Origin: Catellatospora sp. TT07R-123
GTDB lineage: Bacteria; Actinomycetota; Actinomycetes; Mycobacteriales; Micromonosporaceae
Direction of reading: 5' to 3'
DNA: 64,000 nt
Assembly (NCBI RefSeq): GCF_018327705.1
Contig: NZ_BNEM01000001.1
Coordinates: forward strand, 3,224,001 to 3,288,000
This document shows, one piece after another, positions 1 to 64,000 of the stretch; position 1 is the first letter of the stretch, and each line of letters starts with the position of its first letter. A program made the translations under genes and the position numbers. The notes beneath the pieces were generated by a model. It was not told the DNA's origin. It worked only from the letters and a program-made list of their open reading frames with translations, and made no database searches.

Positions 1-561
1 GAGCCGGGCGCAGGCCAGCGGCCACATCCCGGCGCTGGACCCCGCCTGGGCCAGCAGCAGGAAGAACACCCCGAACAGCGCCCCCGACGCCAGCGCCAGG
101 CCGATCACGCGCGGCGTCACCGCGCTCGCCCCGTCCGACGGGCCGAGGCTCACCAGCGCGATCGCCACCACCGCGCAACCGGCCGCCGCCAGTGACACCG
201 CACCCGGCCGCTCGCCCAGCACCAGGCCTCCGGCCAGCGGCACCAGTGCCGAAGTGACCGCGGTGATCGGGGCGACCACGGACATCGCGCCGCTGGCCAG
301 GCCCTGGTAGAGCAGCACGATGCCGAAGAGTCCGGCCACCCCGGCGGCGGCGCCCCAACCCAGCCCCGACACGCCGAGCCGACCCGGGACCAGCAGCAGG
401 AAAACTGCGATCATCGGTATCGCGCACAGCTGCGAGACGACGGTCACGGAGAACGAGTGGCCGCGCACGCTCGCGGCCCCCTGCTGGACCGCCTTGCCAC
501 CGCAGAAGTCCGCAGTGCCCCAGACCAGGGCGGATGTACCGGCGAGCAGGATAGCGATCAC
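1..561 (-). CDS. EamA/DMT family transporter, 3' end outside the window
   Basis: A hydrophobic membrane protein of the drug/metabolite transporter superfamily, probably exporting a small metabolite. The 187 visible residues hold about six membrane helices. They open with IAILLAGTSALVWGTADF, followed by a glycine-rich helix pair and the typical EamA run VVAPITAVTSALVPLAGG before an LGERPG turn. The start is the GTG complementary to 559-561, because a TGA lies in frame just upstream. No Shine-Dalgarno is visible, so a leaderless transcript is possible. It is divergent from the XRE-cupin gene with only 38 nt between the starts, so the promoters must overlap and that regulator probably controls it. 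The substrate cannot be told. The C-terminal half lies beyond base 1. Confidence 0.8.
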   Translation of the reverse strand, partial: MIAILLAGTSALVWGTADFCGGKAVQQGAASVRGHSFSVTVVSQLCAIPMIAVFLLLVPGRLGVSGLGWGAAAGVAGLFGIVLLYQGLASGAMSVVAPITAVTSALVPLAGGLVLGERPGAVSLAAAGCAVVAIALVSLGPSDGASAVTPRVIGLALASGALFGVFFLLLAQAGSSAGMWPLACARL

Positions 562-599
562 AGCGTGTTCGTATCACAGCGGCGACCGCGGAGGACAGG

Positions 600-1265
600 G
601 TGTTGACCGAGACGACGGTGGAGCAGACCCGGACGGCTGACCGCGGCCTGCGTACGCCCCGGCCGCGGCAGGTGCCGATCGACGAGATCAACGCGGCGGT
701 GGCGCTGCACGTGCGGGCGCTGCGGACCGGGCGGGGCTGGTCGCTGGACGAGCTGTCCGGCCGGTCCGGGGTGAGCAAGGGCATGCTGGTGCAGGTCGAA
801 GCGGGGCGGACCAATCCGAGTGTGGGGACGCTCGCGCGGATCGCGGACGCGTTCGGGGTGGCCGTGGCCCGCCTGCTGCAACCGGCCGCCGACCGCACCG
901 TGCACCTGAGCGAGTTCGAGGACGGACCGGTGCTGTGGCGGGGCGGCCGGGGCGGCACCGGGCGGCTGCTGCGCGGGGTCACCGACCCGGCCACGGTCGA
1001 GCTGTGGGACTGGCGCTTCGCCCCGAACGAGCGGTACGACGCCGAGGAGCAGCAGCCGGGGGCGCGGGAGATGGCGCATGTGCTGGTCGGGCAGATCGTG
1101 GTCACCATCGACGGGGCCGACCACCTGGTGCAGGCGGGGCAGACGCTGGACTTCCGGGGCGACCGGGCGCACACGTACCGCAACGTGCAGGACGGCCCGG
1201 CGCGCGTGGTGATGCTGGTGGCGATGCCCCCGGGCGAGTACACCCACCGCCGCGGTCCGCGCTGA
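600..1265 (+). CDS. XRE-family regulator with C-terminal cupin domain
   Basis: A DNA-binding regulator of the HTH_XRE plus cupin_2 class, which usually senses a small ligand and represses a neighbouring transporter or catabolic gene. The HTH is near residues 30-90, with LDELSGRSGVSKGMLVQVEAG as the helix-turn-helix core and RTNPSVGTLARIADAF after it. A beta-rich cupin lies at about 125-215 (HVLVGQIVVTIDGADHLVQAG, then AHTYRNVQDGPARVVM). The start is GTG at 600, preceded by GGAGGACAG. The 221-residue length is normal for the family. It is divergently paired with the EamA transporter, which is its likely target, and autoregulation is plausible because the intergenic gap is so short. The ligand is unknown. 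Confidence 0.88.
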   Translation: MLTETTVEQTRTADRGLRTPRPRQVPIDEINAAVALHVRALRTGRGWSLDELSGRSGVSKGMLVQVEAGRTNPSVGTLARIADAFGVAVARLLQPAADRTVHLSEFEDGPVLWRGGRGGTGRLLRGVTDPATVELWDWRFAPNERYDAEEQQPGAREMAHVLVGQIVVTIDGADHLVQAGQTLDFRGDRAHTYRNVQDGPARVVMLVAMPPGEYTHRRGPR

Positions 1266-1277
1266 GCGGGCACGAAG

Positions 1278-1305
1278 AAGCCCGCACCGGTCGGTGCGGG
1301 CTTTC
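1278..1305. terminator. Bidirectional terminator between the regulator and clpX
   Basis: GCCCGCACC pairs with GGTGCGGGC around a short loop and CTTT follows on the + strand. It lies between two convergent genes, so it can serve both. Confidence 0.75.
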
Positions 1306-1319
1306 TCACGGGTACGGAG

Positions 1320-2615
<1,296 letters not shown>

Positions 2616-2775
2616 CTACGACTCCCCCTGCCCCTGAAGCTGACGAACGCCTTGCCGTTCCCGGCGGCGCGCACATCGGTTCTGTGATGACGTTACCTGT
2701 TGTGAGCCGTTTTGCGGCGCCCCCACCCCGGCTGCCATGCCGAAGATTCTGTCACGTCCCCCCGACAACCGCTTC

Positions 2776-2807
2776 GGCGCCGTCCACCCGATGGGGTGAA
2801 CGGCGCC
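2776..2807 (-). terminator. Hairpin after clpP2
   Basis: GGCGCCGTCCACCC pairs almost perfectly with GGGTGAACGGCGCC just downstream of the clpP2 stop. It has no U-tract, so it may attenuate rather than fully terminate read-through into clpX. The remaining gap to clpX (about 2616-2775) shows nothing else clear. Confidence 0.5.
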
Positions 2808-2823
2808 GACCGACGGAACGGGG

Positions 2824-3477
2824 TCAGCGCGCCCCGGCCATCGCCGACTTCTTCCGGTACGACAGCACCGAGTCGACCAGGCCGTATTCGACCGCCTCAC
2901 CGGCAGTGAGGATCTTGTCGCGGTCGATGTCCTTCTTGACCTTCTCGACCGACTGGCCGCTGTGGCGGGCCAGCATCTCCTCCAGCTGGGTGCGCATGCG
3001 CATGATCTCGCGAGCCTGGATCTCGATGTCGGATCCCTGACCGTAGCCGCCCTCGGTGGCCGGCTGGTGGATGATGATCCGCGAGTTCGGCAGCGCCAGG
3101 CGCTTGCCGGGCGTGCCGGCCGCCAGCAGCACCGCGGCCGCACTGGCCGCCTGGCCCAGGCAGACCGTCTGGATGTCCGGGCGGACGAACTGCATGGTGT
3201 CGTAGATCGCGGTCATCGCGGTGAACGAGCCACCGGGCGAGTTGATGTACATCGTGATGTCGCGGTCCGGGTCGGCGGCCTCCAGCACCAGCAGCTGGGA
3301 CATCACGTCGTTGGCCGACACGTCGTCGACCTGCACGCCCAGGAAGATGATCCGGTCCTGGAACATCTTGGCGTACGGGTCGATCGTCTGCTGGCCCGTC
3401 GTGGTCCGCTCGATGAACTGCGGGACGATGTAGCGACTGGACGGCTGGCCGAAGCTGGGCGTCATAGCTGGAAACAT
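2824..3477 (-). CDS. clpP2: ATP-dependent Clp protease proteolytic subunit ClpP2
   Basis: Serine peptidase subunit that in actinobacteria forms a mixed ClpP1P2 tetradecamer with the neighbouring subunit. The catalytic triad reads Ser112 (GQAASAAA), His137 (RIIIHQP) and Asp187 (DIDRDK). The start is ATG at 3477 ([10 protein letters not shown]) because AAGGAG lies 5-6 nt upstream, giving 217 residues. A longer open frame runs upstream, but it crosses clpP1 and has no ribosome site. It follows clpP1 by 11 nt in one operon. The N-terminal extension before the IVPQFIER segment is typical of the ClpP2 paralogue and is probably processed. Confidence 0.97.
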
Positions 3478-3488
3478 GTTGCGCTCCT

Positions 3489-4100
3489 TCAGTTCCCGAC
3501 CGGCGCCACGGACGTAGCGGTGATCACGTGGTCGATGAAGCCGTACTCTTTGGCCTGCTCCGCGTTGAACCAGCGGTCGCGGTCGCTGTCTGCCTCGATC
3601 TGCGCCACCGGCTGTCCGGTGTGCTGGGCGATCAGGTCGATCATCAGCTTCTTGGTGTAGATCATCTGCTCGGCCTGGATGGCGATGTCGGCCGCGGTGC
3701 CGCCGATGCCGCCCGAAGCCTGGTGCATCATGATCCGCGCGTGCGGCAGCGCCGAGCGCTTGCCCTTCGCGCCCGAGCACAGCAGCATCTGGCCCATCGA
3801 GGCCGCCATGCCCAGCGCGATCGTCGCGACGTCGTTCGAGATGAACTGCATGGTGTCGTAGATCGCCATGCCGTCGTAGACCGACCCGCCGGGCGAGTTG
3901 ATGTACAGGTAGATGTCGCGGTCGGGATCCTCGGCGGACAGCAGCAGGAGCTGCGCGCAGATCCGGTTGGCGACCTGCGTGTTGACGTCGCTGCCGAGGA
4001 AGACGATGCGCTCCTTCAGCAGGCGGTTGTACACAGAGTCGTCGAGGCCGCCGGCGATCGGATCGGAACCCCGCGCAGATGGAACGTGCAGCTCGCTCAT
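3489..4100 (-). CDS. clpP1: ATP-dependent Clp protease proteolytic subunit ClpP1
   Basis: First subunit of the ClpP1P2 peptidase. The catalytic residues are Ser101 (GMAASMGQ), His126 (RIMMHQAS) and Asp175 (DSDRDRW). The substrate-strand motif [19 protein letters not shown] is intact. The 203-residue length is standard. The ATG at 4100 has AAAGG about 9 nt upstream. It heads the clpP1-clpP2 operon. A palindrome fitting the ClgR consensus lies about 80 nt upstream (4178-4188), so induction by ClgR under protein stress is likely by analogy with streptomycetes, corynebacteria and mycobacteria. Confidence 0.97.
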
Positions 4101-4177
4101 ATCGGCAGCCTTTCTCGTTGTCCTACAGCGACCCTAACCGCTGATTCCGACACCAGCTTCCCCAGTGCCGACGTGTT

Positions 4178-4188
4178 CGCTGTGAGCG
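4178..4188 (-). promoter_or_regulatory. Candidate ClgR operator upstream of clpP1
   Basis: On the minus strand the site reads CGCTCACAGCG followed by AAC. This fits the core of the published actinobacterial ClgR box (CGCYNANRGCG followed by WWS). It is centred about 83 nt upstream of the clpP1 start codon, a sensible position for an activator. Assignment is by consensus match only. Confidence 0.6.
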
Positions 4189-4250
4189 CACCACGCCCGT
4201 CCGTGACTGTGGCGGGCCGCACACCCACCTGAGCTGCCGCTCAAAAGGGC

Positions 4251-4289
4251 GAGGGGATCCGCCGGGCCGGATGGCCGACAGATCCCCTC
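4251..4289 (-). terminator. tig terminator
   Basis: GAGGGGATC (4251-4259) pairs exactly with GATCCCCTC (4281-4289), with a further GC-rich pairing inside the loop. On the minus strand it is followed by GCCCTTTTG, giving a short U-run just after the tig stop. Confidence 0.75.
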
Positions 4290-4320
4290 ACCGTCACGTC
4301 CTTGGAACTCAGCCTCGGCC

Positions 4321-5691
4321 TCAGTGGTCGTGGCCCTCGTGGTCGCCGTGGTCGTGCCCGGCGTGGTCGTCGGCACCCTCGCGCAGCGAGTCCAGCGTCA
4401 GCACCTCGCCGTCGGTGTCGGTCATGATGACCCGCTCCATGACCAGCGCCAGCGCCTTGCCGCGACGCACGTCGCCGTAGACGGCGGCGGCGGCACCGGC
4501 CTGCACCAGGCGGTCGTAGTACTGCTGCGGGGCGACACCGGCGCGCTGGGCGCGGTGCACGATCTCGTGGCCGAACTCGTCGTCGGAGACCTGGACGTCC
4601 TCGGCCTCGGCGATGGTGTCGAGCACCAGCTGGATCCGGACGCCCTCGGCGGCCGCCTCGGACAGCTCGGTGTCGATCTGCTCCTCGGTCTTCTCCTCCG
4701 CCGCGAGGTACTCGGGCAGGCTGGCGCCCATGCGCTCCAGCTGCTCGACCATGGCGGCCTTGCGCTGCTCGACCTCGTCGGCCACGACGCCCTCGGGCGC
4801 GGGGACGTCGGCCCGCTTGACCAGCTCGGCCAGCGCCTTGTCACGTGCCGCGTACAGCTGCTCGACCTTCTTGACGCGGGTGATCCGCTCCGACAGGTCG
4901 CCGCGCAGCTGCTCCAGGGTGTCGAACTCGCTGGCGAGCTGGGCGAAGTCGTCGTCCAGCGCCGGAAGCTCCTTCTCCTTCACGGTGCGGACCGTCACGG
5001 TCACGTCCGCGTCGCTGCCGGCGTGCTCGCCGCCGACCAGCTGGCTGGTGAAGGTCGCCGACTCGCCGGCGGACAGGCCGGCCACGGCCTCGTCCAGGCC
5101 CTTGAGCAGCTGGCCCGAACCCACCTCGTGGGACAGGTTGCTGGCGGTGCCGCCCTCGACCTCGGCGCCGTCGACGGTCGCCACCAGGTCCAGCTGCACG
5201 TAGTCGCCGTCAGCGGCGGCGCGCTCGACGGTCTTGAGCGTCGCGAAGCGCTGGCGCAGGCCGTCGATCTGCTCGTCGATCTCCGAGTCGGCCACGGCCA
5301 GCGGGTCGACCTCGACCTTGATGCTGCTCAGCTCGGGCAGGGTCAGCTCGGGGCGGACGTCCACGTCGGCGGTGAACTTCAGCGGCTGGCCGTCGGCGAA
5401 CTCGAGGTTGTCCACGGCCGGGCGGCCCAGCAGCTTGACCTCGTGCTCGCGCACGGCGGCGAAGATCTGCTGCGGGATGGCCTCCTCGATCGCCTCCTGC
5501 AGCACGGCGCCGCGGCCCACGCGCTGGTCGATGACCTGGGCCGGGATCTTGCCCTTGCGGAAGCCGGGGATGTTGACCTGGGCCGCGATCTCGCGGTACG
5601 CCTTCTTCAGGCTCGGCTCGAGCTCGGCGAACGGCACCTCGATGGCGAGCCGCACTCGCGTCGGGCTCAGAGTCTCGACGGTGCTCTTCAC
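4321..5691 (-). CDS. tig: Trigger factor, ribosome-bound chaperone
   Basis: Binds ribosomal protein L23 near the exit tunnel and shields nascent chains; it also has a peptidyl-prolyl isomerase domain. The ribosome-binding signature GFRKGKIP is at residues 43-50. The FKBP-type domain spans about 155-240 (DGDYVQLDLVATVDG, then GSGQLLKGLDEAVAGL). The C-terminal helical chaperone arms follow. The last 16 residues are histidine- and aspartate-rich (DDHAGHDHGDHEGHDH), a possible metal-binding tail. The length of 456 is normal. The start is GTG at 5691 with AAGGAG about 8 nt upstream. It precedes clpP1 in the usual actinobacterial order but has its own terminator. Confidence 0.97.
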   Translation of the reverse strand: MKSTVETLSPTRVRLAIEVPFAELEPSLKKAYREIAAQVNIPGFRKGKIPAQVIDQRVGRGAVLQEAIEEAIPQQIFAAVREHEVKLLGRPAVDNLEFADGQPLKFTADVDVRPELTLPELSSIKVEVDPLAVADSEIDEQIDGLRQRFATLKTVERAAADGDYVQLDLVATVDGAEVEGGTASNLSHEVGSGQLLKGLDEAVAGLSAGESATFTSQLVGGEHAGSDADVTVTVRTVKEKELPALDDDFAQLASEFDTLEQLRGDLSERITRVKKVEQLYAARDKALAELVKRADVPAPEGVVADEVEQRKAAMVEQLERMGASLPEYLAAEEKTEEQIDTELSEAAAEGVRIQLVLDTIAEAEDVQVSDDEFGHEIVHRAQRAGVAPQQYYDRLVQAGAAAAVYGDVRRGKALALVMERVIMTDTDGEVLTLDSLREGADDHAGHDHGDHEGHDH

Positions 5692-5935
5692 AGGCGTACT
5701 CCTTGGGATCTTTCGGGTCGTTTGGGGTTGCCTTGCGCAACTGTATGCCCCTCCGCGCCCGCCGGTGCCACCGGCGTGGTGCGCGGAAAGAGCCCGGTCG
5801 AGTGTAGGCGACCGCCGGAGGCGTTCACCGCATCGGGCGGCGGTTGTCGGCGGATGTCACACCGCGCGGGCGCGTCAGCATCATAATAACGAGCAAAGCC
5901 GACAAACTGGGCAGGTCGTCTGGGAGGAGACCGCC

Positions 5936-6544
5936 GTGCCGCCGATCAATGTCACGCTGCTGCTGGCCACCGCCATAGCGGCCGCAGGTGGCCCGCTGCT
6001 GGCCCTCACGCCGCTCGCGCTGCGGGCGCAACCGCAGGCCGCCGCTGCGATCAGCGTCGACGACGGGGTACGCCGGATAGAGCCGGGCGACACCGTCCAG
6101 TACCGCATCCTCGCCCGCGGCGACGGCACCGACAGCGCGACCGTCCGCCTGACCGTGCCGTCCGACCTGCGCGACGTCACCGCCGACGGAGCCACCCGCA
6201 CCGGCGCCACACTCCACTGGCCCGCCCCCGGCGCCGGCCGGACCGGCACGTACACCGCCGCCGCCGTCCTCGGGCACGACACCCCGGCCGGGGATCTCGC
6301 CGTGACGGCGTGCCTGCAGGGGGTCGTCGCCGCGCCCATGGCCTGCGCCACCGACCTCGACCTGGTCGTCGAGCCGGCCGGCGGCACCGGCTGGGCCTGG
6401 CTCGGCGCGGCCGTGTTCGGGCTGCTCGCCGCGGTCGGCGCGATCTGGCTCGACCGCAAGATCCGGCCCGAACTGCTCACCCCGGCCAACGCGCACCTCA
6501 TCTACAGCGATGCCGGGCAGCCCGGTGGAGCCCCATCCGCCTGA
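5936..6544 (+). CDS. Secreted, membrane-anchored protein of unknown function
   Basis: I do not recognise a specific function. The 202-residue product has a hydrophobic signal segment (about 5-38, alanine/leucine-rich), an extracytoplasmic beta-rich domain at about 40-150 (IEPGDTVQYRILARGDGTDS then VRLTVPSDLRDVTADG) resembling the DUF11/conserved-repeat surface fold, and one C-terminal membrane helix (about 152-172) before a basic LDRKIRPE tail inside. The start is GTG at 5936, chosen because GGAGGAG lies 6 nt upstream. The frame is open much further upstream, but only as a shadow of tig. It is divergent from tig across a 244-nt gap that contains CATAATAA as a possible -10. Confidence 0.7.
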   Translation: MPPINVTLLLATAIAAAGGPLLALTPLALRAQPQAAAAISVDDGVRRIEPGDTVQYRILARGDGTDSATVRLTVPSDLRDVTADGATRTGATLHWPAPGAGRTGTYTAAAVLGHDTPAGDLAVTACLQGVVAAPMACATDLDLVVEPAGGTGWAWLGAAVFGLLAAVGAIWLDRKIRPELLTPANAHLIYSDAGQPGGAPSA

Positions 6545-6768
6545 TCCGAACGAAGCCCCACCGGGGGTCCCTGCCGCCGCCCGGTGGCACGTACGGCCTT
6601 CCGGCGGCGTGGGAGCGATCGTGTCCCCCGTCCCTGACCTCAGCGTATGTGCCATCCACCGCCAGAGCGGGAGAATCGGGAGGAAAGCTCACACCGACAC
6701 ACGGCATATGGGTGTGCGGCGCGCACGGCCGACCGCATACACTTCCGTGGGCGCCGGTGACGGCGCGA

Positions 6769-6845
6769 CGGGGTGTAGCGCAGCTTGGTAGCGCACTCGC
6801 TTTGGGAGCGAGGGGCCGTCGGTTCGAATCCGGCCACCCCGACCA
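6769..6845 (+). tRNA. tRNA-Pro (anticodon UGG)
   Basis: A 77-nt cloverleaf. The acceptor CGGGGTG pairs with CACCCCG, the anticodon stem is CTCGC/GCGAG with loop TTTGGGA (anticodon TGG), and the T arm contains GGTTCGAATCC. The discriminator is A and CCA is encoded. TACACT about 30 nt upstream may be its -10. The 224 nt before it show no gene on either strand. Confidence 0.97.
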
Positions 6846-6911
6846 GCAACGGTCGACGCTCCTGACCTCGGCGCGCGGGCGTTGTGACGGGCCGGTTATA
6901 GTGGTGCCCAC

Positions 6912-6985
6912 GCGGGCGTAGCTCAATGGTAGAGCTTCAGTCTTCCAAACTGACTACGCGAGTTCGATTCTCGTCGCCCGCTCCA
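6912..6985 (+). tRNA. tRNA-Gly (anticodon UCC)
   Basis: A 74-nt cloverleaf. The acceptor GCGGGCG pairs with CGCCCGC, the anticodon stem is TCAGT/ACTGA with loop CTTCCAA (anticodon TCC), and the T arm contains GTTCGATTC. The discriminator is T and CCA is encoded. A TATAGT hexamer at 6897-6902 would be a -10, which puts the 5' end only a few bases before the mature tRNA. Confidence 0.97.
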
Positions 6986-6992
6986 TAGAAGA

Positions 6993-7025
6993 GGCCCAGG
7001 TCCGACAGCGGACCTGGGCCTTCTT
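6993..7025 (+). terminator. tRNA-Gly terminator
   Basis: GGCCCAGGTCC pairs perfectly with GGACCTGGGCC around GACAGC and is followed by TTCTT, directly after the tRNA. Confidence 0.9.
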
Positions 7026-7072
7026 CGTGCACGAACTACCCGCCCGCCCCGTGCTCGTGCCGGTGTTCGGAA

Positions 7073-7136
7073 ATGCAGTTTCGGGGAAAGTGCAGGAATT
7101 CGAGCTTTGATTCCTGCACTTTCCCCGAAACTGCAT
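7073..7136. repeat. Palindromic repeat, copy 1
   Basis: The 27-nt arms (7073-7099 and 7110-7136) are perfectly complementary and enclose a 10-nt loop. The left arm begins ATGCAGTTTCGGGGAAAGTG and ends GAAT; the right arm starts ATTC. A second copy with the same outer 20 nt is at 47277-47340. It sits between the tRNA terminator and the end of a minus-strand gene. It is too AT-poor at its ends to be a typical terminator; it looks like a dispersed REP-like element. Confidence 0.8.
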
Positions 7137-7172
7137 GATCGGCGGCCGCCCGGCGGGCGGCGGGTGGGCCGG

Positions 7173-8084
7173 TCAGGGGCCGTGTGGGAGGTCGACGGCG
7201 AGGGTCGCGAGGGCGAGGGTGGTGAGGTCGGGTTCGGAGAGGGCCGGGACGGGGCGGAAGGGGCCGCCGTACGCGCGGTCGTCGTTGGTGGAGGTGATCG
7301 CCACCACGCTGCCGCCGCGGTAGGCGTACACGGTGATCGCTTCGAAGCCGCCCGGACCCCCGGTGCGGAAGACGGCGAGCGCGGCCCCGTCCCGGTCCGG
7401 ACGCCGCTCGCAGCCGACGAACGCGCACTGGTCGGAGCTGGGCACCTGCTCGAACTGGGGCATGGTGGTGACGATCACGACGAGCCCCCCGGCGCCGGAG
7501 CCGTCGGTCAGCACCGCGCTCGCCTCGTAGCCGCCGTTGAGGCCGGGGAAGGCGGTCAGCGGTTCGCTGCCGTCCGGACCCTGGAGCGGGCCCAGCCCGG
7601 CGCCCGGGGCCAGGCTGTCGACCTGGTCGCGCAGGAAGCAGGTCAGGGTGGTGCGGGCGCGCAGGTCGCCGTCGGGCTGGGAACCGGGCGGGCAGGTCAG
7701 CGGGTACGACCCGGGCGAGCGGTCGGGCACGGGGCAGGCGCCGTCGATCGGGGCCCGCGGCGGTGCGAAGGACGACTGCCATTCGGGGCGGTAGAACTCG
7801 ACCTGCTGCACCACTGAGTTGATGAGCCCGCCGCCCGGCAGCCGGCAGCCGGGGATCAGCACCGGGGCGGCGCTCTGCCCGACGGCCGGGGTAAGCAGGT
7901 ATCCGGCGGCGACCACGATCGCGGCCACCACCGCGAGGGCCCCGCCGGTGCCGGTCAGGCGGCGGCGCAGCAGGGAGCGGCGTCCGGCCCGCAACACCGC
8001 GGCGGCGGTGAGGCCGAGCGGGGGTTCGTGCTGGGCGATGCGGGTGCGCAGGGCCTGGGCCAGGGTCTGGTCGTCCATGGTCAC
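7173..8084 (-). CDS. Membrane protein coupled to an ECF sigma factor, probable anti-sigma-like regulator
   Basis: A 303-residue protein with a short charged cytoplasmic N-terminus (DDQTLAQALRTRIAQHEPP), a basic RRSLLRRR patch, one membrane helix at about 47-68, and a large extracytoplasmic domain with several cysteines (VLIPGCRLPGG, GACPVPDRS, CAFVGCERR). I see no classical zinc anti-sigma HxxxCxxC motif. The GTG start overlaps the sigma stop as GTGA, so the two are translationally coupled. Proteins in this position next to SigE-family factors often hold the sigma at the membrane or act in its pathway. That role is inferred from context, not from a recognised domain. Confidence 0.7.
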   Translation of the reverse strand: MTMDDQTLAQALRTRIAQHEPPLGLTAAAVLRAGRRSLLRRRLTGTGGALAVVAAIVVAAGYLLTPAVGQSAAPVLIPGCRLPGGGLINSVVQQVEFYRPEWQSSFAPPRAPIDGACPVPDRSPGSYPLTCPPGSQPDGDLRARTTLTCFLRDQVDSLAPGAGLGPLQGPDGSEPLTAFPGLNGGYEASAVLTDGSGAGGLVVIVTTMPQFEQVPSSDQCAFVGCERRPDRDGAALAVFRTGGPGGFEAITVYAYRGGSVVAITSTNDDRAYGGPFRPVPALSEPDLTTLALATLAVDLPHGP

Positions 8085-8569
8085 TCCTCCACCGGTCGCG
8101 GGGTGAGCAGGCCGCGCAGCGCGCTGAGCCCGCGTGAGGTCTGGCTCTTGACGGCGCCCTCGCTGATGCCTGCGGCGGTGGCGGTGTCGCCGACGGACAG
8201 GTCGTCGAGGTAGCGCAGGGCGATGAGCACCCGCTGCCGGGGCGGCAGCTGTGCGAGCAGGGCGAGCACGTCACCGCCGGGGTCGGTGGCGGGTGTGGCC
8301 CGGTCGGGCACGTCGGCCACCACCTGCTCGTGCCGGCGGGCGCGGCGGCTGTTGAGGAACGCGTTGACCAGCACCCGCCGCGTGTACGCCTCCAGCGTCG
8401 CGCCGTCCAGGCGCCGCCAGTGCCGGTACAGCTGGGTGAAGGTGTGCTGGACCAGGTCCTCGGCGAGGTGCCAGTCGCCGCACAGCGCGTACGCGAACCG
8501 CCGCAGCGGCAGCACCCGCGCCTCGAAGTACTCGCAGAACTCTGCTTCCCAGTCGGCCATGTCCTTCAT
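8081..8569 (-). CDS. RNA polymerase sigma factor, SigE-family ECF group
   Basis: A 162-residue alternative sigma factor with only regions 2 and 4. Region 2 is at about 8-75 (FAYALCGDWHLAEDLVQHTF, then RRVLVNAFLNSRRARR). Region 4 is at about 100-155 (LPPRQRVLIALRYLDDLSV, then GISEGAVKSQTSRGLSALRG). The DLVQHTFTQLYRHW segment is typical of the SigE-like actinobacterial subgroup. The start is ATG at 8569; an internal ATG three codons later is an alternative. It is followed without a gap by the anti-sigma-like membrane protein. It is divergent from the chitinase gene, which might be a target. I could not recognise a matching ECF promoter with confidence. Confidence 0.93.
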   Translation of the reverse strand: MKDMADWEAEFCEYFEARVLPLRRFAYALCGDWHLAEDLVQHTFTQLYRHWRRLDGATLEAYTRRVLVNAFLNSRRARRHEQVVADVPDRATPATDPGGDVLALLAQLPPRQRVLIALRYLDDLSVGDTATAAGISEGAVKSQTSRGLSALRGLLTPRPVEE

Positions 8570-8627
8570 ACCCCGCGGGGGTCCGGGAGGTTGCCGTGGC
8601 GGGCTTGTGCCAACTTCGTGGACATCG

Positions 8628-8644
8628 TAAGTAAAGTTTCCTAA
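8628..8644. promoter_or_regulatory. Candidate operator/promoter of the chitinase gene
   Basis: TAAGTAAAGTTTCCTAA is an imperfect palindrome of the AGGAAA-TTTCCT type. It is immediately followed by TAATAT (8645-8650), a -10-like hexamer only 5 nt before the ATG. With no Shine-Dalgarno in front of the gene, the transcript is probably leaderless. Similar AGGAAA/TTTCCT palindromes occur before secreted glycosidase genes in related genera as far as I recall, which would make this a repressor site for sugar control. Confidence 0.45.
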
Positions 8645-8655
8645 TAATATAACGT

Positions 8656-10278
8656 ATGAGAAAGCTTCGATTCATCGCTCTCACGCTCGCCCTGGCCGGC
8701 GCGCTGTTCGGAGCTCAGCCCGCATACGCGGCCAACCTGCTGGCCAACCCCGGATTCGAATCCGGCGCCCTGTCCCCGTGGTCGTGCACCGGCGGCCTCG
8801 GCTCGGTCGTGTCCACCCCGGTCCACGGCGGCGCCAAGGCGCTGGCCGGAGCCGCGTCGGCTTCGGACAACGCGCAGTGCACCCAGACGGTCACCGTGCA
8901 GCCGAGCACGGCGTACACGCTGACGGCCTGGGTGCGCGGCAGCTACGTGTACCTCGGCGTCACCGGCGGCGCGTCCACCTGGACCCCGTCGGCGGCGGCG
9001 TACACCCAGCTCAGCGTCTCCTTCACCACCGCCGCCGGCCAGACCAGCGCGCAGGTCTTCCTGCACGGCTGGTACGGCCAGGGCACCTACTACGCCGACG
9101 ACGTCTCCCTCGACGGACCGGGCGGCACCAACCCGGGCGGCCCGGCGACCCCGGCCGGCCTGGCCGTCACCGCCACCACCAGCAGCTCGATCTCGCTGGG
9201 CTGGAACGCCGTCACCGGCGCCACCGGCTACCGCGTGTACGAGGGCACCACGCTGCGGGCCACCGTCACCGGCACCTCCACCACGCTCTCGGGCCTGGGC
9301 ACCTGCACCTCGCACTCGTACAGCGTGACGGCGTACAACGCCAACGGCGAGTCCGCGAACAGCACAGCCGTGTCGGCCAGCACCTCCGGCTGCCCGACCG
9401 CGCCCGGCCTGCCGACCGCGCCCTACGTCGACATGGGCGCCTGGCCCACGCCGGCCCTGCCCGACCTGGCCACCGGCGGCAACCTGAAGAGCTTCACGAT
9501 GGCCTTCGTCACCGCGTCGGCCTGCAAGGCGATGTGGTTCAACGCCTACGACCCGCGCCAGGGCTGGGCCCGCGACCAGATCGACGCGATCCGCGCCCGC
9601 GGCGGCGACGTGAAGGTCTCGTTCGGCGGCGCCACCGGCATCGAGCTGGCCCAGGCCTGCTCCTCGGTGTCGGCGCTGCAGGCCGAGTACCAGGCGGTCG
9701 TCACCGCGTACGCGCTGAAGTACATCGACCTGGACATCGAGGGTTCGGCCACGGCCGAGCCGGCCTCGGTGGCGCGGCGCTCGCAGGCGCTGGCGGCGCT
9801 CCAGGCCGCCAACCCGGGTCTGAAGATCTCGCTGACGCTGCCGGTGCTGCCGGAGGGCCTGACCGCCGACGGCCTGTCGGTGGTGCGCTCGGCCCGTGAC
9901 GCCGGGGTCAACCTGGACCTGGTCAACATCATGGCGATGGACTACTACCGCAGCGGCGACTACGGCGATCTGGCCGTGCAGGCGGCGAACTCCACGTTCG
10001 CGCAGCTGAAGACGCTGTACCCGGCCAAGACCGACGCTCAGGTCTGGAAGATGGTCGGGGTCACCCCGATGCTGGGCCAGAACGACGACGGCCACGTCTA
10101 CGACCAGAACGACGCGCGGCAGATGGTGACCTTCGCCCAGTCCAAGCACCTGGGCATGCTCGCCTTCTGGGAGACCACCCGCGACCGCAATGCGTGCAAC
10201 GGCGCGCTGTACATGTGCACCAACATCGCGCAGTCGCCGTACGAGTTCAGCAAGATCTTCGCCGGGTACACCGGCTGA
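8656..10278 (+). CDS. Secreted chitinase, glycoside hydrolase family 18, with carbohydrate-binding and Fn3 domains
   Basis: Hydrolyses chitin outside the cell. The 540-residue product has a Sec signal peptide ending at AYA (about residue 25), a carbohydrate-binding jelly-roll domain at about 27-155 (NLLANPGFESGALSPWSC), a fibronectin type III linker at about 165-248 (PAGLAVTATTSSSISLGWN), then the GH18 barrel from about 258 (APYVDMGAWPTP). The catalytic DxDxE motif is D358-L-D360-I-E362 in KYIDLDIEG, followed by MAMDYY and a C-terminal tryptophan strand (LAFWETTRDRNACN). The architecture is that of streptomycete-type chitinases. It stands alone, divergent from the ECF sigma factor, and ends at a strong terminator. 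Confidence 0.92.
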   Translation: MRKLRFIALTLALAGALFGAQPAYAANLLANPGFESGALSPWSCTGGLGSVVSTPVHGGAKALAGAASASDNAQCTQTVTVQPSTAYTLTAWVRGSYVYLGVTGGASTWTPSAAAYTQLSVSFTTAAGQTSAQVFLHGWYGQGTYYADDVSLDGPGGTNPGGPATPAGLAVTATTSSSISLGWNAVTGATGYRVYEGTTLRATVTGTSTTLSGLGTCTSHSYSVTAYNANGESANSTAVSASTSGCPTAPGLPTAPYVDMGAWPTPALPDLATGGNLKSFTMAFVTASACKAMWFNAYDPRQGWARDQIDAIRARGGDVKVSFGGATGIELAQACSSVSALQAEYQAVVTAYALKYIDLDIEGSATAEPASVARRSQALAALQAANPGLKISLTLPVLPEGLTADGLSVVRSARDAGVNLDLVNIMAMDYYRSGDYGDLAVQAANSTFAQLKTLYPAKTDAQVWKMVGVTPMLGQNDDGHVYDQNDARQMVTFAQSKHLGMLAFWETTRDRNACNGALYMCTNIAQSPYEFSKIFAGYTG

Positions 10279-10286
10279 GCGGGCCG

Positions 10287-10316
10287 CCGGTGGGAGGGCT
10301 CGCGCCCTCCCACCGG
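10287..10316. terminator. Bidirectional terminator after the chitinase gene
   Basis: CCGGTGGGAGGG pairs perfectly with CCCTCCCACCGG around CTCGCG. It lies between convergent genes. Confidence 0.8.
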
Positions 10317-10322
10317 AACGGT

Positions 10323-11369
10323 TCACTTCGCGTCGATCACCCGCAGTTCGTTGTGATCGATGTCGTAGTCGGCACCCTTGGCCGGCTGGAACACCGCGGC
10401 GATCTTGCCGCCGTCAGGCGACATCGTCACCCCGATCGACCGCCCCGGCGACACCTCGGTCACCGCGCCGGACGCCAGGTCCACCCGCCAGATGCCGTAC
10501 TTCGACTGCCACCGCGCCGAGACGAGCACGCTGCGGTCGTCCGGGTCCAGCCACGCGCCCAGCGGGTCGCCCAGACCCGTGACCACGGCGCTGGGCTGGC
10601 CGGCACCCGGCGTCCAGCGGTAGAGGTTCCACGGCTGGCCGGTCCGGTCGTTGCCCGACTTGCCCTGCGAGGTGGGCGAGGCGAACAGCACCAGGCTCTT
10701 GCCGTCCTTGCGCAGCATCGGCGTGTCGGCGCGGCCGTCGGCCGTGCACTCCGCCGCCGCGTCGCGGAACCAGGTGAAGTCGACCGCCCAGGTGTGGCCG
10801 TCGAACGTCACCGGTTCCGGCATCCGCTGGGCACCGTCCCGGCTGAGCCCGGCGATGCCCGCGCAGATCGCGGTGCTGTGCGCGACGTACCCCGTCTGGA
10901 GCCCGGGGGCCCAGGCGACGTTGCCCGCCGGGGTCCCGCCGAGCACCGCCAGCTCCTCGACCTTGCCGGTCGACGGGTCGAGGGCGATGAGGTCGAAGTG
11001 ATCCTTGCGCGGATCCTCCATCCCGCACCACCGGCCGAGCCCGAGCCTGCCGTCCGGCAGTGCCTGGAGGTTGCGGTAGTCGGTGTGCTCGCACCCCGCC
11101 TCGGCGGGCGGGTTCAGCCGCTCGGCCTTGCCGCCCTCCCTGGTCCGCCACAGCTGCGTGTCCGGCCCGTAGCCCGGGTCGCCGTGCAGCAGGTAGATGT
11201 ATCCGTCGGCGAGCCAGACCGGGCTGCTCAGCCACCCGGCCGGCGCGTCGAGCACGGTCCCGGCGGGTGCGGCCGCAGCCGGGGATTCCGCTCCCCCGCC
11301 GTGCCCGCAAGCGGCCAGGGCGAGTGCGGCCAGCACCGCGCCTCCCACTGCCCGCAGTCGCCTCTTCAT
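10323..11369 (-). CDS. Lipoprotein with beta-propeller-like repeats, coupled to the RHS gene
   Basis: A 348-residue lipoprotein: basic MKRRLR start, hydrophobic stretch, and lipobox LAAC with the lipidated cysteine at 21. The rest has recurring PD40/TolB-like blades (LPDGRLGLGRWC; LWLDPD-like AWLDPDDRSVLVSARW; VTMSPDGGKIAAVFQP). The ATG overlaps the stop of the upstream RHS gene as TGATG, so it is translated from the same message. No family name fits firmly. Its fixed position after the RHS toxin-like protein makes a cell-surface partner or immunity function possible, but that is inference; typical RHS immunity proteins are smaller and cytoplasmic. A longer open frame upstream lies inside the RHS gene and is not used. 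Confidence 0.75.
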   Translation of the reverse strand: MKRRLRAVGGAVLAALALAACGHGGGAESPAAAAPAGTVLDAPAGWLSSPVWLADGYIYLLHGDPGYGPDTQLWRTREGGKAERLNPPAEAGCEHTDYRNLQALPDGRLGLGRWCGMEDPRKDHFDLIALDPSTGKVEELAVLGGTPAGNVAWAPGLQTGYVAHSTAICAGIAGLSRDGAQRMPEPVTFDGHTWAVDFTWFRDAAAECTADGRADTPMLRKDGKSLVLFASPTSQGKSGNDRTGQPWNLYRWTPGAGQPSAVVTGLGDPLGAWLDPDDRSVLVSARWQSKYGIWRVDLASGAVTEVSPGRSIGVTMSPDGGKIAAVFQPAKGADYDIDHNELRVIDAK

Positions 11370-14300
11370 CACCAGTGTCCCTTCAGCCAGTTCCAGCACT
11401 CGTTGACGGCCTTGTTCCCGTACGTGGCCGCCTCCTGCACGCCCGACTGGATCTGCGTCGGGTTGCCGGTGACGATGCCCTCGACAGTCTGCTCGACCCC
11501 GCTGACCACGTGCCCGCCCAGGTAGGTCGGGTCGTGCTCGTGCGGGTCCAGCAGGGTGTGCGTGGCCGCCGCCCCGACCGCGCCGCACCGGGCGGCCAGC
11601 GCCGGACCTCCGACGAGGTTGCACAGACCGCTCGCCACGCCCGCCGCCACGGTGTCCGTCGCGCCCTGGTGCCGGAGCATGAACCGGTACGCGTGGGCGG
11701 CCGCCGCGAACGACAGCTCCTGCGGGGTGCCGATGGGCTGGCCCTGCTCGGTGGCGACGCCGTACCCGTACAGCGTCGTGGCCTCCTCGGCCTCGCTCCA
11801 CAGCTTGCGGCGGTAGTTGTTGTCCTTGTCGCCGCCGAGAGTGGCGCTGTACCGGAAGAACTTGGCCCACTTCTGGGCGCCCGGGTTGCCCATGCCGTCG
11901 CCCTTGCCCGTGGCGATGGCCAGGCCGCCCTGCACGCCGTGCAGGATCGTCGAGTCGACCCACGACGACCACGAGCCGGCCTTGGCCACCCCGTCGTCGA
12001 TCATGAAGTCGAGCACGCCTTCGATCTGGTGGAACCAGTCTTCCGAGTTGAACTGCTTGCCGTACAGGCTCAGCCACTCCTGCACGAGGGTCTTGCGCTG
12101 GACCACCGTCATGCTGTTGATGTCCTTGATCGTGCAGTTGAGCTTCGCTGCGCTGCACGGTAGCGGGTCCGGGTCCGGATTGCCGCCCCCACCGCCGCCA
12201 CCGCCACCGCCGCCGCCGCCCCCACCGCCGCCACCGCCACCGCCGGGGTTGGCGCCGCGGCAGTCGGTGTCGTCCATGCACACCCGCAGACCGGTCGGGT
12301 CGCTGGAGGACACCGGGGTGTTGTTGGCGTACGCGTAGCCGTTGAGCGACTGCGCGTCCGCCTGGTGGAAGTCGGGGTCGACGCTGACGAACCGGCCCAG
12401 TCCGCTGTCGTACTCACGGGCGCCCAGGTGGGTGAGGCCGGTCAGGTCGACGTCGCCGCCGACGAATCCCTTGCGGTTGGGCCAGGACGGGCTGGAGCCG
12501 CGCGCGTTGCCGAACGGGTCCTGCCGCCGCTGGCTGATCGCCTGGTTGCCCGAGGCGACCGTGGCCTGCGCCGTGCCCTGCGTGTCGGAGACGAGCCAGG
12601 TGAGCGAGCCGCCCGTGGTCACCGAGGCGCAGGTCTGGCCCTCCCAGCTGTAGTAGCGCGTCGCGGTGACCGCGCCGCTGGTCTTGTCCCGCCGGACCTC
12701 CTGGCCGGGCAGGTAGAGCGTGGTCGTGGCGGTGTCGCTGGCGATCAGGCGCTCGCCGGCGGCGGTGTAGATGTAGGTGGTGTCCGTGCTGGTCGCGGTC
12801 GCGGTGACCTTGGCCAGGCGGCCCTCCACGTCCCAGTTCAGCGCCTGGCCGGGCCGGGCGGTGGTGTTGCCGGACGCGTCGTAGGTGTAGTTGTCGGTGC
12901 GGTTGACGCCCGGCCCGCTGGTGGTGACGTACTGCACCCCGTGCGCGTTGGCCGCGGTGGCCGCCGGGTAGGTCGAGGTCGCGGTGGTGTCACCCGCGGC
13001 CGCGTGGCTGGTCTGCGTCTTGCGGGAACCGGCCGCGTCGAACGTCCACGACTGCCAGTACGGCGCCGGGCCGCCCAGCGTCGCGGCCGACTTCGGGTCG
13101 CCGCAGGCACCCGATGCGGGCGTCCACGCCTCGGCCAGGCGGCGTACGCCGTCGTAGCCGAAGCACTGGGTGTCCACCGCGCCACTGGCGGCCGTCTCCG
13201 CGACCTTGGTGACGTTGCCCATCGCGTCCCAGCCGTAGCTGGTGTCCGTCACCGGCTGCGGCGCGGTCTGGCGCAGGGTCTGCGACCGCTGGAGCCGCCG
13301 GGTGGCGTCGTCGTAGGTGAAGCTGCGCTGCACCCAGCTGCCGCCGGTGAGCTGGAGCTGCATGAAGCTCAGCTCGCCGAACGCGGTGTAGTCGGTGTTG
13401 CTGACGTACTGCCCGAAGCCGGGCGCGTTCGTCTGGAGCTGCTCGGCCAGGCCCGTCACCGGGTCGTAGGTGTAGGTCAGCGTCTCGGCGCCCAGCCCGC
13501 CCACGTTCGGGTAGCTCATCGTGGCCGGCGAACCGTCCACGAAGTACGACCGGGTCACCGAGTAGGTGCCGGCCAGGCCGGTCTGCGTCGCCGGGATCGT
13601 GTAGTCCTCACCCGTCGGCTGGTACAGCGGCGTGTAGCCGCGCACCTTGACCTTGTACTCGTCGGTGCCGACCCAGCGCGACGACGACGCCAGCTGGCCC
13701 TTGGCCCCGGCGGGGTCCCAGGCCCAGCTCGCCAGCTTGGCCCCGGAGGTCGAGCCGGCGAACTCGCCCGTCTGGCGGCCGTAGCCGTCATAGGTGTAGG
13801 CGATGGTCTGGGTCCGCGCGTCGGTCACGGAGCGCACCTCGCCGGAGTCGGCGTAGTCGACGCTGGCCGTGCCCTTGTCCGGGTCGTGCGTGACGGTCTG
13901 GCGGCCGAGCAGGTCGTACTCGTACGACCAGACCGAACCGGCGTTGTCGGTGAGCGTGTCCTGCTGGCCCTTGCGGTTGAAGTGGTAGACGGTCTGGTCG
14001 AACGTCGAGCGGGTGCCGCTGCCCACGTCGGCCGGGTCGTGGTACTGGCGCTGCTCGACCACGCGGCCGCGCACGTCGGTGAGCACGGTGGTGGCGGTGC
14101 CGCCGGTCGGCGGCGTGGTGCTGATCCGGTCGCCGCCGTAGGCGGTGGTCGTCGCCCACAGGTTCGTCCCGGCCGACTGCGCGATCGAGACGATCAGGCG
14201 GCCGGCCCGGTCGTACTGGCTCACCGCGCGGTTCTTCGGCTGCCAGTCCAGGATGGTGAACAGCGTGGTGGACGGCTGGACGGTCGCGTCGAAGTGCTTC

Positions 14301-17300
14301 GACACGCTCGCCGTACGCCCGAGGGCGTCGTACTTGGTCTCGGCGAAGACGGTGCCGATGTTGCCGGCCGCCATCGACAGCGACTGCGACTGCCGCTGGC
14401 GCAGCATGCCGTCGTAGAGGGCGTACGAGGTGATGTAGTTGCCCGAGGCGTTGAGCTTCTGGCTGGTCACCGCGTTGGCCCCGCCGCTGTTGCGGATCAG
14501 GTACGCGTACTGCGAGTTCGGCTGGGCGGGGTAGGTGGCCTTGAGGTGGTTGGGCAGCCACACCTGGGTCAGCCGGCCGAGGCCGTCGTAGGTGAGGTCG
14601 GTGCGCCGGTTGTTCACGTCGACCGTGGCGGTCGGCGTACCCCAGGAAGGCTCGACGGTGTTGGTCGTCGTGCCCAGGCCGGTGGTCTCCGCGATCTGCG
14701 TGACCGGGCCGCCCGAGGCCGGGGTGTAGGCGTGCGTGGTGTGGTTGCCGCGCACGTCGGTGGCGTCGGTCGACCGGCCGTACGCGTCGTAGCTCGCGGT
14801 GGACTGGGTGACCCAGCTCGGGCCGCCCGCCAGGGTCCACGACTTCGCCGCGTCCACCTGGGTCGGCTCGCCCTTGACCGGGGCGGCGCCGATGGCCTGG
14901 TGGTCGTAGAAGGTGCGGCTCATCCCGATCACGTCGGCGTCGGTCGCGGCGCTGGCGGCGCAGGTCACGGCGTACGTCTCGGTCTGGCTGACCAGCGACA
15001 GCATGTTCTTGACGAGGTTGCGGTTGTAGGTGGTCTTGGTGCACTGCTCGTCGTTGCTCGCCGAGGCGTCGCCGAGGTCCTCGACCTGCGCCGGGGCGCC
15101 GTAGGAGTCGAACGTGGTGTTGGACCGCGTGACCCGCCAGCCGCCCGCGGCCAGCGCGGTCGCCGCCCACGTCGACTTGGTGCCGGTGTAGCGCGCGTAG
15201 ACGGTGGTGTCGCCCATGTCGCGCGAGGCGGTCGCGGTCGACTGCCACGGCTCGTTGGCCGTGACGGACAGCGGCGCCGACTCGACGCCGTTGAACACGG
15301 TGGACTTGCGGACCTGCCCGGCGTAGCCGTTCTCGTCGTTGACGACGGGGGCGTCCGCGACGTCGGCGGTGTCGCCGTCGCCGTTGAGGTCCAGCGCCGG
15401 CAGCGTGACGATCCGGGTGCCGCCCGCCCCGTTGAGGTCGCCGTGCATGCCGCGGAAGAAGACGCTCTCCGACAGCGACTCGGTGCCCGAGCCGGGCTCG
15501 CCCACGCGGGTGTTGACCTGGCTGTAGCCGCGGAAGTCCGACCAGGTGCGCAGCTTGTCCTTGGTGATGCCGTCGTCGTCGGTGTGCCGCCAGGCGGGGG
15601 TGCCGACGTACTCGTAGGAGGTCACGACGTCCGGGCTGCCGCCGGTGAGGTCGGCGGCGGTCACCGAGGTGACCAGGTACTTGTGGAAGTACTCGGTCTT
15701 GAGCGACTTGTCCGGCTGCTCCTCCAGCACCGGGTAGCAGCGCAGGGTGTTGGCCTGCGGCGAGGCCGGCATGTGCGAGCCCGCGACGCAGTCCGGACCC
15801 GTGTACCGGATGTCGACCTTGCCGCCGGTGTCGGTCCAGATGGTGCCCATCCGCATCCAGTTCATCGCCGGCTTGCCGTCGGTGGCCGTGTCGACGCGGT
15901 TGGGCAGCTGGATCCAGTCGAAGTTGATCTCAGGCATGACCGGCGCCCCGGCCGCGATCGCCGGGCCGGTGGCCGTACCGGTGTGGACGATCGACTCCAG
16001 CCACAGGCCCGCCCGCGTGCCGTCGCCGGGGTCGGGGAAGTTGTGCGTCAGCGTCCAGACGTCGACGTTCTTGTACGCCGCCGCCACCGCGTCCCAGACC
16101 TTCGTCGTCACCGACGCCAGGCGCTTGGTCGACCAGAAGGTCGGCGCGTGGTTGGTGCAGGTGCTGCCGGTGCACTCCTGGTCCCACGGCACGTCCGGCC
16201 AGTGCGGCTGGTCGTGCGTGGCGCACGAGGACAGGCACCGGTCGGCCGCGGCGAAGACCACGCGCATCGGCGCGGCCGTGGCGGTGTTCTCGGTGTCGGT
16301 GCCCGAGCGGTTGTCGGTCCCGTAGTCGATGTGGTCCAGCACGCCGCCGCGCACGTAGCTCACCAGGTCGGAGTCGCTGTTGTTGCGGCCGTACTTGTTC
16401 GTCTCGGCGGTGTAGAACAGCGACATCGTGTTGCCGTGCACGTCGACGACGTAGTCGAGGTTCCAGCGCCACGCCTGGTTGCAGAACGACGCGATGTACC
16501 CGCTGGCGTGGCAGGGCTCGCCGGAGTTGTTGCCCGCCACCGGTTCGGTCCAGACCGAGCCGGTCGCCTTGTTCGCCGGGGCGGTACCGGTGTAGCCGGG
16601 CAGCCGGTTGAGGCCGAAGAAGTACTGGGTGCCGTCACCGGTGGTCACCCGCCAGTACTCGTTGTCGTTGTCGCCGTTGACGGTGTTGGTGAACCGCTCC
16701 ACCAGCGAGCCGTTGTCGTTCTTCAGCCGCCACTTGCCGCTGGTGCCGTCGCGGACGATCTCACCGCCGCTGCCGTTGAGCGACAGCGCCGCGTTGTCGG
16801 TCTTCCAGCACATGTCGCTGGTGTCGGTGGTGTTGTTCGCACCGCTGCCCTTGTCGTCGGCGCAGGTCGCGTACCGCCGCTCGATGTAGCCGGGCCAGTA
16901 GTCGAAGCCCTCGCCCACCCAGGTGGGCTGGTTGTTGCTGGTCTCGCTGCGCCCGTCGACCGCGGTCGAGGAGTACGACAGCCCCATCGACGGGGCCGGT
17001 CCGCCCAGCGACGGCGGGCTGCGCAGCGGGTACGACCAGGAGAAGTCACCGGTGTTGCCGCCGGCGTTCCAGGTCGAGGAGGCCTGGAGGTTGGTCGCGC
17101 CGTAGTCGCCGTCGCTGCCCGACGCGCCCGCGGACAGGGCCACCATCGTGCCGGAGGCCGACATCAGCGACACGTCGGCGGTGATGCGCTGCGCCGACAC
17201 GTCGTTGGTCGCGGCCAGCGGGGTGGCGGCGCAGCCGGGCGCGCCCGGCGTGGTCAGCGCGCAGTCGGGCACCTGGACCAGCCGCAGGCGGCGGTTCCAG

Positions 17301-17839
17301 CCCGCGCCGTAGGCCCCGGCGAACGACGAGTAGTCGATGCCGACCGCGGCCGCGCCCTGGCCGGTGCGCCCGTCGGCCCGCTTCACCCGGACCAGCAGGC
17401 TGTTTCGCCATGCGGCAGGGGTGTGCGCCCGGTCGAGCACGCTGACGTTGGCCTTGGCGACGCTGTCGGCGGCCTTGCGGTCCTTGCCGCGGCTCGGGCC
17501 GACCCAGACCGGCAGCGCGCCCGCCCGGGCCGCACCGGTGCCGACCGACACGTCCGCCGCGCCCGCGGTGGGCCAGCTCGGTGCCGTGCGCTTGGCGCCC
17601 GCGCCCTGGCTGAGGTCCTTCGGCCGGGCCGCCGCCGGCACCTTGGTGCCGTGCGCGGACGGGAGCTGCTGGGCCGTGAGCGTCTGCGGGCCCGGGGCCG
17701 CCTGCGCCGGGGCCGACATCAGCAGCACGTTGGCGACCATCGCCACGGTCGTCGCGATGATGGTCGCCAGTCTTCTGCGCGGTCGCGGTCGACCGCCGAG
17801 CGAACCGCCGCGGTCGCGGCGGGCATGCCTGGGTGGCAC
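11369..17839 (-). CDS. Large secreted RHS/YD-repeat protein with a variable C-terminal domain
   Basis: A 2156-residue surface or secreted protein of the RHS/polymorphic-toxin type. The GTG at 17839 is chosen because GGGAGG lies just upstream; an earlier ATG (17884) lacks a ribosome site. After a basic stretch and a signal segment ending SAPAQAAP come a sheath region and many YD repeats in about 1050-1760 (e.g. YDGLGRLTQVW, YDLLGRQTVTHDPD, YDGYGRQTGEFAG). The RHS core end is near 1790-1850 (GLTHLGAREYDSGLGRFVSVD, then NGYAYANNTPVSSSDPTGL). A run of 21 glycines (1866-1886) then links to a unique C-terminal domain of 270 residues containing GGHVVSGVEQTVEGIVTGNP. I do not recognise that domain; in this family it is usually the effector. 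A conserved palindrome (17977-18008) lies upstream. Confidence 0.9.
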   Translation of the reverse strand: MPPRHARRDRGGSLGGRPRPRRRLATIIATTVAMVANVLLMSAPAQAAPGPQTLTAQQLPSAHGTKVPAAARPKDLSQGAGAKRTAPSWPTAGAADVSVGTGAARAGALPVWVGPSRGKDRKAADSVAKANVSVLDRAHTPAAWRNSLLVRVKRADGRTGQGAAAVGIDYSSFAGAYGAGWNRRLRLVQVPDCALTTPGAPGCAATPLAATNDVSAQRITADVSLMSASGTMVALSAGASGSDGDYGATNLQASSTWNAGGNTGDFSWSYPLRSPPSLGGPAPSMGLSYSSTAVDGRSETSNNQPTWVGEGFDYWPGYIERRYATCADDKGSGANNTTDTSDMCWKTDNAALSLNGSGGEIVRDGTSGKWRLKNDNGSLVERFTNTVNGDNDNEYWRVTTGDGTQYFFGLNRLPGYTGTAPANKATGSVWTEPVAGNNSGEPCHASGYIASFCNQAWRWNLDYVVDVHGNTMSLFYTAETNKYGRNNSDSDLVSYVRGGVLDHIDYGTDNRSGTDTENTATAAPMRVVFAAADRCLSSCATHDQPHWPDVPWDQECTGSTCTNHAPTFWSTKRLASVTTKVWDAVAAAYKNVDVWTLTHNFPDPGDGTRAGLWLESIVHTGTATGPAIAAGAPVMPEINFDWIQLPNRVDTATDGKPAMNWMRMGTIWTDTGGKVDIRYTGPDCVAGSHMPASPQANTLRCYPVLEEQPDKSLKTEYFHKYLVTSVTAADLTGGSPDVVTSYEYVGTPAWRHTDDDGITKDKLRTWSDFRGYSQVNTRVGEPGSGTESLSESVFFRGMHGDLNGAGGTRIVTLPALDLNGDGDTADVADAPVVNDENGYAGQVRKSTVFNGVESAPLSVTANEPWQSTATASRDMGDTTVYARYTGTKSTWAATALAAGGWRVTRSNTTFDSYGAPAQVEDLGDASASNDEQCTKTTYNRNLVKNMLSLVSQTETYAVTCAASAATDADVIGMSRTFYDHQAIGAAPVKGEPTQVDAAKSWTLAGGPSWVTQSTASYDAYGRSTDATDVRGNHTTHAYTPASGGPVTQIAETTGLGTTTNTVEPSWGTPTATVDVNNRRTDLTYDGLGRLTQVWLPNHLKATYPAQPNSQYAYLIRNSGGANAVTSQKLNASGNYITSYALYDGMLRQRQSQSLSMAAGNIGTVFAETKYDALGRTASVSKHFDATVQPSTTLFTILDWQPKNRAVSQYDRAGRLIVSIAQSAGTNLWATTTAYGGDRISTTPPTGGTATTVLTDVRGRVVEQRQYHDPADVGSGTRSTFDQTVYHFNRKGQQDTLTDNAGSVWSYEYDLLGRQTVTHDPDKGTASVDYADSGEVRSVTDARTQTIAYTYDGYGRQTGEFAGSTSGAKLASWAWDPAGAKGQLASSSRWVGTDEYKVKVRGYTPLYQPTGEDYTIPATQTGLAGTYSVTRSYFVDGSPATMSYPNVGGLGAETLTYTYDPVTGLAEQLQTNAPGFGQYVSNTDYTAFGELSFMQLQLTGGSWVQRSFTYDDATRRLQRSQTLRQTAPQPVTDTSYGWDAMGNVTKVAETAASGAVDTQCFGYDGVRRLAEAWTPASGACGDPKSAATLGGPAPYWQSWTFDAAGSRKTQTSHAAAGDTTATSTYPAATAANAHGVQYVTTSGPGVNRTDNYTYDASGNTTARPGQALNWDVEGRLAKVTATATSTDTTYIYTAAGERLIASDTATTTLYLPGQEVRRDKTSGAVTATRYYSWEGQTCASVTTGGSLTWLVSDTQGTAQATVASGNQAISQRRQDPFGNARGSSPSWPNRKGFVGGDVDLTGLTHLGAREYDSGLGRFVSVDPDFHQADAQSLNGYAYANNTPVSSSDPTGLRVCMDDTDCRGANPGGGGGGGGGGGGGGGGGGGGGNPDPDPLPCSAAKLNCTIKDINSMTVVQRKTLVQEWLSLYGKQFNSEDWFHQIEGVLDFMIDDGVAKAGSWSSWVDSTILHGVQGGLAIATGKGDGMGNPGAQKWAKFFRYSATLGGDKDNNYRRKLWSEAEEATTLYGYGVATEQGQPIGTPQELSFAAAAHAYRFMLRHQGATDTVAAGVASGLCNLVGGPALAARCGAVGAAATHTLLDPHEHDPTYLGGHVVSGVEQTVEGIVTGNPTQIQSGVQEAATYGNKAVNECWNWLKGHW
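12182..12244 (-). repeat. (GGN)21 polyglycine microsatellite inside the RHS gene
   Basis: Twenty-one consecutive glycine codons, mainly GGC and GGT with some GGG, encode a flexible hinge between the RHS core and the C-terminal domain. The tract contains a roughly duplicated block of codons, so it probably grew by slippage or unequal exchange in steps of three bases. Confidence 0.9.
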
Positions 17840-17976
17840 GGTTCCTCCCGTGATAAAAGGGGTGAATCGGGCCGCGTACGACATGAGGGTGCGCGGCCCG
17901 CGAGGTGGTTGTCGGTTACCGGTGTCCGGTGAGCAAAGGCTGCCAAGGGCGGAGCCCGCTGTCACCGGCTCGGCAC

Positions 17977-18008
17977 TGAGAGGAAGCTGCTCTGACAGTT
18001 AGCTCTCA
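17977..18008. promoter_or_regulatory. Conserved palindrome A upstream of the RHS gene
   Basis: A 32-nt site with arms TGAGAG and CTCTCA and a central CTGACAG. It aligns with sites at 18523 and 20565. On the minus strand GGTGAC (17961-17966) follows after exactly 10 nt, as at the other two sites. It lies about 138 nt upstream of the RHS start. Probable operator for the island's regulator. Confidence 0.75.
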
Positions 18009-18059
18009 AGCGGTGCGACGGGACCGGCGGTCCGCACTGGAGGGTCCACCGCGCAACGG

Positions 18060-18099
18060 CCGCGGCCAGGCCGGGGAGATTCTCCCGGCCTGGCCGCGG
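18060..18099 (-). terminator. Terminator after the 87-residue gene
   Basis: A 16-bp perfect stem, CCGCGGCCAGGCCGGG with its complement at 18084-18099, around an 8-nt loop. It separates the 87-residue gene from the RHS promoter region. Confidence 0.75.
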
Positions 18100-18126
18100 T
18101 ATGCCCGATGCGGGCCGGTCCCCCGC

Positions 18127-18390
18127 TCAGCCGCGCAGCCCCCAGCCGGGAAGCAGGACGGACAGGCGGGCGGCGAGAAGGTGCGCCATCACATCGGCCT
18201 CGTGCTGGTCGGCAGCCTGGAGGAAGAACGTCACCTCCAGGCGATCGCCCCTGATCGCCGCGTGCACGTGCTCCAGGAGCGGCTCGGCGCCCCCGGGCGC
18301 CTCCGCCAGCAACCGCCGCAGCCGCCGGCCGTCGGCGCTCACCGCCGCAGCCGCCGACTCCCGCACGAGCGTGGCTCTCGACATGTACAT
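18127..18390 (-). CDS. Small protein of unknown function (87 aa), paralogue of the 88-aa protein
   Basis: Unrecognised. The product is mostly helical and slightly basic, with no signal peptide or membrane helix. Its second half matches the neighbouring 88-residue protein: EHVHAAIRGDRLEVTFFLQA here, EHIHARAGPAGIDVVVFTVA there, then Q-x2-ADV and a C-terminal GW. The two are therefore paralogues with a compact alpha/beta fold. The start is ATG at 18390 (MYMSRATL); the ribosome site is weak, and a second in-frame ATG two codons on is possible. It has its own upstream copy of the island palindrome (18523-18553) and its own terminator, so it is a single-gene unit in the same regulon as the RHS gene. 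Confidence 0.65.
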   Translation of the reverse strand: MYMSRATLVRESAAAAVSADGRRLRRLLAEAPGGAEPLLEHVHAAIRGDRLEVTFFLQAADQHEADVMAHLLAARLSVLLPGWGLRG

Positions 18391-18522
18391 GAGACACCGT
18401 CTAACTGGTCAACTCGGAAACTCCCATCCCCGTACCGACCCCGCACCGCGGTCGCGGTCGGGGTCATCGCGCTGTCCGCTCAGGATGCCAATGTGGTCGG
18501 TGGTGCGTCACCAGCGGACACG

Positions 18523-18553
18523 TGAGAGCAACGTGGCTGACAGCTTGCTCTCA
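18523..18553. promoter_or_regulatory. Conserved palindrome B upstream of the 87-residue gene
   Basis: A 31-nt site with arms TGAGAGCAA and TTGCTCTCA and a central GGCTGACAGC. The minus-strand GGTGAC (18507-18512) follows after exactly 10 nt. It lies about 133 nt upstream of the ATG at 18390. Confidence 0.8.
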
Positions 18554-18582
18554 CCGGACCGCTCGGGCCGTACGCACGAAGA

Positions 18583-18625
18583 AGCGCCACGGCCGCCGAT
18601 CGAATCGATCGGCGGCCGTGGCGCT
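18583..18625 (-). terminator. Terminator after the 88-residue gene
   Basis: A 20-bp perfect stem (AGCGCCACGGCCGCCGATCG and its complement at 18606-18625) with a three-base loop, immediately downstream of the stop codon at 18628. Confidence 0.8.
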
Positions 18626-18627
18626 CG

Positions 18628-18894
18628 CTATGGAATGAATGCGGTCCACCCGCTCAGTACGGGGGCCGAGCGGATCGCCCGCCCGCACACGGCGGCGACG
18701 ATCACATCGGCGATGTCCTGCCCTGACGCGACGGTGAAGACCACTACGTCGATCCCGGCGGGCCCGGCGCGGGCGTGGATGTGCTCCACGCCGTCGGGCG
18801 GGGCCGCATGCAGCCAGAGCAGATCGACGACCTCGGCCGGCGACAGGCCGGGCGCCCCCCTCGGCGGCACCAGTCGGACGGTGGTCGTCAGCAT
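18628..18894 (-). CDS. Small protein of unknown function (88 aa), paralogue of the 87-aa protein
   Basis: Unrecognised, cytoplasmic by appearance. Residues 35-88 align with the 87-residue neighbour: GVEHIHARAGPAGIDVVVF, then QDIADVIVAA and LSGW. The ATG is at 18894, and the gene begins 10 nt after the stop of the 53-residue secreted peptide, so the two form a bicistronic unit. That places it under the promoter that faces the first TrmB-LuxR regulator and contains palindrome D. A role in peptide production, sensing or immunity is possible from context only. I know no characterised family to name. Confidence 0.65.
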   Translation of the reverse strand: MLTTTVRLVPPRGAPGLSPAEVVDLLWLHAAPPDGVEHIHARAGPAGIDVVVFTVASGQDIADVIVAAVCGRAIRSAPVLSGWTAFIP

Positions 18895-18904
18895 CGCGCC
18901 CTGG

Positions 18905-19066
18905 TTACGGGTGCACCGGGGGGACCGGCCAGATCAGACCGTCCGCCACCGGGTGGGCCGGGACCGCGCTGCCGGCCGAGTGGCCGATTCCGCTCAAACC
19001 TGCGACTACCGCCACCAGCAGGGCTGCCAGTGCGATTCCGGCACGCATACGAATGATCCTTCTCAT
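18905..19066 (-). CDS. Small secreted peptide precursor (53 aa), cassette 1
   Basis: A 53-residue product beginning MRRIIRMRAG, with a single hydrophobic core (IALAALLVAVVAGLSGIG) and a short polar tail ending ADGLIWPVPPVHP. It looks like a signal peptide with likely cleavage near SAGSA, leaving about 18 residues outside. The ATG at 19066 is chosen over longer frames because GGGGGA precedes it by a suitable distance. It is divergent from regulator 1 and followed by the 88-residue gene. The same arrangement (52-residue secreted peptide, divergent homologous regulator) recurs at 20299-20457. I infer a signalling peptide; a short surface peptide of another role cannot be excluded. Confidence 0.65.
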   Translation of the reverse strand: MRRIIRMRAGIALAALLVAVVAGLSGIGHSAGSAVPAHPVADGLIWPVPPVHP

Positions 19067-19162
19067 GGCTTTTCCCCCGGCGCTTTCCATCGATGACGAA
19101 TTGGGTTTCCCAGGCCCTCTGAGCCTGCCCTTCCCGATCCGCCGTGTCAGTACTGAGACATC

Positions 19163-19191
19163 GACCTGAAGCGGCATGGCCGTTTCAGGTC
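19163..19191. promoter_or_regulatory. Palindrome D between regulator 1 and its divergent peptide gene
   Basis: A near-perfect 29-nt palindrome with arms GACCTGAA and TTCAGGTC and a CGGC-type inner arm around CATG. It is centred about 96-111 nt from both divergent start codons. On the minus strand ACTGAC follows after 11 nt, resembling the GGTGAC seen 10 nt from palindromes A-C. Its sequence differs from A-C, which suggests a second binding specificity. Confidence 0.7.
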
Positions 19192-19272
19192 ACATCGGCG
19201 CCCGAGGATTCCGCGACAGTGATCGCTGCTGCACAATGATCGACGCGATCACGAGCCAACCCGGGGGTGGCA

Positions 19273-20247
19273 GTGTTGGAATCGGTAGGCCTCACCGCGG
19301 AGGCCGAAGCTGTGTATTTCACGATGGTCGATCACCCGCTGTGGGGGGTCGAGGACCTCGCCGCGCACATGCAGCTGTCGGAGGCCGCCGTCCGCGACGC
19401 GCTGGACGTGCTCGCCGAGCGCGCCCTCGTGCAGCCGCGGGCGCAGGACACCGGCGGCATGCGCGTGGTCAGCCCGCAGGCCGGGCTCACCATGCTGCTG
19501 GCCCAGGCCGAGGCCGACATCGCCCAGCGGCAGCGCCAGATCGAGGTGGCCCGCGCCACCATCTCCGCCATCGCCACCGAGCACGACAAGGTCCGCCGCC
19601 GCGACGAGATCATCCGGCTGGAGGGCTCCAGCGCCGTGCGCGGCCGCCTGATGGAGCTGGCGCCGGCCGTACAGAAGGAGTGCCTGACCTTCACCGCCCG
19701 CGCGGAGCTCACCGCCGAGGCGATCGACGCGGGGCGGCCGCTCAACCAGCTGCTGCTCGAACGAGGCGTCTCGATCCGCAACGTGTATCAAGAGAGCGTC
19801 CGCAACGACCCGACCATGTTCGCCTTCGCCAAGTGGATGGCCTCCAAAGGCGGCCGGAGCAGGACCGTTCCGTCTGTCCCCATGCGACTGATCATAATAG
19901 ACAGACGCGTCGCCATCATCCCCATCGACCCCGCTGATTCGACCCGGGGTGCGCTGGAGATCCGCAGCCCCGGCGTCATCGCCGCGCTGTGCATCCTGTT
20001 CGAGCAGGTCTGGGACTTCGCGACCCCGTTCGGCGAGTCGCCGAAGTCCGACGACCGCGGGCTCACCCCGCAGGAGCAGGCGCTGATGCGCCTGCTCGAC
20101 GCGGGGCACACCGACGAGTCCGCCGGCCGCAAGATCGGGCTCTCCGCGCGTACGGTGCGGCGGATCGTGTCCGAGCTCGCCGACCGGCTCGGCGTGGAGA
20201 GCCGGTTCCAGGCCGGGGCCGAGGCCGTCCGGCGGGGCTGGCTGTAG
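19273..20247 (+). CDS. TrmB-LuxR hybrid transcriptional regulator, cassette 1
   Basis: A 324-residue regulator with DNA-binding domains at both ends. Residues 1-60 form a TrmB-like winged helix (LESVGLTAEAEAVYFTMVDH, then AAVRDALDVLAERALV). A helical linker (IAQRQRQIEVARATISAIA) leads to a central TrmB/PLD-like ligand domain (RPLNQQ-type RPLNQLLLERGVSIRNVYQ; IEIRSPG-type LEIRSPGVIAAL). Residues about 263-324 are a LuxR-type HTH (LTPQEQALMRLLDAGHTDES, then LSARTVRRIVSELADRL). The GTG at 19273 aligns with the start of regulator 2 and has GGGGG upstream; a GTG two codons earlier is an alternative. It is divergent from the secreted peptide gene across palindrome D, its probable operator. Confidence 0.82.
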   Translation: MLESVGLTAEAEAVYFTMVDHPLWGVEDLAAHMQLSEAAVRDALDVLAERALVQPRAQDTGGMRVVSPQAGLTMLLAQAEADIAQRQRQIEVARATISAIATEHDKVRRRDEIIRLEGSSAVRGRLMELAPAVQKECLTFTARAELTAEAIDAGRPLNQLLLERGVSIRNVYQESVRNDPTMFAFAKWMASKGGRSRTVPSVPMRLIIIDRRVAIIPIDPADSTRGALEIRSPGVIAALCILFEQVWDFATPFGESPKSDDRGLTPQEQALMRLLDAGHTDESAGRKIGLSARTVRRIVSELADRLGVESRFQAGAEAVRRGWL

Positions 20248-20298
20248 CCGTGCGCGCCGTCGATCACGCACGCCCACGGGCCCGCCGGTGGTGGCCGC

Positions 20299-20457
20299 TC
20301 AGCCCCACTCGGACCCGCCGTCAGCGTGCGCCGTGACGGCGCCTCCGGGCGCGGCCGCGGCCGCTGTCGACGCGATCCCGGTGGCCGACCCGGCCAGCAG
20401 CCCGGCGAGCGCGATCATGGCCAGGCGCAGCGCGCCCATTCTGAAGGCAGCGTTCAT
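20299..20457 (-). CDS. Small secreted peptide precursor (52 aa), cassette 2
   Basis: A 52-residue product beginning MNAAFRMGALRLAMIALAG, with an Ala/Leu hydrophobic core and likely cleavage in the TAAAAA run, leaving about 16 residues ending AHADGGSEWG. The ATG at 20457 is used; the longer frame upstream has no signal-like start. It is divergent from regulator 2 with palindrome C between them. It lacks the second gene found in cassette 1 and has no obvious sequence identity to the first peptide outside the signal region. If each regulator reads its own peptide, the tails would be the specificity determinants. This is inference. Confidence 0.6.
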   Translation of the reverse strand: MNAAFRMGALRLAMIALAGLLAGSATGIASTAAAAAPGGAVTAHADGGSEWG

Positions 20458-20564
20458 CGTCAATCCCGTTCCCCTGAGACACCCCATGTCAATGCGGTCG
20501 GCGGGCCCACCACTCGCAGGAGAAATACTGGCGGCCGCTCGCGGCGATGTCACCGACGTGGAGC

Positions 20565-20595
20565 TGAGAGCAACGTGTCTTGACGGTTGCTCTCA
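20565..20595. promoter_or_regulatory. Conserved palindrome C between regulator 2 and its divergent peptide gene
   Basis: A 31-nt site with arms TGAGAGCAA and TTGCTCTCA around CGTGTCTTGACGG. The minus-strand GGTGAC (20549-20554) follows after exactly 10 nt. It lies 108 nt upstream of peptide 2 and 95 nt upstream of regulator 2. Confidence 0.8.
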
Positions 20596-20689
20596 GCCGG
20601 TCCGCCCGTGGCCGCCCGACGTCCGCACCTGCGGCCGCGGGGCGTCGCCCCAGGCGGCGGTCTCCGCTACCAGCTAAGGCAGTTGCGCG

Positions 20690-21679
20690 ATGCTCGAGTC
20701 TCTTGGCCTGTCGGTCTCCGGCGAGGCCGTCTACCGGACGATGTTGGCCCACCGCTCCTGGGGTCTGGAGCGGATCGCCGACCACCTGGCCATGTCCAAG
20801 GGACAGGTCCGCTCGGCCCTGGACCAGCTGGCCGAGCTCGCCCTGCTCCACCCCTCCACCGAGGAGCCGGCGGGCTGGAGCGCGGTCGAGCCGTCGATCG
20901 GACTGTCCGCGCTGCTGGCGCGGGCCGAGTCCGAGATCCAGGAGCGGCGCCGCAGCATCGACGCCACCCGGGTCGCCATCACCGCCATCGCCCGCGAGCA
21001 CCTGGCCAAGGCCGATGCCAACGGCGGCGTACGCCTGGACGGCGTCGAGGCGGTGCGCACCCGGATGGCCGAGCTCAGCGCCGCGGTGGTCCGCGAGTGC
21101 GTGTCGCTGAACCCCAACGTCACGCAGACCCCCGACGCCAAGCAGGCCAGCCGCCCGCTCAACCAGCAGATGCTGGAGCGCGGCGTCGCGATCCGCTGCG
21201 TCTACCAGGACAGCTTCCGCAACGACCCGAACCTCGTCGGCTACGCGCGCTGGCTGACCGAACTCGGCGGCCGGGCCCGTACGGTGCCGATCGTGCCGAT
21301 CCTGATGGTGGTCTACGACCGCAGCACCGTGCTGCTGCCCCTCGATCCGGCCGACACCGGCCAGGGCGCGGTGGAGATCCGCAGCCCCGGCATCGCCACG
21401 CTGGCGTACGCGCTGTTCGAGCAGCTGTGGGCGTCCGGCCTGCCGTTCGGGCAGGCGCCCGCGCAGCAGGACGAGGAGGCCCTCAACGCGACCCAGCGCG
21501 AGCTGCTCGGCCTGCTGGCCGCCGGGCACACCGACGAGCTGGCGGCGCGGCGCCTGGGCGTCTCCCTGTCGACCGTACGGCGCCTGATGGCGGTGCTGAT
21601 GGAGCGCCTGGAGGCGCGCAGCCGGTTCCAGGCGGGCATCCACGCCGCCGAGCGCGGCTGGCTGCGTACCGACGCCTGA
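20690..21679 (+). CDS. TrmB-LuxR hybrid transcriptional regulator, cassette 2
   Basis: A 329-residue paralogue of regulator 1, colinear over its whole length. It has the N-terminal TrmB-like HTH (LESLGLSVSGEAVYRTMLAH), the linker, a central domain with RPLNQQMLERGVAIRCVYQD and the conserved FRNDPNLVGYARWL segment, then VEIRSPGIATLAYALFEQLW. A LuxR-type HTH starts at about 264 (LNATQRELLGLLAAGHTDEL, then VSLSTVRRLMAVLMERL). The start is ATG at 20690 with only a weak ribosome site. Palindrome C is immediately upstream, so this protein is the best candidate for binding A, B and C and hence for controlling the RHS gene. No ligand or family precedent that I can name. Confidence 0.82.
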   Translation: MLESLGLSVSGEAVYRTMLAHRSWGLERIADHLAMSKGQVRSALDQLAELALLHPSTEEPAGWSAVEPSIGLSALLARAESEIQERRRSIDATRVAITAIAREHLAKADANGGVRLDGVEAVRTRMAELSAAVVRECVSLNPNVTQTPDAKQASRPLNQQMLERGVAIRCVYQDSFRNDPNLVGYARWLTELGGRARTVPIVPILMVVYDRSTVLLPLDPADTGQGAVEIRSPGIATLAYALFEQLWASGLPFGQAPAQQDEEALNATQRELLGLLAAGHTDELAARRLGVSLSTVRRLMAVLMERLEARSRFQAGIHAAERGWLRTDA

Positions 21680-21716
21680 CCCCGTCTTCCTCCTCGGCCC
21701 GTTCCAAAATCGTGCA

Positions 21717-21775
21717 AAGTTGCCGGGCAATCGGGCGAATCTTGGACTCGTATTCGCCCGATTGCCCGGCAACTT
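21717..21775. repeat. Long palindrome after regulator 2
   Basis: The 24-nt perfect arms start AAGTTGCCGGGCAATCGGGC and end GAAT; the second arm starts ATTC. The loop is 11 nt. Outside, imperfect pairing continues (ATCGTGCAA with TTGCGCGAT). The GAAT-loop-ATTC apex is shared with the repeats at 7073 and 47277 although the stems differ. It lies between convergent genes. Confidence 0.75.
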
Positions 21776-21813
21776 GCGCGATCTTGGACGGCGTGGGCGT
21801 GGGCGGGCATGGC

Positions 21814-21851
21814 GAAGCGCGCCGCTCCCGGGGCGGGGAGCGGCGCGCTTC
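21814..21851 (-). terminator. Terminator after the LamG gene
   Basis: The 16-bp stem GAAGCGCGCCGCTCCC pairs with its complement at 21836-21851 around a short loop, just beyond the stop of the LamG gene. Confidence 0.75.
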
Positions 21852-21867
21852 GTGCTGTGCGGTCGGG

Positions 21868-24800
21868 TCAGGCGGCCGGCAGGGCCGCGGCCTCGCGGCT
21901 GTTGAGCACGCCCTGGTAGACCTTGACCTGGTCGATCAGGCCGCCGAAGTTGGCGGTCGTGCCGGTCGTGCCGACCAGCAGGCTGTCGGTGCTGTCCCAG
22001 CCGACCGCGTTGCTGCCCTCGCTCGTCTGGGCGACGCCGTCGACGTAGAGCTTGGTCTTGCCGGTCACCGCGTCGAAGACACCCGTGAGGTGCGTCCAGG
22101 TGCCGGGGACCGCCACCGCGGCGGAGGTCGCGTTGGCCCAGATGTAGCCGCCGCTGCCGTCCGGGGTGGCCATCGCGAACACGAACTTGCCGGAGGTGCC
22201 CGACACGAACAGCTTCGCCGCGGAGCTCGCCGTGGTGCCCTGGCGCAGGATCACCTGGTCGGCGCCGGTCAGCGCGTTGACGTTCACCCAGGCGGAGAAG
22301 GTCAGCGACTGGTCGGTGCGGACCACCGGGTGCTTCACCGCCTGGTCGTCGGTGGTGGAGGCGAAGCCGGTGACGCCGTCGACCGACAGGGCGTCGTTGC
22401 CGTCATGGCCGTTCAGGGCGAACGACGAGCTCGGCGGGGTGTTGATCCAGCCCGCGTCGAGGTTCAGCTGGCGGCCGAAGTACGCGCCGTCGATGACACT
22501 CGGGCAGTAGCAGTCCACGCCGCCGCTGAAGTCCCACGACCCGACCTGCATCGGCGACAGCAGACCGGTCTGGGCCGGGATCCCGTTGGCGGGGTCGGCG
22601 TCGGTGCCGTTGATGTCGTCGACGGTGACCGCGCGGTTCCACAGCCGCACGTCGGCGATCTGGCCGACCCCGGTGGTCATGCTGAGGCCGGCGCCGTACT
22701 TGGCCCAGCCCAGGTGCAGCTTTCCGCTGGACGCCCACGGCGTGGCGGCACGGGTCACCGTCTCGCCCAGCACGCCGTTGGTGTAGATCTTCATGGTCTT
22801 CTCGGACGCGTCGTAGACGGCGGTGATGTTCGTCCAGACGTTGAGCTTCGCCGGGGCGTGCGCGTAGCTGCCGCCGGTGGTCGTGGTGTCGGTGTCGTAC
22901 AGCGCGAAGGTCCACTGGCTCGTGTCGGGCATGTTGTAGATCGCGAACCCGCTGGTGTTCACGCCCTCCTGCGAGATCACCGCCCGGTAGTTGTTGGTCG
23001 CGTCCGTCAGGCGCACCCACACCGAGACGCTGAACGACTTGGTGGTGTCGATCTTCGCGCCGGTGGTCTTGGCGTCTCCGGAGGCGCCGAAGGTGGCCGC
23101 GGTGGCGCCCTGGTAGCGGCCGTTGGCCGTCCAGGTCACGTTCGTCGTGGTGAGCGCGGTGCTGCTGACCTGGTCGGTGAAGCCGTGGCCGCGGATGTCG
23201 TCCAGCGGCCAGTAGGCCAGCGCCGCCGACGGCGAGTCCACCAGGAACGTGTACGACGTGATCGGGCTGGGGGCGCCCGCCGGGTCCTTGCTCAGCACGT
23301 AGAGCGTGTTGAGGCCGTAGTGCGGCGGGGTGAGGTTCATCGTCGGGGACGCCTGGCCCGCGGCCACGGTCACCACGGTGGTGGGCGGCGTGGTCCAGCC
23401 GTACAGGTACGACGTGACGTCGGACCCGTTCGGGTCGCCCGCCGGCTCGCTGAAGACGAACTGGCCGGTCACACCGGGGCCGCCCGGGTGGGCGCAGGTG
23501 TCGACGTTGGCGGGCACGCACGACGGGTACGAGGTCGAGGTGACCACCGGCGCGGTCGGGGCGGAGGCGTTGACCGTGAAGTCACACCAGCCCGACCAGG
23601 GCGAGAGGTAGTTCGAGTTGTCCTTGGTCTGCACGCGGAACGAGTAGCTCTTGCCCTCGGCGGCGCTGCCCAGCGTCAGCGGCACCGACCCGACGTTGTT
23701 CGCGGGCTTGGACGGGCCCGCCACCTGGGTCGCGGTGCCCGAGGGCAGCTGCTTCCACTCGAACGTGGCGGTCAGCGTGTCGGCGGTGTCGACGTCGGCG
23801 TACTGCGCCTCAAGGGTGGGCGAGGTGGTGCCGATGGTGCCGCCGCAGGCGACGCCGTGCACCGGGGCCAGGTTGGCCGGGACGCTCGGGTCGGTGTCGA
23901 AGGTGACGCTCAGCGCGGGCACCGCGTGGCCGCCGGTGGTGGTGGCGGTGAAGAACTTCTTCCAGCGGTCCTGGGTGCTCTCGTACTGGTTGGTGCTGTT
24001 GCAGGCACACAGGCCGACCGTGTACGTCGAGTAGCTGGCGTCGGCCGCGGCCTGCAGGTCGTTCTTGAGCGTGGTGCCCGTGAACGAGACCAGCTGGTCC
24101 GGCTGGACCGAACCGCAGCCGCCCGCCTCGTTGGCGTGCGAGGCGGCCGAGGACAGCCAGATCGCGCTGGAGCCCAGCGGGCGCGTCGACCAGGCCATCC
24201 GGGCACCGCTGGCGGAGGTGATGTTGCCGTTGGGCCGGTACATGTGCGTGTACGTGTCACCGCACGACCAGGTGTGGTCGACCCAGATGTTCATCGACCC
24301 GCTGATGATGTTCTTGTTGTTGCCCTTCCAGGTCAGCGAGCCCGACGTGGACGGGAAGTCGAAGAACGAGCGGTAAAGGGTGCCGTCGTAGGTGTTCGGG
24401 CCGACCCAGGCCTGGCCGCCGACGTCCCAGTTCGAGTTGATGTTGTTGGCGTACGCCCACTTGGACGCGCCCGGACCGATCGCCGGGTCGATGTACAGCG
24501 GGAACACCGTCTTCGGGTCGGCCAGCTGCGCCGCGTCCGGGGTGAGCACGAAGTCCGTGTCGGTCGCGGCGGACACGCCCAGCGCCACCGACTTCGAGGC
24601 CACACCGGGGCGGGCCGCGGTCGAGACGAGGTCCGCGGACGGGTTGGCCCGGGCCGCGGCCAGCGTCGCCTGGCTGACGCCGGGCAGCACCTCGCCGGCG
24701 GCGGCCTGGTCGATCGAGGAGTCCCAGACCGAGGCGGCCGAGGTCAGCGCGATGGTCGACCCGGCGCCGTCGGCGAAGCGGACGCGGCCGTCCGGCAGCG

Positions 24801-25452
24801 TACGGGCCTTGGCGTCACCGCCGATCGCAAAGTGGATCTTGCGCAGCTTCGGGTTGGCCGCGGCGGCGGCGTTCTTGACCACCAGCACGTGCTGGAAACC
24901 GGTCGAGTTGGCGGTCACGGTGAGGTCGACCCCCGCCAGGACCTCCGCGTACGTCGCCGTCGAACCGTCGACGGTCGGCTTGGGCAGGTCGCCGCCCGGC
25001 CAGGTCATGGTGAACGTCGAACCGTGCTGGCGCAGCGTGACCAGCGGGCCCTTGCCGCCGCTGGAGAACTGGACGTCCACCGGGCTGGCGATCGGCTTGA
25101 CGGCGCCGTCGCCGCCGACGCTCAGGTTGGTGTTGACGTCGGCCCAGGCCCCGTTCGTGCCGCGCACCCACTGGGGCGCGATGTACGTCGTCATGGTGGA
25201 GGTGCCGTCGGGGTTGGCGAAGACCTGGCCGGTCTCGCTGCGTCCCGCCATGGCCTCGACCCTGGCACCGCACCGCGCCGCCATCTTGCCGGCGCTGTAC
25301 AGATCCTGCACCGTGTCGGCGCAGGTTGCGGGCGCGGCGGCGGCTGCTGCCTGGCCCACCTGCACCGACACCGTCGCCAGCGACGCGACAACCGCCGTCG
25401 TCACCAGCCCGGGGAGCCAGCGGCCCCCGCGGCCATGCCTTTTCCAGCTCAT
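21868..25452 (-). CDS. Large secreted protein with two LamG-like domains
   Basis: A 1194-residue secreted protein. After a basic start (MSWKRHGRGG) a signal peptide ends near QAAAAAAP. The N-terminal third carries strand repeats typical of actinobacterial wall proteins that accompany RHS proteins (GKGPLVTLRQHGSTFTMTWP; LAGVDLTVTANSTGFQHVLV). The middle holds DNRLRE-like and Fn3-like segments. Two LamG/concanavalin-type domains follow at about 740-930 (SVSVWVRLTDATNNY) and about 1005-1194 (LTFSAWVNVNALTGADQ; KLYVDGVAQ). In other actinobacteria, as I recall, such a protein is often encoded directly before the RHS protein. Here the regulator-peptide cassettes lie between them. It has no copy of palindromes A-D upstream that I can find. 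It probably binds glycans or assembles with RHS at the surface. Confidence 0.82.
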   Translation of the reverse strand: MSWKRHGRGGRWLPGLVTTAVVASLATVSVQVGQAAAAAAPATCADTVQDLYSAGKMAARCGARVEAMAGRSETGQVFANPDGTSTMTTYIAPQWVRGTNGAWADVNTNLSVGGDGAVKPIASPVDVQFSSGGKGPLVTLRQHGSTFTMTWPGGDLPKPTVDGSTATYAEVLAGVDLTVTANSTGFQHVLVVKNAAAAANPKLRKIHFAIGGDAKARTLPDGRVRFADGAGSTIALTSAASVWDSSIDQAAAGEVLPGVSQATLAAARANPSADLVSTAARPGVASKSVALGVSAATDTDFVLTPDAAQLADPKTVFPLYIDPAIGPGASKWAYANNINSNWDVGGQAWVGPNTYDGTLYRSFFDFPSTSGSLTWKGNNKNIISGSMNIWVDHTWSCGDTYTHMYRPNGNITSASGARMAWSTRPLGSSAIWLSSAASHANEAGGCGSVQPDQLVSFTGTTLKNDLQAAADASYSTYTVGLCACNSTNQYESTQDRWKKFFTATTTGGHAVPALSVTFDTDPSVPANLAPVHGVACGGTIGTTSPTLEAQYADVDTADTLTATFEWKQLPSGTATQVAGPSKPANNVGSVPLTLGSAAEGKSYSFRVQTKDNSNYLSPWSGWCDFTVNASAPTAPVVTSTSYPSCVPANVDTCAHPGGPGVTGQFVFSEPAGDPNGSDVTSYLYGWTTPPTTVVTVAAGQASPTMNLTPPHYGLNTLYVLSKDPAGAPSPITSYTFLVDSPSAALAYWPLDDIRGHGFTDQVSSTALTTTNVTWTANGRYQGATAATFGASGDAKTTGAKIDTTKSFSVSVWVRLTDATNNYRAVISQEGVNTSGFAIYNMPDTSQWTFALYDTDTTTTGGSYAHAPAKLNVWTNITAVYDASEKTMKIYTNGVLGETVTRAATPWASSGKLHLGWAKYGAGLSMTTGVGQIADVRLWNRAVTVDDINGTDADPANGIPAQTGLLSPMQVGSWDFSGGVDCYCPSVIDGAYFGRQLNLDAGWINTPPSSSFALNGHDGNDALSVDGVTGFASTTDDQAVKHPVVRTDQSLTFSAWVNVNALTGADQVILRQGTTASSAAKLFVSGTSGKFVFAMATPDGSGGYIWANATSAAVAVPGTWTHLTGVFDAVTGKTKLYVDGVAQTSEGSNAVGWDSTDSLLVGTTGTTANFGGLIDQVKVYQGVLNSREAAALPAA

Positions 25453-25620
25453 CGAACAACCCTTCAGGGAATGCCAAATAACGAAGGTGCGTTGCGATGA
25501 GCTTCTTGGCTGTCCGGCCGTGGGTCACTAGATCAGCGGCACCCTAAACCGGCCTGACCGCATGAGGCCGGATGCAGGCGGCGACGTATCACCAGGTCAG
25601 GCTATGTCGTGCCCGGACAC

Positions 25621-25660
25621 GCGAGAGGCGGCGGCCCGGTCACGGGCCGCCGCCTCTCGC
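25621..25660 (-). terminator. Terminator after the 155-residue membrane protein gene
   Basis: An 18-bp perfect stem (GCGAGAGGCGGCGGCCCG and its complement at 25643-25660) with loop GTCA. The rest of the 228-nt gap towards the LamG gene shows nothing clear. Confidence 0.8.
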
Positions 25661-25680
25661 GGTGGTGCAGGGTCAGCGGA

Positions 25681-26148
25681 TCAGCGGGACCGGCGGCGCC
25701 GGGTCCACTTCTCGCGGTATTCCAGGGGCACGAAGACGAGTGTGGTCACCACCGTGGCCACCACGGCCCACAGGATCACCTGGCTCGGGCTCAGGTGTGC
25801 CACGCCCAGGTTCGAGGTCCACACCGGGTTCAGGCCCACCGGCGGGAAACCCTCCCAGAACAGGAACCACAGCAGCGGCACCAGGCCGGTCGCGATGCCG
25901 TACGCGGTGAAGTGGCCGGCCTGCGAGAACAGGATGCCCAGCAGCACCGCCGCGATGATGTAGACGAGCACCGCGGTCCGCTGCCCGCCCTGGTCCGGGA
26001 TGCGGTCCACCAGGTACTGCCAGATCGAGACGACCAGGTCCAGCGCCTGCCGCCAGTACGCGGCGAGCAGGACGATCGCGGCGACGATGAGCACCGCGAT
26101 CCCCAGGCCGCGCAGCACCTTGACGGCACCGCCCTCACGTTCTGCCAC
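25681..26148 (-). CDS. Integral membrane protein of unknown function (155 aa)
   Basis: Four predicted membrane helices: about 10-32 (LRGLGIAVLIVAAIVLLAAY), 60-76 (VLVYIIAAVLLGILF), 82-100 (AYGIATGLVPLLWFLFW) and 122-142 (VILWAVVATVVTTLVFVPL). The tail is basic (REKWTRRRRSR). The GTG at 26148 has AGGAG about 5 nt upstream. It stands alone with its own terminator. I recognise no family or function. Confidence 0.75.
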   Translation of the reverse strand: MAEREGGAVKVLRGLGIAVLIVAAIVLLAAYWRQALDLVVSIWQYLVDRIPDQGGQRTAVLVYIIAAVLLGILFSQAGHFTAYGIATGLVPLLWFLFWEGFPPVGLNPVWTSNLGVAHLSPSQVILWAVVATVVTTLVFVPLEYREKWTRRRRSR

Positions 26149-26333
26149 GGTGGCTCCTCTCGCGCGTGGGTGGGTACCGATTATCTACATCGGAGCAGAT
26201 AGATCGATACGTTGCCGCGTAACGGTTCCGCCACCGGACGGAGCGCACGCTGCGCGCAGATCATGCCACCGCCGTACGACGGGGGCGAGAGCCGGTCGCC
26301 TCTTTCCAGGTCGCCGGACGGGTCGGATTGCCG

Positions 26334-26999
26334 TCAGAGGCCGTGCTCGTCGAGGAAGGCGTGCACGGCGGCGGCGAACTCGGCGGGCAGGGCGGCGTGG
26401 ACGCCGTGGTCGGCGTCGAGGGCGAGATAGCGTCCGCGCGGCATCTGCGCGGCCATCTCGGCCAGCCAGTCCTGCGGCATGTGGCTGCGGGCGCCGCCGA
26501 CGACCAGGGCCGGCGCGGTGATCGTGGCCAGCGCGGGCCACCAGCCGGGATCGGGCGCGACGACCTGCCCCAGGATCGCGGGCACCGCGTCCCAGTCGTA
26601 GTCGAGCGGGCCGTCGGGCCGCGGGCCGACGGTGCGTTCCAGCGGGCGCGGCGGCGGCGGGTCCTCCAGCACCACGGCGGCGACCCGGTCCGGGTGCGTC
26701 TGGGCCATCAGGTACGACACCACCCCGCCCAGCGAGTGCCCGACCAGCACCACCCGGTCGAGGTCGAGCAGGTCCAGCAGCGCCACCACGTCGTCGCGCA
26801 TGAGTTCGGCCGAATACCGTCCCGGCCGGGGGCTGGCCCCGTGCCCGCGCAGGTCCACCACGTGCAGCCAGGCCCGCTCGGCCAGCAGGGGCGTCACCTG
26901 CTGCCAGGTGGTGGCGTCACCGGTCAGGCCGTGCAGCAGCACCACCGGGGTGGCACCCAGGGTGCCCGAGGACTGGTACCACAACTCGCTGACGGTCAC
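26334..26999 (-). CDS. Alpha/beta hydrolase
   Basis: A 221-residue cytoplasmic serine hydrolase or esterase. The oxyanion segment VVLLHGLTGDATTW is at about 19-32, followed by DLRGHGASPRPG. The nucleophile elbow is GHSLGG at about 90-95. The acid is probably the Asp after APALVVGG, and the catalytic histidine lies in DADHGVHAALPAE. The fold is complete but the cap region is short. The start is GTG at 26999. Substrate unknown; there are no metabolic neighbours that would suggest one. The 185 nt downstream to the next gene start hold no gene. Confidence 0.85.
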   Translation of the reverse strand: MTVSELWYQSSGTLGATPVVLLHGLTGDATTWQQVTPLLAERAWLHVVDLRGHGASPRPGRYSAELMRDDVVALLDLLDLDRVVLVGHSLGGVVSYLMAQTHPDRVAAVVLEDPPPPRPLERTVGPRPDGPLDYDWDAVPAILGQVVAPDPGWWPALATITAPALVVGGARSHMPQDWLAEMAAQMPRGRYLALDADHGVHAALPAEFAAAVHAFLDEHGL

Positions 27000-27054
27000 G
27001 CCGACGATTATGCCCGCGGCGCGGCCGCTTCAACCCTGTCCGGCCGCCGTGTTC

Positions 27055-27116
27055 GGCGTTGCACAGGCGTGCGTTCAGGCGTTGCACAGGCGTGCGCTCA
27101 GGCGTTGCACAGGCGC
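27055..27116. repeat. Tandem repeat, 2.7 copies of a 23-bp unit
   Basis: The unit GGCGTTGCACAGGCGTGCG followed by TTCA or CTCA occurs at 27055-27077 and 27078-27100, with a partial third copy at 27101-27116. The third copy encodes the last residues (RLCNA) of the adjacent minus-strand secreted protein, and the second supplies its stop codon. Confidence 0.85.
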
Positions 27117-27742
27117 TGGTGCGCGTAGGCCGACGCGTCGGCGGCGCAGCGGTACCGCCCGCCCATGATCTGTCCACTGTGCTCGTTCATCGGCGAGATG
27201 CGCAGCACGCCCGGCTGGTAGACCTCGACCCGGTAGCCGTCGCCGACCTGCGGCAGGCCCTCCAGGCTGTCCGGCACGACCGCGGCCCCGTTCTGGTCGA
27301 GGTAGGTGAACCCGGTGTAGACGTAGCCGGGGCCGCCGCTGTCGACCAGCCGCACCGACGCCACGGCGACGCAGCGCTTGCCCCCCGACAGGCCCTGGCA
27401 CGGGCCGAGCTGGATCAGCTCGGTGCCGGTGCCGTCGGCCTTGATGTCCAGGTCCGCCCCGTGCACGTGCCAGCTCCCGACGAACGGCGCGAGGGCGGCG
27501 CCGCTCAGCGGGGACGGGCTCAGCCGCACGGGCTCGGCGCTCAGCCGCAGCGCCGTCGGCGCCATCGGGCGCAGTGCCGCCGGTGTCGTCGCCAGGGTCT
27601 GCGGCACGGCGGCCAGCAGCGTGGCGCTGGACGCGGCCATCGTCACGGGCGAGCCTGCCAGCAGGCCCAGTCCCAGTCCCACCACCGCGCTCGCGGTGCC
27701 GAATCCTGCCGCCGCAGCGGCCCAGCCATACCTGAATCCCAT
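27098..27742 (-). CDS. Secreted protein of unknown function (214 aa)
   Basis: The ATG at 27742 (MGFRYGWAAAAAG) is preceded by GGGGGTGG and begins a signal segment rich in Ala and Gly. The frame is open 39 codons further up, but without a ribosome site. The mature part has a low-complexity Pro/Ala linker and then a compact beta-rich domain from about 105 (FVGSWHVHGADLDIKADGTG; CQGLSGGKRCVAVASVRLVD; YVYTGFTYLDQNG). Four cysteines probably pair. The strand pattern is lipocalin-like, but I cannot assign a family. The C-terminus runs into a tandem repeat that provides the stop codon. Confidence 0.7.
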   Translation of the reverse strand: MGFRYGWAAAAAGFGTASAVVGLGLGLLAGSPVTMAASSATLLAAVPQTLATTPAALRPMAPTALRLSAEPVRLSPSPLSGAALAPFVGSWHVHGADLDIKADGTGTELIQLGPCQGLSGGKRCVAVASVRLVDSGGPGYVYTGFTYLDQNGAAVVPDSLEGLPQVGDGYRVEVYQPGVLRISPMNEHSGQIMGGRYRCAADASAYAHQRLCNA

Positions 27743-27849
27743 CGTGACCACCCCCGTGGTATTTCTCGCGTATCGGGCTGAACCAACGTAATTCATATCT
27801 CCGCTGGTGACCACCCGTGGAGAGGACAAATACTCTCCGTAAACGAAAA

Positions 27850-27898
27850 TGATCCACATCCCAGGGCCTGCCGGATATCCGACAGGCGGGATGTGGAT
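27850..27898 (-). terminator. Terminator between two minus-strand genes
   Basis: GATCCACATCCC (27850-27861) pairs with GGGATGTGGATC (27887-27898). An inner CCTG/CAGG pairing extends the hairpin. It lies downstream of the 185-residue membrane protein gene. Confidence 0.7.
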
Positions 27899-27937
27899 CT
27901 CAGTCGGCGCGGGGTCAGCGCACGCCGCGGGAACGGG

Positions 27938-28495
27938 TCAGCGGACGCCGCGCAGGAAGTTCCAGACGTTGACGACCCACTCGATCTGGCTCAGGTAGGA
28001 GCCGCCCACGACCACCAGGAACAGGCCAACCGTCGCGTGCGCGGCCCAGGCGCCGCGCCGGGTCCGGCCCATCACCTTCTCCAGCACCACGCTGCCCACC
28101 AGACGGGCCAGGCCGAACAGGCCCACCCCGACCACGAGTGCGAGCAGCAGGGCCAGCGCCGCCGTGGCGTGATCCCCGTCACGGGACGAGGCGGACCACA
28201 GGCCCCAGCAGACCAGCAGGAACACGGCGCCGGCCACGCTCCAGCGGCCGCCGGTCCGCAGCTGGCGCAGCCGGACGCGCAGCGGCACGACGGGGCGCTT
28301 CAGCGCGCCGGAGGTGACGATCTGCCCGGGTGCCAGGGTCGGCTCGAAGGAGACCGTCTGCTCCACCTGCCGCTGCGTGGGCACGCTGGCCACGCCCTGC
28401 TTGAACCCGGCGCGCTGCGCGTTCACGGTCTCGGTCGGGATCTCCTGTGTACGGTCCAGACGCAGTTCCCGCGTCGGGTCGATGCCCTCAGTCAC
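27938..28495 (-). CDS. Membrane protein of unknown function (185 aa)
   Basis: A long charged cytoplasmic N-terminus (TEGIDPTRELRLDRTQEIPT) precedes three membrane helices at about 82-100 (WSVAGAVFLLVCWGLW), 111-135 (AALALLLALVVGVGLFGLA) and 155-173 (TVGLFLVVVGGSYL). The end is WNFLRGVR. The GTG at 28495 is preferred because the longer frame upstream would cross the divergent gene's start. It is divergent from the 76-residue gene across 66 nt. Function not recognised. Confidence 0.72.
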   Translation of the reverse strand: MTEGIDPTRELRLDRTQEIPTETVNAQRAGFKQGVASVPTQRQVEQTVSFEPTLAPGQIVTSGALKRPVVPLRVRLRQLRTGGRWSVAGAVFLLVCWGLWSASSRDGDHATAALALLLALVVGVGLFGLARLVGSVVLEKVMGRTRRGAWAAHATVGLFLVVVGGSYLSQIEWVVNVWNFLRGVR

Positions 28496-28561
28496 GCCGC
28501 ACAGCGTAGCCAACCCGCACGACACCGGCGACCGGGTGGAAACTGCACTAGCCTGGCAGGC

Positions 28562-28792
28562 ATGCAGGAGCACGAACGCCGCCGCCACCGGGGCCGGGAT
28601 GACGACAGCGACGACCACGATCTCGAACGCGGCCTGCGCGGGCTGATCGGGCCGGGGGCCTCGCAGATCAGCCTGTCCGCGGCGATGCGGGCGCGCGACG
28701 CGGCCCGGCCCACCGCCGAGGACCTGGCCAGGGCGGAGGCCGAGCTGGAGATCGTGCGCCGGGGCTGGGTGCCCCGCGACCCGCTGCGCTGA
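28562..28792 (+). CDS. Small charged protein of unknown function (76 aa)
   Basis: Begins MQEHERRRHRGRDDDSDDHD, a strongly charged, probably disordered N-terminus. A helical section follows (ERGLRGLIGPGASQISLSAA; MRARDAARPTAEDLARAEAE) and the end is RGWVPRDPLR. I recognise no domain; small proteins like this next to rpiB may be conserved in the family. The upstream ribosome site (GGCAGG) is weak. It ends 4 nt from the convergent rpiB stop. Confidence 0.6.
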   Translation: MQEHERRRHRGRDDDSDDHDLERGLRGLIGPGASQISLSAAMRARDAARPTAEDLARAEAELEIVRRGWVPRDPLR

Positions 28793-28796
28793 GCGC

Positions 28797-29267
28797 TCAG
28801 GCGGGCAGGTCGGGCAGCTCGCCCGACTTCTCGTACGCGGCGACCTGGTCGATGCGGCGGGAGTGGCGCGGCTCGCCGGAGAACCCGGTGCTCAGGAACG
28901 CCTCGACGATCTCGGTCGCCTCGGCCAGCGAGTGCTGGCGGGCGCCGATGCCGACCACGTTCGCGTCGTTGTGCTGGCGGCACAGCCGGGCGGTGTCCAG
29001 GTTCCAGGCCAGCGCGGCGCGGACCCCGGCGACCTTGTTCGCGGCGATCTGCTCGCCGTTGCCCGAACCGCCGATGACCACGCCCAGGCTGCCCGGGTCG
29101 GTCACCACGCGCATGCCGGCGTGCAGGCAGAACGACGGGTAGTCGTCCTCGGCGTCGTAGGTGTGCGCGCCGACGTCGACGACGTCGTATCCCTTGGCCG
29201 AAAGCTCGCTGATCAGGTGGGCCTTGAGCTCGAAGCCGGCGTGGTCGGCGGCCAGATATACGCGCAT
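28797..29267 (-). CDS. rpiB: Ribose-5-phosphate isomerase B
   Basis: Interconverts ribose 5-phosphate and ribulose 5-phosphate in the non-oxidative pentose phosphate pathway. The RpiB/LacAB fold is full length at 156 residues. The N-terminal strand RVYLAADHAGFELK carries the phosphate-binding Asp and His. GSGNGEQIAANK, with Glu in place of the enteric catalytic Cys, is the actinobacterial form. RQHNDANVVGIGAR is the C-terminal signature. The ATG at 29267 is used; a TTG two codons earlier is the alternative. It is convergent with the 76-residue gene. Confidence 0.96.
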   Translation of the reverse strand: MRVYLAADHAGFELKAHLISELSAKGYDVVDVGAHTYDAEDDYPSFCLHAGMRVVTDPGSLGVVIGGSGNGEQIAANKVAGVRAALAWNLDTARLCRQHNDANVVGIGARQHSLAEATEIVEAFLSTGFSGEPRHSRRIDQVAAYEKSGELPDLPA

Positions 29268-29327
29268 GGCCAAAGTCTGCCAGCCGCCCGCCGGGCCCCG
29301 CAGGGGACCCGGCAGACGGCGTACGCC

Positions 29328-30518
29328 TCAGGCGACCTGGGCCACGACCAGGCCGCCGCGGGCCTTCGGGGTGAACCAGGTGCTCTTGCGCGGCATCTTC
29401 TGGCGGGCCAGGTTGACCTCGACGAAGTCGTCGACGGTGACCGGCGCGATCAGCACGGCCAGCGCCGAGCGGCCCGCGTCGACCTCCTCGGCCAGCCAGG
29501 ACGCCGGATAGTCGCCGCCGACGTAGGTGATCCGCTTGTCACCGGGCTCCAGGCCCAGCGCGTCGGCGAAGAGCACCCGCTCCACCAGCGCGTGGTCGAT
29601 GTTGTCGATCACGCTGCCGTGCGGGTCGCGGGGCAGGGTGACGGCGAAGGCGCGGCCGTCGGCGTACAGGTGCACGGTGCCGCCCTGCGCCGGGACGGTC
29701 GCGGTGCCCGGGGACACCTGCGCGCCCGCCTTCTCCAGCCGCTCCAGCAGCTCCTCGATCGGGGCGTCGAGCTGGTGCACCAGCCGGTTGTAGGGCTGGA
29801 TCGCGACCGACGCGGGCGTGGTCACCACGGCCAGGAACCGGTCCAGGCCGCCGCTCTGCGCGGCCAGGCTGCGGTGGTTGCCGTCGGCGACGACCAGCTC
29901 GCCGGTGCCGGCCAGCTCGCGCAGGCGGTCGGCGACCGGACCCGCGGCCAGCGGCCAGATCGCGTGGGTACGCCCGGCGGGGTCCACGTCGGTCGCGGCC
30001 GGCGCACCGGCCTGCGCCGCCGCCTCGGCCAGCGCCGCGTGCAGCTCCTCGCCCCGGCCGGTCTGCAGCAGCAGCACCGGCGACAGCAGGTGGCCCAGCG
30101 CCTGGAACAGCGCGACGCGCTCGCGCACCTTCTCCAGGAACACGTCCTCGTTGCGGATGACCAGGCCGGGCTCGTCCGCGCTGGTGGAGATCTGGTCGGT
30201 GTCGACCATGCACCACAGCCCGTACGCCGTGGCGCCGTGGTCGGAGATGCGGTACAGGACGACCACGTCGTCACTGCGGCGGTAGGCGCCCGCGTCCTTG
30301 GCCTGCGTCAGGCGGACCACGGCGTCCGGCAGCGACTCGGCGAAACTCTTGCCCAGGCTCCCGGGTGCCCGGTGCGGCATCTCGATGGCCAGGGCGCTGC
30401 TCGGATTGGCCTCGATGATCTCGGTGATCTCGGCGTCGTCGGCGAACTCGTCGTAGTTCTGCGCGCCGGTTGCCCCGGCCGTCAGCCAGGCCGTGGGGAT
30501 CGGGTGTGCGACTGTCAC
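29328..30518 (-). CDS. DUF1015 family protein
   Basis: A 396-residue conserved cytoplasmic protein of unresolved biochemical role. Family hallmarks are the N-terminal NYDEFADDAEI segment, SSALAIEMPHRAPG, a central VVADGNHRSLAA motif close to the family's DGHHR signature, and a C-terminal DKRITYVGG. The DGNHR variant is worth noting: it resembles the ParB/Srx-like phosphate-binding motif, but kinase or nuclease activity is not established. The start is GTG at 30518. It is transcribed towards rpiB with a 60-nt gap, so co-transcription is possible. Confidence 0.85.
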   Translation of the reverse strand: MTVAHPIPTAWLTAGATGAQNYDEFADDAEITEIIEANPSSALAIEMPHRAPGSLGKSFAESLPDAVVRLTQAKDAGAYRRSDDVVVLYRISDHGATAYGLWCMVDTDQISTSADEPGLVIRNEDVFLEKVRERVALFQALGHLLSPVLLLQTGRGEELHAALAEAAAQAGAPAATDVDPAGRTHAIWPLAAGPVADRLRELAGTGELVVADGNHRSLAAQSGGLDRFLAVVTTPASVAIQPYNRLVHQLDAPIEELLERLEKAGAQVSPGTATVPAQGGTVHLYADGRAFAVTLPRDPHGSVIDNIDHALVERVLFADALGLEPGDKRITYVGGDYPASWLAEEVDAGRSALAVLIAPVTVDDFVEVNLARQKMPRKSTWFTPKARGGLVVAQVA

Positions 30519-30588
30519 GCCTGCTCACGCTACCGCTGTCCACCCGCTGGGATGGGTTGGCCCCGCCGGGTGCGGCGGGGCGGACCCG

Positions 30589-30780
30589 TCAGCGGCGCTG
30601 GGCGGGAGCGGCTCCGACCAGGACCGGAGGGGCCAGGAAGGCGGCGATCTCGGCGGGCAGCGACGGCTGCCAGGTCGCCCAGCGGCTGTCCTCTACACAC
30701 ACGTACGAGGTGCCCAGGCTCTCGGCGACCGCCTCGGCGGGTGCCTCCAGAAGCCACGGATCTGCGACGACGTCCGCCAC
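30589..30780 (-). CDS. Small protein of unknown function (63 aa)
   Basis: Begins MADVVADPWLLEAPAEAVAE and has a short tryptophan-containing core (CVEDSRWATWQPSLPAEIAA). It has no signal or membrane segment. AGGGAGAG lies at a good distance before the GTG start, which supports translation. It is followed by the DUF1015 gene after a 70-nt gap. No family recognised. Confidence 0.55.
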   Translation of the reverse strand: MADVVADPWLLEAPAEAVAESLGTSYVCVEDSRWATWQPSLPAEIAAFLAPPVLVGAAPAQRR

Positions 30781-30810
30781 GGTGCTCTCCCTACCCGGCC
30801 CGGTGAGCGG

Positions 30811-30851
30811 CCTGGCTCGTTGGTGTGGTCTCCCTCACCCCAACGAGCCAG
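30811..30851 (-). terminator. Terminator after the DsbA-like gene
   Basis: CCTGGCTCGTTGG pairs perfectly with CCAACGAGCCAGG (30839-30851) around a 15-nt loop, downstream of the minus-strand DsbA-like gene. Confidence 0.7.
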
Positions 30852-30882
30852 GAGCCTTCAGGGGGCGTGCCCGCCGCCGGCG

Positions 30883-31506
30883 TCACTCGAAGATGGGGCC
30901 GAGGTCCCGGGTGCGCTTGAGCTCGTAGAAGCCGGGCGTGCCCGCCACCAGCAGCACGCCGTCGTAGAGGCGGCCCGCCGCCTCACCCTTGGGGGCAGGG
31001 GTGACCACCGGCCCGAAGAAGGCGATGGTCGCGCCGTCCGGGCCGGGCGCGTGGATGACCGGGGTGCCGACATCGGTGCCGACCGGCTTCATGCCCCGGT
31101 TGTGGCTCTCGACCAGCAGGTCGTCGTGCACGGTCTCCTCGGCCGCCGCCGCCAGCGCCGGGTCCAGGCCCGCGTCGGCCAGGGCGGCCTCGTAGAGCTC
31201 GCGGCCCAGCGGCTCCTTGCCCAGGTGGATGCGGGTGCCCAGGGCGGTGTAGAGGTCGCGCAGGACCGGGTCGCCGTACTTGCGGGCGGCGGCGATGCAC
31301 ACCCGCACCGGGCCCCAGCCGTCGGCGAGCAGCTGCCGGTACTTCTCGGGCAGGTCGTCGCGACCCGCGTTGAGCACGGACAGGCTCATCACATGGAAGT
31401 CCACGCGCACGTCGCGCACCTGCTCGACCTCGATCAGCCAGCGGGAGGTCATCCAGGCCCACGGGCAGATCGGGTCGAACCACATGTCGATCGAAGGGGT
31501 GCTCAT
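30883..31506 (-). CDS. DsbA-fold oxidoreductase of the Rv2466c (mycothiol-dependent nitroreductase) family
   Basis: A 207-residue cytoplasmic thioredoxin-fold enzyme with a helical insertion. The N-terminal strand and active site read IDMWFDPICPWAWMTSRW, followed by the family segments VDFHVMSLSVLN and RKYGDPVLRDLYTALGTR, and cis-Pro region GTDVGTPVIHAPGPDG. The mycobacterial Rv2466c has CPWC, as I recall; here the second cysteine is alanine, so only a monothiol mechanism with mycothiol is possible. The ATG at 31506 is used; upstream extension is unlikely because of the divergent pepN region. The gap of about 250 nt to pepN contains CATAAT near 31579, a plausible -10. Confidence 0.88.
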   Translation of the reverse strand: MSTPSIDMWFDPICPWAWMTSRWLIEVEQVRDVRVDFHVMSLSVLNAGRDDLPEKYRQLLADGWGPVRVCIAAARKYGDPVLRDLYTALGTRIHLGKEPLGRELYEAALADAGLDPALAAAAEETVHDDLLVESHNRGMKPVGTDVGTPVIHAPGPDGATIAFFGPVVTPAPKGEAAGRLYDGVLLVAGTPGFYELKRTRDLGPIFE

Positions 31507-31757
31507 AGTTGAATGGTCACTCTTCGAGTGCGGTGTTGGCGCACATCCGACGCGTGACCTATCGCACGTCCGCGCGCCATAATGTGAAAGAGTTGCTTCG
31601 GGCCGTTCGCGGCCTCTGGCAAACGGGCCGCTGCCGCAACCGATACGCAAGCGTGGGTGGTCGCAGCGCGCCGACGCGATGACAGACTGCACTGGGCAGC
31701 CACATACAGGGCTGCCTCCCATGCTGCTCACCACCGCAGCCGACAGGAAGTGACGCC

Positions 31758-34313
31758 GTGACCGGTACGCGCAATCTCACCCAGACCGAGGCCGCAGCGC
31801 GGGCCCGCCTGCTGGACATCCACTCGTACGACATCGCGCTGGACCTGACCGACGGGGCCGGCAATCCCGGCGACGGCACCTTCCGCAGCGTGACCACCGT
31901 CGACTTCTCCGCCGCCGAGCCCGGCGCGCAGACGTTCATCGAGGTCGCCGCCGCCAAGATCCTGCGCGCGACGCTGAACGGCACCGAGCTCGACACCAGC
32001 ACCTGGACCTCCGACACCGGCCTCGTCCTGCCCGGCCTGGCCGCGCGCAACACGCTGGTCATCGAGGCGGACTTCCCGTTCTCGCAGTCCGGCCAGGGCC
32101 TGCACCGCGCGGTCGACCCCGCCGACAAGGAGGTCTATCTCTACAGCCAGTTCGAGACGGCCGACGCCCAGAAGGTGTTCGCCTGCTTCGACCAGCCCGA
32201 CCTGAAGTCGGTCTACACCTGGCACGCGACCGTCCCCAAGCACTGGAAGGTCGTCTCCAACGCCCCGATCGCCTCCACCGAGGCGGGCACCGTCGGCAAG
32301 ACCGTCCACTTCGAGCAGTCCGCGCGCATGTCCACCTACGTGACCGCGCTGTGCGCGGGGCCGTACCACGAGGAGCGGACCACCCACGACGGCATCGACC
32401 TGGGCCTGTTCTGCCGGGCCTCGGTCGCCGCGCACCTCGAGGCCGACGAGCTGTTCGAGATCACCAAGCAGGGCTTCGACTTCTTCCAGGCCCAGTTCGG
32501 CGTGCGCTACCCGCTGCCCAAGTACGACCAGCTGTGGGTGCCGGAGTTCAACGCGGGCGCGATGGAGAACTTCGGCTGCGTCACCCACGCCGACGCGGCG
32601 TACATCTTCCGCTCCGAGGTGACCGACTTCGAGCGCGAGCAGCGGGCCAACACGATCCTGCACGAGCTGGCCCACATGTGGTTCGGCGACCTGGTCACCA
32701 TGCGCTGGTGGGACGACCTGTGGCTGAACGAGTCGTTCGCCGAGTGGGCCTCGCACTGGTGCAACGCCAAGGCCACCCGCTTCACCGACGCGTGGACCAC
32801 CTTCCTGTCGGTGCGCAAGAACTGGGGCTACAGCCAGGACCAGCTCTCCAGCACCCACCCGGTCTACTGCGAGATGACCGACGTCGAGGCGGTCGAGGTC
32901 AACTTCGACGGCATCACGTACGCCAAGGGCGCCAGCGTGATCAAGCAGCTCGTCGCGTACGTCGGCGTCGACACGTTCGTGACCGGCCTGCGCGCCTACT
33001 TCCAGGCCAACGCCTGGGGCAACGCCACCTTCGGCGACCTGCTCGGCGCGCTGGAGCAGGCGTCCGGCCGCGAGCTGCGCGCGTTCGCCGCCGCGTGGCT
33101 GGAGACCGCCCAGGTCAACACGCTGCGCCCGGCCGTGGAGATCGCCGCCGACGGCACCTACGCCCAGGTCGCCGTCGAGCAGGAGGCCCCGGCCAGCCAC
33201 CCCACGCTGCGCCCGCACCACCTCGGCATCGGCCTGTACGACCTCGTCGACGGCTCGCTGATCCGCCGCGAGCTGATCGAGGTCGACGTGGCCGGGCCGC
33301 GCACCGTCATCGACGCGCTGGCCGGCAAGCGCGCCGCCGACGTGCTGCTGCTCAACGACGAGGACCTCAGCTACGCCAAGCTGCGGCTGGACGACCGGTC
33401 GCTGGCCGTCGTGGTCGACAACCTGAGCGGCTTCGACTCCTCGCTGGCCCGCGCGCTGTGCTGGGCGGCCGCGTGGGACATGGTCCGCGACGCCGAGATG
33501 GCCGCGCGCGACTACGTCGCGCTGGTCACCGCCGCGCTGCCGCGTGAGCGCGACATCAACCTGGTCATGTCCACCCTGCGCCAGGTGCAGCTGGTGCTCG
33601 CCCAGTTCGCCGACCCGGCCTGGGCGCCGACCGGCTGGGCCCGGCTCGCCGACGCCGCCCGCGCCGCCATGGAGACCGCCGAGGCGGGCAGCGGCTTCCA
33701 GCTCGGCTGGGCCCGCGCCTTCATCAGCGCCGCCCGCGGCAGGGCCGACCTGGACGTGCTGCGCGGCTGGCTGGAGGGCACCGGCGTGCCCGAGGGCATC
33801 AGCATCGCCGGCGAGCTGCGCTGGCAGCTGGTGCAGGCGCTGGTCGCCAACGGCACCATCGACCCGGCGACGATCCAGGCCGAGCACGACGCGGACCGCA
33901 CCGCCGCCGGCGACATCGGCGCTGCGCTGGCGTACGCGCTGATCCCGACCGCGGAGAACAAGGCCGCCGTGTGGGCGGAGCTGACCAGCGCGCAGAACCT
34001 GGCCAACTGGCGCAGCCGGGCCCTGGTCATGGGCTTCCAGCACGCCGCGCAGGTCGAGCTGACCCGGCCGTACACGGAGCGGTTCTTCGCCGACGTGGAC
34101 GGGGTGTGGGCTGCCCGCGACAGCGAGCCGGGGCAGGAGTTCGTGATGCTGGGCTACCCGGTGCTGGACCCGTCGGCGCAGACGGTCGCCGCGTACGAGG
34201 CCTGGGCTGCCGGAGAGGGCCACGCCACCCCGCTGCGGCGGCTGGTCACGGAGGGCAACGACCGGGTGGTGCGCGCGCTGAAGGCGCGGGCCCGCGACGC
34301 CGCCGCGAGCTGA
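31758..34313 (+). CDS. pepN: Aminopeptidase N, M1 family
   Basis: Zinc metallopeptidase that removes N-terminal residues from peptides in the cytoplasm. The exopeptidase motif GAMEN is at about 266-270. The zinc site HELAH (about 301-305), with the second glutamate in NESFAEW, is intact. The 851-residue length and the ERAP1-like C-terminal helical domain match the actinobacterial family. The GTG at 31758 has AGGAAG 7 nt upstream. It is a single gene, divergent from the DsbA-like gene and convergent with the DUF5130 gene. Confidence 0.97.
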   Translation: MTGTRNLTQTEAAARARLLDIHSYDIALDLTDGAGNPGDGTFRSVTTVDFSAAEPGAQTFIEVAAAKILRATLNGTELDTSTWTSDTGLVLPGLAARNTLVIEADFPFSQSGQGLHRAVDPADKEVYLYSQFETADAQKVFACFDQPDLKSVYTWHATVPKHWKVVSNAPIASTEAGTVGKTVHFEQSARMSTYVTALCAGPYHEERTTHDGIDLGLFCRASVAAHLEADELFEITKQGFDFFQAQFGVRYPLPKYDQLWVPEFNAGAMENFGCVTHADAAYIFRSEVTDFEREQRANTILHELAHMWFGDLVTMRWWDDLWLNESFAEWASHWCNAKATRFTDAWTTFLSVRKNWGYSQDQLSSTHPVYCEMTDVEAVEVNFDGITYAKGASVIKQLVAYVGVDTFVTGLRAYFQANAWGNATFGDLLGALEQASGRELRAFAAAWLETAQVNTLRPAVEIAADGTYAQVAVEQEAPASHPTLRPHHLGIGLYDLVDGSLIRRELIEVDVAGPRTVIDALAGKRAADVLLLNDEDLSYAKLRLDDRSLAVVVDNLSGFDSSLARALCWAAAWDMVRDAEMAARDYVALVTAALPRERDINLVMSTLRQVQLVLAQFADPAWAPTGWARLADAARAAMETAEAGSGFQLGWARAFISAARGRADLDVLRGWLEGTGVPEGISIAGELRWQLVQALVANGTIDPATIQAEHDADRTAAGDIGAALAYALIPTAENKAAVWAELTSAQNLANWRSRALVMGFQHAAQVELTRPYTERFFADVDGVWAARDSEPGQEFVMLGYPVLDPSAQTVAAYEAWAAGEGHATPLRRLVTEGNDRVVRALKARARDAAAS

Positions 34314-34380
34314 CCCACCTGTACCGCCCTGCCCCCTGCCCGGGGGCGGGGCGGTCCACCACGGGGTGCTGCCCGCCGGG

Positions 34381-34797
34381 TCAGCTCTTGCCGGCCAGGC
34401 CGGTGAGCTGGGCCAGGCCGCTGACCAGGCCGCCGGCCAGGTCGCCGCCGTTGAAGGCGGCCGCCATGGACAGGGCGGCCAGCTTGCAGTCGCGGTCCGA
34501 CAGGCGCTTGCGGACCTGCGACCCGGTCACGATCTCCAGCTGCCGCAGCTGCGGGCAGACCGCGATCAGCACCGAGTCGGCGGGCTTGGCCAGCCGGGCG
34601 TGCAGCTGCTCGGCGTTCTGGCGCACCGGCTCGGCGACGTCGCCGACGTACACGCTGAACGTGAAGCCGGTGGCGTGGTCGGCCTTGGTCAGCGCGTCGT
34701 CGAGGCGCAGCAGCTGGCGGGTGGTGAAAGGTCCGTCGATCACCGCGTCGACGCCACCGGGGTGGTGGTGGGCGGTGGTCAGTTCACCAGCGGTCAC
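34381..34797 (-). CDS. DUF5130 family protein
   Basis: A 138-residue protein of the TPM/TLP18.3-like fold: FTTRQLLRLDDALTKADHAT, FSVYVGDVAEPVRQNAEQLH, then CPQLRQLEIVTGSQVRKRLS and an alanine-rich terminal helix pair. It has no signal peptide. The GTG start overlaps the end of the upstream membrane protein gene by 14 nt, so the pair is coupled. I assign DUF5130 from the overall pattern and the context beside pepN; the function is not known. Confidence 0.75.
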   Translation of the reverse strand: MTAGELTTAHHHPGGVDAVIDGPFTTRQLLRLDDALTKADHATGFTFSVYVGDVAEPVRQNAEQLHARLAKPADSVLIAVCPQLRQLEIVTGSQVRKRLSDRDCKLAALSMAAAFNGGDLAGGLVSGLAQLTGLAGKS

Positions 34798-35074
34798 TTG
34801 CGCCTCCTGTCACGTCGACCACGGGCGCCTCGTCACCCGCGGCGATGAGTTCCGCGCGGGCGGCGGCGGTCAGCTCGGCGTGGCGTGCCTGCGGGCCGTC
34901 GGCGTCGGGGCGGGCCAGGAACCACACCGGCGCGTACGTGTACGGGCGGCCCGGCCGGTAGCGCTTGTCGCTCCGGCGGCCGCCGACTACATAGACCAAA
35001 GCGAATATCGTGGCGATCACCGCGAGCGGGATACCCACGTAGACCAGCAGGTCTCCGATATCTGGCGTGGACAA
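34784..35074 (-). CDS. Single-span membrane protein (96 aa), coupled to the DUF5130 gene
   Basis: The N-terminal helix at about 9-29 (LLVYVGIPLAVIATIFALVY) is followed by a basic cytoplasmic segment (GRRSDKRYRPGRPYTY) and a charged alanine-rich tail. The TTG start is preceded by a GGGGGG run. Its end overlaps the DUF5130 gene by 14 nt. No family name known to me; probably functions with the DUF5130 protein. Confidence 0.7.
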   Translation of the reverse strand: MSTPDIGDLLVYVGIPLAVIATIFALVYVVGGRRSDKRYRPGRPYTYAPVWFLARPDADGPQARHAELTAAARAELIAAGDEAPVVDVTGGASDRW

Positions 35075-35163
35075 CTACAGCCCCCCGGCTCGAGTCCGAT
35101 CCGAACGCTTCAACGCTAGCGGAACCAGGGTGCCCCCGTGCTCAGGGGGCCAAACCCGTCGCG

Positions 35164-35904
35164 TCAGTCACCCAGCCGCGCGAGCTCGTCGAGCACCACC
35201 GGCCAGGCCGCCGACAGCGGGTCGATGACGGCGAAATGCCCGGTATCCGCGACCGCCGCGACCCGGCTGCCCGGGTGCGCCTCGGCGTACGACCCCGCCA
35301 GCGCGATCGGAACCACCTCGTCGCGCACCCCGTGGAGCAGCACCACCTCCCCCGAAGGGGTGGACAGCCTGGCTGGATCGAGGTCAGGCCGCTCAGCCGC
35401 CGGGACACCGAGAAAATCACCGACCGCGCCGCCGTCGAGACGCAGCTGCTCGGCCAGCACGAGATCGGCCACCGGCGCGAGCGCGAGCGTGCCGACGAGC
35501 CCGGCGGCGGGCGCGGCCGCGGCCGCCCACAGCGCGAGGTGGCCGCCCGCGGAGTGCCCGACCACGATCACGCGGCCATCGTGCCTGGTCAGCGCGCCGG
35601 GCAGCGCCGCGACGGCGGCGGCGACGTCGCCGGTGGTGACGTCGGGCACACCCGGTTCGCGGCGGTACTCGGTGGAACACGCCGTCCAGCCCGCGTCGCG
35701 GATCGCCTCGGCCATCGGGTGGGTGTGCGCTCGGTCGTACTCCGGGCGCCAGAATCCACCGTGCACGATGAGCACCAGCGGGCGGGCCAGGGCGCGGCTG
35801 TCGCCGTACCAGGCGTCGGCGACGTGCTCGGGCAGGTCGCCGTAGCGCAGGGTCTCGTCGGGCGCGGTGGCGGCGCGGGTGAGCACCGAGCGGTCCTCGG
35901 TCAC
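35164..35904 (-). CDS. Alpha/beta hydrolase, probable kynurenine formamidase
   Basis: Proposed to hydrolyse N-formyl-kynurenine to kynurenine and formate, step 2 of tryptophan breakdown. The oxyanion motif HGGFWRPEYDR is like the HGGxW motif of animal-type kynurenine formamidases. The nucleophile is in GHSAGG, and the His in DTGHFAVIDP. The family is therefore the alpha/beta-hydrolase type, not the metal-dependent KynB type. It is the last gene of the kynurenine operon; the GTG start overlaps the preceding stop as GTGA. The operon otherwise lacks this step, which supports the assignment. Another carboxylesterase role is possible. 246 residues. Confidence 0.8.
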   Translation of the reverse strand: MTEDRSVLTRAATAPDETLRYGDLPEHVADAWYGDSRALARPLVLIVHGGFWRPEYDRAHTHPMAEAIRDAGWTACSTEYRREPGVPDVTTGDVAAAVAALPGALTRHDGRVIVVGHSAGGHLALWAAAAAPAAGLVGTLALAPVADLVLAEQLRLDGGAVGDFLGVPAAERPDLDPARLSTPSGEVVLLHGVRDEVVPIALAGSYAEAHPGSRVAAVADTGHFAVIDPLSAAWPVVLDELARLGD

Positions 35905-36908
35905 CGCTGCTCCCGGCCGAGGAACGCCAGCGCGTTGCCGCCCAGCAGCTTGGCGCGCTGCGGCGCGGTCAGGAAGTCGGCCTTGGCGACGACCTGGCCG
36001 ACCGGACGCTCGCCCAGCGGGTACGGGTAGTCGCTGCCGAGCACGACGCGGTCCTCCCCCATCGTGTCCACCAGCAGCCGCAGCGCGGCGGGCTCGAACA
36101 CCACGGAGTCGACGAAGAAGCGGTCCGTGTACGCGCTGGGCGGCCGCTGCGAGGCGCCGCGCACCACGTCGCCACGGCGGTGCCAGGCGTTGTCGGCCCG
36201 GCCCAGCCAGAACGGGAAGCTGCCGCCGCCGTGCGCGAAGCACAGCCGCAGCGTGTCCGGCACCCGGTCGAACACCCCGCCCAGGATCAGCGCCAGCACC
36301 GACAGGTGGGTCTCGGCGGGCATGCCGGTCAGCCAGCGGGCCATCCACCGGTCCAGCCGGGGCCCGGCGGGCATGTCCCACGGGTGCACGAAGACCGGCG
36401 CCCCGACCTGCGCGCAGTGCTGGAGGAACATCACGATGCCGGGGTCGTCGAGGTCGCGGTCGCCGACGTGGTTGCCGATCTCGACCCCGGCGTGCCCGGC
36501 GGCCAGGCAGCGGTCCAGCTCGGCGCAGGCCAGCTCCGGGTCCTGTAGCGGCACCTGGCAGAACGGCACCAGGCGGTCCGGCTGCTCGGCACACAGTTCC
36601 AGGGTCAGGTCGTTGAAGATCTTCGCGACCTTGACGGCCTGCGCGGCCGGGCGGTCGTAGCTGAAGAAGACCGGGGTCGGCGAGACGACCTGCACGTCCA
36701 CGCCGTCCTCGGCCATGTCGGCCAGCCGGGTCGGCGCGTCCCAGCACTGCGCCCCGATCGGCCGGAACTCGGTCTCCCCCACCATGATCATGGCGGCGCG
36801 CTCGGAGTCGACGCGTAGCCAGGGCCAGCCCGTCCCGCCGCACTCGGCGGACAGGTCGGGCCAGCCCCGGGGCACGACGTGGGTGTGCACGTCGACGACG
36901 GGTGCCAT
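35901..36908 (-). CDS. 2-amino-3-carboxymuconate-6-semialdehyde decarboxylase (ACMSD)
   Basis: Removes the carboxyl group of ACMS, the ring-opened product of 3-hydroxyanthranilate, so diverting it from quinolinate to catabolism. It is an amidohydrolase-superfamily enzyme of 335 residues with metal ligands in VDVHTHVVP at the N-terminus, VFVHPWDM, CFAHGGGSFPFW and LGSDYPYPLG. PAGPRLDRWMARWLTG and the TEFRPIG segment are typical of the family. The ATG at 36908 overlaps the preceding stop by one base (TGATG). Its position between the dioxygenase and the formamidase fits the pathway. Confidence 0.93.
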   Translation of the reverse strand: MAPVVDVHTHVVPRGWPDLSAECGGTGWPWLRVDSERAAMIMVGETEFRPIGAQCWDAPTRLADMAEDGVDVQVVSPTPVFFSYDRPAAQAVKVAKIFNDLTLELCAEQPDRLVPFCQVPLQDPELACAELDRCLAAGHAGVEIGNHVGDRDLDDPGIVMFLQHCAQVGAPVFVHPWDMPAGPRLDRWMARWLTGMPAETHLSVLALILGGVFDRVPDTLRLCFAHGGGSFPFWLGRADNAWHRRGDVVRGASQRPPSAYTDRFFVDSVVFEPAALRLLVDTMGEDRVVLGSDYPYPLGERPVGQVVAKADFLTAPQRAKLLGGNALAFLGREQR

Positions 36909-37429
36909 CAGCCCTTGCCCGGGTGCAGGTGGCCGCAGTTGCCGCAGGTGCGGGCCGACTCGCTGGCGTAGAACGCCTGGAACACCGGCGGCAGGTCGGC
37001 GACGATGTCGCGGACCTGGAGTTCCACCTCGTGCACGATGTCCGCGCACTCGGGGCAGTACCAGCGGAACTTCTCCAGCGTGCCCTCCTCGCGGACCCGC
37101 TCGACGACGATGCCGATCGAACCGGACTCGCGCTGCGGCGAGTGCGGCAGCAGCCGGGGCAGCATCCACATGTGCCCGGCGGGCACGACCACGGTCTCGG
37201 GGCCGTCCGCGGTCATCACGTTGATCCGCAGCGTGCCCTGGATCTGGTAGAAGTACTCCTCGTACGGGTCGACGTGGAAGTCGGTGCGCTGGTTCGGCCC
37301 GCCGACCACCTGCACGATGAAGTCGTCGCCGGTGGGCAGGACCTGCTTGTTGCCGACCGGCGGCTTGAGCAGGTGCTGGTTCTCCTCGACCCAGGCCGGG
37401 AAGTCGACCGGCTCGTCGATGTGCGTCAT
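36908..37429 (-). CDS. 3-hydroxyanthranilate 3,4-dioxygenase
   Basis: Iron-dependent ring cleavage of 3-hydroxyanthranilate. A bacterial-length cupin (173 residues) with iron ligands H52 (TDFHVDP), E58 (YEEYFYQ) and H96 (LLPHSPQR). The C-terminal rubredoxin-like metal site is present as CPEC and CGNCGH. The ATG overlaps the upstream stop as ATGA. All residues expected of the enzyme are visible. Confidence 0.96.
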
Positions 37430-37848
37430 CGCTGCTCCTTCGGGGGTATGAGAGCCACAGCCTGTATCTCGATCAGCAGGTGGGGGTGCGGCAGCTGGTG
37501 CACCGCGACCGTGGTCCGGGTGGGGCCGGTCGCGTCGAAGTACTCGCCGTAGACCTCGTTGTAGCCGCCGAAGTCGTTCATGTTGACCAGGTACGTCGTG
37601 ACCTGGACGAGGTCGGGCAGGTCGGCGCCGACCGAGCGCAGGATGTCGCCGATGTTCTCGATCACGGCGCGGGTCTGCTCGCGGATGTCGAGGTTCGTGG
37701 TGCCCAGCTCGTCGACCTGCGCACCGGCGATCGTGTTGTCGGGCCGGCGGCTGCTCGTACCCGAGACGAAGGCGAACCCACCGGCGACCTTGACGTGCGG
37801 GAACCTCCCGCGCGGCACGGCCTTGCCTTCAACCACCTTCCCGCTCAT
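37426..37848 (-). CDS. RidA-family 2-aminomuconate deaminase
   Basis: Proposed to hydrolyse 2-aminomuconate to 4-oxalocrotonate and ammonia. It has the YjgF/YER057c/UK114 fold of 140 residues: [40 protein letters not shown], and [20 protein letters not shown]. Context is decisive: it lies between the decarboxylase and the dioxygenase, as in the Pseudomonas and Bordetella nitrobenzoate/aminophenol and tryptophan pathways, where the deaminase is a RidA-type protein. The start codon lies inside a 12-bp hairpin stem (37846-37880), which could limit initiation. Confidence 0.85.
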
Positions 37849-37880
37849 GCCGTTTCCCCGCTCCGCGCGGAAACGGCATG
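37846..37880 (-). promoter_or_regulatory. Hairpin over the deaminase start codon
   Basis: CATGCCGTTTCC (37846-37857) pairs perfectly with GGAAACGGCATG (37869-37880). In the mRNA one arm contains the GGAAA ribosome site and the AUG, so folding would sequester them. The surrounding gap (37849-37924) is one of only three breaks in the operon. Confidence 0.55.
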
Positions 37881-37924
37881 AGGCACCAGCCGCCCTGAGC
37901 CCATGATTCGCTCGCTTCGCTCGC

Positions 37925-38674
37925 TCATGCCAGCGCCGCCTTGACCGAGGCGGAGCCGAGGCCCTGGACGACGGCGCGCACGTGGGCGCCGGGGCGCAGC
38001 GGGACGGCTTCGGTGGCGGCACCGGCCAGGAAGATCCAGTCATCCTCCAGCGTGACGCCGTGGCGGGCGGTCAGACGGCGGCCCTCGGCCAGGGCGCGGC
38101 GCGGGTCGCCGAGGATCGCGGCGGTGGAGCCGGTCTGCACCACCCGGCCGTCGATCTCCAGCAGCACGCCGAGATTGTCCAGGTCGGCGGGGACCGGGCG
38201 CCAGGGCCCGATCGTGTACGCCGCGGCCGAGGTGTTGTCGGCGACCACGTCCGGCTGGGTGAACTCGAAGTTCGCGTACCGCGAGTCGATGATCTCCAGG
38301 GCCGGGGCGACCGCGGCGATCTGGCCGCCGCGCAGCAGGAACGCGACCTCCGGCTCGATCCGCGGGTGGATGAACCCGGCCGTGCGCACCGTGCCGCCGT
38401 CGGGGATCGCGGTGGCGTCGGTGAGCCGCCCCCAGATCACCTCGTGCACGCCGACCTGGGCCATCTTGGCCCGGCTGGTCAGGCCCATCTTGAGCCCGAC
38501 CAGCTTCTCCCCGCGCGCCAGGCGGCGGCCGACCAGCGCCTCCTGCACCGCGTACGCCGTGTCGACGCCGAGGGAGAAGTTCTTGGTCAGCTGCGGGATC
38601 GCGGTGGCGGTGGCGGCCGCGTCGTCCAGCAGCTCCGCCATCTTGGCGATCTTCTCGGCCCGCTCCACGCTCAT
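37925..38674 (-). CDS. 4-oxalocrotonate decarboxylase / 2-oxo-3-hexenedioate decarboxylase
   Basis: Decarboxylates 4-oxalocrotonate to 2-oxopent-4-enoate; needs a divalent metal. A 249-residue member of the fumarylacetoacetate-hydrolase-like hydratase/decarboxylase family. Visible motifs are [20 protein letters not shown], metal ligands in [10 protein letters not shown] and [12 protein letters not shown], and [13 protein letters not shown]. It is distinguished from the second homologue in this operon by the Lys-containing GLKMGLTS and the PDVVADN segment; the assignment of which of the two is decarboxylase and which hydratase is probable, not certain. The ATG overlaps the aldolase stop as ATGA. 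Confidence 0.87.
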
Positions 38675-39690
38675 GAGCTGCTCTCCCTACCCGCGACCAG
38701 GTCCAGGGCCACGTCGACGATCATGTCCTCCTGGCCGCCGACCATGCGGCGGCGGCCCAGCTCCACCAGGATCGAGCGCACGTCCACGCCGTACTTCTCC
38801 GACGCGCGCTCGGCGTGGCGCAGGAAGCTGGAGTAGACGCCCGCGTACCCCAGCGACAGGGTCTCCCGGTCGACCTGGACCGGGCGGTCCTGCAACGGCC
38901 GGACCACGTCGTCGGCGGCGTCCATCAGCGCGTACACGTCGCAGCCGTGCTTCCAGCCCATCAGCTCGGCCGTCGCCACGAACACCTCCAGCGGCGCGTT
39001 GCCCGCCCCGGCACCCATGCCCGCCAGTGACGCGTCGACACGGTACGTGCCGTGCTCAACTGCCACGACGCTGTTGGCCACGCCCAGGGACAGGTTGTGG
39101 TGGGCGTGGATGCCGATCTGAGTGGATTCGTCGAGCACCTGCCGGTACGCGTCGACCCGCTCCGCGACGTCCTTCATCAGCAGGCGGCCGCCGGAGTCGG
39201 TGACGTAGACGCAGTGCGCGCCGTACGACTCCATCAGCTTGGCCTGCCGGGCGAGGTTCGCCGGGTCGTTCATGTGGGACATCATCAGGAAGCCGGAGAC
39301 GTCCATGCCGTTCTCCCGCGCCCAGCCGATGTGCTGGGCCGAGATGTCGGCCTCGGTGCAGTGCGTGGCCACCCGGACGCTGGTGACGCCCAGCTCGCGG
39401 GCCTCGCGCAGGTCGGCGATGGTGCCGATGCCGGGCAGCAGCAGCGTGGTCAGCTTCGCGCGGGTCATGACCTCGGCGGCCGCCGCGATCCACTCGCGAT
39501 CGGTGGCGGCGCCGTGGCCGTAGTTCACGCTCGAACCGGCCAGGCCGTCGCCGTGCGCGACCTCGATCGCGGCCACCCCGGCTGCGTCCAGCGCGGCGGC
39601 GATGGTGCGCACCTGGCCGACGGTGTAGCGGTGCCGGATGGCGTGCATCCCGTCCCGCAGCGTCACGTCCTGTACATAGACCTCGGTCAT
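38671..39690 (-). CDS. 4-hydroxy-2-oxovalerate aldolase
   Basis: Splits 4-hydroxy-2-oxovalerate into pyruvate and acetaldehyde, and forms a channelling complex with the acetaldehyde dehydrogenase encoded just before it. A DRE-TIM metallolyase of 339 residues: [16 protein letters not shown] at the start, [13 protein letters not shown], and the metal-binding [13 protein letters not shown]. The communication-domain end (REW-type [16 protein letters not shown]) is present. The ATG at 39690 overlaps the previous stop as ATGA; longer frames extend into the neighbour and are not used. Confidence 0.95.
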
Positions 39691-40592
39691 CGCTTCATCT
39701 CCACGAGGCGCTCGGCGGTGCGCAGCGCGGCCGAGGTCATGATGTCGAGGTTTCCGGCGTACGCGGGCAGGTAGTGGCCCGCGCCGGAGACCTCCAGGAA
39801 CACCGACACCTGAAGTGCGGGCGCGGCCAGCAGCGGCACCTCGACCACGTCGAACTGCACCTGCTGCTTGAGCCGGTAGCCGGGGACGTAGCCCTGGACC
39901 TGCTTGACCATCGCCTCGACGGAGGCCGCGATGGCCGCCCGGTCGGCGTTCGCGTCGGCGCACAGGCAGTAGACGGTGTCGCGCATGAGCAGGGGCGGCT
40001 CGGCCGGGTTCAGCACGATGATCGCCTTGCCGCGCGCGGCGCCGCCGACGACCTCGATGGCGCGGGCCGTGGTCTCGGTGAACTCGTCGATGTTGGCCCG
40101 GGTGCCGGGGCCCGCCGAGCGCGACGCGATCGAGGCGACGATCTCGCCGTACGCCACCGGGGTCACCGCGCTGACGGCCGCGACGATCGGCACGGTGGCC
40201 TGGCCGCCGCAGGTGACCATGTTGACGTTGGGCTGGTGCAGGTGCTCGTCGAGGTTGACGGTCGGCACGACGTACGGCCCGATCGCCGCCGGGGTCAGAT
40301 CCACCACGGTCTTGCCGTGCGCGCGCAGCACCTCGTCGTGATACCGGTGCGCCTTGGCCGACGTCGCGTCGAACACGACCTCCACCTCGCCGAACTCCGC
40401 CATCCCAACCAGCCCGTCGACCCCGTCGGCCGTGGTCGCCACGCCCAGCCGGGCGGCTCGCGCCAACCCGTCCGACTCAGGGTCGATCCCCACCATCGCC
40501 ACCATCCGCAGCGACTCGCTGACCCGCAGCACCTTCATCATCAGATCGGTCCCGATGTTCCCCGACCCGATGACGGCCACCCCCGCCTTCAC
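39687..40592 (-). CDS. Acetaldehyde dehydrogenase (acetylating)
   Basis: Oxidises acetaldehyde to acetyl-CoA with NAD+, in complex with the aldolase. The Rossmann motif [10 protein letters not shown] starts near residue 9. The catalytic cysteine is in [13 protein letters not shown], and the conserved [16 protein letters not shown] is present. At 301 residues it is full length. The GTG at 40592 follows a GGGTGGG stretch. A dispersed repeat (40611-40674) fills the gap before it, so this gene starts the second coupled block of the operon. Confidence 0.96.
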
Positions 40593-40610
40593 GGCCGCCC
40601 ACCCTTCTCC

Positions 40611-40674
40611 GCGTTGATCATGAACTTATGGCACGGCTCCACGGCGTGTCCCGTGCACAGCTTCCTGATCACCG
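40611..40674. repeat. Dispersed repeat, copy 1, in the kynurenine operon
   Basis: About 64 bp beginning GCGTTGATCATGAACTTATG and ending TGATCACCG. The same ends and a shared inner CGGCGTGTC occur at 45631-45693. The termini carry TGATCA or GATCA in both copies. It covers almost all of the gap between the acetaldehyde dehydrogenase and hydratase genes and slightly overlaps the latter's 3' end. It has lower GC content than its flanks. Confidence 0.75.
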
Positions 40675-41493
40675 GACCTCCCGGCGACCGGTGGCGTTGG
40701 TGAAGGCGGTGCGGACGGTGCCGAGGCCGGTGATGCGGGCCTCGTACGAGGCGCCGGGCTGCACCGGGACCATGGGGCCCAGGGCGCCGGACAGGATGAC
40801 GTCGCCCGCGTGCAGCGGGGTGCCGGCCTGGGCCATGGTGGCCGCCAGCCAGGCGACGGCGTGGACCGGGTTGCCCAGGCAGGCCGCGCCGGAGCCGACC
40901 GAGACCGGCTCGCCCTGGTGCTCCAGCACCGCGCCACACAGCCGCAGATCCACCGACGACAGCGCGACCGGCTGGTTGCCCAGCACGAACAGGCCGCTGG
41001 AGGCGTTGTCGGCGACCGTGTCCACAATCGAGATGTCCCACCCGGCGATCCGCGAGTCGACGATCTCGATCGCGGGCAGCAGGTGGTCGGTCGCGCGGAT
41101 CACGTCGGCGACGGTGACCTGCTCATACGGCAGGTCGCGGCCGAGCACGAAGGCGACCTCCGCCTCCACCCGCGGCTGGAGCAGCCGGGTCACGTCGACC
41201 TCGGCGCCGTCCCAGACGGCCATGTCGGCGAAGAGCACGCCGAAGTCGGGCTGCCCCACCCCGAGCTGCTTCTGCACGACCGGGTTGGTCAGCCCGATCT
41301 TGGCGCCGACGATGCGGCGGCCGTGGGCGACGGCGTCCTGGGTCATCGCGCGCTGCACCGCGTACGCCGAGGCGACGTCGCCGACCGGCAGCAGCCGCTC
41401 GCGCAGGGGCGGGCACGGGGTGCGCGACTCCTGCGCCCCGTGCAGGATCCGGACCGCCTCGTCGAGGGTGTCCTTCGAGATGGCCAGCGTCAT
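40669..41493 (-). CDS. 2-oxopent-4-enoate hydratase
   Basis: Adds water to 2-oxopent-4-enoate, giving 4-hydroxy-2-oxovalerate. A 274-residue member of the same fold as the decarboxylase at 37925. Motifs are RRIVGAKIGLTNPVVQKQLG, GQPDFGVLFADMAV, metal ligands in RVEAEVAFVLGRDL and EIVDSRIAGW, and DNASSGLFVLG. The VQKQLGVGQPDFG segment fits MhpD/DmpE-type hydratases. The ATG overlaps the dehydrogenase stop as ATGA. Confidence 0.88.
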   Translation of the reverse strand: MTLAISKDTLDEAVRILHGAQESRTPCPPLRERLLPVGDVASAYAVQRAMTQDAVAHGRRIVGAKIGLTNPVVQKQLGVGQPDFGVLFADMAVWDGAEVDVTRLLQPRVEAEVAFVLGRDLPYEQVTVADVIRATDHLLPAIEIVDSRIAGWDISIVDTVADNASSGLFVLGNQPVALSSVDLRLCGAVLEHQGEPVSVGSGAACLGNPVHAVAWLAATMAQAGTPLHAGDVILSGALGPMVPVQPGASYEARITGLGTVRTAFTNATGRREVR

Positions 41494-42992
41494 GACAGCT
41501 CCACGCACACGTTGGTCAGTTCCGAGTAGAAGGCCAGCGAGTGCACGCCGCCCTCGCGACCCACCCCAGAGGCTTTCACACCGCCGAACGGCGTACGCAG
41601 ATCGCGCAGGAACCAGGTGTTGATCCACACCAGCCCGGCGTCGATGCGCGCCCCGGCCCGGTGCGCCCGGCCCACGTCGCGGGTCCAGACGGTGGCCGCC
41701 AGGCCGTAGTCGGAGTCGTTGGCCAGCGCGAACGCCTCGTCCTCGTCGTCGAACGGCATCAGGCTGACCACCGGCCCGAAGACCTCCTCGCGGTTGGTGC
41801 GCGCCTGCTGGCTGAGCCCGGTCAGCACGGTCGGCTGCACGTACGCGCCGCCGTCGCGGGCGTCGCCGAAGTGCGGCACCCCGCCCCCGGCCAGCACGGT
41901 CGCGCCCTCGGCGCGGGCCAGGTCGTAGTAGCCGAGCACCTTGTCGCGGTGGTTGCGCGAGATCAGCGGCATGTTGACCGTGGCCTCGTCGGCGGGCCAG
42001 CCGAAGGCCAGCTCGCTCGCCCTGCGGGCCAGCTTCCCGGCGAACTCGTCGAAGATCGAGCGCTGCACGTACAGCCGCTCGGTGCACAGGCACACCTGGC
42101 CGCCGTTGGTGAAGCTGGAGCGCACCGAGCCCGCGACCGCCGCCTCCAGGTCGGCGTCGGCGAAGACCAGGCCCGCGTTCTTGCCGCCCAGCTCGAACGA
42201 GACCGCCTTCACGCCGTCGGACGCGGCGCGCATGATCGCGCTGCCGGTGGCCGACTCGCCGGTGAACGTGATCGCGTCCACGCCCGGGTGCTTCGTCAGG
42301 AACTCCCCGGCCGAGTCCGGGCCGAAGCCGTGGACCAGGTTGAACACGCCGTCGGGCACGCCCGCGGCCGCGAACACCTCGGCCAGCAGCGTCGCCGAGC
42401 TCGGCGTCTCCTCCGACGGCTTCACGATCACGGCGTTGCCGCAGGCCAGGGCCGGGGCGAGCTTCCAGGTGAGCAGCAGCAGCGGCAGGTTCCAGGGCAC
42501 GATGATCGCGACCACGCCGACCGGCTTGCGCACCGCGTAGTTGAGCGCCTTGACCCCGGCCGCCGTGGTCGTGGTGAACGACTCGGTCGGGGCGCTGGCC
42601 ACGATGTCGGCGAAGGCCCGGAAGTTGGCCGCGCCGCGCGGGATGTCGAGGGTACGGGCCTGCGAGATGCTCTTGCCCGTGTCGGCCACCTCGGCGGTGA
42701 CCAGGTCGTCGAAGCGCCGCTCCAGCTCGTCGGCGACCCGGCGCAGCACCGCCGCGCGCTCACCCTCGCTCATCCGGCCCCACGGCCCGCGCAGCGCCGC
42801 GCGGGCGGCGGTGACCGCCGCGTCCACGGTCGCCGCGTCGGCCTCGGACACCTCGAACACCTTCTCGCCCGTCACCGGGCTGAGCTTGGCGAACGTACGC
42901 CCCGTGTCGACGAACCCGCCGCCGACGTAGTTGCGCAGCAGCCCCGGCGCCCCCGCCGGGACACCCGTCATGAGAATCGGATCCCAGTTCAC
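41490..42992 (-). CDS. 2-aminomuconate-6-semialdehyde dehydrogenase
   Basis: NAD-dependent aldehyde dehydrogenase turning 2-aminomuconate semialdehyde into 2-aminomuconate. At 500 residues it shows the full ALDH signature: FELGGKNAGLVF with the catalytic Glu, the nucleophile in NGGQVCLCTERLYVQ, and PWNLPLLLLTWKLAPALACG for cofactor binding. The family (2-hydroxymuconic semialdehyde dehydrogenase type) and the pathway context give the substrate. The start is GTG, overlapping the monooxygenase stop as GTGA. Confidence 0.93.
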   Translation of the reverse strand: MNWDPILMTGVPAGAPGLLRNYVGGGFVDTGRTFAKLSPVTGEKVFEVSEADAATVDAAVTAARAALRGPWGRMSEGERAAVLRRVADELERRFDDLVTAEVADTGKSISQARTLDIPRGAANFRAFADIVASAPTESFTTTTAAGVKALNYAVRKPVGVVAIIVPWNLPLLLLTWKLAPALACGNAVIVKPSEETPSSATLLAEVFAAAGVPDGVFNLVHGFGPDSAGEFLTKHPGVDAITFTGESATGSAIMRAASDGVKAVSFELGGKNAGLVFADADLEAAVAGSVRSSFTNGGQVCLCTERLYVQRSIFDEFAGKLARRASELAFGWPADEATVNMPLISRNHRDKVLGYYDLARAEGATVLAGGGVPHFGDARDGGAYVQPTVLTGLSQQARTNREEVFGPVVSLMPFDDEDEAFALANDSDYGLAATVWTRDVGRAHRAGARIDAGLVWINTWFLRDLRTPFGGVKASGVGREGGVHSLAFYSELTNVCVELS

Positions 42993-44338
42993 GCCCCACT
43001 ACCCTTCCGCCACGCCAGCGCGGCGCCGATCGCGCCCAGCGCCACCACCGCCACGCCCGCCGCCGCGCCGAGCAGCCGCTGCTGGCGCCGCACCCGCCGC
43101 TGCACCTGCGCGTACGGCGTGGTCGAGAACGACACCAGCTCGTAGCGCGACACGTACTTCCCGGGCAGAGCCCGCTCCAGCGCGTGCTCGACCTTCTTCT
43201 GCATCGCGAACACCGGCGAGGCGACCTTGTCGCGCATCTCGACGAAGTTGGCCAGCGCCATCTGCGCGATCGCCTCGGTGTTGGCCCGCCGCCGCGCCTC
43301 GAACTCCGGCAGCGCCCGGTCCCAGTCGTCGCCGGTCTCGTCGAGCACCCGGTCCAGCTCCACGACGTCCTCGAACGCGCAGTTGGCGCCCTGGCCGTAG
43401 AACGGCACGATCGCGTGCGCGGCGTCGCCGAGCAGCCCCACCCGGCCGTACGCCTGCCACGGCTCACACCTGACCGTCCCCAGCACGCCGACCGGGTTCA
43501 GCAGGTAGTCCTCGACCAGGTTCGGCGCGAGCTCCACCACGTCGGGGTAGTGCTCGACGAAGTGCCTCCTGATCGCGGCCGGGCTGGTCAGCGACGCGAA
43601 CGCGCTGGTGCCGCCGGTGGGCCAGAACAGGGTGCAGGTGAACGAGCGGTCCGGGTTCGGCAGCGCGATCATCATCGAGGAGCCGCGCGGCCAGATGTGC
43701 AGCGCGCCCGGGTCCAGGGCGAACTCGCCGCCACGGGCCGGGATGGTCAGCTCCTTGTACCCGTAGTCCAGGAAGTCCAGGCTCTCGGTCAGGCCGGTGT
43801 GCTCCAGCAGCTGGCCGCGTACGGCCGAGCTGAAGCCGTCGGTGCCCAGCACGACGTCGGCCTGCGCGGTGACCCGCCCGGCCGGGGTGTCGAACTGCAT
43901 CTCGCCGGTCTTCGGGTCCAGGCCGACCAGCCGGTGGTCGAAGCTCGCCGACACGCCCGGCAGCGCGGTGGCGGCCGTCAGCAGCGCGTTGTTGAGGTTG
44001 CCGCGGCTGATCGAGTTGATGGCCCGCTCGCCGTCGCTGCTGTACGCCTGGAACGCCGGCTCGCCCGCGACGCCCGGCGCCGTCACCGGGTGGATCATCC
44101 GGCCGCGCATCGGCAGCGCGTCGGCCATCACCGTGGTGTCGAGGCCGATGCGGCGCAGCGCGTCGAGCCCGCGCTCGGACAGGGCCAGGTTGATCGAGCG
44201 GCCCCGCTCGACCTTGCCGGTCCGCGGGTCGGGACGGCGCTCGTACAGGTGCACGGTGTAGCCGCGCCGGGCCAGGAAGCACGCGAGCAGGCAGCCCGCG
44301 AGCCCCGCGCCGACGACGGCGATCTGCTTGCCTTTCAC
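42989..44338 (-). CDS. Kynurenine 3-monooxygenase with a C-terminal membrane segment
   Basis: FAD- and NADPH-dependent hydroxylation of kynurenine to 3-hydroxykynurenine. A 449-residue enzyme: the FAD motif AVVGAGLAGCLLAC at the start, RGRSINLALSERGLDALRRI for substrate and flavin contacts, GTDGFSSAVR, and LLGDAAHAIVPFYGQGANCA. The last 35 residues form a basic collar (RRVRRQQR), a hydrophobic helix (LLGAAAGVAVVALGAIGAAL) and a short basic end. This resembles the membrane anchor of mitochondrial enzymes, and as I recall the studied Pseudomonas enzyme lacks it. The GTG start overlaps the kynureninase stop as GTGA. Confidence 0.95.
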   Translation of the reverse strand: MKGKQIAVVGAGLAGCLLACFLARRGYTVHLYERRPDPRTGKVERGRSINLALSERGLDALRRIGLDTTVMADALPMRGRMIHPVTAPGVAGEPAFQAYSSDGERAINSISRGNLNNALLTAATALPGVSASFDHRLVGLDPKTGEMQFDTPAGRVTAQADVVLGTDGFSSAVRGQLLEHTGLTESLDFLDYGYKELTIPARGGEFALDPGALHIWPRGSSMMIALPNPDRSFTCTLFWPTGGTSAFASLTSPAAIRRHFVEHYPDVVELAPNLVEDYLLNPVGVLGTVRCEPWQAYGRVGLLGDAAHAIVPFYGQGANCAFEDVVELDRVLDETGDDWDRALPEFEARRRANTEAIAQMALANFVEMRDKVASPVFAMQKKVEHALERALPGKYVSRYELVSFSTTPYAQVQRRVRRQQRLLGAAAGVAVVALGAIGAALAWRKGSGA

Positions 44339-45615
44339 GCTTCCTCCACCGGGAAGATCTCGGCGAGGGCCTGCGCCACCCGCCAGCAGTCGTGGTACGT
44401 CGAGTACAGCGGCACCGGCGCGAAGCGCACGATGTCGGGCTGGCGGGCGTCGGCGATCACGCCGTACCCGTGCCGCAGCCGCGCGGCCAGGTCGCCCGCC
44501 GACATCCCGGTGACCCGCACCGACAGCTGGCAGCCGCGCCGCCCCGGGTCGCGCGGGGTCACCACCGCCAGGGGCCGCCCCGGCAGCACCTCGTCCAGCA
44601 GGCTCTCCAGGTATCCGGTGAGCCGCACGCTGCGCTCGCGCAGCGCGTCCATGCCCACCTTGTCGAACAGCTCCAGCGAGGTGCGCACCGGGCCCATCGC
44701 GAAGATCGGCGGGTTGGAGACCTGCCACGCCTCGACCGTCGCCGGGGGCCGCGAGGTCGGCGTCATCTCGAACCGGGTCGCCTGCGCCGTGCTCCACCAG
44801 CCCTCGAAGCGCGGCAGGCGCGGGTCGCCGAGGTGCCGCTCGTGCACGAACACGCCGGACAGGGCCCCGGGGCCGGAGTTGAGGTACTTGTACGAGCACC
44901 AGGCGGCGAAGTCCACGCCCCACTCGTGCAGCTTCAGCGGCACGTTGCCCGCCGCGTGGGCCAGGTCCCAGCCGACGACCGCCCCGGCGGCCTGACCGGC
45001 CGCCGTGATCGCCGGAAGGTCCATCAGCTCGCCGGTGAGGTAGTTGACCCCGCCGAGCAGCAGCAGCGCGACCGTGTCGCCCTCGACCCGCAGGAACTCC
45101 AGCACGTCCTCGGTGCGCAGGCAGTCCTCGCCGTCGCGCGGGCGCAGCCGGACCACGGCGAGGTCCGGGTCGAGCCCGTGGAAGGCGGCCTGGCTGCGTA
45201 CGGCGTAGCTGTCCGACGGGAACGCCGAGTCCTCGATGACGATGCGGTCGCGCCGGCCCTCGGGCCGGTAGAAGGACACCATCAGCAGGTGCAGGTTGAC
45301 CGTCAGCGAGTTCATCACCACGGTCTCGGCGGGCAGCGCCCCGACCAGCCGCGCAGCGGGCCCGGTCAGCAGCTCGTGGTACGGCAGCCACGGCCGCGCC
45401 GCGTCGAGATGCCCCTCCACGCCCCACTGCGCCCACTCGTCGAGATCGGCGAGCAGCTCCTCCCGGGTCGCCTTCGGCGGCAACCCCAGCGAGTTGCCCG
45501 CCATGTACGCCACCTCGGCGTACGCCCCGCCCTCAGCCGGCGGCACCCGGAACAGCTCCCGCTGCCCCGGCTCGGCCGCATCCCGCCCCCGCGCGTCTTC
45601 CTCGCTGAACCTCAT
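44335..45615 (-). CDS. kynU: Kynureninase
   Basis: PLP enzyme cleaving 3-hydroxykynurenine to 3-hydroxyanthranilate and alanine. A 426-residue fold-type I enzyme: MAGNSLGLPPKATREEL near the start, the PLP-anchoring NSLTVNLHLLMVSFYRP, and the Schiff-base lysine in WCSYKYLNSGPGALSG. The C-terminal RFAPVPLYSTYHD is typical. The ATG at 45615 has AGAAGAAG at the right distance; a GTG two codons upstream is less likely. A dispersed repeat lies in the gap to the upstream tryptophan dioxygenase gene. Confidence 0.96.
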   Translation of the reverse strand: MRFSEEDARGRDAAEPGQRELFRVPPAEGGAYAEVAYMAGNSLGLPPKATREELLADLDEWAQWGVEGHLDAARPWLPYHELLTGPAARLVGALPAETVVMNSLTVNLHLLMVSFYRPEGRRDRIVIEDSAFPSDSYAVRSQAAFHGLDPDLAVVRLRPRDGEDCLRTEDVLEFLRVEGDTVALLLLGGVNYLTGELMDLPAITAAGQAAGAVVGWDLAHAAGNVPLKLHEWGVDFAAWCSYKYLNSGPGALSGVFVHERHLGDPRLPRFEGWWSTAQATRFEMTPTSRPPATVEAWQVSNPPIFAMGPVRTSLELFDKVGMDALRERSVRLTGYLESLLDEVLPGRPLAVVTPRDPGRRGCQLSVRVTGMSAGDLAARLRHGYGVIADARQPDIVRFAPVPLYSTYHDCWRVAQALAEIFPVEEA

Positions 45616-45630
45616 GGCCACTCTTCTTCT

Positions 45631-45693
45631 GCGTCGATCATGAACTTATGGACGTGCTCGTCGGCGTGTCACCACCCTGGCACCGTGATCACC
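45631..45693. repeat. Dispersed repeat, copy 2, in the kynurenine operon
   Basis: Begins GCGTCGATCATGAACTTATG, has the inner CGGCGTGTC and ends TGATCACCG, matching the copy at 40611. It lies between the tryptophan dioxygenase and kynureninase genes. The rest of that 112-nt gap has no clear signal. Confidence 0.75.
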
Positions 45694-45727
45694 GCATCGG
45701 CACCGGACCGGATAGGCCGACTGTGCC

Positions 45728-46615
45728 TTACATAAGGGTGCGGGCGGACCAGAGTTCGGGGAAGACGGTGCGGGACAGGCTGCGCTGGAGCCAGGCGTAC
45801 CCGTTGGAGCCGCCGCTGCCGACCTTCGCCCCCATGGTGCGCGCGACCGCGCGCAGGTGCCGGTGGCGCCACTCGTCGAACCGCTCGGACACCTCGGTCA
45901 GCGCCTCGCCGAGCTGGCGCAGGTGGTTGTCCGGGCTGTCGTCGCGGTAGACCTCCACCCAGGCCGCCTCGACCGCCGGGTGCGGCTGGTGCTCCTCGGC
46001 CAGGTCGCGGCCGAGCACCTCGGCCGGGATGGCGAAGCCCTGCCGGGACAACAGCGCGATCACGTCGTCCCACACGCTCGCGCCGTGCAGGGTCGCCAGC
46101 AGGTCGTGGTAGACCTCGTCCTGGCGCTTGAACGGGCGTACCAGGGAGGCGGTCTTCAGGCCCAGGAGGAACTCCAGGTGCCGGTACATCGCCGACTGGA
46201 AGCCCGAGCCCTCGCCGAGCAGGTTGCGGAAGCGGTTGAAGTCGGCCGGGGTCATCCAGTGCAGCGCCTGCCAGGCGGCGATCAGGCCGTCGAGGTGCAG
46301 CACCGTGCGCCGCAGCGGCGCGAGCGCACCCCACACGTCGTCCTCGCCGAGCAGCCGCTGCGCCTCGCGCAGCTCGAAGCGCACCAGCCCGAAGTACAGC
46401 TCCATCACCTGGCTGATCATGAGGAAGGACATCTCGCCCGGGTCCTTGCTCAGGGTCTGCTGCAGGCTGTGCAGGGTGGAGGCGTGCACATACGCGTCGT
46501 ACGGCGTCTGGTCGGCGAACTCCAGGGTGGGTTCGCCGCCGTTGGCCGCCGCGCGCTCGTCGCGCTCCTGGGCGGTGGCCGGGCGTACGGCTGTCGTCGA
46601 AGTCATGGCGTCCAC
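45728..46615 (-). CDS. kynA: Tryptophan 2,3-dioxygenase
   Basis: Haem enzyme opening the indole ring of tryptophan to N-formyl-kynurenine; first gene and first step of the operon. Family segments are QTPYDAYVHASTLHSLQQTL, MISQVMELYFGLVRFELREA, TPADFNRFRNLLGEGSGFQS and the C-terminal GAKVGSGGSNGYAWLQ. The haem-ligand histidine is probably in WRHRHLRAV. The GTG at 46615 follows GGAGGACCTC; an ATG three codons on is the alternative, so the product is 295 or 292 residues. Regulation is probably by the divergent Lrp/AsnC protein. Confidence 0.95.
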   Translation of the reverse strand: MDAMTSTTAVRPATAQERDERAAANGGEPTLEFADQTPYDAYVHASTLHSLQQTLSKDPGEMSFLMISQVMELYFGLVRFELREAQRLLGEDDVWGALAPLRRTVLHLDGLIAAWQALHWMTPADFNRFRNLLGEGSGFQSAMYRHLEFLLGLKTASLVRPFKRQDEVYHDLLATLHGASVWDDVIALLSRQGFAIPAEVLGRDLAEEHQPHPAVEAAWVEVYRDDSPDNHLRQLGEALTEVSERFDEWRHRHLRAVARTMGAKVGSGGSNGYAWLQRSLSRTVFPELWSARTLM

Positions 46616-46752
46616 GAGGTCCTCCGTTCGGATGCGGACATCTTGTCCCCGGAGACCCGGGACGCGGAATGCCGTTTCAACGGCGCCGGGCCCAGCTGGC
46701 TTTCGGTTCATAATCGAGTTCGAGATCTTGGTTTACGAAGGGAAGGTGCCGC

Positions 46753-47202
46753 GTGGACGACATGGACTGGGCGCTGCTGCGCGAGCTGCAGGACGACGCG
46801 CGGCTGTCCTTCAGCGAGCTGTCCCGGCGGGTCCACCTGTCCCCACCGGCCGTCGCCGAGCGGGTCCGGCGGCTGGAGGAGTCCGGCGTGATCACGGGGT
46901 ACCACGCGCAGGTCGACCTCGGCGCGGTCGGCCGTCCCGTGGTCGCCCTGATCCAGATGTCCTGTTACGGGCCGGGCTGCATCCTGCGCGAACCGACGGT
47001 GTCGCAGTGGCCGGAGATCCTGGAGATCCACCGGATCACCGGGGACGCGTGCAGCATCATCAAGGTCGCCGCCCCCTCGATGGAGGCGTTCGAGGCGGTG
47101 ATCGACCGGCTGGCCCGCCACGGCCGCCCGTCGAGCACGATGGTCCTGTCCACCCCCCTGGCCCGCCGCCCCATCACGCCGGTCACTCCCGCCGAGCCCT
47201 GA
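46753..47202 (+). CDS. Lrp/AsnC-family regulator, probable activator of the kynurenine operon
   Basis: A 149-residue regulator. The N-terminal winged HTH is intact (DWALLRELQDDARLSFSELS; VHLSPPAVAERVRRLEESGV), followed by ITGYHAQVDLGAVGRPVVAL and the RAM ligand-binding domain (EILEIHRITGDACSIIKVAA). It starts at GTG 46753 and is divergent from the tryptophan dioxygenase gene with 137 nt between. In Pseudomonas the kynurenine genes are controlled by KynR, an Lrp/AsnC protein responding to kynurenine, so the same role is inferred here. The intergenic region contains TTCATAATCGAGTTCGAG, part of a possible operator or -10. Confidence 0.88.
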   Translation: MDDMDWALLRELQDDARLSFSELSRRVHLSPPAVAERVRRLEESGVITGYHAQVDLGAVGRPVVALIQMSCYGPGCILREPTVSQWPEILEIHRITGDACSIIKVAAPSMEAFEAVIDRLARHGRPSSTMVLSTPLARRPITPVTPAEP

Positions 47203-47276
47203 CCGACCCCGCCACCCACCCCCCGCCGCCTGCGCTCGCCGCCTGCGCCCCGCGCCCGCGCCCCGCGCCCGGGTTC

Positions 47277-47340
47277 GTGCAGTTTCGGGGAAAGTGCACG
47301 AATGGCGCTCAAGATTCCAGCACTTTCCCCGAAACTGCAC
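47277..47340. repeat. Palindromic repeat, copy 2
   Basis: The 21-nt arms (47277-47297 and 47320-47340) pair perfectly; the left arm begins GTGCAGTTTCGGGGAAAGTG. The inner GAAT/ATTC pair is kept around a 10-nt loop, as in the copy at 7073. It is preceded by about 70 nt of C-rich simple sequence downstream of the regulator gene. Confidence 0.8.
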
Positions 47341-47467
47341 TCTGCTCAGCCGTTGCGGCCGGAACAGGGGGACGAGTTTTCATGTTCGGGTGGGGTGTCG
47401 CGTCTGCGGTGAGAGGATTCCTCCTAGCCCGGGGGTTTTCGCCGGGATCGTCGATGATGGGGGAAAC

Positions 47468-47956
47468 ATGCGGTCTGCCATCCGGGTCGCGGCCAGCGCG
47501 GCGGCGCTGGCGCTCGCGGGGCTGAGCGCGCCCGCTCCCGCGTACGCCGAGGGCGTCTTCGTCGAGGTCAACCCGAGCACGATCCAGGCGGGGTTCCAGG
47601 TCGCCATCCGAGCGAGCTGCGGTGACGCGCTCAACAACGCCAAGGTGCACTCCGAGGCGTTCGGCACCGTCACCGTCGAACCGGCCAACGCGTACCTGAT
47701 CGCTGCGGCGACCGTGCCCGAGAACAAGCCGCCGCGCGGCTACAGCGTGAAGCTGACCTGCCCCAGCCGGCAGACCGCCACCACCACCCTCTGGGTGGTC
47801 GGCGAGCACAGCTCGAACCACGGCCCGAACACCGGCGGCGGGTTCCTGGCCGGCGACGACGGCAGCACCCTGATCGGCGCGGGCGCGGCCGCGGTGGGGC
47901 TGGGCGCGGGGGTGGCGCTGCTGGCGCGGCGGCGCCGGACCCTGCCGCAGGGCTGA
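47468..47956 (+). CDS. Secreted, C-terminally anchored protein next to a sortase
   Basis: A 162-residue protein with a clear signal peptide ending near APAYA, an extracellular beta-rich domain (EVNPSTIQAGFQVAIRASCG; CPSRQTATTTLWVVGEH) with a pair of cysteines, a Gly-rich linker, and a C-terminal hydrophobic helix (TLIGAGAAAVGLGAGVALLA) followed by RRRR. That end resembles a sortase sorting signal, but no LPxTG-like motif precedes the helix. The ATG at 47468 is used, because longer frames run through the palindromic repeat. The gene ends 3 nt before the sortase gene. Confidence 0.75.
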   Translation: MRSAIRVAASAAALALAGLSAPAPAYAEGVFVEVNPSTIQAGFQVAIRASCGDALNNAKVHSEAFGTVTVEPANAYLIAAATVPENKPPRGYSVKLTCPSRQTATTTLWVVGEHSSNHGPNTGGGFLAGDDGSTLIGAGAAAVGLGAGVALLARRRRTLPQG

Positions 47957-47959
47957 GGC

Positions 47960-48577
47960 GTGCGAACCCGGTGGAGCCGCCCGCTGGCGCTGCTGCTGGT
48001 GCTCGCGGGCCTGTTCAGCGTCGGTATCGGGCTGGGCCGGGCGCACGGCCTGTCGCTGGCCGAGCTGTTCCGGGGGCCCGGCAAGCCCCCGCCGGGCGAG
48101 TTCCCGGTGCTGGGCCCGAGCCGCCCGCTGCGCATCGAGATCCCGTCGATCAAGGTGAAGGCGTACGTCCACGGCGTCGGGCTGGACAAGGAAGGGGCGG
48201 TGGCCACGCCCTCGCTGCTGCTGCGCAACGAGGCGGGCTGGTTCCAGCAGGGCCCGTCCCCGGGCCAGTACGGCCCCGCGATCATCGTCGGCCACGTGGA
48301 CACCAAGGACCATCCCGGCGTGTTCCACCGGCTCAACGAGGTGAAGCCGGGCCAGCGGATCGAGGTCACCCGGCGCGACGGCCGAGTCGCGGTGTTCGAG
48401 GTCAACACCGTGGAGCGCTTCGCCAAGGACGCCCTGCCGGCCAAGCGCGTCTACCAGGACTTCAGCCGCCCCGGCCTACGGGTGATCACGTGCGGGGGCC
48501 GCTGGGTCGGCGGCGAGCTCGGGTACGCCGACAACATCGTGGTCTTCGCGAGCCTGGTCAGCACCCGTGGGAGCTGA
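47960..48577 (+). CDS. Class F sortase
   Basis: Membrane-bound cysteine transpeptidase of the actinobacterial class F. A 205-residue protein with one N-terminal membrane anchor (PLALLLVLAGLFSVGIGLG). The sortase barrel has the catalytic His in IIVGHVDTKDHPG, the catalytic Cys in RVITCGGRW and the basic partner region after GYADNIVVFAS. The order and spacing are typical. It starts at GTG 47960, 3 nt after the surface protein stop, so the two are co-transcribed and that protein may be the substrate or a partner. Confidence 0.93.
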   Translation: MRTRWSRPLALLLVLAGLFSVGIGLGRAHGLSLAELFRGPGKPPPGEFPVLGPSRPLRIEIPSIKVKAYVHGVGLDKEGAVATPSLLLRNEAGWFQQGPSPGQYGPAIIVGHVDTKDHPGVFHRLNEVKPGQRIEVTRRDGRVAVFEVNTVERFAKDALPAKRVYQDFSRPGLRVITCGGRWVGGELGYADNIVVFASLVSTRGS

Positions 48578-48580
48578 GGT

Positions 48581-49099
48581 TCAGGCGGGTTCGAGCCACT
48601 GCGCCCAGCGCGGGTCGGGGGCCCGGTGGCCGAGCACCCGCCAGATGAGGCCGTGCGGCACGGCGGGCTTGACCGGCAGCCGCCAGCCGAGGTCGGTCAG
48701 GGTCTTGTCGCCCTTGTGATGGTTGCACCGGGCGCACGCGGCGACCACGTTCTCCCAGGCGTGCGGGCCGCCCTTGGAGCGCGGGTGCACGTGGTCGATG
48801 GTCTCGGCCGGGCCCTGGCAGTACACGCAGCGGCCGCCGTCGCGGGCGAAGATGGCCCGCCGGGACAGCCCGACCTGGGTGCGGTAGGGCACCCGCACGA
48901 ACCGGGTGAGCTTGGCGACCAGGGGCACCGGCACGTCGTGGCGGGAGCTGTGCAGCATCCCGTCGCCGTCGGCGACGCAGACGGCCTTGCCGGAGAGGAT
49001 GAGAATGGCGGCCCGACGCACGGACACGACACACAGCGGCTCGTAGGTCGCGTTGAGGAGCAACGCGGCAGAGGATGCTGCGGGTCGTATGTCAGGCAT
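48581..49099 (-). CDS. HNH endonuclease
   Basis: A 172-residue nuclease of the widespread actinobacterial HNH type. The N-terminal NATYEPLCVVSVRRA segment is followed by the HNH core with CxxC (GGRCVYCQG), IDHVHPRSKGG and NVVAACARCNHHKGDKT. The zinc-binding cysteines and the catalytic His and Asn are all present. Its cellular role is not settled; it is not next to a methylase or other defence gene here. It is convergent with the sortase gene with 3 nt between stops. Confidence 0.9.
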   Translation of the reverse strand: MPDIRPAASSAALLLNATYEPLCVVSVRRAAILILSGKAVCVADGDGMLHSSRHDVPVPLVAKLTRFVRVPYRTQVGLSRRAIFARDGGRCVYCQGPAETIDHVHPRSKGGPHAWENVVAACARCNHHKGDKTLTDLGWRLPVKPAVPHGLIWRVLGHRAPDPRWAQWLEPA

Positions 49100-49494
49100 C
49101 AGGTATCACCCTCTATCGCCAGGGGCCTGACGCCGGGAGCCTCAGATCCCTCCTGTCACTGTGACCATCGTCCCCGATAGATCCGGTGATTGCACCTACA
49201 ATTTGCGGCGCTCTCATGAATTCTCGGCCGCGATATGCCCAGCTCATTGGCATTTGCGAGATTAATCCCGGACCATTTGGCGAGATCATTCGGCGCCGTC
49301 GCGCGCCTTCGCCGACCGGCGGCGGTGCCGCGCGGTTCCCGGTCGTGCCGGCCGTCCCATATCGGGGGCACCGCCCCGCGACCAATACGGACGGTCGATA
49401 CCCTATTGCCGCTCCGGTAAGCCACCGACGGGGGGTGGCCGCCCGGCGCGATACCCTGGGCTCTCGCCACCGACCGACGAGGTAGTACGCCGAC
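49100..49494. other. Intergenic region without a gene
   Basis: A 395-nt stretch between divergent genes. It is more AT-rich than its surroundings at about 49180-49290. I see no tRNA, small ORF with a ribosome site, or strong hairpin. It probably carries the promoters of the HNH and MscS genes. Confidence 0.6.
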
Positions 49495-50562
49495 ATGCCG
49501 ATCAGCACGCTCGCCCTGCTCGCACTGGACCCCTCGGGCACGCCGACCCCGGCAGCCAGTTCCTCGCCCTCGGTCAACTGCCTGGGCGACGACCTCTGCA
49601 AGAGCCTGTACCGCCTGACGGAGTCGGTCTGGCTGGCCGACGGCGGCTACTACCTGCTGATCAAGCCGCTGCGCATCCTCGCCATCATCCTCGGCGCGAT
49701 GGTCGCGCGGGCCGTGCTCAGCCACTTCATCATGAACGTGGTGAAGCGGGCCTCGGCCGGCAAGTCCCCGACGATGCTGCGGCCGCTGCGCGAGAAGATC
49801 CCGGTCTCGGTGGTGAACGCGACCACGGTCTTCCCCGAGCGGCGCCGCCAGCGGGCCGAGGCGATCGGCTCGGTGCTCCGCAGCATGATCACGGTCGGCG
49901 TGTTCTCCATCGCCTTCCTGATCGTGCTGAGCGAGTTCGGCATCGACCTGGCCCCGCTGATCGCCAGCCTCGGCATCGCCGGCGTGGCGCTCGGCTTCGG
50001 CGCGCAGACCCTGGTCAAGGACCTCATCGCGGGCCTGTTCATGCTGCTGGAGGACCAGTACGGCGTGGGCGACGTGGTAGACACCGGCGAGGCCGTCGGC
50101 GTGGTCGAGTCGGTCGGCCTGCGCACCATCACCGTCCGCGACGCGCGCGGCGTGCTCTGGTACGTGCGCAACGGCGAGATCGTCCGGATCGGCAACAAGA
50201 GCCAGGGCTGGGCCCAGGTGATGGTCGACGTGCCGATCGGCTTCGTCGGTGTCGAGGAGGCCACCAGCGTGCTGCGCCAGACGGTGGCGGCGTTCGCGGC
50301 CGACCCGGAGTTCGCCGGGGACTTCATCGATCCCCCGCAGGTGCTCGGGGTCGAGAGCATCAGCGTGGACGGCGCGGTGCTGCGCACCATCTGCAAGACG
50401 TCGGCCGACAAGCAGTGGATCGTGCAGCGTGAGCTGCGGCGGCGGCTGACGGAGGCGCTGGAGGCGTCGGGGATCGCCGCGCAGATGCAGGCGGCCCGGT
50501 CGCTGCGGGCGGCCGTGCCCCCGGACGAGGGAACCGTCGTCACCGCCGACCCCGCTGCCTGA
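49495..50562 (+). CDS. MscS-family mechanosensitive ion channel
   Basis: Opens under membrane tension to release solutes during osmotic downshock. A 355-residue protein with three helices: about 55-75 (LLIKPLRILAIILGAMVARAV), 128-146 and the pore-lining TM3 at about 152-180 (LIASLGIAGVALGFGAQTLV, then IAGLFMLLEDQYGVGDVV). The beta domain follows (ESVGLRTITVRDARGVLWYV; RNGEIVRIGNKSQGW). The start is ATG at 49495; a long Ser/Pro-rich N-terminus is outside the core. Confidence 0.93.
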   Translation: MPISTLALLALDPSGTPTPAASSSPSVNCLGDDLCKSLYRLTESVWLADGGYYLLIKPLRILAIILGAMVARAVLSHFIMNVVKRASAGKSPTMLRPLREKIPVSVVNATTVFPERRRQRAEAIGSVLRSMITVGVFSIAFLIVLSEFGIDLAPLIASLGIAGVALGFGAQTLVKDLIAGLFMLLEDQYGVGDVVDTGEAVGVVESVGLRTITVRDARGVLWYVRNGEIVRIGNKSQGWAQVMVDVPIGFVGVEEATSVLRQTVAAFAADPEFAGDFIDPPQVLGVESISVDGAVLRTICKTSADKQWIVQRELRRRLTEALEASGIAAQMQAARSLRAAVPPDEGTVVTADPAA

Positions 50563-50718
50563 CCGACCACCAGGGCATCATCCGTAGAGGCTAGCGCTTT
50601 ATCCACCGATCGGGCAGAATCTACCGTCGAGATCCCTACCGGGACGGCCATTCGACGTGAACGTACGACAGGATGACGTTCCTCGACACCCACGTCGTGA
50701 TCGATGGAGGTCCATCCG

Positions 50719-52068
50719 GTGGTGCACCCCTCCGCTCCCACCAGCACACCACCGCCGAACGAACCACCCGCACAGGTGGCCGCCCCCGCATCGCGACCCG
50801 AGCGGCGGACGACCTTCAGCGAGGTGCTCGCCGACCGCGAGTACCGGGGCATCCTGAGCGCGGGGGCGCTGTCCTGGCTCGGTGACTACCTGGCCAAGGC
50901 GGCCGTGACGGCGCTGGTCTTCGACCAGACCCGCTCGGCCGGTGCCGCGGCGGCCACCTTCGCCATCAGCTTCGCGCCCTGGCTGCTGCTCGGGCCCCTG
51001 CTCAGCGCGGTCGCCGACCGGTACCCGTACCGCACCGTGATGATCGTCAGCGATCTGGCCCGGATGGTGCTGATCGCGCTCGTCGCCGTGCCCGGCCTGC
51101 CGCTGCCGGTCCTGATCGGCCTGCTGTTCCTGACCGCCCTGGGCAACCCGCCGTACGACTCCTCCCGCTCGGCGCTGCTGTCCCATGTGCTCAGCGGCGA
51201 CCGCCTGGTGGTCGGCATCTCGCTCAACCTCAGCCTCAACCAGGCCGCCCAGATCGGCGGCTACCTGGCCGGCGGCGTCCTGGCCGCGATCAACCCGCGC
51301 CTGGCGCTGCTGCTCGACGCCGCCACGTTCGCGGTGTCGGCGCTGGTGCTGGTCACCATGGTCCAGCACCGCCCCGCGGTCAACGACCGGGCCGCCCGGC
51401 GCAACCTCGTCCGCGAGACAGCCGACGGCTTCGCCATCGTCTTCGGCACCGCCGCCCTGCGCGGCATCGCCGTGCTGGTCTTCACCTCGATGCTGTTCGC
51501 GATCCTGCCCGAAGGGCTGGCGGTGGTCTGGGCCCACCACCTCGAACCGGCCGGTTCGGCCGCCGAGATCGGCTTCGACCAGGGCTTGATCATGCTGGCC
51601 AGCCCGGTCGGCTACGTGCTCGGCGGCCTGCTCGTCGGGCGCCTGGCGACCTCGGACACCCGGCGCCGCCTGATCCGGCCGCTGGCCCTGCTCGCCGCGC
51701 TGTCGCTGGTGCCCGCGCTGACCGACCCGCCGCTGTTCACGGTGTGCCTGATGGCCGCCGCCTGCGGGTTCTGCATCGCCGGGATGATGCCCGCCGCCAA
51801 CGGCCTGTTCGTGCTGGCCCTGCCCAACCGGTACCGGGCACGTGCGTTCGGCGTGATGCAGGCCGGGATGCAGCTGCTCCAGGGCGGCTCGGTGCTGGTC
51901 GCCGGCATGATGGCCAACCGCTGGCCGCTGCACCAGGTGGTCGGCCTGTGGAGCGTGGCCGGGGTGGTGCTGGTGCTGGTCGCGCTCAGCGCCTGGCCTC
52001 CGGCGGACCTGTTCACCGCCGCCATCGAGCGGGCTCGCCGCCTGAACGAGGCTCCGGCCGCCGGGTAA
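50719..52068 (+). CDS. MFS transporter, probable exporter
   Basis: A 449-residue major facilitator with about 12 helices. The segment YRGILSAGALSWLGDYLAKA opens helix 1. Between helices 2 and 3 DRYPYRTVMIVSDLARM is the family loop. LNLSLNQAAQIGGYLAGGVL and FGVMQAGMQLLQGGSVLVAG lie further in. The pattern is that of the MDR/enterobactin-exporter type (MFS_3). I prefer the GTG at 50719, with GGAGG 8 nt upstream, over the ATG at 50704, which is itself part of that ribosome site. The substrate is unknown. Confidence 0.88.
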   Translation: MVHPSAPTSTPPPNEPPAQVAAPASRPERRTTFSEVLADREYRGILSAGALSWLGDYLAKAAVTALVFDQTRSAGAAAATFAISFAPWLLLGPLLSAVADRYPYRTVMIVSDLARMVLIALVAVPGLPLPVLIGLLFLTALGNPPYDSSRSALLSHVLSGDRLVVGISLNLSLNQAAQIGGYLAGGVLAAINPRLALLLDAATFAVSALVLVTMVQHRPAVNDRAARRNLVRETADGFAIVFGTAALRGIAVLVFTSMLFAILPEGLAVVWAHHLEPAGSAAEIGFDQGLIMLASPVGYVLGGLLVGRLATSDTRRRLIRPLALLAALSLVPALTDPPLFTVCLMAAACGFCIAGMMPAANGLFVLALPNRYRARAFGVMQAGMQLLQGGSVLVAGMMANRWPLHQVVGLWSVAGVVLVLVALSAWPPADLFTAAIERARRLNEAPAAG

Positions 52069-52078
52069 CGTGGGCCGG

Positions 52079-52486
52079 GTGAGCGAACAGACCGCCCCCT
52101 CGACCGAGACGCCGCCGAACTACTTCGAACTGCTCGGCGGCGAGGACACGTTCCGCCTGCTCGTGGACGAGTTCTACGCCGGGGTGGCCGCCGACCCGGT
52201 GCTGCGGCCGATGTACCCGGAGGAGGACCTCGGTCCGGCCAACGACCGGCTGCGCAAGTTCCTCGTCCAGTACTGGGGCGGCCCGACCACGTACCAGCAG
52301 GAGCGCGGGCACCCGCGGCTGCGCATGCGCCACGCCCCCTTCGTCATCGGCAGCGTCGAGCGCGACGCCTGGCTGCGCCACATGCGCCACGCCGTCGACG
52401 TCCTGGAGCTCGCCCCGGAACTGGACCAGCTGCTGTGGGACTACCTGGAGCGCGCGGCGTTCTTCATGGTGAACGCCGAGCACTGA
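52079..52486 (+). CDS. Group II truncated haemoglobin (GlbO-like)
   Basis: Small haem protein binding oxygen or handling reactive oxygen and nitrogen species. At 135 residues it shows the trHbO pattern: YFELLGGEDTFRLLVDEFYA, YPEEDLGPANDRLRKFLVQY with WGGPTTYQQERGHPRLRMRH (the proximal histidine is the last His), and LWDYLERAAFFMVN. The GTG at 52079 is taken as the start. It follows the MFS gene by 10 nt, so the two may share a transcript. Confidence 0.92.
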   Translation: MSEQTAPSTETPPNYFELLGGEDTFRLLVDEFYAGVAADPVLRPMYPEEDLGPANDRLRKFLVQYWGGPTTYQQERGHPRLRMRHAPFVIGSVERDAWLRHMRHAVDVLELAPELDQLLWDYLERAAFFMVNAEH

Positions 52487-52488
52487 CG

Positions 52489-52571
52489 TAAGGAAGGGCA
52501 CCTTCGTCGGCTCGCGTCAGCGAGACGAGCAGTAGCTCGGCTCGCTTCACGCGGTAGAAGGTGCCCTTCTC
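52489..52571. repeat. Inverted-repeat element with AAGGAAGGGCACCTTC ends
   Basis: GAAGGGCACCTTC (52493-52505) pairs with GAAGGTGCCCTTC (52557-52569). The arms are themselves nearly palindromic. The 51-nt interior has repeated GGCTCGC/GCTCGCTTC words. It directly follows the haemoglobin stop. I recall elements with these ends as very common in Micromonosporaceae genomes. Confidence 0.7.
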
Positions 52572-52646
52572 AACGGGGCCGTTCGGGTGGCGCTCACGGG
52601 TGTGGAGCCTCGTTAGACGGGTGGAATGCCCGGAAGATGAGGAGAC

Positions 52647-53918
52647 ATGCTGATGCGCCGTCGCGTCATACCGCTGGCCGCTCTCGCCGTGCTGGCCGCC
52701 CTGGCCGCCGTCGCCCCGCCGCAGGCCGTGGCCGCCGTCCGCGCGGCCGACACCGTCAGCGAGGACCCGGCCGACTGGACGCCGCACGTGCTCGACGGCG
52801 AGGTGCAGGCGATCGCGCTGGTCGGCGGCACGGTGGTGGTCGGCGGGGAGTTCACCATGGTCGCCGACAGCGCGGGCGAGCAGGCGTACGACCGCCAGAA
52901 CCTCTTCGCGTTCGACCTGCGCACCGGCGCGGTGCTCGACTTCGCCCCACAGCTGGACGGCGCGGTGATGTCCCTGGCCCCGGGCCCGGACGGGTCGGTG
53001 TTCGTCGGCGGGGAGTTCCAGGTGGTCGACGGGGCGTACCGGCGCGGCCTGGTCCGGCTCGACCTGGCCACCGGCGAGCCGGTCGCGGGCTTCACCGCCG
53101 AGATCAACTGGGGTGACGTACGCGGCCTGGTGCCCAGTGGGCGCTGGCTCTACCTGGCGGGCTCGTTCAGCGCGATCGGCGGCGTGGAGCGGGTCGGCCT
53201 GGCCCGCGTCGACGCGCTCACCGGGGCCGTGGACCCGCGCTTCGACGCCCGGCTGTCCGCGCCGGAGATCGGCCGGGTGAAGGTCGAGGACATCGCGATC
53301 ACGCCGTCGGGCGACCGGCTGCTGGCCGTCGGGGCGTTCACCCGGGTCGGCTCGACCCGGCGGACGCAGGCGGCGATGTTCGACCTGACCCGGCCGAAGG
53401 CGGCGCTGGCGGACTGGTCGACCGACGCGTACGCGCCGCGGTGCCGGGACAACTTCGACACGTACATGCGGGCCGCCGACTTCTCGCCCGACGGGCGGTT
53501 CCTGGTCATCGTGACCACGGGGCGGCTCAGCGGCAGCCGGCTGACCTGCGACACCGCGGCGCGGTTCGAGACGTACGCGCCGGCGCACACCGGCCCGACC
53601 TGGGTCAACCACACCGGCGGCGACTCGCTGTACGCGGTGGAGGTCATCGGCGGCGCGGTGTACGTCGGCGGGCACCAGCGCTGGCTGGACAACCCGTACG
53701 GGCACGAGTCCGAGGGCCCGGGTGCGGTGTCGCGGCCCGGGGTCGGCGCGATCGACCCGGAGACGGGGCTGGCCCTGCCCTGGAACCCGACCCGCACCCG
53801 CGGGGTGGGCGTGAAGGCGTTCGCGGCCACGCCGCTGGGGCTGCTGGTGGGCTCGGACACCGACGAACTGGGCCGGGAGTACCACGGCCGCATCGGCCTG
53901 TTCCCGCGCCCCGAGTAG
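52647..53918 (+). CDS. Secreted beta-propeller protein
   Basis: A 423-residue secreted protein with a basic start (MLMRRRVIPLAALAVLAAL) and signal cleavage near AVAAV. The rest is built of delta-60-type propeller blades, e.g. LVGGTVVVGGEFTMVADSAG, GSVFVGGEFQVVDGAYRRGL, WLYLAGSFSAIGGVERVGLA and LLAVGAFTRVGSTRR, each with the G-G-x-F pattern. The ATG has GAGGAG upstream. It stands alone. Binding partner or enzyme activity cannot be inferred. Confidence 0.85.
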   Translation: MLMRRRVIPLAALAVLAALAAVAPPQAVAAVRAADTVSEDPADWTPHVLDGEVQAIALVGGTVVVGGEFTMVADSAGEQAYDRQNLFAFDLRTGAVLDFAPQLDGAVMSLAPGPDGSVFVGGEFQVVDGAYRRGLVRLDLATGEPVAGFTAEINWGDVRGLVPSGRWLYLAGSFSAIGGVERVGLARVDALTGAVDPRFDARLSAPEIGRVKVEDIAITPSGDRLLAVGAFTRVGSTRRTQAAMFDLTRPKAALADWSTDAYAPRCRDNFDTYMRAADFSPDGRFLVIVTTGRLSGSRLTCDTAARFETYAPAHTGPTWVNHTGGDSLYAVEVIGGAVYVGGHQRWLDNPYGHESEGPGAVSRPGVGAIDPETGLALPWNPTRTRGVGVKAFAATPLGLLVGSDTDELGREYHGRIGLFPRPE

Positions 53919-53981
53919 CCCCGTCAGCGCCCCCGCTGGGCGGAGGTCGCCGGATGGCCGGGTCACCGGATGACTGAAGAC

Positions 53982-54042
53982 AGACGTTGGCCTATCTCAT
54001 CGACTGATCGAAGATCGAACTCGACGAGATAGGCCAACGTCT
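53982..54042. repeat. Long inverted repeat between convergent genes
   Basis: AGACGTTGGCCTATCTC (53982-53998) pairs perfectly with 54026-54042 around a 27-nt centre that has further partial pairing. TATTAAAAG follows on the + strand, so it may also act as terminator of the propeller gene. The remaining gap to 54155 has no gene. Confidence 0.7.
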
Positions 54043-54155
54043 ATTAAAAGCCGAGGCCGGTACGCGCCCCGCGGCGCCCGGAGGCGGCGGGTGCGGCCCG
54101 TCGGCGGATCCGCCCGATCGGGTACCGCCACGGTGCGAGGGTGGCGGGGCCGGGA

Positions 54156-54740
54156 TCAGAGCAGCAGGCCGCCGTCGGAGTGCATCCAGTCGACGAAGGT
54201 GGTCGACACCGAGGCCGCGCAGTCCAGGAGCTCCATCAGCAGCGCGTCGTGCGCGCCGGACCGCAGCGGCACCTGCCACTCGGCATAGATCGGCAGCTGG
54301 CCCCGCTCGGTCGGGTCCCCCACGTACGCCTTGGCGAAGCGGCGGGTGTGGTTCCACTCGTTGACAGCGCGGTAGGCCAGGTCGGCCAGCTCCGGCGGGA
54401 CGGTGGCGTGCGGCCGGGCCCGGATCACCAGGATCTCGTCGTCCGGCCCCTCGACCGCGAACAGCAGGGCGTGCCGCTCCCACAGGGCGAGCAGGCTCTC
54501 CTCGCCGTCGGACAGGTAGCGGATGTCGAGCAGGTCGAGCGTGGCCGCGATCCGGCGCAGGTTGACCGGCGGCGTCTCACTGACGGCGAGCTTGGTCGGA
54601 GCAGGTGGAAGACTGTCCATCATGGACAGATCGTCCGGCACTTCGAAGAGTCCGCGCTGCTGCGGGACCACCCGCTGCCGCGCCGTGCTCGCCGCCGCGG
54701 ACTGCCCCCGCCATCCGCGCTGCCATGAGAACCAAGCCAT
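54156..54740 (-). CDS. YbjN-domain protein
   Basis: A 194-residue cytoplasmic protein. After a variable N-terminus (MAWFSWQRGWRGQSAAAS) the YbjN-type domain covers about 75-190: IAATLDLLDIRYLSDGEESL, ALLFAVEGPDDEILVIRARP, ELADLAYRAVNEWNHTRRFA and the C-terminal helix LMELLDCAASVSTTFVDWMH. The fold is related to type III secretion chaperones. The ATG at 54740 has AGGAG upstream; the longer frame lacks one. The molecular role in actinobacteria is unresolved. Confidence 0.8.
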   Translation of the reverse strand: MAWFSWQRGWRGQSAAASTARQRVVPQQRGLFEVPDDLSMMDSLPPAPTKLAVSETPPVNLRRIAATLDLLDIRYLSDGEESLLALWERHALLFAVEGPDDEILVIRARPHATVPPELADLAYRAVNEWNHTRRFAKAYVGDPTERGQLPIYAEWQVPLRSGAHDALLMELLDCAASVSTTFVDWMHSDGGLLL

Positions 54741-54897
54741 CGCTGCTCCTGTCCGACCGTAGCCTGAAGCCGACCAGATAAATGCTGAGGGAGAGCAGTT
54801 GCCTACCCTCAGTTCATCCCCCGGCGAGAGGCTACCCGGACAGCCGCCTTCCGTCATCCCCTTACCGGCCGTCCCAGGCTAGATGACCGAGCCGCGA

Positions 54898-55548
54898 TCA
54901 ACCAATAGGACGAGTGACGATCGGTCGTACGGTCAACGCCGAGGTGGCTCGGATCCAAGCCGTACCAAAGGAAGCGGCCAACCCGGTCCACGGCCCGGCG
55001 GTGACGACGCTCACCTGGCCTGATGTTCCGAGGAACCCCATCCGCACCACGGCCTGAACCAAACGCTGCGGTACAGAAAAGGGTACATCGTCTATATCGG
55101 ACTTTCCGGTGATGACAACGTGGTCAAGGAGTGCGTCGCGCAACACCCGCTGCCCGACCGCCCGGCCCCGCAGGCCGTCCGCCTCCACCTCGCGCAGGGT
55201 CGCCGCCGCCGCCTCGGCCGCCTGGCGCACCACCTCGACCGGCAGCGACTCCAGCACGCGGCCCGCGGACGGCGGCAGCGGCAGGCGCCAGTCGCCGTCG
55301 CGCTCCGGCAGCCGTGCCGCGCCCGCCAGCAGCGCGGCGGCCGTGGTGACCCGGTCCCGGTCGGCGCAGCCGTCGACGGTGCGGGTCACCAGCACGCCCC
55401 ACGGCAGCGCCGCCCACAGCGCGGTGCGGTCGGCCCCGGCCGGGCGCAGGCGCACCAGGGCCGCCGGGTCCAGCCGGACCAGGCGGCTCAGGAACGCGGC
55501 GGCGTCGGCGGTGGGCGCCGTGCCCGGGTCGGCGGACACGGTGCTCAA
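54898..55548 (-). CDS. Protein of unknown function (216 aa), coupled to a thioesterase
   Basis: Begins STVSADPGTAPTADAAAFLS and has an alanine-rich alpha/beta body (RLRPAGADRTALWAALPWGV; LVTRTVDGCADRDRVTTAAA; RVLESLPVEVVRQAAEAAAA). It has no signal or clear membrane helix. I infer a TTG start at 55548 overlapping the thioesterase stop as TTGA; a GTG three codons later is the alternative. No family recognised. Coupling suggests it works with the thioesterase. Confidence 0.65.
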   Translation of the reverse strand: MSTVSADPGTAPTADAAAFLSRLVRLDPAALVRLRPAGADRTALWAALPWGVLVTRTVDGCADRDRVTTAAALLAGAARLPERDGDWRLPLPPSAGRVLESLPVEVVRQAAEAAAATLREVEADGLRGRAVGQRVLRDALLDHVVITGKSDIDDVPFSVPQRLVQAVVRMGFLGTSGQVSVVTAGPWTGLAASFGTAWIRATSALTVRPIVTRPIG

Positions 55549-55946
55549 CTGACCAGCCACGGCTTGAGGAAGGACTGCTCGGACTCGGTGAGCCGGCGCG
55601 GACGGCGGCGTTCGAGGTCGTACGGCACCAGCACGGTGCGGGCCCGGCTGGCCAGCAGGTCCCCGTCGAACAGCTCGTAGCAGATGGTGAAGCGCGACGC
55701 CTTGAGGTCGTCGACCCACAGCTCGATGCGCACCGGGTCGCCGTAGTCGACCGGGCGCAGGTAATCCACCTCGTGCCGGGCGACCACGATCCCCTCCTCG
55801 AAGGAGGTGACCCCCGCGTCGCGGGCGCCGACGAACATCATCGCGACGCGGGCCTCCTCGTACAGGGTGAGGAAGCGCGCGTTGTTGACGTGCCCGTACG
55901 CGTCAAGATCGGACCAGCGCAGCGCGCAGTGGTAGGTGAACCTCAT
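55545..55946 (-). CDS. Acyl-CoA thioesterase, 4HBT hotdog family
   Basis: Hydrolyses an acyl-CoA thioester. A 133-residue hotdog-fold protein with the family signature LRWSDLDAYGHVNNARFLTL, in which the Asp is catalytic, then YLRPVDYGDPVRIELWVDD and a C-terminal RRLTESEQSFLKPWL. The ATG at 55946 has GAGG 8 nt upstream; an in-frame ATG at 55964 is possible. It lies downstream of ettA behind a long hairpin. Chain specificity is unknown. Confidence 0.88.
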   Translation of the reverse strand: MRFTYHCALRWSDLDAYGHVNNARFLTLYEEARVAMMFVGARDAGVTSFEEGIVVARHEVDYLRPVDYGDPVRIELWVDDLKASRFTICYELFDGDLLASRARTVLVPYDLERRRPRRLTESEQSFLKPWLVS

Positions 55947-55968
55947 CGATGCCGCCTCAATCATGAGA

Positions 55969-56013
55969 GTCGCCCGGCGGCCGGGGTCAGCTGACCCTGG
56001 ACCGCCGGGCGAC
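55969..56013 (-). terminator. Hairpin after ettA
   Basis: GTCGCCCGGCGG (55969-55980) pairs with CCGCCGGGCGAC (56002-56013) and the interior palindrome GGGTCAGCTGACCC extends the stem. It lies just downstream of the ettA stop and ahead of the thioesterase gene. No U-tract is seen. Confidence 0.65.
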
Positions 56014-56028
56014 CTTGGTGGATCTTCG

Positions 56029-57705
<1,677 letters not shown>

Positions 57706-57913
57706 GGGTGGGCCAACCCCCTTCAGACAGACTTCCGCTCCATCATCCCAGGCCACCGGTCCGGCCCCCACATCGGGTGGGTTGTGATCATTGTCCCCCG
57801 CTGGGATTATCGCGACGTATTGCGGTCATCACCGTGCCGATGATCCATCTTCCGGATTGCACCAGTAGTCTCAAAGGATGGCCAACGATCAACCGATCGG
57901 AGGAGAGGCCGCG

Positions 57914-59334
<1,421 letters not shown>

Positions 59335-59338
<4 letters not shown>

Positions 59339-61878
59339 CCCTGGGCACCACCGTCGATCTAGATCGCGACGGTTTCGACCCCGCCCTCCGCTCCGCCCTG
59401 ACGCAGCTGGCCCGAGTGCCGCAGCTGCTGGTGGCGTGTGACTACGACGGCACGCTCGCGCCGATCGTGGAGGACCCGGCCGCGGCGGCGCCGCTACCGG
59501 AAGCGGTCGCCGCGCTGCGATCGCTGGCCACCCTGCCGCAGACCACCGTCGCGGTGGTCTCCGGCAGGGCCCTGCGGGATCTGGCCGCGCTGTCGCGGCT
59601 GCCCAGCGAGGTCCATCTGGTCGGCAGCCACGGCTCGGAGTTCGACGTCGGCTTCGTGCAGCGGCTGGCCCCCGACCAGGTCGAGCTGCGCACCCGCCTC
59701 CAGCACGAGCTGGAGCGCATCGCCGCGGCCCACCCGGGCGTACGGCTGGAGAACAAGCCGGCCAGCATCGCGGTGCACCTGCGCACCGCCTCCCGCCCGG
59801 TCGCCTCGGCGATCACCGACGCGGTGCGCTGCGGCCCGGCCGCCTGGCCCGGCGTGCACACCACCGAGGGCAAGGAGGTCCTCGAACTGTCGGTGCTCGC
59901 CTCGCACAAGGGCACGGCCATCGACGAGCTGCGCCGCCAGGTCTCGGCCGGCGCGGTGCTGTTCATGGGCGACGACGTCACCGACGAGAACGCGTTCCGC
60001 AGCCTGTCCGGCAAGGACGTGGGCGTGAAGGTGGGCTCGGGCGAGACCGCGGCGGGCTACCGGGTGCAGGACCCGCTGCAGGCGGTGCGCATCCTCGGGC
60101 TGCTGCTGGACACCCGGCGCAACTGGCTGTTCGGTGAGCGGGCGGTGCCGATCGAGCGCCACTCGATGCTGGCCGACGGCCGTACCGTGGCGCTGATCAG
60201 CCCGGACGCCCGGATGAGCTGGCTGTGCCACCCGCGCCCGGACTCGGCGGCGATCTTCGCCGACCTGCTCGGGGGCGCCCCGGCCGGCCACTTCAGCGTC
60301 GGCCCGCAGCGCGGCGGCCACCCGCTGGGCCAGCGCTACCGGCCCAGCACGATGACGATCGAGACCCGCTGGTCGGGCCTGACCGTCACCGACTGGCTGG
60401 AGGGCGACAGCCTGATGCGGCGGCTGAGCGGCAACACCGTGGTGCGGGTCGAGTTCGCGCCGCGGCCGGAGTTCGGCCAGGTGCCGGTGCAGCTCCAGGC
60501 GCTCAGCGACGGTCTGCTGGTGCTGGGCACCAGCGAGCACCTGAGCCTGTACTCCCCCGGCGTGGAGTGGGACGTGGTCGACGACGGCGGGCACGACACC
60601 GCCCGCGCCGTGATCGACCTGGCCAAGCTCGGCGGCGAGACGCTGCTCGAGATGCGGATGCGCAGCCACGACCTCACCCCGCACCCGCGCAGCATTGCCG
60701 ACCGGCTGGAGTCGGTCGAGCAGCCGTGGCGCGAGTGGGCCGCCTCGCTGGAGCTGCCCAACGGCGGCGAGCGCGAGGTGGTGCTGCGCAGCGCGCTGAC
60801 GCTGCGCGGGCTGTGCCACTTCGAGGGCGGCGGCGTCATCGCGGCGGCCACCACCTCGCTGCCGGAGACCCTCGGCGGCATCCGCAACTGGGACTACCGC
60901 TTCTGCTGGCTGCGCGACGGCGCGATGACGGTCAAGGCGCTGGTCGACCTGGGTTCGCTGACCGAGGCCGAGCAGTTCCTGCGCTGGGTCGACGGTGTGG
61001 TCGAGCGCACCGGCGGGCACCCGGAGCGGCTGCACCCGCTCTACACCGTCGACGGCTACGAGCTCGGCCCGGAGGCCGTGATCGAGAGCCTGCCCGGATA
61101 CGCGGGCTCGCGCCCGGTCCGGGTCGGCAACGCCGCCAACAAGCAGCTCCAGCTCGACGTGTTCGGCCCGGTCGCCGACGTGCTGATGGCCGTCGCCGAC
61201 CGGCGCGGCAAGATCCGCCACGAGGAGTGGCGGGTCATGGAGGCCATGGTGCAGGCGGTCAGCCAGCGCTGGCACGAGCCCGACCACGGCATCTGGGAGG
61301 CCCGCCTCCCACCGCGGCACCACGTGTACTCCAAGGTCATGTCCTGGATGACGGTGGACCGCGCGCTGAAGGTGCTGGAGCGCCACACCAACGAGGAGCG
61401 GCCCGAGTGGGCCGAGCTGCGTGACCGTATCGCCGAGAACGTGCTGCACCAGGGCTGGCACGAGGGTACGAAGGCGTACACGGTGGCGTACGGGTTCCCG
61501 GAGATGGACGCGTCCAGCCTGTGGATCGGCCTGTCGGGCCTGCTCGCCGACGACGACCCGCGCTTCCTGGACACGGTGCTCGCGGTCGAGGCCGAGCTGC
61601 GCTCGGGTCCGGTCGTCTACCGGTACAAGTGGGACGACGGCATGCCCGGCAAGGAGGGCGGCTTCCACATCTGCACGGCGTGGCTGATCGAGGCGTACCT
61701 GCGCACCGGCCGCCGCGCCGACGCCCAGGAGCTCTACGACCAGATGATGGCCACGGCCGGCCCGACCGGCCTGCTGCCCGAGCAGTACGACCCGGACCTG
61801 GAGCGCGGGCTGGGCAACCACCCGCAGGCGTACAGCCACCTGGGCCTGATCCGCTGCGCCCAGCTCCTGTCCCAGTAA
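59335..61878 (+). CDS. Trehalose-6-phosphate phosphatase fused to a GH15 glucoamylase/trehalase domain
   Basis: A bifunctional 847-residue protein. Residues 1 to about 245 are an OtsB-type HAD phosphatase: the nucleophile in CDYDGTLAPIVE (D36, D38), VVSGRALRDL, GKEVLELSVLASHKG, and FMGDDVTDENAF. From about 260 a GH15 domain follows: VALISPDARMSWLCHPRPDS, GGIRNWDYRFCWLRDGAMTV, and the presumed catalytic glutamates in DHGIWEAR and GLLPEQYDP. GH15 members of this type in actinobacteria are often trehalases. Synthesis and breakdown of trehalose would then be encoded in one operon. Alternatively the GH15 domain acts on another alpha-glucoside. The start overlaps the otsA stop. Confidence 0.93.
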
Positions 61879-61886
61879 GCACGAGC

Positions 61887-61935
61887 GGCGGGAATTATAG
61901 GCGCAACTATTATAGTTGCGCCTATAATTCCCGCC
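61887..61935. repeat. Perfect 49-bp AT-rich palindrome between convergent genes
   Basis: The 24-nt arms begin GGCGGGAATTATAGGCGCAA and pair perfectly around a single central T. It lies 8 nt after the otsB-GH15 stop and 12 nt before the convergent siroheme synthase stop. It can work as a bidirectional terminator, but the AT-rich arms are unlike the GC-only terminators elsewhere in this window. Confidence 0.85.
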
Positions 61936-61947
61936 TCCATGATCCAA

Positions 61948-63147
61948 TCAGGCGGGCAGGACGCCGACGACGTCGCCGACGACGACGATCGCGGGCGGGC
62001 GGAAGCCCTCGGCCAGGCTCGGCAGCTCGGCCAGCGTCCCGCGTACGGCCTGCTGGTGGGTCGTGGTGCCCTCCTGCACGATCGCGGCCGGGGTGTCGGC
62101 GGCGCGCCCGTGGGCCAGCAGCGTCGCGGTGATCGCGGGCAGGTTCTTCAGCCCCATCAGCAGCACCAGCGTGCCGCGCATCCGGCCGAGCGCGGGCCAG
62201 TCGACCAGAGAGTCCGGGTGGTCCGGCGGGATGTGCCCGCTGACCACGGTGAACTCGTGCGCCACCCGGCGGTGGGTGACCGGCACCCCGGCCGCCGCCG
62301 GGACCGAGATCGCGCTGGTCACGCCGGGCACCACGGTCACCGGCACGCCCGCCTCGGCGCAGGCCAGCACCTCCTCGCCGCCGCGGCCGAAGACGTACGG
62401 GTCGCCGCCCTTGAGCCGCACCACGAACTTCCCGTCCCTGGCGCCCTCGACGAGGATGCGGTTGATCTCCTCCTGCTGCGCGGCCGGGCCGTAGGGCAGC
62501 TTCGCGACGTCGACGAGCTCCACCTCGGGGCGCAGCTCGTCCAGCAGCAGCCCGGGGGCCAGCCGGTCGGCGACCACCACGTCGGCGGCGGCCAGCAGGC
62601 GGCGGCCCTTGACGGTGATCAGCTCCGGGTCGCCGGGACCGCCGCCGACCAGGGCGACACTTCCGCGGTACGACTCCGACACGGTCTCGGCGTCGGTGGC
62701 CAGCAGCCCGGCCACCCGGTCGCGCACGGACACCGCCTTCTTCGGCTCGCCCCCGGCCAGCACCGCCACGGTGACGGTGCCGTGCCGGGCCACGGCCGGG
62801 GTCCACGCGGTGGCGGCGTGCCGGTCGTCAGCCCGTACGCAGAAGACGCGCCGCGCCGCCGCGGCGGCCGACACCCGCTGGGCCGCTTCCGGGTCGTCGA
62901 CGGCGACCTGGACCAGCCACACGCCCTCGACGTCGTCCTCGGTGAAGGCGCGCTCGGCCCAGTCCAGGCGCCCGGCGTCGGCCAGGCCGCGCAGCGCCGG
63001 GGTCAGCTCCGGCGCGACCAGCCGCACCTGCGCCCCGGCCGCCAGCAGCGCGGGCACGCGCCGCGTGGCGACCGCGCCGCCGCCGACGACCAGCACCGGC
63101 AGCCCGTCCAACCGCAGTCCCAACGGGTACAACTCCGACACGTCCAC
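61948..63147 (-). CDS. Siroheme synthase: precorrin-2 dehydrogenase/chelatase fused to uroporphyrinogen-III C-methyltransferase
   Basis: A 399-residue CysG-like fusion making precorrin-2 and sirohydrochlorin or siroheme for sulfite/nitrite reductase and cobalamin. The N-terminal part (1-150) has the NAD fold [20 protein letters not shown]. The C-terminal SAM-dependent methyltransferase has [49 protein letters not shown] and [20 protein letters not shown]. It is shorter than enteric CysG in the linker and dimerisation part. The GTG at 63147 has AAGG-type sites upstream. It follows cobT by 37 nt, so both belong to tetrapyrrole/cobalamin synthesis. Confidence 0.92.
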
Positions 63148-63184
63148 CCCTTGCCTTCCGCCCGGCCGCGCACCGGCCACTGGG

Positions 63185-64000
63185 TCAGGGCGCGGGGGCG
63201 ATGTCGATGCTGTCGAAGGTGGCCATCTCGTGCAGTACGCGTACCGCCGAGGCCACCACCGGATAGGCGAGCACGGCGCCGGTGCCCTCGCCCAGTCGCA
63301 GGCCCAGGTCGAGCAGCGGGGCCAACTCCAGCTGCGTGAGCGCGACGTCGGCACCCGGCTCGACCGAGCGGTGCCCCGCGATCATCGCATCCCGGCTGCC
63401 GGGGGCGAGCGCCGCGGCGGCCAGCGCGGCCGCGGCCGCGATCACGCCGTCGAGGATGACCGGCACCCGCCGCGCCGCCGCGCCCAGGATGTATCCGGCC
63501 AGCGCGGCGTGCTCCAGGCCGCCGACGGCGCCGAGCACCGCGACCGGGTCGCGGGCCGCGTCACCCTGCCAGAGGTGGCCGTGCAGGGCGAGCGCCTTGC
63601 GGATGACCTCGACCTTGCGCAGGTGGGTGGGCGCGTCGATGCCGGTGCCGTAGCCGGTGACCAGGCCGGGGTCGCGGTCGGTGAACGCCGCGATGAGCGC
63701 GGCCGAGGCGGTGGTGTTGGCGATGCCCATGTCCCCGGTGAGCAGGATCCGGGCGCCGCCGTCGATGAGCTGGTGGGCGATCTGGATCCCGACCTCCAGC
63801 GCCGCGACGGTCTCGGCCCGGGTCAGCGCGGGTTCGACGGTCATGTCCCGGGTGCCCGCGCGCACCTTGGCGGAGACCAGGCCTTTGACGGGCGGCAGGT
63901 CGGCGGCCACGCCCACGTCGACCACGGTGACGCCGACGCCGGTCTGCCGGGCCAGTGCGTTGACGGCGGCACCGCCCGCGGTGAAGTTGCCGACCATCTG
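63185..64000 (-). CDS. cobT: Nicotinate-nucleotide-dimethylbenzimidazole phosphoribosyltransferase, 5' end outside the window
   Basis: Makes alpha-ribazole phosphate for the lower ligand of cobalamin. About 270 C-terminal residues are visible. The family segments are VGNFTAGGAAVNALARQTGV, TGDMGIANTTASAALIAAF, GYGTGIDA with KVEVIRKALALH, and GHRSVEPGADVALTQLELAP followed by LDLGLRLGEGTGAVLA, where the last Glu is the catalytic base. The start lies beyond base 64000. It is probably co-transcribed with the siroheme synthase gene. Confidence 0.93.
   Translation of the reverse strand, partial: QMVGNFTAGGAAVNALARQTGVGVTVVDVGVAADLPPVKGLVSAKVRAGTRDMTVEPALTRAETVAALEVGIQIAHQLIDGGARILLTGDMGIANTTASAALIAAFTDRDPGLVTGYGTGIDAPTHLRKVEVIRKALALHGHLWQGDAARDPVAVLGAVGGLEHAALAGYILGAAARRVPVILDGVIAAAAALAAAALAPGSRDAMIAGHRSVEPGADVALTQLELAPLLDLGLRLGEGTGAVLAYPVVASAVRVLHEMATFDSIDIAPAP

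Follow-up and report, generated by a model that had tools for sequence, protein, structure and literature searches.

A possible peptide signalling module and its recurring operator layout beside a giant RHS gene in Catellatospora

Within a 64,000-nucleotide stretch of Catellatospora sp. TT07R-123 (NZ_BNEM01000001.1, assembly GCF_018327705.1, positions 3,224,001 to 3,288,000; this whole stretch is called the window), three similar palindromes precede three minus-strand genes, one of which encodes a giant RHS protein, raising the question of what the palindromes do and which regulator would use them. A regulator gene and a short peptide gene found beside them recur in relatives, partly with the same operator layout, and may form a peptide signalling system that controls the RHS protein here. 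No description of such a regulator, peptide and operator module was found in the literature searched.

The sequence agrees with an earlier note on this DNA in that the palindromes are 31-32 bp long and that site A (17977..18008, minus strand, 32 bp, RHS gene) is slightly diverged, with 7/9 arm pairs. Sites B (18523..18553, minus strand, 31 bp, 87-residue protein gene) and C (20565..20595, minus strand, 31 bp, peptide 2 gene) are exact copies of TGAGAGCAA-N13-TTGCTCTCA, for which the chance expectation in the window is 0.00. Their distances to the genes had been given as 108-138 nt and require correction to 92 nt for the RHS gene (ATG at 17884, a gap that depends on the start chosen), 132 nt for the 87-residue protein (18390) and 107 nt for peptide 2 (20457). 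The motif is not scattered at random, as TGAGAG-N19/20-CTCTCA occurs at just three places in the 9.17-Mb genome, all in the window and corresponding to A, B and C, and the reversed-pattern control gives none. Conservation in relatives is divided: none of 299 further genomes sampled in the family contains the exact 9-bp-arm motif, whose letters are private to the strain, but the layout around it recurs.

The minus-strand hexamer GGTGAC lies 10 nt from each palindrome, exactly as had been noted, and looks like a -35 element. It stands at 17961..17966 for the RHS gene, at 18507..18512 for the 87-residue protein gene and at 20549..20554 for peptide 2, followed by the -10-like hexamers CAGCCT (17937-17942, 18-nt spacer), CATCCT (18482-18487, 19-nt spacer) and CAGTAT (20525-20530, 18-nt spacer), respectively. 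The order towards each target gene is therefore palindrome, 10 nt, GGTGAC, 18-19 nt and the -10-like hexamer. With the site at this fixed distance upstream of the -35 (10-nt gap, 18-nt spacer), as at class-I promoters, we infer that the palindrome centre falls near -62, where a class-I activator would bind. At CRP class-I promoters, too, a dimer site has its centre near -61.5/-62 and the core promoter that follows is weak; the differences are the regulator family and, here, the 31-bp site.

The layout is not confined to the window, and because it recurs beside part of the regulator's relatives, the proposal that A, B and C are putative operators joined to promoters is strongly supported. A scan of 47 loci plus the window for a palindrome (at least 7/9 arm pairs), a gap and NNTGAC gave 18 matches at a gap of 10 and between 0 and 7 at each of 29 other gaps; at 8/9 or more arm pairs the numbers are 11 and 0-2. 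The same arrangement, continued by 18 nt and a NANNNT -10, is found at sites of several genera: 18 of the 20 sites have NANNNT at exactly the same offset, against no more than three at any of 69 other offsets. Thirteen of these rows come from the palindrome-gap scan, in which the -10 played no part, and 11 of them have it; the other seven were chosen with the flanks in view (L083, L105, L115, L119 and L124 by palindrome only, site D by eye, and L097 with TGAC in the search pattern). This test left out L042, L084 and L088, which are near copies of L036, L083 and L087, and L047:16424, L090 and L091, which are 7/9 palindromes lying outside the module; L047:16424 has, by eye, a fitting -10, and L090 and L091 do not. 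Recognisable sites are present at 18 of 76 fetched regulator loci, and at one of eight Streptomyces plasmid loci among the matches listed; many of the relatives in these counts are close kin. The TGAC form is absent from all 29 loci of the wider class, four of which carry a palindrome with a different -35, and no -35 of this kind was found at the 31-bp stretches of the S. griseus group that resemble TGGC-N23-GCCA. By eye, a short ORF whose product carries a Trp motif at its C-terminus follows 15 of the 21 sites and is missing after the other six. The operator-promoter layout offers a simple route from sequence to the targets of a regulator-peptide pair.

The genes beside the sites form a module of a TrmB-like/LuxR-type regulator, a short signal-like Trp-motif peptide and an unnamed protein of about 88 residues (p88), and the window contains two such modules. 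Regulators 1 (19267..20247) and 2 (20690..21679), both on the plus strand and 48% identical, have a GerE HTH (PF00196) above its cut-off at residues 266-316 and 265-317, which places them with LuxR/GerE proteins; in regulator 2 the HTH_IclR and HTH_23 models also match this stretch above their cut-offs. The N-terminal TrmB match (PF01978, E 0.0012-0.0023) is weak and below its cut-off. Neither regulator has a Pfam match at E≤0.01 to a TPR domain, an XRE HTH or an autoinducer-binding domain, no receiver domain is among their Pfam matches, and none of 53 PDB profile matches covers the middle part (about 140-230).

The peptides, both encoded on the minus strand with signal-like N-termini, are peptide 1 (18905..19066, 53 residues, core VADGLIW) and peptide 2 (20299..20457, 52 residues, ending in GGSEWG); elsewhere the Trp motif is GFSWG, EGFGWG or TTAWE, in up to three copies per peptide. 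Such a gene beside the regulator is recognised at 41 of 78 modules (24/29 nearest relatives, 7/11 in the same genus, 1/7 paralogs in the same genome, 7/29 in the class and 2/2 in the window), and secretion of its product is putative. A single rule, chosen post hoc, places the peptide on the divergent strand at 28 of 72 modules and on the other strand at one, against a mean of 4.55 and a maximum of 9 in shuffles; the rule-based scan dropped L021-L024 (weak paralogs) and the duplicates L086 and L104, and Trp-peptides added to it were judged by eye. A fresh set of eight Streptomyces plasmid loci (H1 and H3-H9 of 10 listed matches out of 79 records, H2 and H10 being approximate copies of H1 and H9) has the peptide at six by eye and p88 at six, among the matches listed. 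The core is present three times in two of the plasmid-locus peptides (L137 and L144) and twice in L028, L034, L019, L091 and L119.

The p88 proteins of the window are the 88-residue protein of module 1 (18628..18894, minus strand), which begins 10 nt past peptide 1, and the 87-residue protein of module 2 (18127..18390, minus strand). The former has no family in Pfam, NCBIfam or PADLOC, and the only PDB match to the p88 profile (E 0.19) is not credible. There are five p88 matches in the genome: two are in the window, and the three other closest regulators have one next to them each. Among 296 class genomes, part of which served to train the p88 model, the regulator (E≤1e-55) is present in 20 and p88 (E≤1e-6) in 14, all among those 20, leaving six regulator-bearing genomes without p88; the p88-to-regulator distances in these genomes were compared by hand. 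At the 29 class loci, p88 was found in 16.

Module 1 has an operator-like palindrome of its own, site D (19163..19191, minus strand; GACCTGAAAC-N9-GCTTCAGGTC, one pair imperfect), found by eye. It precedes peptide 1, has the layout of A-C with different letters, and its centre is as far from the -35 (ACTGAC, 19146..19151, minus strand; -10 CAGGCT at 19122-19127) as in B and C. A MAFFT alignment of the four promoters misaligned D, and a genome scan for D-like sites with spacers of 15-17, whereas D has 13, gave four places against three in the control.

Regulator 2 had been proposed as the likeliest binder of A-C, and it is the best candidate because its start is 94 nt away from site C, because in many relatives the site adjoins the regulator and peptide of their own module, and because regulator 1 has the different site D; binding itself is predicted from this arrangement. 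The accompanying statement that the promoter of regulator 2 carries site C needs a change: the promoter at C faces peptide 2 and not regulator 2, so that autoregulation of regulator 2 does not follow from site C. Regulator clades agree with peptide types in a tree in which seven shared types on 24 of 37 rows require six changes, the minimum; 13 rows without a shared type are uncounted, and the tree labels and motif rule were picked post hoc. Regulator 2 clusters with three regulators whose peptides end in GGNEWG (support 99/95).

The sequence itself gives the sites, the promoter layout, the uniqueness in the genome and the linkage of the regulator with the peptide and p88, which holds for many of the loci though not for all. 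On these we build a model that we consider probable, in which regulator 2 activates peptide 2, p88 and RHS through C, B and A, peptide 2 is its pheromone, and module 1 is a separate loop. A regulator 2 dimer would bind the 31/32-bp palindrome centred near -62 and recruit RNA polymerase in class-I fashion to a weak promoter (GGTGAC-18/19-NANNNT). Three units would thereby be switched on separately, peptide 2 from C, the 88-residue-family protein from B and the RHS gene from A. Peptide 2 would be a secreted pheromone precursor, a C-terminal piece of which, around GGSEWG, would accumulate outside, re-enter the cell and make regulator 2 active, giving a self-amplifying loop with RHS as its output; regulator 1, peptide 1 and the 88-residue protein would form a second loop, separately addressed through operator D. 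What we infer is that regulator 2 binds, that it activates and does not repress, that the peptide is secreted, processed and acts as ligand, and what p88 does.

Regulator 2 could also use the sites with the peptide as a bacteriocin- or RiPP-like effector; p88 would then be its partner or give immunity, and RHS would be a weapon under the same control. Multi-copy cores occur in product precursors too, some modules have NRPS or ATP-grasp genes nearby, and RHS proteins are typical of antagonism; this account is nonetheless unlikely, as inspection by eye of the 12 listed loci and the eight plasmid loci showed no shared modifying enzyme or exporter, the peptide N-terminus is signal-like, core type tracks regulator clade, and peptide 2 in the window has no co-directional gene directly behind it. 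That last point also speaks against a role of the short ORF as a leader or arrest peptide, its Trp motif stalling translation to control a downstream gene. SecM/TnaC-type peptides resemble it in combining a signal-like N-terminus with a conserved motif at the C-terminus, close to the stop codon, and the peptide is often directly upstream of p88, but the cores are duplicated or triplicated and the tails past the motif variable, making this very improbable.

Somewhat less unlikely than a leader peptide, though still doubtful, is that regulator 1 or both regulators bind A-C, with cross-talk between the modules: both regulators, with the similarity noted above, are encoded within a few kb of the sites, and the sites used by L087 and L088, which are related to regulator 1, have the same geometry. 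On the other side, site D, with its other letters, lies between peptide 1 and regulator 1, and many relatives have a site at the regulator's own peptide. Since the palindromes are inverted repeats within a hairpin-rich intergenic stretch, we also considered terminators, RNA structures or mobile repeats without a regulator, which we reject as extremely improbable: the distance to the -35/-10 is fixed in several genera, the genome holds three palindrome copies, and the terminator-like perfect hairpins are located elsewhere (18060..18099, 16 bp, between the 87-residue gene and site A; 18583..18625, 21 bp, between the 88-residue gene and site B).

There is about an even chance that the modules represent an undescribed pheromone class of Actinobacteria. 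In it, TrmB-like/LuxR-type activators whose middle part is unnamed, together with accessory p88, would sense Trp-motif peptides within the cell, and a precursor could have two or three cores. Every pair would have a separate 31/32-bp operator address within one shared promoter layout, and strain-specific outputs would include surface proteins of the RHS/LamG kind, secreted FG-GAP-repeat wall hydrolases, SARP regulators and NRPS clusters. The RRNPP systems of Firmicutes (Rgg-SHP, ComR-XIP) also have a short secreted-peptide gene next to a transcription factor, with an operator in front of it; their peptide types likewise go with particular regulators, and the peptide C-terminus is aromatic or hydrophobic. 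Unlike these, the regulators here have no XRE HTH or TPR match and so fall outside RRNPP; the receptor would be TrmB-like with a LuxR-type HTH and an unnamed middle, and p88 is extra. LuxR/LuxI acyl-homoserine-lactone systems share the LuxR/GerE DNA-binding domain, but here there is no autoinducer-binding domain match and a peptide gene replaces the synthase, setting the regulators apart from AHL-LuxR. ComX-ComP-ComA has a Trp-containing peptide signal and a LuxR-type HTH output in common with the modules, whose regulators differ in having no receiver domain. Actinobacteria are major antibiotic producers, and if the peptide is a signal, short synthetic peptides could induce the silent clusters and RHS systems connected to such modules. 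The passages of two reviews drawn on here (PMC4748050, PMC13419125) mention no such pair of peptide and receptor in Actinobacteria.

The RHS protein (11369..17884, minus strand, 2171 residues) has an RHS repeat-associated core (TIGR03696, NCBIfam, E 3e-15), and shares repeat and core with the RHS/YD polymorphic toxins (PMC3482391), differing in that its C-terminal domain of about 300 residues is unnamed. RHS regulation through a peptide-linked operator was not found in the literature searched, and of the loci fetched, none but this window has RHS next to the module. The idea of a small regulon containing the RHS gene is supported because A-C are unique in the genome and because a similar operator precedes a paralog of the neighbouring LamG gene; this full-layout operator lies about 80 nt before a LamG gene whose product is 56% identical to the window's LamG protein. 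A strict search of 150 order genomes for TGGC-N8-GCCNGGC-N8-GCCA-N12-TGAC gave four matches in three genomes: the LamG-paralog site, the site of paralog L018, one in another family and one in a same-family genome, which has a regulator-like ORF alongside.

The three 31/32-bp palindromes on the minus strand before the RHS gene (site A, 17977-18008), the gene for the 87-residue protein (site B, 18523-18553) and the peptide 2 gene (site C, 20565-20595) are real and lie at the positions given by the earlier note. TGAGAG-N19/20-CTCTCA occurs only three times in the 9,171,706-base genome, at sites A, B and C; a control pattern does not occur at all. Of 300 genomes sampled from the family, this one alone has a stricter pattern with 9-bp arms. 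The units are separated by two perfect hairpins, at 18060-18099 before site A and at 18583-18625 before site B, so A and B likely serve their own transcripts. A perfect 24-bp inverted repeat resembling a terminator is located at 21717-21775, where the regulator 2 and LamG genes converge, and a further palindrome with perfect 9-bp arms, TGCCGTTTC-N13-GAAACGGCA, is present at 37848-37878 without TGAC at the 10-nt gap.

The earlier note had also placed GGTGAC exactly 10 nt from each of the three sites on the gene side; this is borne out, and the spacing is found at relatives' loci too. We scanned 47 loci around regulator relatives, together with the window, for palindromes of 30-32 bp that have TG..CA ends and, after a gap g, NNTGAC. 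With at least 7/9 arm pairs there are 18 matches at g=10 (three of them in the window and another three at a distance from any module) and 0-7 at each of 29 other gaps; with at least 8/9 arm pairs there are 11 matches at g=10 versus 0-2 at the others. In a set of 20 aligned sites, 15 have TGAC beginning at offset 12 and 18 have NANNNT at offset 34; at any other of 70 offsets NANNNT is found in at most three rows. Thirteen rows derive from the spacing scan, in which the -10 played no role, and 11 of these have NANNNT at that offset, the exceptions being L037 and site B, where it is one base further; the other seven (L083, L105, L115, L119, L124, L097 and site D, before peptide 1) were picked with their flanks in view. 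Sites lacking TGAC keep these distances with other -35 letters: CTTCCG/A in L105, L119, L124 and L144, ATTCAC in L083 and L084, and TGGCCC in L115. If the -10 ends at -7 the palindrome centre is at -62, the position of a class-I activator. Sites A-C are very probably operator plus promoter.

The arms are TGAGAGCAA/TTGCTCTCA at sites A-C and TGACCTGAA/TTCAGGTCG at site D (19163-19191, minus strand); the sites of many regulators have TGGC....GCCA arms, often with GCCNGGC at the centre, and those of another group have TGGACGG..CCGTCCA. Because the arms differ between regulators, site-bearing relatives have a grammar, not letters, in common. Such sites were recognised for both window modules and at 18 of the 76 fetched regulator loci (L018, L027, L030, L034, L036, L037, L041, L042, L082-L085, L087, L088, L105, L115, L119 and L124), and at none of the remainder. 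None of the 29 class loci has the palindrome followed by 10 nt and TGAC, and four have a palindrome with another -35. In the S. griseus group, twelve Streptomyces loci (L038-L040, L043-L046, L048-L051 and L054) contain 31-bp TGGC-N23-GCCA-like stretches without a TGAC -35, two in tandem between peptide and regulator, the first ending in CCG in some. A recurrent 32-bp palindrome in Streptomyces (L032, most of L038-L054, and L101), TGTGGGGGC-N14-GCCCCCACA followed by TGTATGCTC, lies 3.4-5.1 kb after the regulator start and is apparently a different conserved element.

A short open reading frame adjoins the regulator, mostly on the opposite strand, and encodes a peptide whose N-terminus is signal-like and which carries a Trp motif close to the end: GGSEWG in peptide 2, VADGLIW in peptide 1, GGNEWG in L082-L084, EGFGWG in Micromonospora and Salinispora, GFSWG in the S. 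griseus group, GFDW in L087 and L088, and TTAWE in L105 and L119. The motif is present in three copies in L144 (GIGWD, minus strand) and L137 (DGFGW, 5442-5744, minus strand); precursors with two or three Trp cores, seen in L137, L144, L119, L028, L034, L019 and L091, resemble multi-core precursors of pheromones or products. Under a rule devised once the peptides had been seen, such a frame is on the divergent strand in 28 of 72 modules, 12 of them close Streptomyces relatives, versus one of 72 on the other strand; shuffled sequence gave a mean of 4.55 and a maximum of 9 in 20 rounds. Including those judged by eye, 41 of 78 modules have a Trp-peptide (nearest relatives 24/29, same genus 7/11, own paralogs 1/7, class loci 7/29, window 2/2), with motif and labels picked after inspection and same-genus relatives not independent. 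Fifteen of 21 sites lead into a Trp frame. Of the remaining six, four (in L018, L085 and L115, and site B) point at p88-family genes, the one in L030 at an M23 peptidase gene and site A at RHS. In a phylogeny of 37 regulators, seven common peptide types on 24 rows require six changes, the minimum possible, with the 13 rows lacking a common type left uncounted. Regulator 2 clusters with L082-L084 (support 99/95), where the peptide ends in GGNEWG, compared with GGSEWG in peptide 2. That peptide types track regulator clades supports a regulator-peptide pairing, short of proving recognition, because co-inheritance of neighbours is partly expected.

The 87-residue protein under site B belongs to p88, an unnamed family of about 88 residues with near-invariant His and Trp. 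The two window members (18628-18894 and 18127-18390, both minus strand) match no family in Pfam, NCBIfam or PADLOC. Searched iteratively up to 4 kb from the regulators, 77 stretches gave 43 matches, including the two in the window and one duplicate pair (L028 and L086), and 16 of 29 class loci have a member. The window genome has five matches: the two window members, plus one next to each of the other three closest regulators. Among 296 class genomes the regulator (E<=1e-55) is found in 20 and p88 (E<=1e-6) in 14, all among those 20 and missing from six of them; the absence from the other 276 is the informative part, because some of the genomes counted had gone into training the model. Outside the window genome, 16 of 20 matches are no more than 3 kb from a regulator and four are not, and the family often travels with these regulators. 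Eight Streptomyces plasmid loci (H1 and H3-H9, from 79 records) were added as a fresh test once the p88 model had been built: p88 is present in six (exceptions L141 and L142), a Trp-peptide, by eye, in six (exceptions L140 and L141), and the operator layout in one, L144, with perfect 9/9 arms, -35 CTTCCG and -10 CAGGAT.

Regulators 1 (19267..20247) and 2 (20690..21679), both on the plus strand, have a C-terminal LuxR/GerE HTH and a weak TrmB-like N-terminal match in domain searches; their middle part is covered by no PDB profile match. The sequence shows sites A-C and their promoter layout, the uniqueness of the three sites in the genome, and linkage of the module's parts at many loci. Regulator 2 is probably their binder. 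In promoters of this geometry a dimeric activator near -62 helps a weak promoter; such an activator would do so here, regulator 2 would be that activator, and peptide 2 would come back as its ligand. That the peptide is the regulator's ligand is somewhat more likely than not. In its way of working the module is likened to a peptide pheromone system; because domain searches found neither the TPR domain nor the XRE HTH of RRNPP regulators, it is, as judged from predicted domains, not an RRNPP member. Searches of the open-access literature, judged from the titles and abstract openings of the papers listed, gave no description of such a module, and the portions consulted of PMC4748050 and PMC13419125 name no peptide-receptor pair of this kind for actinobacteria.

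Site A stands before RHS (11369..17884, minus strand) in the window strain, and no other fetched locus has an RHS relative. The approximately 300 residues after the RHS core (11369-12200, minus strand) have no Pfam or NCBIfam match and are possibly a novel C-terminal domain. The same genome has a further full-layout operator at L097:7806-7836 (entry L097:7806-11503), roughly 80 nt upstream of a LamG gene, with a weak palindrome but TGGC..GCCAGGC..GCCA, 10 nt, GATGAC, 18 nt and GAGGCT; the product of this gene shares 56% identity over 1146 residues with the window LamG protein (21868-25452), and L115 has a distant LamG relative (25%). Other neighbours encode secreted wall hydrolases (CHAP in L082, NlpC/P60 in L144, M23 in L030), FG-GAP-repeat proteins (L086 and L036) and a SARP-like regulator (L020). 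There are also NRPS genes (L083 and, by eye, L085) and adenylation or ATP-grasp genes (L027). Among these listed output candidates a site stands directly in front of only the L030 gene and RHS, the others being adjacent. Genes for NRPS, carrier proteins, adenylation or ATP-grasp enzymes are found near the modules of L083, L084, L085, L026 and L027 (L026, L084 and L085 by eye), whose regulators are possibly cluster-situated.
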